Shown here piece by piece: positions 1 to 39,735 of a DNA stretch of 39,735 nt. Origin of the DNA: Actinomycetota bacterium (GTDB taxonomy: Bacteria > Actinomycetota > Acidimicrobiia > Acidimicrobiales > AC-14); the NCBI GenBank assembly GCA_040754375.1, contig JBFMCT010000027.1:7720-47454 (forward strand), in the 5' to 3' direction. The position numbers were made by a program, and so were the translations under genes. The notes under the pieces were generated by a model. That model searched no databases. It was not told the DNA's origin and saw nothing but the letters and a program-made list of their open reading frames with translations. The stretch's first letter is position 1, and each line of letters begins with the position of its first letter.

Positions 1-781
1 CCGCGGCCCCGGCCAACGGCACCCCGAGCATGACGAGGGGGACGAGCGCCACGCCCACCCCCCAGTCCCGGGCCAGCAGGGGGAAGAGCTCCTCCAGGGC
101 GTCCATCCCGCCAAGGACGGCCAAGGCGAGGACCGCCCCCCGCAGCCTCGGCCGGTGGATGGCCTCGCCCACGCCCGAACGCAGGACGGCCAGGTACCCC
201 GCCTCGGCCCCGGCCCGGCGAGCACCCACGGTCGGTGCGCCGGCACGGACGGGTGCAGGGCCGGTTGGCAGCCGGGTGGCCAGGGCGGCCGCGGCCAAGC
301 ACGTGGTGACGCTTGCCCATCCCACCAGCGCGTAGCCGCCGGTCGCGAAGAGAACGGTCGCCGCCCCGGCCACTGGCACCTGCGACAGGTGCCCGGCGGC
401 TACCGCCCGGCCGTAGACCCGCGGGTAGTGGCGCTCGGACCCCGCGGCCGCCAACCCGTCGAACAGCAGGGCCTCGAAGGCACCGCCGGCCAGCGCTCCG
501 CCCAGGCCCCAGAGGATGAACCCGGCCGCGAAGGCGGGGTAGCCGGGCCACAGGAGCCACAGCACGTACGCCCCGGCCTGCATGGCCCCGGACGCGGCCA
601 AGGCGTGGCGCCGGGAGAAACGGTCGGCCAGCGCGCCCGACGGGACCCCGGCGACGAAACCAACCAATGACCAGACCAGAAGGAGGCTGGAGATCTGGCC
701 GGTTGACAGGCCCTGGTCCGCGAACAGCAGCGCGTACAAGGGATAGATCGGGACCGAGTCGGACAGGAAGGCCCAGGCCAC
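1..781 (-). CDS. Major facilitator superfamily transporter (C-terminus cut by window edge)
   Basis: Reading the minus strand from about 781 to the window edge gives an uninterrupted hydrophobic protein of about 260 residues. It has alternating membrane segments and an MFS loop signature after the second segment (GALADRFSRRHAL). The first residues (AWAFLSDSVPIYPLYALLF) are already a membrane helix. The sixth-to-seventh helix linker is Ala/Arg-rich, and the reading frame continues past base 1, so the gene is partial. The start is uncertain: an in-frame TGA lies near 822, no ATG follows it, and GTG at 781 is the first plausible start. An ATG at about 805 lies in a different frame, so a small indel in the 5' end is possible. 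Substrate unknown; it may export drugs or metabolites. The longer minus-strand ORF over 400-1017 is in the wrong frame. Confidence 0.75.
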   Translation of the reverse strand, partial: MAWAFLSDSVPIYPLYALLFADQGLSTGQISSLLLVWSLVGFVAGVPSGALADRFSRRHALAASGAMQAGAYVLWLLWPGYPAFAAGFILWGLGGALAGGAFEALLFDGLAAAGSERHYPRVYGRAVAAGHLSQVPVAGAATVLFATGGYALVGWASVTTCLAAAALATRLPTGPAPVRAGAPTVGARRAGAEAGYLAVLRSGVGEAIHRPRLRGAVLALAVLGGMDALEELFPLLARDWGVGVALVPLVMLGVPLAGAA

Positions 782-909
782 GACCAGCCGGCTGAACCGG
801 CGGGCATCAGGAGGGAGGTCGGATCAACGTTGTCACATAGGAGGTCGAGGCTAGCTCCCGGTGCCCGACCACGCCTCGCCTTTGCCGGCACAGTTGGTCT
901 CTCGTGAGC

Positions 910-915
910 TAGATT
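910..915 (+). promoter_or_regulatory. -10 hexamer TAGATT of a leaderless promoter
   Basis: TAGATT ends 7 nt before the GTG at 923. This TANNNT-to-start spacing recurs at several other genes in the window, so transcription probably begins at the start codon. No good -35 is visible. Confidence 0.4.
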
Positions 916-922
916 CCCGGCC

Positions 923-1021
923 GTGCTTGCGTTCAGTGATCTCGCCGCCATCGCGTCCGCCGTCGGCATCATCATCGTCGGCATCATCATCGCCGTCGTG
1001 ATGGGCTTCAAGGCCAAGTAG
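923..1021 (+). CDS. Small single-pass membrane protein (32 aa)
   Basis: GTG start to TAG stop encodes a 32-residue peptide. A short polar N-terminus is followed by a very hydrophobic stretch built on a repeated GIII unit (GIIIVGIIIAVV), and the protein ends in the basic tail GFKAK. That is the layout of a one-helix membrane miniprotein with a cytoplasmic basic end. It lies divergent from the MFS gene and tail-to-tail with the nucleotidyltransferase gene. The upstream TAGATT box at leaderless spacing supports expression. The Ile codons are ATC repeats, so the coding could be a by-product of a short tandem repeat. No family recognised; a KdpF-like or toxin-like role is only speculation. Confidence 0.4.
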   Translation: MLAFSDLAAIASAVGIIIVGIIIAVVMGFKAK

Positions 1022-1030
1022 CCGCGCCTC

Positions 1031-1606
1031 CTACCGGGCGGTAGGTCCTCCCGCTCCCTCGCGGAGCATCCGACGTAGCCTCGCCACCCTGGGCAACGTC
1101 GTCGGCCCGCGCAACGCCGTCAACTGGCGCTCGATGTAGTCCACGTCGAGCCCGGGCCTGGCAGCCGCAACCGCTGTGAGGTCGACCCAGTCCTTGGGCC
1201 GTCCGAAGGACAGCTTGAACACGGCCAGGTCCTCGGCGGACAGGAACGGCAACTCGGCCCCGTCGGGACCGAACGGGTGGACCACGCACCGCCGGCGGAC
1301 CTCCTCGTAGTGGTGGTCGAGCGAGGGGAAGAGGTCCACGGGGTAAGGCGTATCGTCGGAGCGCAGCCGGCATCCTGCTATAGGCAACCGCACGTCGGCC
1401 TCGAGCTCGGGACGCAGGCCCAACCCGTCCAGAGCGGCGAACACCCGCTCCAGCTCCGCGGGGGGAACGAACACGTTGACATCGATGTCGACCGTGCCTC
1501 GAGCATCGCCGACGTAGGCCAACGCCAGCGCTCCACCCAAGGCGTGAGGGATGTCGGCCCCGGCCAGCGACCTATGGACGGCGATGACCAGTTCGACCAG
1601 GGTCAC
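1031..1606 (-). CDS. AbiEii/AbiGii-like nucleotidyltransferase, putative toxin
   Basis: 191 residues. The N-terminal half carries the nucleotidyltransferase core: a Gly-Gly turn at residues 24-25 (HALGGALALAYVG) and the metal-binding Asp pair in TVDIDV (D40, D42). This matches family proteins that act as toxins by adding nucleotides to tRNA or other targets. The later segment FLSAEDLAVFKLSFGRPKDWVDL is the helical region typical of this family. It starts with GTG and overlaps the stop of the upstream XRE-type gene by 4 bases, so the pair is co-translated, as in toxin-antitoxin operons. Nucleotidyltransferase assignment is firm; toxin activity is inferred from the arrangement. It could instead be a detoxified or regulatory enzyme. 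Confidence 0.75.
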   Translation of the reverse strand: MTLVELVIAVHRSLAGADIPHALGGALALAYVGDARGTVDIDVNVFVPPAELERVFAALDGLGLRPELEADVRLPIAGCRLRSDDTPYPVDLFPSLDHHYEEVRRRCVVHPFGPDGAELPFLSAEDLAVFKLSFGRPKDWVDLTAVAAARPGLDVDYIERQLTALRGPTTLPRVARLRRMLREGAGGPTAR

Positions 1607-1965
1607 CGGCGGGTGGCGTCGACCAGCGCCAGCGCGGCCTCCAGCGCCCGGCGGCGGTCCTCCTCGGATGCTCCCGGCCCGAGGACCGGCGCTTCGTCGT
1701 CGGGGTCTCCGTCGAGCGCGCTGGGCAGGTCGTCGTCGGGGAAAAGGCCGGCGGGCAGCGGGCAGTACACCGCTCGCTTACCGGCCACCGCGGCCAGCTC
1801 GTAGCCGCAGGCCACCACGAGCCGGTTGAGGGTCTCGCCCGACGGCGTGCGCCGCCCGTTCTCGATGGCCGAGATGTTGGCCTTGCCCACACCCGAGACC
1901 TCGGCCAGTTGGCCGAGGCTCAGGCCTCTCGACCGACGAACCGCCCTCACGAACTCTCCGACCAC
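1603..1965 (-). CDS. XRE-family helix-turn-helix protein, putative antitoxin
   Basis: 120 residues from GTG at 1965. Residues 5-60 form a Cro/C1-type helix-turn-helix (VRRSRGLSLGQLAEVSGVGK, then NISAIENGRRTPS). The rest is an acidic, low-complexity middle (PDDDLPSALDGDPDDEAP) and a C-terminal helix (EEDRRRALEAALALVDATRR) that may bind the partner. It precedes the nucleotidyltransferase with a 4-base overlap, the order expected for antitoxin then toxin. A TAACGT box sits exactly 6 nt upstream of GTG, so the mRNA is probably leaderless. The protein likely represses this promoter. The pairing with an AbiEii-like enzyme suggests a type IV-like or type II-like system. Confidence 0.75.
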   Translation of the reverse strand: MVGEFVRAVRRSRGLSLGQLAEVSGVGKANISAIENGRRTPSGETLNRLVVACGYELAAVAGKRAVYCPLPAGLFPDDDLPSALDGDPDDEAPVLGPGASEEDRRRALEAALALVDATRR

Positions 1966-1971
1966 CAGCCC

Positions 1972-1977
1972 ACGTTA
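1972..1977 (-). promoter_or_regulatory. -10 hexamer TAACGT of a leaderless toxin-antitoxin promoter
   Basis: On the minus strand TAACGT is followed by 6 nt and then the GTG of the XRE antitoxin gene, the spacing of a leaderless actinobacterial promoter. The ~47-bp repeat copy 1 starts 15 bp further upstream. Confidence 0.5.
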
Positions 1978-1991
1978 TCGCAAACGACTAC

Positions 1992-2038
1992 TGTGAAGCG
2001 GCGGGAAAGTGACAGTGCCCGCGCCGGCAAAGTGGCAG
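1992..2038 (+). repeat. Dispersed direct repeat, copy 1 of 3 (about 47 bp)
   Basis: Begins TGTGAAGCGGCGGGAAAG and continues TGACAGTGCC...GCAAAGTGGCAG. By eye about 38 of 47 positions match copy 3 (3332-3378). Within the unit the motif AAAGTGACAGTG recurs in weaker form about 22 bp later (AAAGTGGCAG). The preceding 9-mer ACGACTACT is shared with copy 2. It may be a remnant end of an IS21-like element or another mobile-element end; this is inference. Confidence 0.6.
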
Positions 2039-2106
2039 CGGAGCGGAGTTAGAGAACGGCCAGCGCCGGCCAGTCATCGATCGTCATCGACGGCGTAGGG
2101 TGGCAT

Positions 2107-2522
2107 GTGGCCCGACGGCGGATCGTCCTCGTCCTCGTAGTCCTGGCTACAGCCCTGACGGGGTGCCGTCCACAGGAGGGTGATGGGGTCCTGCTCTTCG
2201 TGAACCCGTGTCCGCGTGATTACGAGGTCGCACTATTCGACGCCACGACAGGCGGGCGAGAGCGTGCTCGATTTACCGCGTCGCCCGGAGTTAACAACCC
2301 GAACACTGTTGCGCCTTTACATAAAAAGGCCGCCGCCGCCGTGTTGTTGCGCCGCCTCCCCGCAAGGTGGCAAGCGTCCGCGCCGCCGATGTGACCATGA
2401 GCTGGGGGGCGGAGCTTCAGGTTCCGAACGGCCCGATTCGCGTGCCATTCGAGGGCTGGTTCCGGGCCGTGACGATGGTCATCCCTGCGTTGTCGTGTCG
2501 ACCTGAGGACCTGCAGGGCTGA
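2107..2522 (+). pseudogene. Frameshifted small lipoprotein gene
   Basis: The frame from GTG 2107 begins with a lipoprotein signal peptide (basic ARRR, hydrophobic VLVLVVLATA, lipobox LTGC) and reads sensibly (LFVNPCPRDYEVALFDATTGG) to about 2330. It then becomes compositionally odd and stops at 2394. From about 2361 the -1 frame reads as a convincing protein (ADVTMSWGAELQVPNGPIRV, then FEGWFRAVTMVIPALSC) to TGA at 2520-2522. The switch falls near a short A run at 2331-2335. The simplest reading is one secreted lipoprotein of about 135 residues broken by a one-base indel, or a sequencing error. The stretch is less GC-rich than its surroundings, consistent with acquisition by transfer. A TAGGGT box lies 5 nt upstream of GTG. 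Function unknown. Confidence 0.5.
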
Positions 2523-2549
2523 CCGAGAGGAGAATTCACGACTACTCAG

Positions 2550-2596
2550 TGTGAAGTGAAGGGAAGATGACAGTGGCGGCGCAGGGAAACTGACGG
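2550..2596 (+). repeat. Dispersed direct repeat, copy 2 of 3
   Basis: Begins TGTGAAGTGAAGGGAAGA and continues TGACAGTGGC...GGAAACTGACGG. Same orientation as copies 1 and 3. Preceded by ACGACTACT, as in copy 1. It lies between the broken lipoprotein gene and the second toxin-antitoxin pair. Confidence 0.6.
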
Positions 2597-2610
2597 TCGT
2601 CGCCAGCGCG

Positions 2611-2633
2611 CGGTGTATGCCGCGGTGTATGCT
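2611..2633 (+). promoter_or_regulatory. Promoter and tandem operator candidate of the RHH toxin-antitoxin pair
   Basis: Two identical 10-mers CGGTGTATGC start at 2611 and 2623, 12 bp apart (about one helical turn), as expected for side-by-side ribbon-helix-helix dimers. The second copy supplies the -10 hexamer TATGCT (2628-2633), 6 nt before GTG 2640. The operator thus overlaps the promoter, suggesting autorepression. Confidence 0.5.
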
Positions 2634-2639
2634 CATCTC

Positions 2640-2876
2640 GTGCGAAGGACGAACATCTACCTCACCCTGGCCGAACAGGCCGCACTCGACGCAAGAGCTG
2701 CGGCCGAGGGCTCCACACGGAGCGAGGTGCTTCGAGCACTCGTCGATCGTGAGCTCAATCTCGACGCCGAGTCGTCCGGTGAGGTCGACGCTGCGCTTGC
2801 CGAACTCGCGGGCGAGCTCGCCGAACGGAGCCGACAACTGAGCGCCGACGATCCCGATCTCTCCAGTTCGGAGTGA
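2640..2876 (+). CDS. Ribbon-helix-helix antitoxin
   Basis: 78 residues from GTG 2640. The N-terminus RRTNIYLTLAEQAALDARAA is a beta strand followed by helix, then the turn SEVLRALVDRELNL, which together make the ribbon-helix-helix DNA-binding fold of VapB/RelB-type antitoxins. The C-terminus is acidic (LSADDPDLSSSE), typical of the toxin-neutralising tail. GTG 2640 was chosen over the upstream ATG at 2619 because the -10 box TATGCT lies exactly 6 nt before it and because the fold begins there. The stop overlaps the toxin start by 4 bases. It probably binds the duplicated CGGTGTATGC sites just upstream and represses its own operon. Confidence 0.75.
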   Translation: MRRTNIYLTLAEQAALDARAAAEGSTRSEVLRALVDRELNLDAESSGEVDAALAELAGELAERSRQLSADDPDLSSSE

Positions 2877-3286
2877 TCATCGTCGACGATCACCTCGCGC
2901 TCCTGGCGATCGCGGGCTCCCTCCCGGAACTGGGCCAGCCCGGGCCGGTAGCGACGACGTACGGCTTCCACTACCGGCTCTCCCGTGCCGTCTCAGACTC
3001 GGCTCGGACGGGGACTCTCTCTCGGCGGCATCTTGAGGCCCCCGCGGCCCTGGACCGCGTACTCAGGCCCCCGGCGAACCGCCTCGTCGTGCTCGACCCT
3101 CGGGCGAGCGTTGACGAAGCCGTGAGCGTTGCCATCGAGCGCGGCGCGAACCTGCTTCTCGCAGAACTCGTTGGCGCCGCCGTTCACCATCGAGCGTCCG
3201 TTCGCATCACGCCGGGAAATCAGGGTCGGACATGGGCTGGAGCGATGGAGGCGGCTGGCGTCGACTTCGCAACCGTCGACACCTGA
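2873..3286 (+). CDS. Putative PIN-like toxin paired with the RHH antitoxin
   Basis: 137 residues, GTG start overlapping the antitoxin stop (GTGA). The N-terminus IIVDDHLALLAIAG resembles the first strand and acidic residues of PIN-domain ribonucleases (VapC). Later segments include RLVVLDPRASVDEAVSVAIE and ANLLLAELVGAAVHH. Canonical later PIN Asp residues are not obvious to me, so it may belong to a divergent actinobacterial toxin family with a PIN-like fold. The tight coupling to a small RHH protein strongly suggests a toxin. Repeat copy 3 follows 45 bp downstream. Confidence 0.6.
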   Translation: MIIVDDHLALLAIAGSLPELGQPGPVATTYGFHYRLSRAVSDSARTGTLSRRHLEAPAALDRVLRPPANRLVVLDPRASVDEAVSVAIERGANLLLAELVGAAVHHRASVRITPGNQGRTWAGAMEAAGVDFATVDT

Positions 3287-3331
3287 AACTCTGCCAGGAT
3301 CGCTGCGCTGCGGAACCTGTCAAGCACTTTG

Positions 3332-3378
3332 TGTGAAGTGACGGGAAGCTGACAGTGCCAGCGCCAGCGACGTGACAG
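3332..3378 (+). repeat. Dispersed direct repeat, copy 3 of 3
   Basis: Begins TGTGAAGTGACGGGAAGC and continues TGACAGTGCC...ACGTGACAG. The motif GTGACAGTG is clearly duplicated inside the unit. Same orientation as copies 1 and 2. It shares the 11-mer GACGGGAAGCT with the palindromic box at 3772, which may be chance. Confidence 0.6.
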
Positions 3379-3418
3379 TGGGCGGGGGCTGGTCGCTGAG
3401 GGGGTGGTTGAGCTTGGC

Positions 3419-3655
3419 CTACCAGTGCCAGTGGGGGGTTGCTCGAAGTCTCTCTCGCGTCGCTTCGTTCATGACGCCCTTGCGGTGATCTTCCCGCTGT
3501 AGCCGGACCCACATGCCCAACGGGCGCCCATACTCCCGGTGCTCCGTCGGAACGTCCGTGTGACCCTCGCGTAGCGCATAGCGACTGAGCAGGTAGAAAT
3601 CGTCGCCGGGTAGCCAGGTCCAGCCCGGCAACGCCTCGATCCGCTGACACGAGGC
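3419..3655 (-). pseudogene. Fragment of a helicase-associated (HA) domain protein
   Basis: The minus-strand open frame carries one HA domain: QRIEALPGWTW near the start, then LLSRYALREGHTDVPTEHRE and LGMWVRLQREDHRKG, ending in HWHW. This is the tryptophan-rich small domain (Pfam HA family) found in tandem at the C-terminus of some actinobacterial helicases and phage-like proteins. An in-frame TAG at 3656-3658 cuts it off and no helicase lies upstream, so only the last domain remains. The downstream end looks natural. Probably a remnant left by rearrangement at the edge of the repeat cluster. A stand-alone small protein starting at 3631 cannot be excluded. Confidence 0.55.
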
Positions 3656-3771
3656 CTACATTTCCAGTGACATCTGGGCTTCAGTTCACAGCTGGGGGCG
3701 GTGCACGCCGGGTGTACTCCCACTGACCGCCCATAAGACACGTTATGTCAAGTTAAGCAGCCGTTATTCGA

Positions 3772-3786
3772 TCCCGTTAGACGGGA
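3772..3786. promoter_or_regulatory. Palindromic box 1 upstream of the recombinase operon
   Basis: TCCCGTTAGACGGGA: two perfect 6-bp half-sites around a 3-bp centre. It is the reverse complement of box 3 at 3964. The gene-free stretch 3656-3987 otherwise holds only this box and boxes 2 and 3; nothing else is recognised there. Possible recombinase or repressor binding site. Confidence 0.5.
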
Positions 3787-3943
3787 AGCTCCCCGACAAA
3801 TGCGCCGGTACACGGTTGTCTTCGGCTTCGGGCTGCAGGGTAAGCGCCCCGGTGAGCGGCTGCGGCGCCCAACGAGGGTCCGTGGCGACGACTTCTCGGG
3901 TGAACACACGGCCTCTCATCCACTGCGGTGATCGTTGCCCCTC

Positions 3944-3958
3944 TCCCGCCTGATGGGA
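3944..3958. promoter_or_regulatory. Palindromic box 2 upstream of the recombinase operon
   Basis: TCCCGCCTGATGGGA, matching box 3 at 12 of 15 positions. It lies exactly 20 bp (two helical turns) upstream of box 3, the spacing of cooperatively bound operators. Confidence 0.45.
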
Positions 3959-3963
3959 AATAC

Positions 3964-3978
3964 TCCCGTCTAACGGGA
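3964..3978. promoter_or_regulatory. Palindromic box 3 upstream of the recombinase operon
   Basis: TCCCGTCTAACGGGA, the exact reverse complement of box 1. It ends 9 bp before GTG 3988, the apparent original start of the recombinase gene. It may be an operator for the HTH protein of the operon or a recombination site. Confidence 0.5.
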
Positions 3979-4000
3979 AGGGGGTCCGTGGAGCAGAAGG

Positions 4001-5098
4001 GTGGGAGCAAGGTGGTGCCGCTGCGTGCCGTGGCAGCGGACGACCTCGCGGACGTTCGTCGAGATGCTGGAGGGCTGGCGCAACCAACAGCTGGCGCGGA
4101 ACCTGGCGTTCGGCACGATCAACGCCCGCGAGGCCGAAATCCGAAGGTTCGTCGCCGAGGCCGGCGAATACCCATGGCGGTGGAGCCCGCAACTCGTCGA
4201 CGAGTGGCTGGGCGACCAGCGCGCAGTCCGTCACCTCCGCCAGTCCACGATCCGGTCGAAGGCCATCACGCTGCGCCTGTTCTGCGATTACATCGTCGAC
4301 GCGGCGTATGGCTGGCCACAGGAGTGCTGGGACCGGTTCGGCACGCACCCCACCCAGGTGTGCCACGACTGGAACACGGCGACGCACGTGCAGGAAGCCC
4401 AGGGACGGGCCGGTCTCCGTGCGTTCACGCCCGACGAGCTCCAAGCGCTGTTCGACTGCGCCGACGGCCTCGTTGTCACCATTCGTGATCGCGGCCGGAA
4501 AGGGTGGCTGAGCGCCTTCCGGGACGCGACGCTCCTGAAGGTCGCCTACGCCTGGGGCCTGCGCCGTCGCGAAGTGCGCATGCTCGACGTCGAGGACTTC
4601 GGCGTCAATCCTCAGGCGTCCGAGTTCGGCCGCCTCGGCGTCCTCTACGTCCGCCACGGCAAGGCGATGAAGGGCTCGGCGCCCAAGCAAAGGAGCGTGC
4701 TGAGCGTGTTCGGCTGGGCCAGCGAGTGCCTCGAGGAGTGGATGACCGAGATCCGCCCGGCGCTCGCCCGAGGGCGGGGCCAGATGCTCTGGCCCACCGA
4801 GCGCGGCGGGCGCGTCAGCGAGACCCGCATCGAGGACCACTTCGCGTCCATCCGACGGGAGCTCGGGCTGCCGGCGGAACTCACGTTCCACTCCTTGCGT
4901 CGCTCCTACGTCACCCACCTCATCGAGGACGGGTTCGACGCCCGGTTCGTCCAGGAGCAGGTCGGCCACGAGCACGCCTCCACCACCTCGATCTACACGT
5001 GTGTGTCGTCGGACTTCCGCACGCGCTCGCTGCGGGCGGCCCTGGACCGGGCAATCGGGCCCCTGGGCCTCGACACCGGAAAGAGAGGGAAATCATGA
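4001..5098 (+). CDS. Tyrosine recombinase/integrase, with probable N-terminal frameshift
   Basis: Phage-integrase family enzyme that cuts and rejoins DNA through a tyrosine nucleophile. The N-terminal core-binding part contains FVEMLEGWRNQQLARNL, a sequence I associate with a widespread actinobacterial integrase family. The catalytic domain keeps all key residues, counted from 4001: R188 (GLRRRE), the beta-hairpin Lys in RHGKAMKG, H297 and R300 (HSLRR), H323 (VGHEH) and the nucleophile Y332 (SIYT). The natural N-terminus seems to lie in another frame: GTG 3988 reads KVVPLRAVAADDLAD up to 4053. One extra base near 4054 then moves the frame to FVEMLEGW. The first about 18 residues from 4001 are therefore probably not native, and the gene may be inactive unless this is a sequence error. 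It overlaps the HTH gene by 4 bases. Confidence 0.85.
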   Translation: MGARWCRCVPWQRTTSRTFVEMLEGWRNQQLARNLAFGTINAREAEIRRFVAEAGEYPWRWSPQLVDEWLGDQRAVRHLRQSTIRSKAITLRLFCDYIVDAAYGWPQECWDRFGTHPTQVCHDWNTATHVQEAQGRAGLRAFTPDELQALFDCADGLVVTIRDRGRKGWLSAFRDATLLKVAYAWGLRRREVRMLDVEDFGVNPQASEFGRLGVLYVRHGKAMKGSAPKQRSVLSVFGWASECLEEWMTEIRPALARGRGQMLWPTERGGRVSETRIEDHFASIRRELGLPAELTFHSLRRSYVTHLIEDGFDARFVQEQVGHEHASTTSIYTCVSSDFRTRSLRAALDRAIGPLGLDTGKRGKS

Positions 5099-5430
5099 TC
5101 GCGTCGAACCGGTTCACGTGGCGGCTCCAGGAGCGGATGCACGAACGCGGGATCCACCAGATCACCGCGCTGCAACGGGAGCTGGTGGCCCACGGCATCG
5201 ACGTGTCGTCGTCGCAAATCCACCGCCTCGTGACCCAAACCCCCGAGCGGCTCAACCTCGAGGTCTTCTCGGCGCTGTGCGAGATCCTGGCCTGCTCCCC
5301 TGCTGACCTGCTCGAGGTCCACGCCACCGTGCGCCAGCGGCGAGCGGCTCAAGGCCCCAACGTGGTCGACATGGCCACCACGGTCCGGCCGCGCCGGGCC
5401 CGAGTCACCCGCCACAACGACGGTGGCTGA
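5095..5430 (+). CDS. Small XRE-type helix-turn-helix protein of the recombinase operon
   Basis: 111 residues from ATG 5095, overlapping the integrase stop (ATGA). Residues 5-75 form a Cro/C1-like domain: FTWRLQERMHERGIHQITAL, then the recognition segment VSSSQIHRLVTQ, followed by LEVFSALCEILACSPADLLEV. The C-terminus is basic (VRPRRARVTRHNDGG). It may repress the operon through the TCCCG palindromes, or act as a directionality or accessory factor for the recombinase. The fixed order integrase, HTH, zinc-finger recombinase indicates a functional unit. Its role is inferred. Confidence 0.75.
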   Translation: MIASNRFTWRLQERMHERGIHQITALQRELVAHGIDVSSSQIHRLVTQTPERLNLEVFSALCEILACSPADLLEVHATVRQRRAAQGPNVVDMATTVRPRRARVTRHNDGG

Positions 5431-6895
5431 ACACCGGCTGGCCACGTGTGCCCGCTGCCGGCGGCCGCAACGCCAGGCGAGAAAGACGATGCCCGACGGG
5501 CCACTGTGCGCGGCCTGTCACGCCGCCGCAATCCGAAGCCGAGGCAGCTGCGCCGCGTGCGGCGCCCATCGGCTGCTCCCCGGGATGGACGGGGCGGGAC
5601 GCCGCTTGTGCTCGCCGTGCGCGGGTATCGACGAAGACTTCACCTGTCCACGTTGCGGCACCGAGTGGAACCTGGTGAACGGGATCTGCGAGTGGTGCCA
5701 GCTGGCTGACCTGCTCGACGAGCTGTTGGTCGGCGACGTCGACCTCCAGGCCCTGCGCGTACGACTGCTCCAGGCGGCGCGCCCCGACCGGATCGTCATC
5801 TGGCTCTACGCGCCCCACGCCCGGGACCTTCTACAGGGTCTCGCCTCCGGTGCCGTCCCGCTGACCCACGCCGGGCTCGATGCGTTCGAGAACCGTCGCT
5901 CGGCCAACCACGTGAGAGGGCTGCTGGTGGCCGTCGGGTTGCTGCCCAAGCGGGATGACGGGCTCGCCCGGTTCGACAGGTGGGTGGCCACCCACCTGGC
6001 CGAGCACGCAGGTACGGCCGACGAGCTCAAGATGCTGAGCTTGTTCGCCACCTGGCAGCTTCGGCCTGAGCTCGTCAGGCGGGCCCGCGCGGAGGCGGTG
6101 AGCGAGGGACAGGTGAACGGTGCCACCCAGCGGATCCGAGTCGCTGGTGCGCTCCTTGCTTGGCTCCGAGCGCGCGGCCGGGAGCTGCCCGTTTGCACCC
6201 AGGTCGACGTCGACGCCTGGTTCGCCGCGCCTCCCTCTACCCGGGTGCACGCCGTCCCCTTCCTTCGTTGGGCCATGGCGACTCGACGTGCCCCGAAGCT
6301 GAAGCTGACGCGCCGGCAGTTCGGGAACGCCCCGGTTCTTGACCAACCAGCGCGACTGGAGCTCCTCCGCCGACTGCTCGATCCCTCGACCGGCTGCCTC
6401 GAGCACCGCGTCGCCGCAATGATGCTGGTGCTCCTCGGTCAGCCGTTCACGCGTATTGCCGCGCTGACGCTCTCCGACGTCGTCGTCGAGGGTGAGGAGG
6501 TCAGCTTGCGCCTGGGAGCAGGCTTCGCCCCTGTTCCCGCACCGTTTTCAGGCATAGTGGCCGACCTCATCGGCGGAGGGCCGAACCTCAATACCGCCAG
6601 CAACCCGACGAGCCCCTTCCTGTTCCCCGGCAGGAGCGCCGACAAGCACCTGCTCCCCTCGACGTTGCGGACCGCTGCGATTCAGATGGGCATTGACATC
6701 ACGGGCGCGAGGACCGGCGCGCTGCGCCAGCTCGTCCTCGACTGCCCGCCGCCCGTCGTGTCCGAGGCCCTCGGCTACAGCTATCAAGCGATCGACCGCC
6801 ATGCGCAGCGTGCCGGTTCCCCCTGGAGCTCCTACGCGGCGCTGCGAGCGCTGACGTCGGACGCCTACTCGACCGGAGTCAGAAGACCGTCTTGA
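5423..6895 (+). CDS. Zinc-finger protein fused to a degenerate tyrosine recombinase fold
   Basis: 490 residues, GTG start overlapping the HTH stop by 8 bases. The first 95 residues contain six CxxC pairs (C9/C12, C29/C32, C43/C46, C63/C66, C75/C78, C89/C92), enough for three zinc ribbons. A helical SAM-like domain (about residues 130-300) follows. The C-terminal third resembles an integrase catalytic domain: R344 in TRIAALTLSDV and R435 in GALRQLVLD stand where the two Arg residues should be, then VVSEALGYSYQAIDRHAQRAG. The HxxR histidine is a glycine, and the nucleophile tyrosine position is in a RHA segment. It is therefore probably catalytically dead, and may bind DNA as a structural partner of the active integrase. 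Its 3' end overlaps the convergent gene by 31 bp. Confidence 0.75.
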   Translation: MAEHRLATCARCRRPQRQARKTMPDGPLCAACHAAAIRSRGSCAACGAHRLLPGMDGAGRRLCSPCAGIDEDFTCPRCGTEWNLVNGICEWCQLADLLDELLVGDVDLQALRVRLLQAARPDRIVIWLYAPHARDLLQGLASGAVPLTHAGLDAFENRRSANHVRGLLVAVGLLPKRDDGLARFDRWVATHLAEHAGTADELKMLSLFATWQLRPELVRRARAEAVSEGQVNGATQRIRVAGALLAWLRARGRELPVCTQVDVDAWFAAPPSTRVHAVPFLRWAMATRRAPKLKLTRRQFGNAPVLDQPARLELLRRLLDPSTGCLEHRVAAMMLVLLGQPFTRIAALTLSDVVVEGEEVSLRLGAGFAPVPAPFSGIVADLIGGGPNLNTASNPTSPFLFPGRSADKHLLPSTLRTAAIQMGIDITGARTGALRQLVLDCPPPVVSEALGYSYQAIDRHAQRAGSPWSSYAALRALTSDAYSTGVRRPS

Positions 6896-7680
6896 ATCAC
6901 CCCGGATACCACCATCATGAACGTGGAGAACGAGCCGTCCTCCACGGCGGTCGGCGGCATTGGATCGCTCGTGTTGAGGCGAAGAGCAGCGCCACTGCAC
7001 TCCGGAGGTGGCCCGGCGTCGATGTCGTCACACAGAAGGGGCGCCTGGCCCGGAAGAGCGAGCAACACGCCTCGGACTGTCGCCCTGCTTCCGTTCGGCA
7101 ACTCAAGGGCTTGGGCAACCGTGATGCCGGGCAGGGCGGCGTCGCGTTCAGCGCGCCGGGCAGCAGAACTATCGACGACGTCTCCGTTTCGGTCGAGGGC
7201 GCGGACGTCGATCGCGTCGACGTCGTGGTCATCTGCCGCCTTTGCGGCGATGACGAAGGCGGCTGAGTCGGGCCGGAGGGCCACGCGGCGGGTCTGATCG
7301 CCCACCACGATCTCGACCGAGTGGACGGCGCCGCTGACAAACCCGCCGGCGGTCACCAATCCCTCGTCTCGCACAAGGGACCACCCGAAGGAAATCGGTC
7401 CCAACGACGGCCGCTCACTCGGATCCCGGTCCAACGGAAGTTCACCCCACGTCCCCCCTCCGGAACCCAGATCGGTCCACGTACCGGCTTCATTGACGAA
7501 CCTGACGACGTCGACGATCCAGGCGTCATCACGCCGGCGTCGCACGACGAGGACGGCGGCGGTTCCGTCATGAGCGTCGATCGCCAGCGCCTTCGCCTCG
7601 CCCGGTGCGAAGGAAGAGCGGGTCACGACGTCGACGCTCCCCCGGGTGAGGGCCTCGAGAGCTAGCGCTTCGACGTTCAC
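6865..7680 (-). CDS. Hypothetical protein with C-terminal OB-like segment
   Basis: 271 residues from GTG 7680 (NVEALALEALTRGSVDVVTR). The first half is beta-rich and Trp-rich (DDAWIVDVVRFVNEAGTWTD; GGGTWGELPL; PISFGWSLVRDEGLVTAGGF). The C-terminal part (ATVRGVLLALPGQAPLLCDD, then GPPPECSGAALRL and VVSGVIQDGLLTPVE) resembles small OB-like domains of actinobacterial lipoproteins that include a PPxC motif. There is no signal peptide from this start; longer upstream frames add only low-complexity residues. The gene runs convergent to the recombinase operon and divergent from the next broken gene. Function unknown. Confidence 0.6.
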   Translation of the reverse strand: MNVEALALEALTRGSVDVVTRSSFAPGEAKALAIDAHDGTAAVLVVRRRRDDAWIVDVVRFVNEAGTWTDLGSGGGTWGELPLDRDPSERPSLGPISFGWSLVRDEGLVTAGGFVSGAVHSVEIVVGDQTRRVALRPDSAAFVIAAKAADDHDVDAIDVRALDRNGDVVDSSAARRAERDAALPGITVAQALELPNGSRATVRGVLLALPGQAPLLCDDIDAGPPPECSGAALRLNTSDPMPPTAVEDGSFSTFMMVVSGVIQDGLLTPVE

Positions 7681-7715
7681 GGATGCCAGGGTGCCAGGTC
7701 GGGGATGATGTCGCC

Positions 7716-8557
7716 GTGCGGCCTCCGTCCTTCGAGTGGGAGTGGATGAGCGACTGGAGCGAGTGGGTGCTCGATCATGGCCTCCCCCCACTCCCCGAGG
7801 TGCTCAATGACGGCGAGGTCGTCCCCCTTGCCCGTTGGGCGGGGTCGCGGTTCGGGGCCGTCCTGCACGTCTCCCGCTACTGGGACGACGACGACGATGA
7901 AGACCGCCTGGACTCCGAGGTCGAGGTGTTCCGGCGGACGGACGGGGGCTGGGAGTCGTCAAACGGCGGTGGCGGCAGCGGTTGGTTTGATCCACCGTTC
8001 GCGAGGCCCGGGCTGGGACCTCGTGAGGTTGTCGGAGGGCACGAGCACTGCTCGGGCGGACCCGAATGGTCGTGCTGCGCCGTTGATGGCGTCGCTGGTG
8101 CCGATGCTGCGTGGATCGAGGTGTCGATGCTGCCGGCGTGGAGAGGCAGCCGATCGAGTCCCCGTTCGGGGCCTTCATCGCCTGCTCTGACGGGGAGCGG
8201 ACCGCGACTGTCCGCATCCTCGACGCCGACGAGCGGGTGCTTCTCAATTGGACGTTCGGGGGACATTTCGCCCCAGACCGCCTCCCGACGGCGCTCGGCG
8301 GGATCGGTGACTTCCATCACGGGCTCGCCGGCGCCGACCGTCCTCCCGGCGAGGCCGGCATCCACGTATCGACAGGGGAAGTGACGAACGACGAGATGCG
8401 CCAGCTTCTCCGCCACACAGCGGAAGGCCCATCAGGTCTCAGTGTCGCAGTTCGCGACGAACTGCAGAGGCGTCTCGAGGAAGGGGACGACCCAGGAGCC
8501 ATCGCCGAGTGGCTCATGACCGTCAGGCGCGAGCCAGATCAGGATGGTGTCGGGTGA
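7716..8557 (+). pseudogene. Hypothetical protein gene with one internal frameshift
   Basis: From GTG 7716 the frame encodes FEWEWMSDWSEWVLDHGLPP, a run of acidic residues (DDDDDED) and a Gly-rich patch up to AAWIEVSMLP at 8135. It then turns into low-complexity Ser/Arg/Pro. The -1 frame continues the protein smoothly: GVERQPIESPFGAFIACSDG, ILDADERVLLNWTF, and a C-terminal helix RDELQRRLEEGDDPGAIAEW to TGA 8557. Joining at 8133-8137 needs one missing G in a CCGG run. The intact protein would have about 281 residues. Family not recognised. Alternatively the second part (from 8111) is a separate 148-residue gene. Upstream starts at 7683 add little. Confidence 0.5.
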
Positions 8558-8662
8558 CCTCAGGTATTCCTTGAGGTGCCCGGAATAACGGCTCACACCA
8601 GTCAAGCAGCCGTTGTTGCGGTGAACCCTCGACGACCGCGGCGCATTACCGTGGGGATCGGG

Positions 8663-9118
8663 ATGTTCGAAGTCGAGCCGACCATGGTTCGAATCGGTGA
8701 GGGACTGAAGTTGAGCCAGCGCGGGGAGCGCGAGGCTGCGAGAAGTGTCTTCGCCGAGGTCTGGAGCGACATCGGCGAAGAGGATGGCGACCCCCTCCAC
8801 CGCTGCGCCCTCGCGCATGCGATGGCCGACGTCCAAGACGACGTCTCGGAGGAGCTGGTCTGGGACCTGCGGGCGCTCGAAGCCGCCGGGATGGTCACCG
8901 AGGAGAGAGCTCGGCAGGCTGGCGTACAAGGGACCGTGACTGGCTTCTACCCATCACTCCACCTGAACCTCGGCGAGTGTTATCGCAAGCTCGGTGACAT
9001 CGCTTCAGCTCGTTGGCACCTGGAGCGCGGCAGAGCGGCTGTCGGAGCGCTGAGTGACGACGGGTATGGCCGAACGATCAGGAACGGTCTGGAGCGGCTG
9101 GCTGAGCGACTGGACTGA
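8663..9118 (+). CDS. TPR-like helical protein
   Basis: 151 residues from ATG 8663, chosen because a purine-rich stretch precedes it and the upstream in-frame residues (RRPRRITVG) look non-native. It has repeated helix pairs: TMVRIGEGLKLSQRGEREAA (about 8-27), PLHRCALAHAMADVQDD and PSLHLNLGECYRKLGDIASA. The last is a good tetratricopeptide match with the usual Gly, Tyr, Leu and Ala positions. Such small TPR proteins usually mediate protein contacts. No partner is obvious; the upstream frameshifted gene is in the same direction, about 105 bp away. Role unknown. Confidence 0.65.
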   Translation: MFEVEPTMVRIGEGLKLSQRGEREAARSVFAEVWSDIGEEDGDPLHRCALAHAMADVQDDVSEELVWDLRALEAAGMVTEERARQAGVQGTVTGFYPSLHLNLGECYRKLGDIASARWHLERGRAAVGALSDDGYGRTIRNGLERLAERLD

Positions 9119-9229
9119 CTCCTCGCGTGCCGACCCGAGCCGCGCGCACCTACTTCGGACCCTTCACGGGCGTATGGGATCACTCCAGTCGACCAACCGT
9201 GATTCCACGCGGCCTGGAAGACAGTCTAC

Positions 9230-10057
9230 TCAGAGCTTCGCTGACGCGCTCCACTCCGCCCTGCGGCGAATTGTTTCGAGGTAGCCCTCCCGGACCCAGG
9301 TCGCCTGGGGTTCAAGTCCTCGCCGGGCAAGATCGGCAACAAGCGCGCCGTCTCGTAGCTGCCTATCTGCGACGAGAGTGGCTAGGTTCGCCGGTACGGC
9401 GACGCCATACGCGTCGCAGAGCACCTGGATCCGTCGTCGACGGTCGGGTGTCGACGGGTACGCCATGTGTTTGACGCATGTGTCGTCGTCCCGGAACGGC
9501 GCGCCGAACTCGAGCGCGTAGACGATGTCATCCTGGGGTGACCCAGGGTGGGCATGGTCGAAGTCAATGAAGGCGACGATCGTTCCTCCCTTCCAGACCG
9601 TGTTCCACGGCCCCGGATCACCATGACAGATGAAGCCGGTTCCCCGACCGCGTGACCACACGGCATCCGGCTCAGCTCGGTAGTCCCGCACCGCGTCGTG
9701 GTAGCGACGAAGCAAGCGGGCCCACTGACCCAGGCCCTCCTCATCGACCACCTTCGCCCATGTTGCGGCGCCCGACTCTCCCTCGACCCACGTGAGTTCT
9801 TCGTAGTCGTCGGTGACGTTGACCAGTCGTGGCGCCGGGAACCCGACAGCTTCGAGATGACCAAGCAGACCGTGCACGGCCGATGACCAAAAGCCGAGCG
9901 GGCGACGGACGAAATCGGCGTGGCGTTCCACGGCCCGCGCTGCGATGACCGGCTCGTTCAGCGAGTGACTCGGCACGCCCCCCAGTCTCGTCGGCTCCGC
10001 GTCGCCCGCGCGCGACCGCTTCGAGTTCCTATTCGTTCGCCGAATGTGGGCTCGCAC
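9230..10057 (-). CDS. Aminoglycoside phosphotransferase-family kinase
   Basis: About 275 residues. The kinase-like catalytic core is clear: HGDPGPWN (H145, D147, N152) is the catalytic loop, and FIDFDHAHPG (D165, D167) is the metal-binding loop. Both are typical of APH/choline-kinase-like enzymes (Pfam APH). The N-terminal part PLGFWSSAVHGLLGHLEAVG followed by PAPRLVN is the nucleotide-binding lobe seen in a large actinobacterial subgroup without proven antibiotic substrate. The start is uncertain: GTG 10057 gives a basic N-terminus, and GTG 9976 is an alternative. It may phosphorylate a small alcohol or amino-sugar; resistance to aminoglycosides should not be assumed. Confidence 0.8.
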   Translation of the reverse strand: MRAHIRRTNRNSKRSRAGDAEPTRLGGVPSHSLNEPVIAARAVERHADFVRRPLGFWSSAVHGLLGHLEAVGFPAPRLVNVTDDYEELTWVEGESGAATWAKVVDEEGLGQWARLLRRYHDAVRDYRAEPDAVWSRGRGTGFICHGDPGPWNTVWKGGTIVAFIDFDHAHPGSPQDDIVYALEFGAPFRDDDTCVKHMAYPSTPDRRRRIQVLCDAYGVAVPANLATLVADRQLRDGALVADLARRGLEPQATWVREGYLETIRRRAEWSASAKL

Positions 10058-10078
10058 CAGTCCAGCCGACGGTTTCGC

Positions 10079-10393
10079 TCAGCAGTCGAGAGTGATGCCC
10101 GCGGCGCGGCAGATGTCGCGCGATCGATCCGGGCCCAACGCGCCGATCCGGTGGACGAGCATTGCCTTCGGGAACGGCTGAAGGTTGTCGAAGGACGCAA
10201 CGGACGGGATCGGGAGGCCTTCGGCCTCGCCGAGTTGCAGCTCACTGGGAACGCCGCGGATGCGGCTCGTCACCGGCGCCACGAGAACCCGCTGCATCAC
10301 GCGGTTTGCCGCATCTCGGCTCACGACGAGGAACGGCCGGCCCTTCTCGTCCGGTGTCTCACCCCACCAGACCTCGCCTCTGCCTACCACCAC
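10079..10393 (-). CDS. mazF: MazF/PemK-family endoribonuclease toxin
   Basis: 104 residues, GTG start overlapping the antitoxin stop by 10 bases. It has the PemK/MazF fold signature: GRGEVWWGETPDEKGRPFLV at the N-terminus, RVLVAPVTSRIRG, then PSVASFDNLQPFPKAMLVHR. The GRGEVWW strand, the Arg/Thr in VTSRIRG and the conserved central Asp-Asn are as expected for sequence-specific mRNA interferases. It is encoded directly after a ribbon-helix-helix antitoxin. Cleavage specificity cannot be read from the sequence. Confidence 0.9.
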   Translation of the reverse strand: MVVGRGEVWWGETPDEKGRPFLVVSRDAANRVMQRVLVAPVTSRIRGVPSELQLGEAEGLPIPSVASFDNLQPFPKAMLVHRIGALGPDRSRDICRAAGITLDC

Positions 10394-10644
10394 TTCTCCC
10401 AGGGCTCATCGTCGATCGCCTGCTTCGCTAGGCGGCTCGCCTCGACCAACTCGGTCTCGGCCTCGGGGGCCCGTCGATAGCCGTTGGCGTACGCCTCCTC
10501 CAGCGCATCGCGTCGCTTCTGCGAAACGACGAGCTCGACGGCGCGCCGAACCGCCGACGAGCGGCTCGGAAACAGCCCCTGGGCGACCAGCTCGTCGAGC
10601 TCGCGCACCAGCCCATCCGGCAGTTTCACGGCGATCTGCGTCAT
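10384..10644 (-). CDS. mazE: MazE-type ribbon-helix-helix antitoxin
   Basis: 86 residues from ATG 10644. TQIAVKLPDGLVRELDELVA is the beta strand and first helix, PSRSSAVRRAVELVV the second helix of the ribbon-helix-helix fold. The C-terminal tail is rich in Glu and Trp (AIDDEPWEKWW) and probably wraps the toxin. A TATACT box lies exactly 6 nt upstream of the ATG, so the mRNA is probably leaderless. It precedes mazF with a 10-base overlap and should autoregulate the operon. A longer frame extending into repeat A is spurious. Confidence 0.88.
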   Translation of the reverse strand: MTQIAVKLPDGLVRELDELVAQGLFPSRSSAVRRAVELVVSQKRRDALEEAYANGYRRAPEAETELVEASRLAKQAIDDEPWEKWW

Positions 10645-10650
10645 ACCGCA

Positions 10651-10656
10651 AGTATA
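10651..10656 (-). promoter_or_regulatory. -10 hexamer TATACT of the mazEF promoter
   Basis: Read on the minus strand, TATACT is followed by 6 nt and the ATG of mazE, giving a leaderless transcript. It is the best -10 match in the window. Confidence 0.6.
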
Positions 10657-10720
10657 CCCACACGCATTACCTATCGCCTGGGACGTCAGTTCCCCCTGGC
10701 AGGAAATGGCGCTTGGGGGG

Positions 10721-10818
10721 CTCGTCAAGCTCGGCCCTGCTCGACTCTCCCGTCGCGGCCGCCCGTCACGTTCCTGGTGGTCGTGCAGCACCGGACGCCC
10801 TGCCCGACGGCCGTCTCT
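10721..10818 (+). repeat. Direct repeat A (98 bp), partner of repeat B
   Basis: Starts CTCGTCAAGCTCGGCCCTGC and ends GACGGCCGTCTCT. Aligned with 11823-11926 it differs by one substitution (G/A) and lacks a 6-bp AGTCTC present in copy B. It contains the 10-bp palindrome GACGGCCGTC near the 3' end. The pair flanks a 1.0-kb segment holding two small genes. Confidence 0.85.
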
Positions 10819-10908
10819 GCGTGTGCCCAGGGGCGGTTAGCCGACTGCGGCTCCATGGGGATCGCTGGGGATCGCTCTACGGCCGCACCCGCCACGCAAC
10901 TGCTCGGC

Positions 10909-11190
10909 CTACGCTTCGAGCAGCGGTGGGAAGAGTGGCCCGGGAAGATCCACGCCTTCCTCCCCGAGAGCGCGCTCGAGGGCCTCGCGGTCGTCGTTCG
11001 TGAGCCGCCAGCGGCTCGGTTCGGGGATCCCGCGGCTATCGACCAGAGCCAACAGCGAACAGTCGTACTCTTCGATTCCCGGACCATAGGTGTGCCCTCG
11101 CCGCGGGTCGATACCGCGCCGTGCGATCTCGTGGAAATGGTCCTGCATGTTCGATCTCGCACGGAGGAACCGGAGCAGGAGATCGTTCAT
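10909..11190 (-). CDS. Small hypothetical protein between the direct repeats
   Basis: 93 residues from ATG 11190 (a GTG at 11202 is also possible). The sequence is protein-like: NDLLLRFLRARSNMQDHFHE, YGPGIEEYDCSLLALVDSRG, then RLTNDDREALERALGEEG and DLPGPLFPPLLEA. It is acidic, with no signal peptide or membrane helix. No family recognised. It lies inside the 1-kb segment bounded by repeats A and B, downstream of a membrane-protein gene on the same strand with an 80-bp gap, and may be cargo. Confidence 0.5.
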   Translation of the reverse strand: MNDLLLRFLRARSNMQDHFHEIARRGIDPRRGHTYGPGIEEYDCSLLALVDSRGIPEPSRWRLTNDDREALERALGEEGVDLPGPLFPPLLEA

Positions 11191-11268
11191 AGGGTGCCCC
11201 ACGCTCCTGGGCGGTGCCCACCTGATCGTGGCCTGATCGCGCTCGAAGCCTGTCCGCCGGCGCGTGCA

Positions 11269-11775
11269 TCACCTTCCAAGCAGAGACTCCCCGTCTCGGG
11301 GGCAGACCTTCCAACCGCCTTCGTCCCGCATCTTGATGTAGCGCACATCTTCCACGCCGCCGATCCGCAACCTGACTCCTCCAACGCCCCGGTGTGACCA
11401 GGGCCATAATCCCTCAGATCCCGAGCCGCGAAGACCCCCGCCGAGCACCTCGACGCCCCCCTCCTCGGCGGCGAGCCCGCTCAATTCTGCGGCCGACGTC
11501 CGTCTCTGCGTAGCGGCACACAATACCTCGTATGCACTGGCCCCGTTGCCGAGGGCGACGGCCCTCGCGTAGCGCACGACCGCGGCATCAACATCGCTCT
11601 GCACTGCGAAGGTCGCCTGGGAGCAAACACCGACGAAGCCAGCGAAGCCGATTGTCAACAGCGCAGTGATGACCCGGCGCGTGCTGCACGGCGGCGGAAA
11701 GAGCCAGCGCAACCCGCGCGCGTAAGAGATTGGCTGGCGCCACGACGGCAGCTCACGATCGTCCCAGGCGATCAT
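11269..11775 (-). CDS. Single-pass membrane protein with extracellular NTF2-like domain
   Basis: 168 residues from ATG 11775, with a GGAGAG ribosome binding site just upstream. A basic N-terminus leads to one membrane helix (VITALLTIGFAGFVGVCSQA, about residues 35-54). The outer part begins with a helix VDAAVVRYARAVALGNGASAYEVLC, which resembles the start of DUF4878/NTF2-like domains of actinobacterial lipoproteins, and ends with a beta-rich portion (VRLRIGGVEDVRYIKMRDEG, WKVCP). Two Cys residues (in EVLC and WKVC) could form a disulfide. It lies inside the repeat-bounded segment, 47 bp from repeat B. Function unknown. Confidence 0.6.
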   Translation of the reverse strand: MIAWDDRELPSWRQPISYARGLRWLFPPPCSTRRVITALLTIGFAGFVGVCSQATFAVQSDVDAAVVRYARAVALGNGASAYEVLCAATQRRTSAAELSGLAAEEGGVEVLGGGLRGSGSEGLWPWSHRGVGGVRLRIGGVEDVRYIKMRDEGGWKVCPRDGESLLGR

Positions 11776-11822
11776 CTCTCCATATGTACCTTGCGCTCCG
11801 TTTCTCCTTGGCTTGCTGAGTC

Positions 11823-11926
11823 CTCGTCAAGCTCGGCCCTGCTCGACTCTCAGTCTCCCGTCGCGGCCACCCGTCACGTTCCTGGTGGTCGTGCAGCACC
11901 GGACGCCCTGCCCGACGGCCGTCTCT
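11823..11926 (+). repeat. Direct repeat B (104 bp), partner of repeat A
   Basis: Near-identical to 10721-10818 with an extra AGTCTC after the 29th base, which looks like slippage on CTCAGTCTC. It ends 7 bp before the stop codon of the GH16 gene, so it may be the original copy, with A arising by duplication or insertion. Confidence 0.85.
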
Positions 11927-11933
11927 CAGCGCC

Positions 11934-12953
11934 CTACGTGTAGACCCGGACGTAGTCGACGATGGTCTGCGCCGGCAGCGGGGTGACACCGGGCTGGAAG
12001 TCGTTCCCGGGCCAGCCGAGGCCCTGGGTGAGCGCCACCATGTAGTCCTTGTTGAAGTTGGACGCGCCCAGGGTGTTGGTCAGGCAGACCTGGCCGTTGT
12101 AGATGATCCTGATCGACTCTGCGGTCCACTCGACCACGTAGGTGTTCCAGTCGGCGATGTCGGCGATAAGGCAGTAGTTGTTGGTGGCATTGGGGTCGAG
12201 GAACGACAGCGGGTGGTGGACGTAGGGGATGGCGCGGTCGCTGTAGCGGCCGTAGATCTCGGCGATGTCGATCTCTCCCCTGCCCGGGCCCCCGTTCAGG
12301 TCTTGCGGGAACAGCCAGAAGGCGGTGTGGGTGCCCTGGACCTTGGCGGAGATGATCTTCGCCCTCACCTCGACCCGCCCTCGGTTCACGCTCACGCGCT
12401 GGTACGTCGAGACCGAGCCCGAGGTGTACTGGGTGACCCGGGGGACCCTGTCCTCGCAGATGAACGGCGCGAGCTCCTGCCGGCTAGTCAGCACGAGGTT
12501 CCCCCCGCTCACGGACACGTTGTTCGGCGAGTCCATGAAGCAATCGTGGTCGTTGGAGTCGAAACCCGAGCCCTTGGTCTGCTGAGGGAGCCACACCGTA
12601 CGGTCGAGGACTGGGCCGTTGAACTCGTCGGAGAAGGCACAGGTCCACACGCCACCACCGGTCTTGGGCACCGTCGGGTAACCACCACAGGCCGAGGCCG
12701 GGACCGTCGTCGTCGTGGGCAACGTCGTCGCCGTGGGGACAGTCGTCGTCGTCGTGGGCACGGTCGTCGTCGTGGTCGTCGTGGTCGTGGTCGTCGTGCA
12801 CCATCCCAGGAGCCGCTGCAGGAACGTGCACTTGGTCGTGCTCGTGGGCTCCGTCGCGGCCATCGCCGCCGAGGGGATGCTGGCCAGCGGCAATGCCGCG
12901 GCCACCACGAGGAGGACGACGACCGATCGGCGCTGCGGGCGGGGTTGGGTCAT
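11934..12953 (-). CDS. Secreted GH16-family beta-glucanase with Thr-rich linker
   Basis: 339 residues from ATG 12953, preceded by AGAAGGAGA at good spacing. A signal peptide (SVVVLLVVAAALPLASIPSAAMA) is followed by a short Cys-containing segment and a Thr-rich linker of VP-TTTT units. The glycoside hydrolase 16 domain then starts at about residue 95 (SDEFNGPVLDRTVWLPQQ). The catalytic signature GEIDIAEIYG supplies nucleophile E227, D229 and acid/base E232; nearby GRVEVRAKI and AFWLFPQDL are typical GH16 strands. It should hydrolyse beta-1,3 or mixed-linkage glucans, or related polymers, outside the cell. There is no carbohydrate-binding module. The longer frame to 13364 is spurious. A 14-bp palindrome upstream may be its operator. 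Confidence 0.9.
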   Translation of the reverse strand: MTQPRPQRRSVVVLLVVAAALPLASIPSAAMAATEPTSTTKCTFLQRLLGWCTTTTTTTTTTTTVPTTTTTVPTATTLPTTTTVPASACGGYPTVPKTGGGVWTCAFSDEFNGPVLDRTVWLPQQTKGSGFDSNDHDCFMDSPNNVSVSGGNLVLTSRQELAPFICEDRVPRVTQYTSGSVSTYQRVSVNRGRVEVRAKIISAKVQGTHTAFWLFPQDLNGGPGRGEIDIAEIYGRYSDRAIPYVHHPLSFLDPNATNNYCLIADIADWNTYVVEWTAESIRIIYNGQVCLTNTLGASNFNKDYMVALTQGLGWPGNDFQPGVTPLPAQTIVDYVRVYT

Positions 12954-12981
12954 GGCGACTGAGTCTCCTTCTGATGAGGTG

Positions 12982-12995
12982 GTCGGTCGACCGAC
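12982..12995. promoter_or_regulatory. Palindrome GTCGGTCGACCGAC upstream of the GH16 gene
   Basis: Perfect 14-bp dyad centred about 35 bp upstream of the GH16 start, in a region with no gene on either strand. Possible operator for a sugar-responsive repressor. Confidence 0.4.
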
Positions 12996-13166
12996 GGCGC
13001 TCGCCCGGTGGCTTGAACGCCTATGCATGTCATCGACCAGGAAGGGCGCGGAGTGAAGAGGTTTCTGCAGCCGCCCCAACGCCGCCATCGTGTGTGAGGC
13101 CGCCCAACCGCTCCTCCGGGTCACAAGCCGGCCGGAGAGCTCGCGCTGGGCACGGTAAGTGGGCGA

Positions 13167-13184
13167 GTCCGTGCTGGCACGGAC
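13167..13184. promoter_or_regulatory. Inverted repeat in the divergent GH16/cupredoxin intergenic region
   Basis: GTCCGTGC-TG-GCACGGAC, an 8-bp perfect dyad. It is the main structured element in the gene-free stretch 12996-13260; the rest shows no recognised motif. It could be an operator for the cupredoxin-like gene. Confidence 0.35.
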
Positions 13185-13260
13185 GACAGGTGGGGCCCCG
13201 CTCGTCATGCTGGCCTCCGCGTCCGCACAGGCGGGCGGCTCACGAGGGGGTAAGCGGGAC

Positions 13261-13728
13261 TTGAGGAACGTTCGTGGCAGGAAGGCCCTGGTGGCGGTGG
13301 GCATAGCAGCAGCAGCGATGGTGAGCGCTCCCCAGGCCGCGGTGGCCCAGCACAGGACGTTCAACTACGCGGTCGTGGCCGTGGACTTCGCCTTCCGGGG
13401 GATCCCGGGCGTGCTGCCCAACGGGACCTACAACACCAACTTCATCAACCTCGGCCATGCGCCCCACGTCATCGTCCCGATCAACCTCGGGCCCGAGTGC
13501 GCAGACCTCACCCGGGCCGAGCTGATCGCGGCCTTCGACCTGGGTGAGGAGGGCTTCTTCGAGATGTGCCCCGACGCGTCGGTGGGGGGTGAGGCCTTCG
13601 CTTTCGGAGGCGAGCGGGCCAAGGCCCCCCTCACCCTGACCCCCGGTCGCACGGTCTTCGCCTGCTTCGTGAACCGCCACTACGCGCTGGGCATGATCTC
13701 CGAGACCACGGTCATCAACATCGGCTGA
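13261..13728 (+). CDS. Secreted cupredoxin-like protein
   Basis: 155 residues from TTG 13261 (GTG alternatives lie further in). A basic start (RNVRGRK), a hydrophobic core and AVA-Q form a signal peptide cleaved near residue 29. The mature part is a beta-rich sandwich: NYAVVAVDFAFRGIPGVLPN, TYNTNFINLGHAPHVIVPIN, then LTLTPGRTVFACFVNRHYAL and MISETTVINIG. This is the pattern of plastocyanin/azurin-like domains. H69, C135, H140 and M145 stand in the order His...Cys-x4-His-x4-Met expected for a type-1 copper site. Residues 80-110 form an insertion with two more Cys. Electron-transfer or copper-binding role is inferred; no redox partner is adjacent. Upstream in-frame codons back to 13159 look non-coding. 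Confidence 0.65.
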   Translation: MRNVRGRKALVAVGIAAAAMVSAPQAAVAQHRTFNYAVVAVDFAFRGIPGVLPNGTYNTNFINLGHAPHVIVPINLGPECADLTRAELIAAFDLGEEGFFEMCPDASVGGEAFAFGGERAKAPLTLTPGRTVFACFVNRHYALGMISETTVINIG

Positions 13729-13770
13729 CGCCCTGGGCTACCAGCGTGCCCGGCGGAGTTCTGGGCCGTG

Positions 13771-13795
13771 GGGGCCGGTTGGCACGACCGGCCCC
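13771..13795. terminator. Stem-loop between convergent genes
   Basis: GGGGCCGGT, 7-nt loop, ACCGGCCCC: a 9-bp perfect stem in the gap between the cupredoxin-like gene and the permease gene. There is no T tract. It could serve both strands. Confidence 0.55.
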
Positions 13796-13877
13796 GGATC
13801 AGGAGAACGAGAAGAGGGGCGGGAGCACGACCACGACAGTGGCCGCCCACAGGGCGACCACGGGCTGTTAGCCGGTC

Positions 13878-14774
13878 TCAGCGCCGGCTGGCCATGCCCG
13901 CCGAGCCCCGGGCCAGGCGGCGGTCGATGCGCTCCTCCAGGCCGAGGCCCACGAAGGCGAAGCTGCAGACGACGAAGGCCACGCACAGGCCCGGGGGCAC
14001 GATCCACCACTTCCAGGCGCCGGTCAGGAACGCCCCCCGCTCGGTGGCGAACTGGATCATGCTCCCCCAGCTACGGCGCACCGGGTCCCCTAGGCCCACG
14101 AAGCTGAGGGCGACCTCGAGCAGGATGGCGATGCTCACCACCCGGACGAACTGGGCGATGAGCAGCGGGGTCACGGCCGGCACCACGTGGCGGCGTAGGA
14201 GGTAGGGCCCGCGGGCCCCGAAGGTACGGGCGGCCAGCACGTGCGCCCGCTCTCGCACGGAGAGGACCTGGCTGCGCACGATCCGGGCGGGCTCGGCCCA
14301 CAGGAGGAAGGCCACCAGGATCACCTGGGTGCGCATGCCCCGGTCCAGGTAGGACGCGACGACGATGATGAGCGGGATGGTGGGTACTACGAGGGCGAAG
14401 TCGACGGCCCGCATGAGCACGGCGTCGGCCGCCCCCCGGCGGTAGCCGGCGGCGGCACCCAGAAGGCCCCCGACCACTACCGCGATCGACGCGGCCGCCA
14501 CCCCGATCCCCAGCGATACCCGGGCGCCCCCGATCAGCTCGCTGAGGATGTCGTGGCCGATGTCGTCGGTACCCAGCGGGTGGGCCCGGCTCGGTTCCAG
14601 GAAGGGCCGCCCCGCCCGTTCCCCGGCCCCGTAGGGGGCGAGCGCCGGCCCGAGGACGGCCAGCAGAGCGAAGACGGCCAAGACGACCCCTCCGGCCACC
14701 ACCAGGGCCCGGCTGCCCCGGCCGGTGGGGCGCCCCCTGCGTCCCTCTCCCCTGCCCCTGCCCGACTTCCTCAT
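13878..14774 (-). CDS. dppC: Dipeptide/oligopeptide ABC transporter permease, DppC-type (system 1)
   Basis: 298 residues. A basic N-terminus is followed by a first helix (ALVVAGGVVLAVFALLAVLG), the periplasmic segment SRAHPLGTDDIGHDILSELI typical of DppC/OppC, and five further helices. The EAA-type loop lies in HVLAARTFGARGPYLLRRHV. The C-terminal helix region around WKWWIVPPGLCVAFVVCSFA is standard. It forms the channel with the DppB-type protein encoded just upstream (4-base overlap). It is the last gene of the four-gene operon 19290-13878. The substrate could be peptides, nickel or sugars; the family does not settle this. Confidence 0.9.
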   Translation of the reverse strand: MRKSGRGRGEGRRGRPTGRGSRALVVAGGVVLAVFALLAVLGPALAPYGAGERAGRPFLEPSRAHPLGTDDIGHDILSELIGGARVSLGIGVAAASIAVVVGGLLGAAAGYRRGAADAVLMRAVDFALVVPTIPLIIVVASYLDRGMRTQVILVAFLLWAEPARIVRSQVLSVRERAHVLAARTFGARGPYLLRRHVVPAVTPLLIAQFVRVVSIAILLEVALSFVGLGDPVRRSWGSMIQFATERGAFLTGAWKWWIVPPGLCVAFVVCSFAFVGLGLEERIDRRLARGSAGMASRR

Positions 14775-15814
14775 CGCTGCACGCGAGGGTCGAGGCGGGG
14801 ATAGATGAGGTCACCCACGAGGTTGGCGCCGACCACGATGACCGTCAGGACGAACAGCCCGCCCTGCAGGAGCGGGTAGTCGCGTCCGAACGACGCCTCC
14901 AGCAGCAGCGACCCCACGCCGCGATAGGTGAACACCCGCTCGATGATCACTGCCCCGCCGGCCAGTGCGCCCACGCGTAGCAGGACGCTGGTGGCGATGG
15001 GCAACGAGGCTGCGGGGAGGGCGTGGCGTACGGCGATGGTCCGCTCCCTGAGGCCCTTGGCCCGGGCCACGAGCACGTAGTCGTCACGGATGACGCCCAG
15101 CAGAGACGCCCGGGCCAGCAGGAAGACGGCGCCGACGCTGGACAGCACGAGGGTGGCCGCCGGCAGGACGAGGTGGTGGGCGATGTCACCGACGCGGGCC
15201 AGCCCGGTCGTGCGGTCGAGCGACATGTGCCCGAAGAGCGGGAACCATCGCAGGGTGGCCGCGAACCAGATGAGAAGTAGCAGGCCGATCCAGAAGGGCG
15301 GCGTCGACTCCAAGAACGTGAACAGCGCGATCGACCCCGTGTCCCGCCGCCGACCGCGGCGCCAGGCCGCCAGCGCGGCCAGCGCCACGCCCAGCACGGT
15401 ACTGACGACCAGGGCCGTCCCCACCAGCAGCAGCGTCCACGGGAGGCGCTCTCGCAGCAGGGTCGAGACGGGCTTGCGGTGGCGGAACGAGCAACCCAGT
15501 TCCCCCCGGGCCAGGCCCGCCATGTACCGGCCGTACTGGACGACCAAGGGCTGGTCGAGACCGACGCGCGCCAGCTCGTCGGCGATGGTCTCAGGGGGCA
15601 GACGGTTGGCGTCTTCGCCCAGCAGGAGGTCCACCGGGTTGCCGGGCATCATCCGAGGCAGGGCAAAGTTGGCGCTGGCCGCCACCAGCACGATCAGCAG
15701 GTACTGCGGGCCCCTTACCGCCAGCCGGCGTAGGGCCCGGTGGCGCCGGCGGGGACGCGCGGCCGGCACCGCCGGGCCCACGGGCGTGGCGTCCGCCGCG
15801 GCCGGGGCGGCCAT
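14771..15814 (-). CDS. dppB: Dipeptide/oligopeptide ABC transporter permease, DppB-type (system 1)
   Basis: 347 residues from ATG 15814, 15 bp after the binding-protein stop. N-terminal helix YLLIVLVAASANFALPRMMPG is followed by the DppB hallmark GNPVDLLLG and the periplasmic stretch GLDQPLVVQYGRYMAGLARG ending LGCSFRHRKPV. Later helices include the EAA loop DYVLVARAKGLRERTIAVRH, and it ends RDYPLLQGGLF plus LDPRVQR, as usual for the family. It partners the DppC-type permease with overlapping start and stop. The Ala/Pro/Arg-rich first 30 residues are probably cytoplasmic. Confidence 0.92.
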   Translation of the reverse strand: MAAPAAADATPVGPAVPAARPRRRHRALRRLAVRGPQYLLIVLVAASANFALPRMMPGNPVDLLLGEDANRLPPETIADELARVGLDQPLVVQYGRYMAGLARGELGCSFRHRKPVSTLLRERLPWTLLLVGTALVVSTVLGVALAALAAWRRGRRRDTGSIALFTFLESTPPFWIGLLLLIWFAATLRWFPLFGHMSLDRTTGLARVGDIAHHLVLPAATLVLSSVGAVFLLARASLLGVIRDDYVLVARAKGLRERTIAVRHALPAASLPIATSVLLRVGALAGGAVIIERVFTYRGVGSLLLEASFGRDYPLLQGGLFVLTVIVVGANLVGDLIYPRLDPRVQR

Positions 15815-15829
15815 GGGCGGCGGGACCGA

Positions 15830-17470
15830 TTACCTGGGCGCCAGCAGGGACGCCTTGTTCAGGATCCCGACGCCCTTGTAATAGACCCACCGGTCGAATG
15901 TCGATTCGCGGTAGGGGAAGATGTCGTCGGGATAGAAGATCGGGTAGGCCGGCATGTCCCGGGCCAGGACCTCCTGCATCTGGGCCAGCAGGCGGTTGCG
16001 GGTCGCCTCGTCGACCGCCCTGGTCTGCTGGTCGGCCAGCTCGTCGTACTGGGGGTTGCGGTAACCGGACCGGTTGAGCGTGCCCACCGACGGGTTGGAG
16101 TGGAACAGCGAGCGCAGGAAGTCGGGGTCCTGCTGCACGGCCGCGGCCCACGAGAACAGAGCGATCGTGTAGTCGCCCCGGGACTGGCCGATCTGGTAAT
16201 CAGGCCAGGTGCGGTTGCCGGCGGTGGCCTGGTCGAGGGCGGCCACATTGAGCTTGACGCCGACCCGGGCCACCGACTGGCTGAGGATCTCCGCGGCCCT
16301 CACGGCCACAGGGTCGTTGCTGCGCACCAGGAGCTCGAACTCCAGCGGCGACCCGTCCATCTCTCGCACCCCGTCGTTGTTGGTGTCGCGGAACCCGAGC
16401 CCGTCGAGCAGCGTGCGTGCCCGGTTGAGGTCGAGCGGGCCCTCCCGGGTGGCGGGGTTGGACCACGGCACCGAGCGGTGGACGAAGCCCGGGCTGCCGG
16501 TGGCCCCGGCCCCCAGCAGGGCGGTCTGGACGATGTCGTTGCTGTCGACGGCCGCGGCCATGGCCTGGCGGAACTCGGGGCGTTCGAACGGGGCCCGGCC
16601 GGTGTTCATGTACAGGTACCAGCCCCGGTAGCCGGAGCCGCCGGCCGTCTTCAGCCCGCCCTGGTTGAACTGGGCCCTCAGCTCGGGCGTGATCGAAACC
16701 GACACGGCGTCGGCGTCGCCGCTCTGGACTGCCGTGAAGGCCGCCTGGTTGTTGCCGATGATGGGCATCACGATCTCGTCGACGATGGGCCGGCCCTTGA
16801 AGTAGTCCGGGTTGGCCTGGAAGCGGTGGACCTGGCCCTCGACGTACTCCACCATCCGGTAGGGCCCGCTGCCCACGGGCAGCATCGTGACCTCGTCGAG
16901 GGGGTTGGTGATGGCCGACCACACGTGCTGGGGGATGATCGGCATGTCAGCCAGCGGGTTGAGCACGAACGACGCCTTGGGTTCTCTGAGGACGAACACC
17001 GCGGTGGTGGCGTCGGGGGTCTCCACCCGTTCGATGTTGGTCAGCACCCAGCGCGGCCTGGGGTTGGCCTGCAGGTACTCCACGGTGAACTTGACGTCGG
17101 CCGAGGTGAGCGGGCGCCCGTCGTGGAAGGTGACGCCCTCGTGGAGGCGGACGGTCCAGCGCAGCCCGCTCGGGTCGGAGCTGTACTCCCGGGCCAGCCA
17201 CGGCTCGGGCCGGCCGTCGGGGTCGAGCCACACCAGGGTGTCGTAGACCAGGGTCATCATGTAGTAGCCCGGGTAACCCGAGCCCTGGGTCCAGGGCGTG
17301 AGGTTGCGCTCCCCGGGCGCGATGGTGGCAAAGCGCAGGGTGGCGACCTGAGGGATCGTCGTGGTCACGCCTGGCTCCGGTTGGGCTGTCCCCCCGTTGC
17401 CGCTGTCGGAGGAGCAGGCGGCGGCGACCAGCCCCAGCCCGATGAGCATCGCCGTCAGCTTCCTTCTCAC
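15830..17470 (-). CDS. dppA: Peptide ABC transporter substrate-binding lipoprotein (system 1)
   Basis: 546 residues from GTG 17470, which overlaps the stop of the ATPase gene (GTGA). Signal peptide and lipobox LVAAAC put the lipidated Cys at residue 19. The mature protein is an SBP_bac_5 family member: NLTPWTQGSGYPGYYMMTLV, EPWLAREYSSDPSGLRWTVR, then LHEGVTFHDGRPLTSADVKF, the most conserved signature of the family. The C-terminal half (RTLLDGLGFRDTNNDGVREM) has the usual acidic loop. It sits outside the membrane and delivers substrate to DppBC. Much of the longer 758-residue frame upstream is a shadow of the ATPase gene. Confidence 0.92.
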   Translation of the reverse strand: MRRKLTAMLIGLGLVAAACSSDSGNGGTAQPEPGVTTTIPQVATLRFATIAPGERNLTPWTQGSGYPGYYMMTLVYDTLVWLDPDGRPEPWLAREYSSDPSGLRWTVRLHEGVTFHDGRPLTSADVKFTVEYLQANPRPRWVLTNIERVETPDATTAVFVLREPKASFVLNPLADMPIIPQHVWSAITNPLDEVTMLPVGSGPYRMVEYVEGQVHRFQANPDYFKGRPIVDEIVMPIIGNNQAAFTAVQSGDADAVSVSITPELRAQFNQGGLKTAGGSGYRGWYLYMNTGRAPFERPEFRQAMAAAVDSNDIVQTALLGAGATGSPGFVHRSVPWSNPATREGPLDLNRARTLLDGLGFRDTNNDGVREMDGSPLEFELLVRSNDPVAVRAAEILSQSVARVGVKLNVAALDQATAGNRTWPDYQIGQSRGDYTIALFSWAAAVQQDPDFLRSLFHSNPSVGTLNRSGYRNPQYDELADQQTRAVDEATRNRLLAQMQEVLARDMPAYPIFYPDDIFPYRESTFDRWVYYKGVGILNKASLLAPR

Positions 17471-19290
17471 AGGTTCCAGCCTCCCGTAGCCCGCCCATCG
17501 CCTGGCGAATGGGTCGTTATAGGTTCGCGCGTCCCGAGCCTGGCTGCTGCCTGAACGAGGGCTCGGGTGACCCGATGGGCCGGGGAGGCGATCACGTCGG
17601 CCCCCGGGCCGGTCTCGACGACCTCGCCGGCATGCATGACGACCAGGCGGTCGGCCACCTTGCGTACCAGTGCCAGGTCGTGGGACACCACGATCATGGC
17701 CATGCCCCGGGCCAGCTGCTGGTCCTTGAGCAGCACCATCAACTTCGCCTGCTCGGAGGCGTCGAGCATAGAGGTCGGCTCGTCGGCCAGGAGCAGGCGG
17801 GGGCCCAGCACCAGGGCGCGGGCCACGGCCACCCGCTGGAGCTGGCCACCCGACAGTTCGTGGGCCCGGCGGGCCATGAAGGCGTCGGTCTGGGGCAGGC
17901 CAACGGCGGCCAGGGCGGCGGCTACCTCCAAGCCCCGCTGGGCCGAGGTCCCGCTGTGCTGTACGTCGAGCGGCTCGCGCACGACCTCGGCGACCGACAG
18001 GAGCGGGCTCACGGCCTCGAACGGGTCCTGGAAGACGACGGCCACCCGGCGCCGGAAGTCGGCCCACTCGTGGCGGCCGAACGAAGCGAGAGGCCGGCCC
18101 TCCCACTCCACCGCCCCTCGGTCAGGCGCCTCCACGCCGACGAGGACCTTCACCAGGGTCGACTTGCCCGAGCCGGTCTCGCCCACCACCCCGACGACCT
18201 CGCCCTCGCGTACCTCCAGGCTCACGCCCTGAAGGGCGGTGACCGTCCGGCGCATGCCGGTGCGGTAGGTCTTTGTGACATCGGTGGCCGCCAGGCGGGT
18301 GAGGACGCCTCCCCGCAGGCACAGGATGCGGCGCCCGGCGACGGGCGCCAGCTCGGGCTCCCAGCTCGCGCACTCGTCGATGGCCTGGGTGCAGCGAGGG
18401 TGGTAGGGGCAGCCGGTCGGGGGGTCGGCGGGGTCGGGCGCCGCTCCCCGGATGCCCCGAAGGTCCTTCTGGGTGCTCATCGACGGGTAAGCGCCGACCA
18501 GATCGCGCGTGTAGGGGTGGCGGGGGTCGTCCAGGACCCTCGCCGTCGGCCCGTGCTCGACCACCATCCCGCCGTAGAGAACAGCCACCTCGTCGGTCAG
18601 GCGGGCCACCAACCCGAAATCGTGGGAGATGACCAGCAGCCCTACCCCCTCCTCGCGCCGTAGCCGGTCCAGGGTGTCGGCGATGGCGGCTTTGGTCGAG
18701 CTGTCGAGGCCCGACGTGGGTTCGTCGAGCACCAGTAGGGGCGGGTCACAGGCCAGGGCCATGGCCAGCATGGCCCGCTGGCGCTCGCCCCCCGACAGCT
18801 CGTGGGCATAGCGCTCCAGCAGGTCGGGGCTCAGCTCGACCAGCCGGGCGAGGTCGCTCGCCTTGTCGCGGGCGGCGCCGCGGCTCAGTCCAAGGTGCAG
18901 GCGCATGGGCTCGGTGACTTGGGAACCGATGGTCCGCACCGGGTTGAAGCCCCGGCCCGGGGCCTGGATCACGTAGGCCGCCGTCCGCCCCCGGTGCCGG
19001 CGGACGGCCTCGGCGCTTGCGCCCACCAGTTCCTCTCCGCCCAGGCGCACGCTGCCCCCGATCGCGGCCTCGGCGGGCAGCAGGCGCAGGGCGGACAGGG
19101 CCAGCGTCGTCTTGCCGCTACCCGACTCCCCCACCACTCCCACCGCCGACCCCGTGCTCACCGAGAGAGTGACCCCCCGCAGCGCTTGGACCTCGGCCCC
19201 GCCCGGGTCGTAGGTCACCCGTAGGCCCGACAGCTCCAGCCGCGGGCCCGATGCCCCCTCTCCCCCGCCCGTGCCCTCCCCCGCAGCCAT
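17467..19290 (-). CDS. dppD: Fused double ATPase of peptide ABC transporter (DppD-DppF, system 1)
   Basis: 607 residues from ATG 19290. Two complete ABC domains lie in one chain. The first has Walker A GESGSGKTT, signature ELSGGERQRAMLAMAL, Walker B LLVLDEPTSGLD and H-loop ISHDF. The second has GETGSGKST, ELSGGQLQRVAVARAL, LLLADEPTSMLD and VSHDL. Between them is the peptide-transporter C-terminal region with a Cys cluster (GCPYHPRC, then DECASW and RRILCL), which in some DppD proteins binds an iron-sulfur cluster. Separate DppD and DppF are usual; the fusion removes the need for heterodimer assembly. It is the first gene of the operon, with its start just past a strong terminator hairpin. The longer frame to 19335 adds non-native residues. 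Confidence 0.93.
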   Translation of the reverse strand: MAAGEGTGGGEGASGPRLELSGLRVTYDPGGAEVQALRGVTLSVSTGSAVGVVGESGSGKTTLALSALRLLPAEAAIGGSVRLGGEELVGASAEAVRRHRGRTAAYVIQAPGRGFNPVRTIGSQVTEPMRLHLGLSRGAARDKASDLARLVELSPDLLERYAHELSGGERQRAMLAMALACDPPLLVLDEPTSGLDSSTKAAIADTLDRLRREEGVGLLVISHDFGLVARLTDEVAVLYGGMVVEHGPTARVLDDPRHPYTRDLVGAYPSMSTQKDLRGIRGAAPDPADPPTGCPYHPRCTQAIDECASWEPELAPVAGRRILCLRGGVLTRLAATDVTKTYRTGMRRTVTALQGVSLEVREGEVVGVVGETGSGKSTLVKVLVGVEAPDRGAVEWEGRPLASFGRHEWADFRRRVAVVFQDPFEAVSPLLSVAEVVREPLDVQHSGTSAQRGLEVAAALAAVGLPQTDAFMARRAHELSGGQLQRVAVARALVLGPRLLLADEPTSMLDASEQAKLMVLLKDQQLARGMAMIVVSHDLALVRKVADRLVVMHAGEVVETGPGADVIASPAHRVTRALVQAAARLGTREPITTHSPGDGRATGGWNL

Positions 19291-19348
19291 GGCCTGGCAG
19301 CGTAGGGCGCCGCCCCCGGCCCAGCGGTGGGGCACGCGGTGCGCGCCT

Positions 19349-19380
19349 GCGCCCCGCCCGGCGGGGACCGGGCGGGGCGC
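19349..19380. terminator. Strong GC-rich stem-loop, 13-bp perfect stem
   Basis: GCGCCCCGCCCGG, 6-nt loop, CCGGGCGGGGCGC. It lies 12 bp beyond the stop of the small secreted protein gene and upstream of the dppD start. Probably terminates the former and isolates the transporter operon. No T tract follows. Confidence 0.7.
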
Positions 19381-19392
19381 CGGTTCTTGGGC

Positions 19393-19743
19393 TCAGCCCG
19401 CGGGCTCGAGGTCGTCGGGGATGCAGAACCACACCGTCTCGTAGCCGACCACGAACAGGCCGTCGTCGTCGTAGACGGGCATCTCGAAGGGCGACGGGTG
19501 GTAACCGGGCGGGCAGTTGATGAAGCTGTCGATGGGCCCGGTCGGCCCGCCGCCCCGCGGGGCCCGCAGGGCCAGGACGGCAACGCCGCCGGTGCGGGTG
19601 GCGGGCTCGTAAGCCACGGTCGTGGCTGCGGGCGCCCCGACGGCTGCGGTCTTCGTCTCGGCCGCGTGAGCGGCGCCGGGCACGAGCAGGGCGGCGGCAA
19701 AGGTGGCCGTCCCCAGGAGCTTGGTGATCGTCGTTCCCCTCAT
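19393..19743 (-). CDS. Small secreted two-cysteine protein
   Basis: 116 residues from ATG 19743; a GAAGGGAGAA ribosome binding site is directly upstream. A classic signal peptide (TKLLGTATFAAALLVPGAAHA) is cleaved after AHA near residue 27. The mature part is an Ala/Thr-rich spacer, a Gly/Pro-rich turn (RAPRGGGPTGPIDS) and a compact end INCPPGYHPSPFEMPVYDDD, then VVGYETVWFCIPDD. The two Cys (in INCPPG and WFCIP) could form one disulfide. No family recognised. It is divergent from the gene for the HWQTA repeat protein, with a shared 185-bp promoter region, and lies between two peptide transporter clusters. A structural or signalling role is possible but unproven. Confidence 0.65.
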   Translation of the reverse strand: MRGTTITKLLGTATFAAALLVPGAAHAAETKTAAVGAPAATTVAYEPATRTGGVAVLALRAPRGGGPTGPIDSFINCPPGYHPSPFEMPVYDDDGLFVVGYETVWFCIPDDLEPAG

Positions 19744-19928
19744 GGTGTTCTCCCTTCGCTGCGGAGGGTGTTTCCCGTCCGTCGGAGGTGAGAGGCCGGG
19801 ACCGGCCCGGACCTGACAACTTTTTCGTCGACGTGGGCCCTTTGGCGGGACCTTGGGCCCTGGGAGCCGGGCCCGATCCGTGGGTGAATGGACCTACGAG
19901 AACGAACGTCCCGGAAGGAGACAACCCC

Positions 19929-20249
19929 ATGAGCGCCAACCCCGTCCTCACCATCGCCGGTGTGATGCCCGGGAGCCCGGAGATGACCCACTGGCAGACG
20001 GCGTCGCACGGGCCGGACATCGCCGCCTCTCGCGGCAACTCCGGTGGCGGGCCCTCGCTCTCGATGGCCGGTGCCATGCCCACCGCCCCCACCGCCTCGC
20101 ATTGGCAGACGGCCTTCCCCAACGGCGAGGCCGTCTACGTCGACGCCCTGCGGGCCGCCGAGGCCCGAGCGGCCATCGCCGCCCATGTCGTCGAGCTGCC
20201 CAAGCCGGCCGCCCGGCGCCGGTCCCGCCGCCAGCTCAAGGCCGCGTAG
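19929..20249 (+). CDS. Small cytoplasmic protein with two HWQTA-ending repeats
   Basis: 106 residues from ATG 19929 with a strong ribosome binding site (GGAAGGAG). Residues 7-25 and 44-62 are two copies of one motif, LTIAGVMPGSPEMTHWQTA and LSMAGAMPTAPTASHWQTA: 11 of 19 positions identical and the others mostly conservative. They are separated by a Gly/Ser-rich linker (SRGNSGGGPS). A C-terminal helix (VDALRAAEARAAIAAHVVEL) and a basic tail (ARRRSRRQLKAA) follow. There is no signal peptide, membrane helix or Cys. The repeat-plus-helix layout recalls precursor proteins with repeated core peptides, but no modification enzyme is adjacent except a methyltransferase 4 kb away. Alternatively it is a small nucleic-acid or protein-binding factor. 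Confidence 0.7.
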   Translation: MSANPVLTIAGVMPGSPEMTHWQTASHGPDIAASRGNSGGGPSLSMAGAMPTAPTASHWQTAFPNGEAVYVDALRAAEARAAIAAHVVELPKPAARRRSRRQLKAA

Positions 20250-20268
20250 GCGCCCCGGCCGGGCCCTT

Positions 20269-20352
20269 CCGTGCTCCCGGCCGGGCCCGCCCGCCCCGCC
20301 CGTCCCAGCCACGGGCCCGGCGGCGGTGCGCATGCCCGAGCCGGGAGCACGG
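20269..20352. terminator. Inverted repeat with long loop after the HWQTA protein gene
   Basis: CCGTGCTCCCGGC at 20269-20281 and its perfect complement GCCGGGAGCACGG at 20340-20352. The 58-base loop is itself very GC-rich and can fold further. It lies just downstream of the gene stop, so termination is likely; a regulatory RNA structure upstream of dppB is an alternative. Confidence 0.45.
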
Positions 20353-20414
20353 TCCTGGCCGGGTGGGCCGTAGGGGCCCGGCGGCAGCTGTGGCCGGCGT
20401 GACCGGCTGTCCCG

Positions 20415-20420
20415 TACCCT
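20415..20420 (+). promoter_or_regulatory. -10 hexamer TACCCT upstream of the system 2 permeases
   Basis: TACCCT ends 7 nt before GTG 20428, the leaderless spacing seen elsewhere in the window. It suggests the permease genes have their own promoter. Confidence 0.4.
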
Positions 20421-20427
20421 CGGCGCC

Positions 20428-21489
20428 GTGAGCGCCGCCCCCGCCGTCGATGCCCCCGGCGGCACGCTCGCACCCGACCCCACAGCGTCCCCGGCCGGGC
20501 CCCGCCGGGCGCGCCACCGGGCCGCGAAGACCATCGCCCTGTACGCCGTGACGCTGTGGGCGGTGGTGACCCTGGTCTTCTTCCTCCCCCGCTTCCTGCC
20601 CGGCGACCCGTTGCGCCAGCTCGACGACCCCGACAGCATCGGGTTCGTCTACGACGCCGCCGCCCGTGAGCGGGTGGCGGCCTACTACGGGCTCGACAAG
20701 CCCCTGTTCGTGCAGTACCGCGACTACCTGGGCGACCTGGTGCGGGGCGACTTCGGGTGGTCGATCTCCCAGAACACCGAGGTCTCCACCCTCATGCGCA
20801 ACCGCCTGCCGTGGACCCTGCTGTTGACGGGCAGCGCCCTCATGCTGTCGTCAGCCATCAGCTTCATGGCCGGGGTCACGGCCGCCTGGAACCGGGGGCG
20901 CTTCAAGGACCGCGCCCTCATCGTGGTGCTGTCTGCGTCACGGGCCATCCCCGAGTACGCCATCGCCAGCGCCCTGCTCATCATGTTCGCGGTGACGTGG
21001 CCGATCTTCCCCCAGGCCGGGGCGCGCACGCCCTTCGCCACCTACGGGTCGGTGTTCGAGCAGGTCGGGGACATCCTGTTCCACCTCGCCCTGCCCCTCA
21101 CGGCGCTGACGCTGGGCCTGGCCGCCAACAAGTTCCTGATCGTGCGCAACACGGTGATCTCGACCCTGGGCGAGGACTACATGGTGCTGGCCCGGGCCAA
21201 GGGGCTCTCGCGCCGGCTCCTCAAGTACCGCCACTCGGGCCGCAACGCCCTGCTCCCCTTCGTCACCGCCTTGGGGGTGCAGGCCGGCTTCGCGGTGGGC
21301 GGTTCGCTCTTCGTCGAGACGATCTTCAACTACCCGGGCATGGGGACGCTCGTCGAACGGGCGGTCACCGGGCGGGACTACCCCTTGCTCCAGGGGTGCT
21401 TCATCCTGCTGGCCATTGTCGTGCTGGTGGCCAACCTCGTGGTCGAGCTGATCTACGGCAAGCTCGACCCCCGGGTGGTGGAGCGGTGA
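20428..21489 (+). CDS. dppB: Dipeptide/oligopeptide ABC transporter permease, DppB-type (system 2)
   Basis: 353 residues from GTG 20428. The N-terminal tail is Ala/Pro-rich. The first helix IALYAVTLWAVVTLVFFLPR leads into FLPGDPLRQL and the conserved stretch YYGLDKPLFVQYRDYLGDLV, DFGWSISQN. The EAA loop is DYMVLARAKGLSRRLLKYRH, and the end RDYPLLQGCFILLAI plus KLDPRVVER is as in DppB. It overlaps the next permease by 4 bases. Unlike system 1, its ATPase and binding protein are on the opposite strand, converging from the right. Confidence 0.92.
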   Translation: MSAAPAVDAPGGTLAPDPTASPAGPRRARHRAAKTIALYAVTLWAVVTLVFFLPRFLPGDPLRQLDDPDSIGFVYDAAARERVAAYYGLDKPLFVQYRDYLGDLVRGDFGWSISQNTEVSTLMRNRLPWTLLLTGSALMLSSAISFMAGVTAAWNRGRFKDRALIVVLSASRAIPEYAIASALLIMFAVTWPIFPQAGARTPFATYGSVFEQVGDILFHLALPLTALTLGLAANKFLIVRNTVISTLGEDYMVLARAKGLSRRLLKYRHSGRNALLPFVTALGVQAGFAVGGSLFVETIFNYPGMGTLVERAVTGRDYPLLQGCFILLAIVVLVANLVVELIYGKLDPRVVER

Positions 21490-22412
21490 CCGCCGTCACC
21501 ACCCCCTCGCCCATCGAAGAGGGTGCCCCCCCTCCCCCGCCCCCGTCGTCGCCCAGGGGTACGGAGCGGTCCGAGAGGAGGCGCCACCCCGGCCGGGCGG
21601 CGGCCATCGCCGGGAGCCTCATCATCGGTCTCTACGTGTTCCTGGCCCTGTTCGGGGGGCGTCTCGCCCCCTTCCGGGCTACCGAGCTGGCCGGGCGGCC
21701 CCTCCAACCTCCTGGGGGTGCCCACACGCTGGGCACCAACCTGCTGGGCCAGGACATCCTCAGCCAGCTCATCCTCGGGGCCAAGGCCTCGCTCACGGTG
21801 GCCGTCCTGGCCGGGATCGGCACGGTTCTGCTGGGGGCCATCGTCGGCGTTGCAGCCGGCTGGTTCCCGGGCTGGCCGGGGGCGGTGCTCATGCGAGTGA
21901 CCGACGTCGTGCTGGTGATCCCCAAGCTGCCTTTGCTGCTGCTCATGGGCGCCCTCACCGGTGGCTCGGTGCTGGGCCTCTCGATCGTCATCTCCGCCCT
22001 GTTCTGGCCGGTGGCGGCCCGGATCCTGCGTTCCCAGGTGCTGAGCCTGCGCACCCGCACCCACGTGAAGGCGGCCACCGGGTTCGGCGCCGGGAGCTGG
22101 CACCAGCTCCGCCGCCACATACTCCCTGACCTGTCGCTCCTGTCGGTGGCCGAGCTGATCCCGGCCGCCGGTCGGGCCGTGGGCCTGCAGGCCGGCCTCG
22201 CCTTCCTCGGTGTGGGCGACCCGACGGAGCCGTCATGGGGGGCCATGATCCGCGACGCGGTCAACTTCCGGGGGCTGTTCATCACCGAGGCGTGGCAGTG
22301 GTGGCTGCTGCCTCCCGTGCTCGCCCTGGTCGGCCTGGTCGTGGGCATCACCCTGCTGGGCACGGCCGCCGAGCGCAAGCTCAGCCCCCGGGTCGCCCGT
22401 CACCAGCGCTGA
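21486..22412 (+). CDS. dppC: Dipeptide/oligopeptide ABC transporter permease, DppC-type (system 2)
   Basis: 308 residues from GTG 21486, overlapping dppB by 4 bases. A proline-rich cytoplasmic head (EEGAPPPPPPSSPRG) comes first. Then AIAGSLIIGLYVFLALFGGR is the first helix, HTLGTNLLGQDILSQLILGA the DppC signature, and HVKAATGFGAGSWHQLRRHI the EAA loop. The C-terminal part (LGVGDPTEPSWGAMI, then WQWWLLPPVLALVGLVVGIT) is standard. It ends 22 bp from the convergent ATPase gene stop. Confidence 0.92.
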   Translation: MTAVTTPSPIEEGAPPPPPPSSPRGTERSERRRHPGRAAAIAGSLIIGLYVFLALFGGRLAPFRATELAGRPLQPPGGAHTLGTNLLGQDILSQLILGAKASLTVAVLAGIGTVLLGAIVGVAAGWFPGWPGAVLMRVTDVVLVIPKLPLLLLMGALTGGSVLGLSIVISALFWPVAARILRSQVLSLRTRTHVKAATGFGAGSWHQLRRHILPDLSLLSVAELIPAAGRAVGLQAGLAFLGVGDPTEPSWGAMIRDAVNFRGLFITEAWQWWLLPPVLALVGLVVGITLLGTAAERKLSPRVARHQR

Positions 22413-22433
22413 CCGGCGCCCGCTGGGCCAGGA

Positions 22434-24215
22434 TCAGGCGGGCTGGTGGCCGTTCTCAGCCGCGAACAGCAGGTCGCGGCCGGCGGCCGACAGGAGCGAC
22501 CGCGTGACCGCGTGCCGGGGCCGGGCCAGCATGGGCCCACCCGCCCCCTCTTCCACGATGCGGCCGCCGGCCAGCACCAGCACCCGGTCGGCCACCCGCA
22601 GGACCACCGAGAGGTCGTGGGAGATGAAGATCATGGCCATCCCCCGCTCCACCTGGAGGTGCTTGAGGAGCTGGATCATCTTGGCCTGCTCGCTGGGGTC
22701 GAGCATCGACACGGCCTCGTCGGCGATCAGCAGGCGGGGCTCGAGCACCAGCGCCCGGGCCAGCGCCACCCGCTGGAGCTGGCCGCCCGACAGCTCGTGG
22801 GTATGGCGCCCCATGAAGGCCTCGTCGGTGGGCAGCCGGCAGTCGGCCACGGCCCGCTCGACCAGCGCCCGGCGGGTGGCCGAGTCGCCCCTCTCCTGGA
22901 CATCGAGCGGCTCCTGGACAGCCTGGGCCACGGTCAGCCGGGGCGAGAGAGACTCGAAGGGGTCCTGGAAGAGCATCTGCACCTGGGCCCGGAGCCTCTT
23001 GAGGCCGTCCCCCGACGCCGTGAACAGGTCGTGCCCGTCGAAGGTCACCGTCCCCCCGTCGGCCTCCAGCAGCCGCACCAGCAGCATGCCCAAGGTGGAC
23101 TTGCCGGCCCCCGTCGAGCCGACCAGGCCGACGACTTCGCCCTCTCGGACATCGAGGTTGATGCCGTCGACGACCGTGAGCGTCTCCTTGCGGCCCAGCA
23201 GGCCCCCCGACGAGTAGCTCTTGCGCAGGCCCCGGGCGGCCAGCAAGGCCACCACTCCGCCCCGGGAACAGGCCACCAGGCGGGGGCCGTCCTCGCCGTG
23301 GGGCGGCAGCAGCGGGGGCTCCCCATGGGTGCACAGCTCGTCGCGGCTCTGGTGGCAACGACCGTAGAACGGGCAGCCGTCGGCCACCTCGCCGGGGTTG
23401 GGTGGTGTCCCCCTGATGCCCCGCAGGTCCTTTACCGAGGCCAGCGTGGGCCGGGCGTTGAGCAGGGCCCAGGAGTAGGGGTTGCGGGGGTCTCCCAGCA
23501 CGTGGGCCCGCGGCCCGATCTCGGCCAGCCAGCCGCGGTAGAGCACGGCCACCCGGTCAGCCAGCATCTCCAGGGCGTCGGCGTCGTGGCTGAGCACGAC
23601 CAGCGAGGTGCCGGCCTCGCGCACGGCCCCCAACAGGGACAGCACCCGGTTGCGGGTCGAGGGGTCGAGGCCGGCAGTGGGCTCGTCGAGGATGATCACG
23701 TCGGGCCGGCAGGCCAGGGCCATGGCCAGCAGGCACAGCCGGCGCTGGCCGCCGGAGAGCTCGCGCGGGAAGCGGCCCGAGGCCCACGGCCCGAGGCCCA
23801 CCTCGCCCAGCAGCTCGTCGGCCCGCTGGCCGGCTTCCTCGCGCCCCATCTCCAGGTGGATGCGCAACGGTTCGGCCAGTTGCTGGCCGATACGGAGAAC
23901 GGGGTTGAGGGCCGAGGTCGACTGGAAGCCCAGGGCGATGCGCTTCCACCGCACCTCGCGCCAGTGGTCCTCGTTCAGCTTGGACAGCTCGACGTCGCCG
24001 AGGCGGACCGTTCCCTCCACGGTGGCCTCGGGAGCCAGGCCCAGCACCGCCCGGGCCAACGTTGACTTACCCGAGCCCGATTCCCCCAGCACACCCAGGC
24101 ACTCCCCCGGCTCGACGGTGAGGCTCACCCCGGCCACGGCTCGCACCGGGCCGGGGTAAGTCACCACCAGGTCCCTCACCTCGAGGGCCGCCGCCTTCGA
24201 CCTCTCAGGTCGCAA
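22434..24215 (-). CDS. dppD: Fused double ATPase of peptide ABC transporter (system 2)
   Basis: 593 residues from TTG 24215, which overlaps the methyltransferase stop by 11 bases. The first ABC domain has GESGSGKST, ELSGGQRRLCLLAMAL, VIILDEPTAGLD and LSHDA. The second has GSTGAGKST, ELSGGQLQRVALARAL, LLIADEAVSMLD and ISHDL. The second Walker B follow-on reads DEAVSMLD instead of DEPTSMLD, an unusual but probably tolerated change. The linker holds the Cys-containing peptide-transporter region (GCPFYGRCHQSRDELC). It is the same fused architecture as system 1, so the two probably arose from one ancestor. The start is supported by coupling to the upstream stop; a GTG about 11 codons later is possible. 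Confidence 0.9.
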   Translation of the reverse strand: MRPERSKAAALEVRDLVVTYPGPVRAVAGVSLTVEPGECLGVLGESGSGKSTLARAVLGLAPEATVEGTVRLGDVELSKLNEDHWREVRWKRIALGFQSTSALNPVLRIGQQLAEPLRIHLEMGREEAGQRADELLGEVGLGPWASGRFPRELSGGQRRLCLLAMALACRPDVIILDEPTAGLDPSTRNRVLSLLGAVREAGTSLVVLSHDADALEMLADRVAVLYRGWLAEIGPRAHVLGDPRNPYSWALLNARPTLASVKDLRGIRGTPPNPGEVADGCPFYGRCHQSRDELCTHGEPPLLPPHGEDGPRLVACSRGGVVALLAARGLRKSYSSGGLLGRKETLTVVDGINLDVREGEVVGLVGSTGAGKSTLGMLLVRLLEADGGTVTFDGHDLFTASGDGLKRLRAQVQMLFQDPFESLSPRLTVAQAVQEPLDVQERGDSATRRALVERAVADCRLPTDEAFMGRHTHELSGGQLQRVALARALVLEPRLLIADEAVSMLDPSEQAKMIQLLKHLQVERGMAMIFISHDLSVVLRVADRVLVLAGGRIVEEGAGGPMLARPRHAVTRSLLSAAGRDLLFAAENGHQPA

Positions 24216-25143
24216 AGAGCACCGACCGGCCCCCGCGCCCGGGTAGGTCCGACACCCCTTCGTCGACGGTGAACCCGGCCTCGCCCAGCCACTGCCGGTA
24301 CTCGGCCTCGGTGTGGGTGTCGCCCCCGTTGCCGTTGATCAGCATCTGGACGGCGAACAGGCGGGCGTGGTCGTTGCGGGCCTGGATGGAGGTGACGACG
24401 GCCACCCCCCCGGTGACCACCGGCCGCAGGTTGTTGTAGAGCATGAGGTTGCGCTCACCGTCGAAGGTGTGGGTGATGCCCGAGCAGAAGGCGAGGTCGA
24501 ACGGCCCCTCGGGCACCGAGTCGAAGAAGCTGCCCGCGAACAGCTCCACGCCCGCGGCGTCGAGCCGGCCCCGCTTGCGGGCCACCTCGATCATGGCCGG
24601 GCGGTCCTGCATGGTCGCCTTCAGGCCCCGGCGGGCGAACTCCAGGGAGTACTCGCCGTGGAGCCCGCCGAGGTCGAGGACCGTACGGGCCTCGGGGAAC
24701 CGGGCCAGGCAGGCGTCGACCACCGCCGGGGCGACCCGGCGGGCGTTGGCCGCCAGCGCGTCGTGGAAGGCCTCGGGGTCAGGGGTGGCCGCCTCCCTGC
24801 TGAGGTCCTCGCCCCGTAGGGCCGGCCCCACGGCCGTGGCCCACCGCCGCATCGACCGGGCGTGGTGGCCGATGGTGTGCAGGGTGTCGGCGTCGGGGGC
24901 CGACGGCCCCGGGCGGTACTCACCCCCTTCGCCGGCCTCCACCACGCCTAGCGCCTCCAAGGCCTGGAGGACCACCCTGAGGGCGTGGGTGTCGAGGCCC
25001 AGGTCGGCAGCCAGGCCGTCGACGGTGCCGGGCAGGGCCGACAGCACCCCGGCCGAGGCCGCCTGGTCGCAGAGAAGGACCAGGCGCCAGTCGGCCACCT
25101 CGCCCGGAGGGGCGAGGAACGTCAGGTCGTTGGGGGCCATCAT
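24205..25143 (-). CDS. O-methyltransferase-like SAM enzyme inside the transporter operon
   Basis: 312 residues from ATG 25143, sharing one base with the binding-protein stop (TGATG). Residues 20-75 form a winged-helix dimerisation domain (DWRLVLLCDQAASAGVLSAL, then LAADLGLDTHALRVVLQALE). A Rossmann methyltransferase domain follows: motif I VLDLGGLHGE (155-164), with D180 (MQDRPAMI) as the likely SAM ribose-binding acid, and FDLAFCSGITHTF as motif IV. This matches the Methyltransf_2 family, which methylates hydroxyls of small molecules. An enzyme of this type between a peptide-binding lipoprotein and its ATPase is unusual. It may modify the imported or exported compound. The substrate is not predictable. 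Confidence 0.85.
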   Translation of the reverse strand: MMAPNDLTFLAPPGEVADWRLVLLCDQAASAGVLSALPGTVDGLAADLGLDTHALRVVLQALEALGVVEAGEGGEYRPGPSAPDADTLHTIGHHARSMRRWATAVGPALRGEDLSREAATPDPEAFHDALAANARRVAPAVVDACLARFPEARTVLDLGGLHGEYSLEFARRGLKATMQDRPAMIEVARKRGRLDAAGVELFAGSFFDSVPEGPFDLAFCSGITHTFDGERNLMLYNNLRPVVTGGVAVVTSIQARNDHARLFAVQMLINGNGGDTHTEAEYRQWLGEAGFTVDEGVSDLPGRGGRSVLFAT

Positions 25144-26807
25144 CAGTTGGCGGGCGCCGGGTCGGCCGTGCCCGCCACCAGGTGGCGCTTGTTGCCCGTG
25201 ACCCCGCATGGAGGGCAGCCGGGCGTGTAGGCGAAGCCCGCGAACTTCTTGTCGTCCACGAAAGAGACCTGGTCGGGCACGTAGAGCGAGATCTGCGGGA
25301 GGTCCTCGGCCAAGATCTCCTGCATCCGGTTCACGAGCTGGCGGCGGCGGGCCGGGTCGGCCTCTTGGGCCTGCTCGCTGGCCACGCGGTCGAACTCGGG
25401 GTTGTTGTAGCCGTGCACCCGGGTGAACGACGTGCTGCGGGTCGTCGAGGAGAACCGGTTGATCAGCCCCGACGGGTCGCCCGAGAGCCCGCCGAAGTGC
25501 TGGACGGCCATCTCGTAGTCGCCGCTGCCACCCCGGGCGTCCATCGTGGCCTGGTCGACGGCGATGATCTCGACGTCGATGCCCACGGCCCGCAGGTACT
25601 CCCGCACGAGCTGGGCCTGGGCCGTGTCCGAGGAGCTGACCACCAGGGGCACCTTGAAGGCCGAGCCGTCGGGCCGGTCTCGCAGCCCGTCGCCGTTGCG
25701 GTCGCGGAGGTCGATCTGGTCGAAGAGGGCGCCCGCCCGGGCCTTGTCATGGGCATAGGTGGGCAGGTTGGGGTTGAGGAAGGCGTTGCCCGGGCCCAGG
25801 GCGCCGGCCGGGCCGGGGATGCCCCGGCCGTCGACCAGCCGGTCGACCATGTCTTGGCGGTCGAGGCCGTAGACCACGCCCTGGCGGAAAGCCTTCTCGT
25901 TGTAGGGGTAGCCCTTGCTGGGGTTGAAGAACAGGGCCAGGTTGAACTCGCCGCGGGCCGTGAGGACCTTGTAGCGGCTGGCCAGGGCGTCGTACTGCAC
26001 CTTGGGGATCAGCGAGTTGCCGCCGCTGGCGGCGTCGACCTCGCCCCGGTCCAGGGCCAGCAGGGCGTCGGCCACGGGCACGATCTGGAACCGCTCGACC
26101 CGGGCCGGGCCCAGGTGGAACTCCTCGTTGGCCACGAAGTTGAAGCTGTTGGTGGTGAGGTCGAAGTCCTGGAGCTTGTAGGGCCCCGAACCGATGAGCG
26201 AGGTCGGCCCCTGGAACTTGGCCGGGTCCTCCACCGTCTCCCAGATGTGCTTGGGCATGATGGCGAACCCGAAGGTGCCGCCTACATCGAGCAGGAAGCT
26301 GGGGCGCACGTTGCGCAGTTGGACCACGACCGTGAGCGGGTCGGGGGTCGTCACCGACTCGATGTAGTTGATGCCCGTGGCCACGCCCGCGGTCGACCCC
26401 GCGCCGTTGATGTTGTAGTCGAAGGTGAACCGCACGTCCTCGGAGGTCAGCGGCATGCCGTCGTGGAAGCGCACGTTCTCGTGCAGGTTGAACGTCCACG
26501 TCAGGCCGTCGGGCGAGGTCGTCCACGACTTGGCCAGCCACGGCTTGGGCTCGCCGGTCACATCCGGGAAGGCCAGCGTGTCGAATATGTAGGTGGTGAT
26601 GAGGCGACCGGGGCCGCGGATGGCGGCGTAGGGGTGTGGGTAACCCCCGCTCTGGGTGCCGGCCGCGATCCGCAGGGTGACCCGCTGGTTGGGGTCGGGG
26701 CCTCCGGTGCCGGTCCCGGTCGAGGTCGTGTCGCTGCTACTGCAGGCGGCCGCGGCCAATGCCAGCGTGGCCGCTAGGGCGGAGATCTTGAGCCGGCGGC
26801 TCAACAT
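25143..26807 (-). CDS. dppA: Peptide ABC transporter substrate-binding lipoprotein (system 2)
   Basis: 554 residues from ATG 26807; AGGAGG lies 10 nt upstream, which favours this start over ATG 26816, where the spacing would be one base. The signal sequence ends in the lipobox AAAC (Cys 22) and a Ser/Thr/Gly linker. The mature protein is SBP_bac_5: YPHPYAAIRGPGRLITTYIF, KPWLAKSWTTSPDGLTWTFN, then LHENVRFHDGMPLTSEDVRF. The C-terminus has an extra CPPCG motif (TPGCPPCGVTGNKRHL), absent from the system 1 protein, which could form a disulfide or bind metal. First gene of a three-gene operon. Confidence 0.92.
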   Translation of the reverse strand: MLSRRLKISALAATLALAAAACSSSDTTSTGTGTGGPDPNQRVTLRIAAGTQSGGYPHPYAAIRGPGRLITTYIFDTLAFPDVTGEPKPWLAKSWTTSPDGLTWTFNLHENVRFHDGMPLTSEDVRFTFDYNINGAGSTAGVATGINYIESVTTPDPLTVVVQLRNVRPSFLLDVGGTFGFAIMPKHIWETVEDPAKFQGPTSLIGSGPYKLQDFDLTTNSFNFVANEEFHLGPARVERFQIVPVADALLALDRGEVDAASGGNSLIPKVQYDALASRYKVLTARGEFNLALFFNPSKGYPYNEKAFRQGVVYGLDRQDMVDRLVDGRGIPGPAGALGPGNAFLNPNLPTYAHDKARAGALFDQIDLRDRNGDGLRDRPDGSAFKVPLVVSSSDTAQAQLVREYLRAVGIDVEIIAVDQATMDARGGSGDYEMAVQHFGGLSGDPSGLINRFSSTTRSTSFTRVHGYNNPEFDRVASEQAQEADPARRRQLVNRMQEILAEDLPQISLYVPDQVSFVDDKKFAGFAYTPGCPPCGVTGNKRHLVAGTADPAPAN

Positions 26808-27074
26808 GTCGGGCATTCCTCCTCGCGGCCGCCACCTTCCCCGCGCCTCCAGCGCGAGGACGACGCCGACCGCTGAAATCGACAGGCGGTTCGTGTCTTG
26901 CTCGGACTGGGGCCCCGACGGCGGCACCTCCGGATGGGCTCCCCTCCCAGTGTCGACCCACGACCAGCCCCTGGGCAAGCTGGGCTGGGCCGAATTGATC
27001 GAAGTTCTCGGTCAGTGTCATGGCTGGGACCGATAACCCGAATGACCCGGCCGTAACGGGTAAGTAAAGGGTCT

Positions 27075-27094
27075 GTAACCCCCTGGCGGGTTAC
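27075..27094. promoter_or_regulatory. Inverted repeat GTAACCC-6-GGGTTAC upstream of the hesB-like gene
   Basis: The 7-bp dyad GTAACCC-CCTGGC-GGGTTAC is preceded by further TAACCC and GGGTAA motifs (from about 27032 to 27073), making a cluster. The gene-free stretch 26817-27154 contains nothing else I recognise apart from the dppA ribosome binding site. It looks like an operator array for the hesB-like gene or the divergent dppA. Confidence 0.5.
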
Positions 27095-27154
27095 CGCCGG
27101 GCGTACGGGGGTAAGGATGGAAGTTCATGCCCGCCGAGCAAGACGAGGTGCGAA

Positions 27155-27451
27155 ATGCTGGTACTCACCGACAATGCCACCGCCGCCATCCGTAGGCTCG
27201 TGGACGGGGCCTCGCTGCCCGAGTCCGGGGGACTGCGCATCGCCAGTACACCCGACGGCCAGGACAGCCTCACCGTCAAGGCTGCCACCACCCCCGAGAC
27301 GGGCGACCAGGTGGTCGAGGAAGGCGGTGCCCGCGTGTTCCTCGAGGACGGTGCCGCCACCCTGCTCGACAACACCGTCCTCGACGCCCGCCTCGACGAC
27401 CGGGGCAACGTCGAGTTCCTCCTGGCCCCTCAGGGCGCGGGACCGGCCTAG
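27155..27451 (+). CDS. Cysteine-less A-type (HesB/IscA-like) protein
   Basis: 98 residues from ATG 27155 with GAGG upstream. The whole protein follows the HesB/IscA pattern: VLTDNATAAIRRLVDGASLP, GGLRIAS, GDQVVEEGGARVFLEDGAAT, then LLDNTVLDARLDDRGNVEFL. Standard A-type carriers hold iron-sulfur clusters with three Cys, but this sequence has no Cys at all. It therefore cannot act as a classical cluster carrier; a structural or regulatory role is possible. Its stop overlaps the convergent TetR gene stop within CCTAGG. Confidence 0.8.
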   Translation: MLVLTDNATAAIRRLVDGASLPESGGLRIASTPDGQDSLTVKAATTPETGDQVVEEGGARVFLEDGAATLLDNTVLDARLDDRGNVEFLLAPQGAGPA

Positions 27452-28068
27452 GCCGTCGCCGGGCCCAGCACGTGCTCGACGAGCGAACGAACGCCTGACG
27501 GCGGGAAGGGCTCGTGAAGCAGGAGGCGGCGGAGCATCACCGGCCCCACGAGGCACTCGGCCAGCAGGGTCAGGTCGGCCTCCGCGGCGATCTCGTTGCG
27601 GCGCCGTCCTTCGGCCAACAGGTCCACCAGTTGGCCGAACCGCTCGGTCGAGATGCGCCGCAGGATGGCCAGTACCTCGGGGTCCCGCTCGGCGGCGTCG
27701 ATGACCGCCGGGAGGCAGTTCGACCACGTCGAGTCGGCCAGCGAGCGGGCGAGGTGCTCCAGGAGGAAGGTGACGCGCGCCCGAGCGGTCCCCGTCTCGG
27801 GTGGCGAGGTCATCGTGCGCAGGGTCCGGATGGCGTCCTCCACGAGGTCGGCCTTGCCGCTCCAGTGCCGGTAGATGGTGCTCTTGCCCACGCCGGCCCG
27901 GGCGGCCACCGCCTCGATCGTCAGGTCGCCGTAACCGGTCTCACCCAGCAGGTCGAGGGTGGCGGCCAGGATGACGGTGCGCGACCGCTCGACCCGGGGG
28001 TCGAGGGCCCCACACGCCGGCCGGGCCGGCGGGGCCGGGGCGTCGCCGGCGGCCGCGGGGTGGCTCAA
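27448..28068 (-). CDS. TetR-family regulator of the adjacent exporter
   Basis: 206 residues from TTG 28068, whose TTGA overlaps the exporter stop. After an Ala/Pro-rich head, residues 30-75 form the TetR helix-turn-helix: RTVILAATLDLLGETGYGDL, TIEAVAARAGVGKSTIYRHW, then SGKADLVEDAI. The C-terminal ligand-binding part (LLEHLARSLADSTWSNCLPA, onward) resembles TetR_C regulators of efflux pumps. It is cotranscribed with the EmrB/QacA-like exporter. The perfect dyad CGAAACG-GTCG-CGTTTCG upstream of the exporter is its probable operator, so it would repress both genes until a drug binds. Confidence 0.9.
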   Translation of the reverse strand: MSHPAAAGDAPAPPARPACGALDPRVERSRTVILAATLDLLGETGYGDLTIEAVAARAGVGKSTIYRHWSGKADLVEDAIRTLRTMTSPPETGTARARVTFLLEHLARSLADSTWSNCLPAVIDAAERDPEVLAILRRISTERFGQLVDLLAEGRRRNEIAAEADLTLLAECLVGPVMLRRLLLHEPFPPSGVRSLVEHVLGPATA

Positions 28069-29657
28069 CTGGGCGCGACCTCGAGGGCCGGGTCGACGGG
28101 AGGAACGGGCCCGCCCGGCGCGGCGCCAGCCGCGGCCGCCCGCTCGGCCCGCCGGCTGAACACGCCGGCCACCACGGCCGCCGCGGCCAAGGTGAAGGCC
28201 ACGGCCACCATCGACGTGGCGTTGAAGGCGTCGCTGAACGCCTGCCCGGCCCGGGCCGCCAGCTCGGCCCCGCCCGGCACCTGTTCGGCGATGACGGTGG
28301 CCGCCCCGATGGACTCCTTGGCCGCGGCCGCCACCTCGGGTGGCAGGGGGATGCCGTCGAGGTCGAGCGACGACCGGTAGACGGCGCTGCTGATCGACCC
28401 CAGCAGGGCGATGCCCAGCGCCCCCCCGACCTCGCGGGTGGTGTCGTTCACGGCCGAGCCCACGCCCGCCTTGGCCTCGGGCACGGCGCTCATGATGCTG
28501 CCGGTAGCCGGGGCGGCCGTCAGGCTCATCCCCACCCCGAGCAGCACAAGCGGGGCGATCAGCATCACGTAAGGGGTCTCGGGGCCGACGAAGACCAGCA
28601 TGGCAAACCCGGCGGCCACGAACAGGAAACCCGACGCCATGACCGGGCCTGTGCCCACTCGCTCGGCCAGGGCCGCGCTGCGGGGGGCTACTGCCACTAG
28701 GGCCATGGCCAGAGGCAGGGTGGCCAGGCCGGCGGCCAGCGGGGAGTAGCCCCGCACGAACTGCAGGTAGAGGCTGAACAGGAAGAACAGCCCGAACATC
28801 ACGAAGAAAGCGATCGTCACGACCCCCGAGCCCACGCTCATGCGGCGGTCGCGGAACAGGGTGAGGGGCAGCATGGGGTGGGCCGTCCGCCGCTCCCAGA
28901 CAACGAAGGCGACCAGGGTCACCAGGGCCAGGGCGAACGAGCCCATGATGACGCTGCTCGTCCACCCCTTGACCGGGCCCTCGATGATGCCGAACACCAG
29001 CGAGCCCAGGGCCAGTAGGGAGAGCAGAGCGCCGAGGGGGTCGAGGGGGGTGATCTCGGGGTCGCGCGAGGTGGGCGAGAAGACGGCCACGGCCGCCAGG
29101 GTGACCATCACCACCGGGACGTTGACCAGCAGGGCCGAGCCCCACCAGAACTTCTCCAGCAGCGCCCCCGAGACGATGGGGCCCAACGCACCGCCCGCCC
29201 CCGCGAACCCGGCCCACATGGCGATGGCCTTGCGGCGCTCCTCGGGGGGAAAGACGGTGGTGATCAACGAGAGGGTGGCGGGCATGACGAAGGCGGCCCC
29301 GATGCCGGTGACGATGCGCCCGGCGATGATCTGGTTGGCACCCGTGGCGATGCCGCCGATGACCGAACCGGTGGCGAAGATGACCAGGCCCACCAGCAGG
29401 GCCTGCTTGCGCCCGAACCGGTCGCCCAGGGCGCCGGCCGGCAGCAGCAGGGCGGCGAACACCAGGGCGTAGGAGTCGACGATCCACTGGAGCTGGCTGC
29501 CGGTGGCGTCGAGCTCACGCTGGATGCTGGGCAAGGCCACGTTCAGGCCGGCCACCGACATGACCACCATCACCAGCGACAGGCACATGATCCCCAGCAG
29601 GAACCATCGCCGGCGGTGGATGACGGGGTCCTCGTGCAGGAGGGTCGCTTCGGCCAT
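28065..29657 (-). CDS. DHA2-type MFS multidrug exporter (EmrB/QacA family)
   Basis: 530 residues from ATG 29657 with AAGGGAG upstream. About 14 membrane helices. The first loop has GALGDRFGRKQAL (MFS motif A), then VTGIGAAFVMPATLSLI (helix 4) and FAGAGGALGPIVSGALLE, matching the GxxxGPxxGG motif C of drug antiporters. Helix 1 begins WFLLGIMCLSLVMVVMSVAG. The C-terminus is Ala/Pro-rich. Proton-driven export of hydrophobic drugs or dyes is typical. The downstream TetR gene overlaps by 4 bases. Frames reaching 29855 or the TetR region are shadows. Confidence 0.92.
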   Translation of the reverse strand: MAEATLLHEDPVIHRRRWFLLGIMCLSLVMVVMSVAGLNVALPSIQRELDATGSQLQWIVDSYALVFAALLLPAGALGDRFGRKQALLVGLVIFATGSVIGGIATGANQIIAGRIVTGIGAAFVMPATLSLITTVFPPEERRKAIAMWAGFAGAGGALGPIVSGALLEKFWWGSALLVNVPVVMVTLAAVAVFSPTSRDPEITPLDPLGALLSLLALGSLVFGIIEGPVKGWTSSVIMGSFALALVTLVAFVVWERRTAHPMLPLTLFRDRRMSVGSGVVTIAFFVMFGLFFLFSLYLQFVRGYSPLAAGLATLPLAMALVAVAPRSAALAERVGTGPVMASGFLFVAAGFAMLVFVGPETPYVMLIAPLVLLGVGMSLTAAPATGSIMSAVPEAKAGVGSAVNDTTREVGGALGIALLGSISSAVYRSSLDLDGIPLPPEVAAAAKESIGAATVIAEQVPGGAELAARAGQAFSDAFNATSMVAVAFTLAAAAVVAGVFSRRAERAAAAGAAPGGPVPPVDPALEVAPS

Positions 29658-29683
29658 CAGGCTCCCTTCTCGGTACGGACTTT

Positions 29684-29701
29684 CGAAACGGTCGCGTTTC
29701 G
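29684..29701. promoter_or_regulatory. TetR operator candidate, dyad CGAAACG-4-CGTTTCG
   Basis: CGAAACGGTCGCGTTTCG: perfect 7-bp arms with a 4-bp centre, 27 bp upstream of the exporter start. AT-containing arms stand out in this GC-rich DNA. Dyads of this size are typical TetR-family operators, and the adjacent operon encodes such a regulator. Confidence 0.7.
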
Positions 29702-29760
29702 CACTGCCGATCACGCCCGGCGGCCGGCTGCCACCGGCCGAGGGGCCGGCCGGGCCCCGG

Positions 29761-29766
29761 TAGGGT
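29761..29766 (+). promoter_or_regulatory. -10 hexamer TAGGGT of the ettA promoter
   Basis: TAGGGT ends 6 nt before the ATG of ettA, giving a leaderless mRNA; there is no ribosome binding site. Confidence 0.5.
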
Positions 29767-29772
29767 CGGCCC

Positions 29773-31455
<1,683 letters not shown>

Positions 31456-31565
31456 ACCGCCCTCCCCCCAAGAACGAACCGGTGCGGTGATCGCGCATCC
31501 GGCGAGGCCTCGAGTTCCGAACTAGGTCCTGACGGCGGGTGCGGAGCGACGACAGGAGCCAGGGG

Positions 31566-32486
31566 ATGCGGACGCGTGGGATGGGCAGGACGCTACGACT
31601 GGTGGCTGCGGCTGCGGCGGCCACCGCCCTGGCCGTGCCCGGGGTGGCAGTGGCCAACCAGGGCCAGCCGGCGGTGACCAGGGACTCGTCAGGGTGCCCG
31701 GTCTTCAACAGCTTCCCCGGCCTGGGCGAGGCCGACACCTACGCTCTGACCTCCGACGGGCGATTGATCAGCTTCCACCGCGACCGGCCCGCCCTGCAGC
31801 GCAGCAGCGCCGTAGTCACGGGCGTGACCGGGACCATCGCGGGCATCGACGTCCGCCCGGCCACCGGGGCCCTCTACGCCTTGGCGGTCGAGGGCTCGAC
31901 CGGTCGTCTCTACACCATCGACCCGGGCACGGGGGCGGCCAGCCTGGCGTCCACCCTGGACAAGGCCGTGTCGGGCTCGGCCTTCGGGGTCGACTTCAAC
32001 CCCGTCCCCGACCGGCTCAGGGTGGTCAGCGACGCCGGCCAGAACCTGCGCATCAACGTCGACACCGGAGCCACCTTGCTCGACGGCGCCCTCACCTACG
32101 CAGGTAGCGGGGGGGCCGTGGCTGCCGGGGTCAGCGCGGCCGCCTACACCAACTCGGCTCCACCCTCGCCCCGCACAGTGGGCCCCAACGTGCCGGCCAC
32201 GGGCACGACCCTCTATGACATCGACACCAACCTCGATGTGCTCGTGGTCCAGAGCCCGCCCAACGACGGCGTGCTCAACCCCGTCGGTCCCCTCGGCTTC
32301 GACGTCTCGTCGGTGAACGGCTTCGACATCGACGCGGCAACCGGAAACTCGGCTCTGGCGGCCGTCCAGATCTCCAATGCCCGCCCCAGCCTGCTGGCCG
32401 AGATCGACCTCTCCACCGGCCGGGCCCGCCTGCGTGGGGCCATCGGCTGCGCCGCGACGGTGACCGGACTGGCGTTCAAGGGGTAG
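31566..32486 (+). CDS. Secreted DUF4394-domain protein
   Basis: 306 residues from ATG 31566, with AGGAG about 7 nt upstream; ATG 31581 is also possible. Signal peptide ends near AVANQ (residue about 30). The mature part is a beta-propeller-like DUF4394 domain: ADTYALTSDGRLISFHRDRP, GTIAGIDVRPATGALYALAV, FGVDFNPVPDRLRVVSDAGQ, then NLRINVDTGATLLDGALTYA and GTTLYDIDTNLDVLVVQSPP. Each repeat has Asp-x-Asp or Asn-rich turns. The function of this family is not established. It stands alone between ettA and hypA. Confidence 0.85.
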   Translation: MRTRGMGRTLRLVAAAAAATALAVPGVAVANQGQPAVTRDSSGCPVFNSFPGLGEADTYALTSDGRLISFHRDRPALQRSSAVVTGVTGTIAGIDVRPATGALYALAVEGSTGRLYTIDPGTGAASLASTLDKAVSGSAFGVDFNPVPDRLRVVSDAGQNLRINVDTGATLLDGALTYAGSGGAVAAGVSAAAYTNSAPPSPRTVGPNVPATGTTLYDIDTNLDVLVVQSPPNDGVLNPVGPLGFDVSSVNGFDIDAATGNSALAAVQISNARPSLLAEIDLSTGRARLRGAIGCAATVTGLAFKG

Positions 32487-32579
32487 CCGTCACCCGGGCC
32501 GGGCCGGCCCCGTGGCCGGCCCGGCGGCTACCGTCGGGGGCGCCGTAGTACTACTTCGCACCAGGAAGGACGGGCCCTC

Positions 32580-32918
32580 GTGCACGAGCTGTCTCTCTGC
32601 GAGGCCATCGCCGCCTCGGTCGAGCGCCACGCCGCCGGGCGGCCGGTGGCCGAGGTAACAGTAAGGGTGGGCCACCTTCGCCAGGTGGTACCCGACGCCC
32701 TCACCTTTTCCTGGGAGGTGCTCACCGCGGGGACTTCGCTGGCCGGGTCGGCGCTCGTCGTCGAGCAGGTGCCGGCCGTCGTGCGCTGCGGGCCGTGCGG
32801 CTCCGAGACCACCTTGGACATGCCGGTCCTGCTGTGTGGGTCGTGCGAGAGCGGCGACGTGGCCCTGCTCAGCGGGGAGGAGCTCCAGGTGGTCTCCCTC
32901 GACCTGGCGGGGGCCTAG
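32580..32918 (+). CDS. hypA: Hydrogenase nickel-insertion protein HypA
   Basis: 112 residues from GTG 32580. The N-terminal HELSLCEAI carries the nickel-binding His2 and Glu3. Two CxxC pairs (C70/C73 in VRCGPCG and C86/C89 in LLCGSCES) form the structural zinc site. It delivers nickel to [NiFe]-hydrogenase, together with HypB. hypB follows 2 bp later. No hydrogenase structural gene is in this window, so the client enzyme must lie elsewhere. Confidence 0.93.
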   Translation: MHELSLCEAIAASVERHAAGRPVAEVTVRVGHLRQVVPDALTFSWEVLTAGTSLAGSALVVEQVPAVVRCGPCGSETTLDMPVLLCGSCESGDVALLSGEELQVVSLDLAGA

Positions 32919-32920
32919 CC

Positions 32921-33697
32921 GTGGGCCGCTTCCACCGCCACCCCGACGGTACCGGGCACGAGCACGACCATGTGGACGACGACGGCCACGGCCATGCCGG
33001 CAGCGGGCGGGCCGGCGACCACAGTGGGTACCAGGCCACCGGGCGGGACCGGGTGGCCGTGCTGGAGGACATCCTGTCCGAGAACGACAGGGTGGCCGAG
33101 GCCAACCGGCGGGACCTGGCGACCGCCGGGGTCCGCACCGTCAACCTCATGTCCTCGCCGGGTGCGGGCAAGACCACCCTGCTGCGAAGGACGCTGATCA
33201 CCATCGGCGACCACGCCCGGGTCGGCGTGCTCGAAGGCGACATCGCCACCTCCATCGACGCCGACCGCCTCGACGGCTTGGCCGCAGCCGTGACCTTGGT
33301 CAACACCAGCGCCGGTTTCGGCGGCGAGTGCCACCTCGACGCCGTGATGGTTCGCTCGGGGCTGGCCCGGCTCCCACTCCCCGACCTCGACCTGCTCGTC
33401 ATCGAGAACGTCGGCAACCTCGTGTGCCCGGCCGAGTTCTCAGTGGGCGAGGACGCCAAGGCCATGGTCTACGCCGTCACCGAAGGCGAGGAGAAGCCCC
33501 TGAAGTACCCGGTCATGTTCCGGGCGGTGGACGTGGTGGTCGTCAACAAGGTCGACCTTCTCCCCTACCTCGACTTCGACCTAGACGCCTTCTACGCCAA
33601 CCTGGCGGCCGTCAACCCCCAGGCCCGGGTCATCCGGGCCAGCGCCCGCACGGGCGAGGGCGTCGAGGAATGGTGCCACTGGGTGCTCAACGGATGA
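32921..33697 (+). CDS. hypB: Hydrogenase accessory GTPase HypB
   Basis: 258 residues from GTG 32921. The N-terminal 40 residues are His-rich (HRHPDGTGHEHDHVDDDG, then HGH) and should store nickel or zinc. The SIMIBI GTPase domain has Walker A SSPGAGKTT (around 79-86), EGDIATSIDADR, the metal-site segment GECHLDA with its Cys-His, IENVGNLVCPAEF, and the guanine motif NKVDLLPY. It powers nickel insertion with HypA. The CxxCGC high-affinity nickel motif of E. coli HypB is absent. Followed by a 101-bp inverted-repeat element and then a metal transporter operon. Confidence 0.94.
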   Translation: MGRFHRHPDGTGHEHDHVDDDGHGHAGSGRAGDHSGYQATGRDRVAVLEDILSENDRVAEANRRDLATAGVRTVNLMSSPGAGKTTLLRRTLITIGDHARVGVLEGDIATSIDADRLDGLAAAVTLVNTSAGFGGECHLDAVMVRSGLARLPLPDLDLLVIENVGNLVCPAEFSVGEDAKAMVYAVTEGEEKPLKYPVMFRAVDVVVVNKVDLLPYLDFDLDAFYANLAAVNPQARVIRASARTGEGVEEWCHWVLNG

Positions 33698-33701
33698 GGC
33701 A

Positions 33702-33802
33702 CTAGGCGGCTGGTGTCTTTCGCGATCGGCGCTTCGCGCCGAGCGGCTGGTCGGCACTGGGCGGTCGGCCGCCTTGGGAGTGTTCCGACACCAGCCACCT
33801 AG
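33702..33802. repeat. 101-bp MITE-like inverted-repeat element
   Basis: CTAGGCGGCTGGTGTC at 33702-33717 and, at 33787-33802, the complement of CTAGGTGGCTGGTGTC: 15 of 16 terminal bases match. Inside is a 7-bp stem TCGGCGC-TTC-GCGCCGA and a second small stem GGCGG-TCGG-CCGCC. It could be a miniature mobile element or a compound terminator between hypB and znuA. Confidence 0.65.
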
Positions 33803-33829
33803 CGGACCGGAGGCGCCGGCCCTAGACTG

Positions 33830-33854
33830 GAGAGCGGTTCTTATTACTGCTCTC
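33830..33854 (+). promoter_or_regulatory. Promoter/operator candidate of the metal transporter operon
   Basis: GAGAGC and GCTCTC flank a 13-bp AT-rich core (GGTTCTTATTACT region), rare in this DNA. It ends 16 bp before ATG 33871; GGAGG lies between. It could bind a metal regulator such as Zur or MntR, although it does not match their known boxes well. Confidence 0.35.
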
Positions 33855-33870
33855 AGCCTCCGGAGGCCCA

Positions 33871-34809
33871 ATGCGCCGTGTTGCCCTGGTCACGATCGTC
33901 GTCGGGATGCTCGCGGCGGCGTGCGGCGGCGGCAACGGGGGCGGCCAGGGGGCTGATGGCCGCCTGGGCGTCGTGGCCAGCTTCTACCCCCTGGCCGAGG
34001 CTGCCCAGCGGGTCGGTGGCGACCGCGTCCAGGTGACCAACCTCACTCCCGCGGGTGCCGAACCCCACGACCTCGAGCTGACCACCCGGGACATCGACCG
34101 GGTGGAGTCGGCCGCTCTCGTCGTCTACCTGGGCGCCGGCTTCCAGCCCGCCATCGAACGGGCCGTCGAACGGGCCCGGGGCCGGGCCATCGACGTCCTC
34201 GATGACCTCGACCTGCTCGACGGGCACGAGGACCACGACGATGGCCATGACGACGACCACGACGACGGGCACGGGCACGAGGAGGGTGACCCCCACGTAT
34301 GGCTCGACCCCACCATCATGAAGCGCATCGCCGCCCAGGTGGCCGAGGCCCTGGCCGAGGCCGACCCCGACGGCCGGGCCACCTACCTGGCCAACGCCGA
34401 GGCCTACGGCCGCGAGCTCGACGCCCTCGACGCCGAGATGCGCCAGGGCCTGGCCCAGTGTGCCCGGCGGGTCATCGTCACCTCCCATGACGCCTTCGGT
34501 TACCTGGCCCAGCGCTACAACCTGGTGCAGGAACCGATCAGCGGCCTCTCCCCCGAGGCCGAGCCCGACCCCCGGCGCATGGCCCAACTGGTGGACATGG
34601 TCCGCTCGACGGGCACGACCACCATCTTCTACGAGACGCTCGTCTCCCCCCGGGTGGCCGAGGCCCTAGCCCGCGAGGCGGGCGTGCGGGTGGCGGTGCT
34701 CAACCCGCTCGAGGGCCTGACCGATGAAGAGGCCCGGGCCGGCAAGACGTACGCTGCGATCATGCGGGAGAACCTGGGCACGCTGCGCCCTGCCCTCGGC
34801 TGCACGTGA
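33871..34809 (+). CDS. znuA: Zinc/manganese ABC transporter substrate-binding lipoprotein (ZnuA-like)
   Basis: 312 residues from ATG 33871. A signal peptide ends in lipobox AAAC (Cys 18). The cluster A-I metal-binding protein family features are present: VVASFYPLAEAAQRVGGDRV, PAGAEPHDLE (first His ligand), then an acidic His-rich loop (about residues 118-138, GHEDHDDGH and repeats), DPHVWLDP (H142), VTSHDAFGYL and IFYETLVSP. The His-rich loop favours zinc over manganese. It feeds ZnuB through ZnuC, encoded directly downstream. Located after hypAB, whose products also handle Ni/Zn. Confidence 0.92.
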   Translation: MRRVALVTIVVGMLAAACGGGNGGGQGADGRLGVVASFYPLAEAAQRVGGDRVQVTNLTPAGAEPHDLELTTRDIDRVESAALVVYLGAGFQPAIERAVERARGRAIDVLDDLDLLDGHEDHDDGHDDDHDDGHGHEEGDPHVWLDPTIMKRIAAQVAEALAEADPDGRATYLANAEAYGRELDALDAEMRQGLAQCARRVIVTSHDAFGYLAQRYNLVQEPISGLSPEAEPDPRRMAQLVDMVRSTGTTTIFYETLVSPRVAEALAREAGVRVAVLNPLEGLTDEEARAGKTYAAIMRENLGTLRPALGCT

Positions 34810-34837
34810 CCCGGCCCGGCCGGCCCGGCCGCGCCCG

Positions 34838-35623
34838 TTGAACGAGCCCGCTCCGGCGGGGCCGTCGCCCGCGGCCCTGGCGGCCCTCGCGGCCGAGTCG
34901 CTCTCGTTCTCCTATGGACGGCAGAGAGTTCTCGGCTCGGTCAGCTTCAGGGTGGACAAAGGCGAGTTCGTGGCGCTGGTGGGGCCCAACGGCTCGGGCA
35001 AGTCGACCCTGCTGCGCGTGCTCCTGGGCCTGCTACGGCCGGCGGCGGGCCGCGTCCGCCTGTTCGGAGAGGCACCCGCCGACCTGAAAGAGCGCTGGCG
35101 GGTGGGCTACGTGCCCCAGCGGGCGCACGTAGCCGATCAGATGCCGGTGACCGTCGAGGAGGTGGTGGCCTCGGGACGGCTGGCCCGGGGCGGGTGGGCC
35201 CGGCGCCTGACGGCCCTCGACCGGGCTGAGGTCGACCACGCCCTCGCCTCGGTGGCCCTCTCCGAGCTGCGCAAGAGCCGTGTCACCGAGCTAAGCGGTG
35301 GCCAGCAGCAACGGGCCTTCATCGCCCGGGCCCTGGTCAACCGGCCCGAGCTCCTGGTGCTCGACGAGCCCGTGGCCGGGGTGGACGTGGCTTCGCAGGC
35401 CCTGTTCCGCGACTCGCTCGTCCACATGGTGCGTGACCACGGCGCGGCCGTCCTGCTGGTCTCCCATGAACTGGGGGCGGTGGCCGCCGACCTCGACCGG
35501 CTCATCGTCATGCGCCGGGGAGACGTGGCCTTCGACGGCCCGCCCGCCGAACTGGCCTCACGAGGCGTCAGCCTCGGGGTCCACCAGGAGGACCTCCCCC
35601 TGTGGCTGGAGGGACTGGGCTGA
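34838..35623 (+). CDS. znuC: Zinc/manganese ABC transporter ATPase (ZnuC-like)
   Basis: 261 residues from TTG 34838; no better start is found before the domain. Walker [11 protein letters not shown]-loop GYVPQRAHV, signature [16 protein letters not shown], Walker [13 protein letters not shown] and H-loop VSHEL are present. It couples ATP hydrolysis to metal uptake. The ZnuB start codon overlaps its stop (TGATG). The longer frame from 34724 lies inside the znuA gene and is spurious. Confidence 0.92.
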
Positions 35624-36459
35624 TGCTCCCCCTTCCTTGGCCCTTCGACCGCCAGTACATGCAGCTCGCGCTGGCCGCCGGCCTGGTCGTGGGCCTGTGT
35701 GCGCCCCTCGTCGGCGCCTTCCTGGTCCAGAAGCGGCTGTCGCTGATGGGCGACGGCATCGGCCACGTGGCGTTCGCAGGCGTGGCCGCCGGGCTCCTGC
35801 TGGGCACCAGCCCGATCTGGACGGCCCTGGTCGCCGCCCTGGTGGGCGCCCTGGCCATCGAGTGGCTGCGGCTGAGGCGCCGGGCGTCGGGCGACCTGGC
35901 CCTGGCCGTGTTCTTCTACTCGGGTATCGCCGGGGGCGTCGTGTTGACCGGTCTGGCAGGCTCCCTCAACAGCGGGGTGCTGACCTACCTGTTCGGGTCC
36001 ATCCTCACCGTCAGCCCGTCGGACACGACCACGATCGTCGTGCTCGGAGTGGTGGTGCTGGTGGCCGTCGGCACCCTGTGGCGGGCCCTGTTCTCGGTGA
36101 TCCTCGACGAGGAGGCGGCCCGGGTGGCCGGGTTACCCGTGGAGGTCCTGAGCCTGGGGCTGGCCGCCCTGGCGGCCGTGACCGTGGTGGCCGCCATGCG
36201 GGTGGTCGGGATCCTGCTGGTGGCCGCCCTCATGGTCCTGCCCGTGGGGACGGCCCAGCGGTTGGCCTCGTCGTTCAAGACGACGCTGCTGTGGGCCGCC
36301 GGCCTGGGCGCAGGGGCCGTCGTGTGCGGGCTCTCCCTGGCCCGGGCCGCGGGGCTGGCCCCGGGTGCCACCATCGTCCTGGTGGCCGCGGCCGCCTTCT
36401 TGGTGACAGCCGGGATCGAGAGCCTGCGGGGCGGCGCCGAGTCGGCCTCCGCCGGCTGA
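35623..36459 (+). CDS. znuB: Zinc/manganese ABC transporter permease (ZnuB-like)
   Basis: 278 residues from ATG 35623. It has about eight membrane helices. The conserved N-terminal block LVGAFLVQKRLSLMGDGIGH, VAFAGVAAGLLLG is characteristic of ABC-3 metal permeases. NSGVLTYLFGSILTVSPSD and VVGILLVAALMVLPVGTAQR follow as in ZnuB/TroC families. It ends six bases before the next gene. Together with ZnuA and ZnuC it forms a complete importer. Confidence 0.93.
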   Translation: MLPLPWPFDRQYMQLALAAGLVVGLCAPLVGAFLVQKRLSLMGDGIGHVAFAGVAAGLLLGTSPIWTALVAALVGALAIEWLRLRRRASGDLALAVFFYSGIAGGVVLTGLAGSLNSGVLTYLFGSILTVSPSDTTTIVVLGVVVLVAVGTLWRALFSVILDEEAARVAGLPVEVLSLGLAALAAVTVVAAMRVVGILLVAALMVLPVGTAQRLASSFKTTLLWAAGLGAGAVVCGLSLARAAGLAPGATIVLVAAAAFLVTAGIESLRGGAESASAG

Positions 36460-36465
36460 CCCCGA

Positions 36466-37077
36466 GTGCCCTCTGGCGTGCCGGGCCCGGCCGTGATCGG
36501 TTCGGTGTGCGTGTACTGCGGCTCGTCGGCCGGGACTGACGTCCGCTACCGGGAGGCGGCCCGCGGGCTGGGAGGGCTCCTGGCGGCCGCGGGGGTCAGG
36601 CTCGTCTACGGGGGCGGGGCCGTGGGCCTCATGGGCGAGCTGGCCGACGCCGTTCTGGGCGCGGGCGGGGAGGTCGTCGGTGTTCTCCCTCGGGGCCTTT
36701 TCAGCCGGGAGGTGGCCCACGGCGGCCTGACCGAGCTGCACGAGGTGGCAACGATGCACGAGCGCAAGCAGCTCATGTTCGAGCTCTCGGACGCCTTCGT
36801 AGCCCTCCCCGGGGGCCTGGGCACCCTCGAAGAACTGGCCGAGATCACCACCTGGGCCCAGCTCGGTATCCACCGCCGGCCCATAGCCGTCGTCGACGTC
36901 GCCGGTTACTGGCAGCCGCTGCGGCGCCTCTTCGAACGGGCTACCCACGACGGCTTCTTGGTCCCCACCAGCCGCGACCTGGTGGTGTGGGTGGACGGGG
37001 TCGACCAGGTCCTCGAGGCCCTGGGTTCCTACCGGCCGCCTCCCGCCGAAGGCACCCTGACGCCCGGCGAGGTCTGA
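36466..37077 (+). CDS. LOG-family nucleoside-monophosphate phosphoribohydrolase
   Basis: 203 residues from GTG 36466. The Rossmann-like fold starts GSVCVYCGSSAGTDVRYREA and RLVYGGGAVGLMGELADAVL. The signature PGGLGTLEE (115-123) follows, with the ERKQLMFELSDAFVALPG region before it. Proteins of this family (TIGR00730, LOG, lysine decarboxylase-like misnomers) cleave the base from cytokinin nucleotides or AMP. It is packed after znuB with a 6-bp gap and may be cotranscribed, though the link to zinc transport is not obvious. Confidence 0.9.
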   Translation: MPSGVPGPAVIGSVCVYCGSSAGTDVRYREAARGLGGLLAAAGVRLVYGGGAVGLMGELADAVLGAGGEVVGVLPRGLFSREVAHGGLTELHEVATMHERKQLMFELSDAFVALPGGLGTLEELAEITTWAQLGIHRRPIAVVDVAGYWQPLRRLFERATHDGFLVPTSRDLVVWVDGVDQVLEALGSYRPPPAEGTLTPGEV

Positions 37078-37106
37078 CGCCTTGCCCGGGCCGGGTGCCC
37101 ACCACG

Positions 37107-37112
37107 TACGCT
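37107..37112 (+). promoter_or_regulatory. -10 hexamer TACGCT of the RuBisCO-like/mtnA operon
   Basis: TACGCT ends 7 nt before GTG 37120, matching the leaderless pattern in this window. Confidence 0.45.
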
Positions 37113-37119
37113 CGGGGCG

Positions 37120-38165
37120 GTGACGGTGCGGGCCACTTTGGAGATCCACCCCCACGGCGCGGCGGAGGCCCTGGCCGTGGAGTTGTCGACGGGCGCCCCC
37201 GGGCGCTGGCCCGGCGTGGGGGCCGAGGTCGTCTCGGAGGCCGACGGCGTCGCCGTGATCGACATCCCCGACGGGAACTGGGGTGCCGACCCGGCCCTGC
37301 TCGTGTCCGCCCTGGTAGCCGGCGAGGCCACCGAGTCGTCGGCTTTCAACCGGTGCCGGCTCGTGGGGCTCGACGTCCCCCCCGGTGCCCTGCCCGGGCC
37401 GGCTTTCGGGTCCCGGCCCGAGGTCGTGGTGGGGGCGATCGTGAAGCCGTCGCTCGGGCTGCGGCCCGCGCAGGTGGCCCAGGTGGTGGCCGCCGCCTGC
37501 GAAGGCGGGGCCACGGTCGTCAAGGACGACGAGAAGCTGGCCAGCCCGCCGTGGTGCCCGCTCGAGGAGCGGGTCGAGGCCGTGGCCTCGGTGCTCCCTG
37601 CGGGGGTCACCTACCTGGCCAACGTGACCGGGCCGGCGGCCGACCTGCTCGGCCGCGCCCGCCGGGCCGTCGAGCTGGGGGCCACCGGCCTGCTCGTCAA
37701 CGTCGCCCAGGGGCTCGCCAGCGTCCTCGCCCTGCGCCAGGAGGACCTGGGCGTACCCCTGTTCGTGCACCGGGCGGGCTCGGGGCCGTGGTGCCGCAAC
37801 CCCGACTTCGGCACGACCGGGGCTGTCCTGGTGAAGCTGCTGCGCCTGTGCGGGGCCGACTATGTGATCGCCGGGGCCTTCGGGGGCAAGCTGTTCGACT
37901 CCGAGGCCGAGGTGTCGGACAACCTGCGGGCGGCCACCGCGCCGTTGGGCCCGGCCGCGCCGTCGTGGGCCGTCCTCGGCGGTGGGCTGGGGCCGGCCGG
38001 GGTGGGCGAGCAGGTCCGTCGGGCCACGGCCGTCGTCGGTGGGCACGGCTTGGTGCTGCTGCTCGGGTCCCAGGCCTATGGCGGGGCGGGCGGGTTGGGG
38101 GCGGCCGTCGGGGCCGCGGTCGCAGCGGTGGCCGGGACCCCTCTGGCCGTCCCCGGACGGCGCCG

Positions 38166-38169
<4 letters not shown>
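37120..38169 (+). CDS. RuBisCO-like protein (form IV), probable methionine salvage enzyme
   Basis: 349 residues from GTG 37120, shorter than typical RuBisCO large chains (the N-terminal domain is about 100 residues). The barrel shows KPSLGL (K109, corresponding to Lys175; Lys177 is Ser), VVKDDEKL (K135, D137 and E138, the carbamate/Mg site), VHRAG (H217, R218) and GADYVIAGAFGGK (K257). The His pair usually in DHIHSGT is replaced by Tyr and Ile, and the SGG phosphate loop reads GGG. It is therefore not a carboxylase. Coupling to mtnA (4-base overlap) suggests it isomerises or enolises 5-methylthioribulose-1-phosphate or a later intermediate in methionine salvage. The exact reaction is not determinable here. 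Confidence 0.88.
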
Positions 38170-39173
<1,004 letters not shown>

Positions 39174-39219
39174 AAGGCGCCGGGCGTCAGGGGCCCACCG
39201 GTTGGACCAGGCCCGGGGG

Positions 39220-39225
39220 TAACCT
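39220..39225 (+). promoter_or_regulatory. -10 hexamer TAACCT of a leaderless promoter
   Basis: TAACCT ends 7 nt before GTG 39233. Confidence 0.45.
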
Positions 39226-39232
39226 GACGGGC

Positions 39233-39735
39233 GTGAGGGTCCCCGTCGCGCCCCGCACCGTGGTCCCCGCCCTGGCGGCGGTGGCCGGGGTGGTCGCGGC
39301 CCACACGGTGGGCTACGGCGTGGCCTTCCCGGGCTCGGGTGCCCGGGGCCAGCACCTGGCATCCACCGGCCACTCCTACTGGCCTCTGGCCGCAGCCGCC
39401 GCCCTCGCGGGCGCGGCCGCGGCGCTGGCGGTGTCCGCGGGACGGGGGGCGCTGCGGTCCACCGCTCCCGCCCACGGGTACGCACCCGCGGCCGACAGGC
39501 GCGACCTGCCGTGGTTGCTGGCGTGCCAGTCCGTCGCCTTCGTCCTCCTCGAAGCCGGCGAGCGCGCCCTGGCCGGCCTGTCCCCGGCCTCCGCCCTCCA
39601 GAGCCCCGGCTTCTGGCTGGGCCTGGTCTTACAGCTGCCGGTGGCCTGGCTCGCCTTGCGCGCCCTGCGGGCCGTCGAGGGCGCGGCCCGGCGGTGGGCG
39701 GCGGCCGCGGCCGGCCACCTCCCCCGGCGCCGGAG
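39233..39735 (+). CDS. Partial multi-pass membrane protein (runs off window)
   Basis: From GTG 39233 the frame stays open to the window end (167 codons). Membrane helices are seen at VPALAAVAGVVAAHTVGYGV, LAAAAALAGAAAALAVSAG, WLLACQSVAFVLLEAGERAL and FWLGLVLQLPVAWLALRALR. His residues flank or lie in the first helices (AAHTVGY, GQHLASTGHSY), which could bind metal or haem. The start is supported by a TAACCT box 7 nt upstream. No family recognised with certainty. It runs in the same direction as mtnA, 59 bp downstream, but probably has its own promoter. Confidence 0.65.
   Translation, partial: MRVPVAPRTVVPALAAVAGVVAAHTVGYGVAFPGSGARGQHLASTGHSYWPLAAAAALAGAAAALAVSAGRGALRSTAPAHGYAPAADRRDLPWLLACQSVAFVLLEAGERALAGLSPASALQSPGFWLGLVLQLPVAWLALRALRAVEGAARRWAAAAAGHLPRRR

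Follow-up and report, generated by a model that had tools for sequence, protein, structure and literature searches.

Importers of the Opp/Dpp/Nik class that carry fused ATPases, such as those of the GsiA and YejF types, combine an SBP_bac_5 substrate-binding protein (SBP) with two BPD_transp_1 permeases and an ATPase that bears an oligo_HPY region. Within the wider class, NikABCDE takes up nickel, and in the staphylopine/opine (Cnt) metallophore systems a SAM-dependent enzyme is coupled to an Opp/Nik-class importer; the enzyme of those systems, CntL, is nicotianamine-synthase-like. A further group of loci is marked by FmdE (PF02663): most PF02663 genes adjoin genes for metal-ion transporters, and the function of FmdE was left open in the paper describing its structure (Axelrod et al. 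2010, PMC2954224).

Here we compare these systems with a locus in a window of 39,735 nucleotides (the whole stretch of DNA analysed) from a member of the Acidimicrobiia. An initial annotation had read two transporters, a methyltransferase and two small proteins in this window as possibly one system.

Layout of the region

All of the genes described earlier were confirmed, as follows.

13878-19290, minus: transporter 1 (permease C, permease B, SBP1, fused ATPase)
13878-14774, minus: transporter 1 permease C
14771-15814, minus: transporter 1 permease B
15830-17470, minus: SBP1 (SBP_bac_5, 253.4 bits, cut-off 32.4)
17467-19290, minus: transporter 1 fused ATPase
19393-19743, minus: 116-aa protein, probably secreted, with two Cys (from the translation); orphan neighbour
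19929-20249, plus: 106-aa protein; motif repeats at 19947-20003 and 20058-20114 (11/19 identical); homologues at unrelated loci
20428-26807: module 2, or transporter 2 (permeases plus; ATPase, OMT and SBP2 minus)
20428-21489, plus: permease B2 (PF00528, 115.1 bits; 80-81% in G003, G004 and G006)
21486-22412, plus: permease C2 (PF00528, 72.2 bits; 77-80% in the same genomes)
22434-24215, minus: ATPase 2, fused DppD/DppF-type ABC (two ABC_tran and oligo_HPY; 78-80% in the same genomes)
24205-25143, minus: OMT, Methyltransf_2-type, SAM-dependent (PF00891, 44 bits, cut-off 22.3)
25143-26807, minus: SBP2, with lipobox-like N-terminus, first gene of module 2 (PF00496, 212.4 bits, cut-off 32.4)

Transporter 1 lies outside the interval 19393-26807 assigned to the cluster in the initial annotation. 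Genes resembling znuABC are found near module 2, together with hypA and hypB (the latter identified by reading); znuABC-like genes are also found near module 2 in G006.

Both ATPases had been described as DppD and DppF fused, and in each we found a pair of ABC_tran stretches and a single oligo_HPY; the C-terminal oligo_HPY regions scored 58.4 and 84.7 bits (cut-off 27.1). SBP_bac_5 in SBP1 and SBP2, and oligo_HPY in the ATPases, thus lie above Pfam cut-offs and place both transporters in the Opp/Dpp/Nik class. The permeases of transporter 2 were assigned by Pfam, and those of transporter 1, used as tblastn queries, matched the same permease genes as did those of transporter 2 (37-42%). SBP1 and SBP2 fall in opposite halves of an 18-row SBP tree, and the orthologue of transporter 1 in G006 (79-85%) is on a contig other than that of module 2. 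Transporter 1 is a system separate from module 2.

Conservation of module 2 and its methyltransferase

We observed that module 2 (SBP, OMT, fused ATPase and two permeases) is kept in G003, G004 and G006, three genomes from two further genera of this Acidimicrobiia family, with protein identities of 68-81%. OMT overlaps its neighbours at both ends, its start with the stop of SBP2 (25143) and its stop with the frame of ATPase 2 (24205/24215), which makes translational coupling plausible, as had been claimed; the order SBP-OMT-ATPase is the same in all three genomes. OMT homologues (69-74%) were found in these genomes and in G008, where the gene lies apart from the importer and directly upstream of an ABC-2 exporter. 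OMT occurs inside the importer operon only in the nested SBP clade formed by the window, G003, G004 and G006 (support 95/90). The shared gene order supports the assignment of OMT to the second transporter. The atom that OMT methylates may be O, S or N.

In having an OMT gene within the operon, module 2 differs from the GsiA- and YejF-like importers, and its SBP2, B2 and C2 reach none of the NCBIfam cut-offs listed for these proteins. ATPase 2 exceeds the NikE cut-off (378.7 versus 332.55 bits), a result that counts little, because the score sums two ABC domains and the transporter 1 ATPase passes nickel cut-offs as well. Among the matches listed in literature searches on FmdE with transporters or methyltransferases, and on O-methyltransferase with oligopeptide transporter or metallophore, no title or abstract opening described the module 2 operon.

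Linkage to FmdE

In the 18-row tree, SBP2 and six other SBPs form a clade with 99/98 support (one of the seven is an 82-aa fragment), and for 6 of the 7 an FmdE gene is located within ~1 kb. The FmdE gene lies between permC and the ATPase in G003, is divergent from the SBP in G004 and G006, directly follows the ATPase in G008 (where the permeases are beyond the contig start or elsewhere), and precedes permB in G150. No FmdE adjoins module 2 of the window; the sole FmdE found in the window's genome (G000) is on contig C13 near a paralogous transporter, ~1 kb from its permB. We looked at four additional FmdE loci of the class; three of them (G024, G106 and G089) had no SBP2-type transporter in the stretches examined.

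The HGHxC element and the distal Cys were present in 6/6 FmdE sequences, with H14, H16, C18 and C53 invariant, and were aligned to the solved member 2glz; four zinc-finger-like Cys were invariant too. The former residues correspond to His15, His17, Cys19 and Cys55, given as metal ligands of a D. hafniense FmdE in the structure paper (PMC2954224). Module 2 and its relatives resemble the metal-ion transporter loci described there in proximity of FmdE to 6/7 clade members and in retention of the metal ligands; they differ in that the window copy has no adjacent FmdE and one lineage has gained OMT.

FmdE and OMT were both present in 5 of the 10 genomes of the family and both absent in the other 5; genera g1, g4 and g5 carry both, and g2, g3 and g6 neither. 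This co-occurrence is confounded by ancestry and may reflect one sub-clade alone. The phylogenetic pattern suggests that, within the FmdE-linked sub-clade, a single lineage acquired OMT at the junction of the SBP and ATPase genes.

The two small proteins

The initial annotation had described the 116-aa protein as secreted and as having two Cys. By reading of the translation, we found a signal-peptide-like N-terminus and the two Cys; secretion itself is probable. The protein had no family match of note and no credible homologue in 99 genomes; a match in G027 (37%, E 4.4e-4) was dropped, as it contained a stop. This orphan is an independent neighbour of module 2.

The two repeats of the 106-aa protein were confirmed: they are identical at 11/19 positions, a level reached in 0/1000 shuffles. 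An AAGGAG ribosome site precedes the gene, and comparison with a homologue over 102 codons shows changes mostly at third codon positions (52, versus 32 and 26 at the others). We found no convincing match to known families. The repeat motif, P-x-hyd-[ST]-x-[AG]-G-x-x-P-G...W, occurs in 1-2 copies in small proteins that are otherwise dissimilar, with two such paralogues each in G000 and G006. Searches for it covered the class, with pattern scans of viral and genome contigs in addition. The search of genomes gave matches in 171/298 at E <= 0.5, a minority of which were read; the viral contigs gave 32 pattern matches and no relative of the 106-aa protein, and the genome contigs 43 matches with 2 relatives (G003 and G006). 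Several candidates were rejected on reading: a G017 frame that overlaps, on the same strand but in a different frame, a gene reading as dihydropteroate synthase; rows from G239 and G033; weak matches in nine genomes, including G262, G280 and G244; and weak matches on G000 C13 and G006 C60.

In the stretches read, relatives of the 106-aa protein adjoin unrelated genes, away from both transporters and OMT. At seven motif loci, with neighbours partly annotated, the only genes that recurred were hypA/hypB at two loci, paralogous ABC ATPases and, inside a single genus, orthologous flanking genes; no modifying-enzyme family was among them. The 106-aa protein is a member of an undescribed motif family found at unrelated loci, and a neighbour of module 2 only.

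It is quite improbable, in our estimation, that the 106-aa protein acts by itself as a RiPP-like precursor peptide, or as a disordered protein presenting a docking motif to some conserved partner, with the partner gene located elsewhere. The short conserved motif among dissimilar proteins and the paralogue pairs would fit such a role, as would the structure model (mean pLDDT 52.7), which has low confidence over the repeats and one helix at 66-88; the absence of a recurring partner family beside the motif genes, other than those just named, and of a convincing match to known families speaks against it.

Discussion

The initial annotation had proposed a production, modification and uptake system, and physical proximity in the window and the conserved coupling of OMT to its transporter do favor a scheme in which the cell makes, methylates and secretes a small protein, or something derived from it, and the two transporters bring it back in. 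We give this scheme almost no chance of being correct. Gene order is conserved for SBP-OMT-ATPase and not for the cluster as a whole: neither the small proteins nor transporter 1 were present at the other module 2 loci, in the stretches examined of G003, G004 and G006. In G006 three different contigs carry the orthologue of transporter 1, the homologue of the 106-aa protein and module 2, respectively. The assembly is a draft, and module 2 stops 0.7 kb short of the end of its contig, which leaves a small chance that the pieces lie close together there. The earlier proposal was to be abandoned if homologues of the small proteins turned up widely without the transporters or methyltransferase, or if the order was not conserved; in the stretches read, the 106-aa relatives lay away from both transporters and OMT. 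On comparison with the related genomes we rejected a whole-cluster system; judged from the sequences, the cluster consists for the most part of genes unrelated to one another.

The reading we prefer, to which we assign about an even chance, is that the locus brings together two unrelated elements: module 2 would be an importer of a metal or metal chelate that has recruited OMT, and the two small proteins and transporter 1 would be its independent neighbors. The link to FmdE points to uptake of a metal type rather than to peptide production. Under this reading the SBP2 lipoprotein would capture a metal, more likely as a metal-organic chelate than as the ion, for import by the two permeases and the fused ATPase; FmdE, encoded elsewhere in the window's genome, may sense or receive the metal, and OMT may methylate the organic ligand during its synthesis or its processing after import.

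Possible, though less probable in our judgment, is import by module 2 of an ordinary organic nutrient (peptide, glycoside or aromatic compound) that OMT modifies or detoxifies after uptake, with FmdE linked in some other way. Nickel is one of several ligands of SBP_bac_5 proteins, along with peptides, sugars and opines, and the best solved relative of SBP2 is a mannoside (sugar) binder, NikA being among the nearest solved SBPs; the SBP2 structure model is itself poor (mean pLDDT 40.9). Moreover, the nickel-histidine contacts of E. coli NikA (Trp100, Arg137 and His416) are absent from SBP2 in our alignment. To be set against these points are the repeated occurrence of an FmdE with its metal site near members of the SBP2 clade and the metal-transport context of FmdE in the published account (PMC2954224).

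As to the identity of a metal, module 2 resembles NikABCDE in protein class, in the nearness of NikA and in the ATPase score; it differs in that its ATPases are fused, the nickel contacts are not conserved, and SBP2 scored 130.9 bits against the NikA equivalog cut-off of 393. Nickel was dropped on both the score and the contact residues. An assignment of nickel through HypA was also dropped, since HypA does not track FmdE (4/5 FmdE-positive and 2/5 FmdE-negative genomes). A search of seven sources with Rfam for riboswitches as clues to the ligand gave none, the sole hit being a tmRNA in L062. The Cnt systems provide a parallel for a SAM-dependent enzyme coupled to an importer of this class, yet SBP2 scored 118.5 bits against the CntA cut-off of 800, and OMT belongs to a family different from that of CntL.

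A bolder proposal, which we consider unlikely, is that module 2 forms the uptake side of a hitherto undescribed pathway for a methylated metallophore or cofactor ligand in Acidimicrobiia, an FmdE-dependent chelate importer whose OMT completes or recycles the chelator, and that, separately, the repeat motif marks a new protein family whose small, disordered members dock to some partner.

A striking neighborhood in one genome is thus divided, by comparison with its relatives, into a conserved core and bystanders. With FmdE, an importer and a SAM-dependent methyltransferase brought together in the same genomes of one clade, the role of FmdE and the substrate of the importer become testable in one operon.

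Conservation of transporter 2 and the O-methyltransferase

The window is carried on contig C27 of an assembly of 3.5 Mb in 105 contigs. All of the genes described in the initial annotation were found in it, including 2 importers:

13878-19290, minus strand: transporter 1 (binding protein, two permeases, fused ATPase)
20428-26807, permeases on the plus strand and the rest on the minus strand: transporter 2 (binding protein SBP2, two permeases, fused ATPase)

The O-methyltransferase (OMT), a Methyltransf_2 protein, forms with transporter 2 what we call module 2. We observed OMT in 6 of 60 genomes, the window's included; its relatives are 69-74% identical in G003, G004, G006 and G008, and 40% identical in G048. 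In G003, G004 and G006 the OMT gene is located between those for SBP2 and ATPase 2, with both permease genes close by, and identities to module 2 are 75-77% for the binding protein, 68-72% for OMT, 78-80% for the ATPase and 77-81% for the permeases. Module 2 is thus held by 3 genera, g1 (window), g4 (G003) and g5 (G004 and G006). SBP2 (window 25143-26807) and three orthologues share a CPPCG motif near the C-terminus, which reads CSPC in a paralogue on contig C13 of the window genome and is absent in G150.

Neither transporter 1 nor the 2 small proteins of the window (106 aa, 19929-20249, plus strand; 116 aa, 19393-19743, minus strand) were found in the 15-19 kb stretches surrounding module 2 in G003, G004 and G006. 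In G006 three different contigs carry the related pieces: C116 has a transporter-1 orthologue with an MFS gene, C77 has a homologue of the 106-aa protein with hypAB, and on C101 module 2 is accompanied by znuABC-like genes. Among 20 other genomes, a search for transporter 1 detected an orthologue (79%) in 1; after it, identity of the best match falls to 39%. The dense cluster of the window thus resembles a local assembly of blocks found apart elsewhere, as judged against genomes that are draft contigs. The initial interpretation is partly supported: OMT is conserved with transporter 2, but the small proteins and transporter 1 were not seen with them in the stretches compared. Module 2 is the conserved core of the cluster, an importer of a kind already known but in a new variant.

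Elsewhere in the window, 4001-6895 is a possible mobile element: it encodes a recombinase of the Phage_integrase family and, next to it, a protein of 490 aa that contains several pairs of Cys and matches nothing in Pfam at 1e-5. The genes at 37120-39173, for a RuBisCO-like protein and, after it, an IF-2B family protein read from its translation as MtnA (methylthioribose-1-phosphate isomerase), are perhaps a methionine salvage pair.

A family of small motif proteins

The ribosome site and third-position divergence of the 106-aa gene indicate that it is real, and its two repeats, identical at 11 of 19 residues, are not due to chance (0 of 1000 shuffles). A full-length search gave matches in 4 of 99 genomes; the match in G017 was a false frame, and with that one dropped the protein is present in the window genome, in G003 (51%) and in G006 (38%). 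No credible relative of the 116-aa protein was present in the 99 genomes. Comparison of both proteins with Pfam, NCBIfam and PHROGs gave nothing convincing; the lowest E value, 0.024, belonged to a functionally uncharacterized PHROG.

With a repeat profile, single-copy proteins were added in G018 and G004, and G006 (on contig C30) and the window genome each gained a second member. The one in the window genome, of 81 aa, is encoded at a locus unrelated to the window (contig C21:42200-42277; L050:1629-1874). The motif occurs in 4 of 10 genomes of the family and, with matches better than 1e-12, in 3 of 296 genomes of the class; weak matches in nine other genomes listed by the class search were rejected after reading. 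Within the genomes searched, the motif family is confined to two families of one order.

Translations of neighboring genes vary by locus: a BNR-type exported protein; an alcohol dehydrogenase with an ABC exporter; an FAD oxidoreductase with a DUF1003-like gene; FtsH-like; and DUF255-like. In all-against-all comparison of the seven motif loci, no common neighbor was found except for flanks shared by the two g5 genomes, which are orthologous, ABC ATPase paralogues, and a hypA/hypB pair located 12 kb from the motif gene in the window and 4 kb from it in G006. The window pair adjoins a znuA/znuC/znuB-like metal importer (together 32580-36459), and znu-like genes are also present on the module-2 contig of G006. 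With relatives in such differing surroundings, the 106-aa protein, by the refuting condition set out with the initial annotation, does not seem to be a part of the transport system; the 116-aa protein, having no relatives to compare, speaks neither for nor against the proposal. The motif of the 106-aa protein defines a real and previously undescribed family of small proteins.

Linkage to FmdE and history of the operon

We observed genes for FmdE (PF02663) in 5 of 10 genomes of the family (the window genome G000 and G003, G004, G006 and G008), and these are exactly the genomes, among the same ten, that have OMT. The FmdE gene is divergent from that of SBP2 in G004 and G006, lies between permC2 and ATPase 2 in G003, and in G008, where a contig begins, comes after an ATPase and the fragment of a binding protein. 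In the window genome it is located on contig C13, with another transporter of module-2 type some 1 kb away (binding protein 45%, ATPase 66% and permeases 51-61% identical to those of module 2). There (L104:4589-11558), FmdE, permB, permC, fused ATPase and binding-protein genes are all on one strand, with no OMT between the last two.

In the class sample, FmdE was present in 8 of 247 genomes, six of them new, of which four were examined (G150, G024, G106 and G089; G158 and G282 were left out). G150 has the order FmdE-permB-permC-SBP, then the start of an ATPase; no SBP2-type transporter was seen beside FmdE in the stretches from G024, G106 and G089, the last 2 being short contigs. G024 and G106 encode FmdE proteins with an identity of only about 30%. 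The transporter clade of SBP2 is nearly always beside FmdE, but FmdE is not always beside such transporters.

In a tree of 18 binding proteins, one of them an 82-aa fragment, SBP2 grouped with the proteins of G003, G004, G006, G008, G000-C13 and G150 (support 99/98), and the four OMT-bearing copies formed a nested clade (95/90); SBP1, of transporter 1, fell in the opposite half. The simplest history would be a single insertion of OMT into an FmdE-linked importer operon, with the window copy losing its linkage to FmdE. The OMT orthologue of G008 immediately precedes an ABC-2 type exporter and not an importer (L060:8056-10600), which may represent relocation or, alternatively, an older state.

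Possible substrates of module 2

Most PF02663 genes are described as adjoining metal-ion transporters, and the Desulfitobacterium hafniense FmdE member as binding zinc/nickel via His15, His17, Cys19 and Cys55 (Axelrod et al., PMC2954224). Equivalents of these four ligands, together with four zinc-finger-like Cys residues, are invariant in 6 of 6 aligned FmdE proteins. From this linkage and the retained ligands, a metal or metal chelate is the best-supported guess for the substrate. Both fused ATPases scored above the cut-offs of NikE/NikD-type NCBIfam models, but with the two domains summed and in transporter 1 as well as transporter 2, so that these scores carry little weight. The nickel contacts of NikA were not present in SBP2 by alignment, the distribution of HypA does not follow that of FmdE, and no riboswitch was found in the seven sources searched. 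The closest solved relative of SBP2 binds mannosides. Since OMT is situated within the operon, the ligand of module 2 would more likely be organic than a bare ion.
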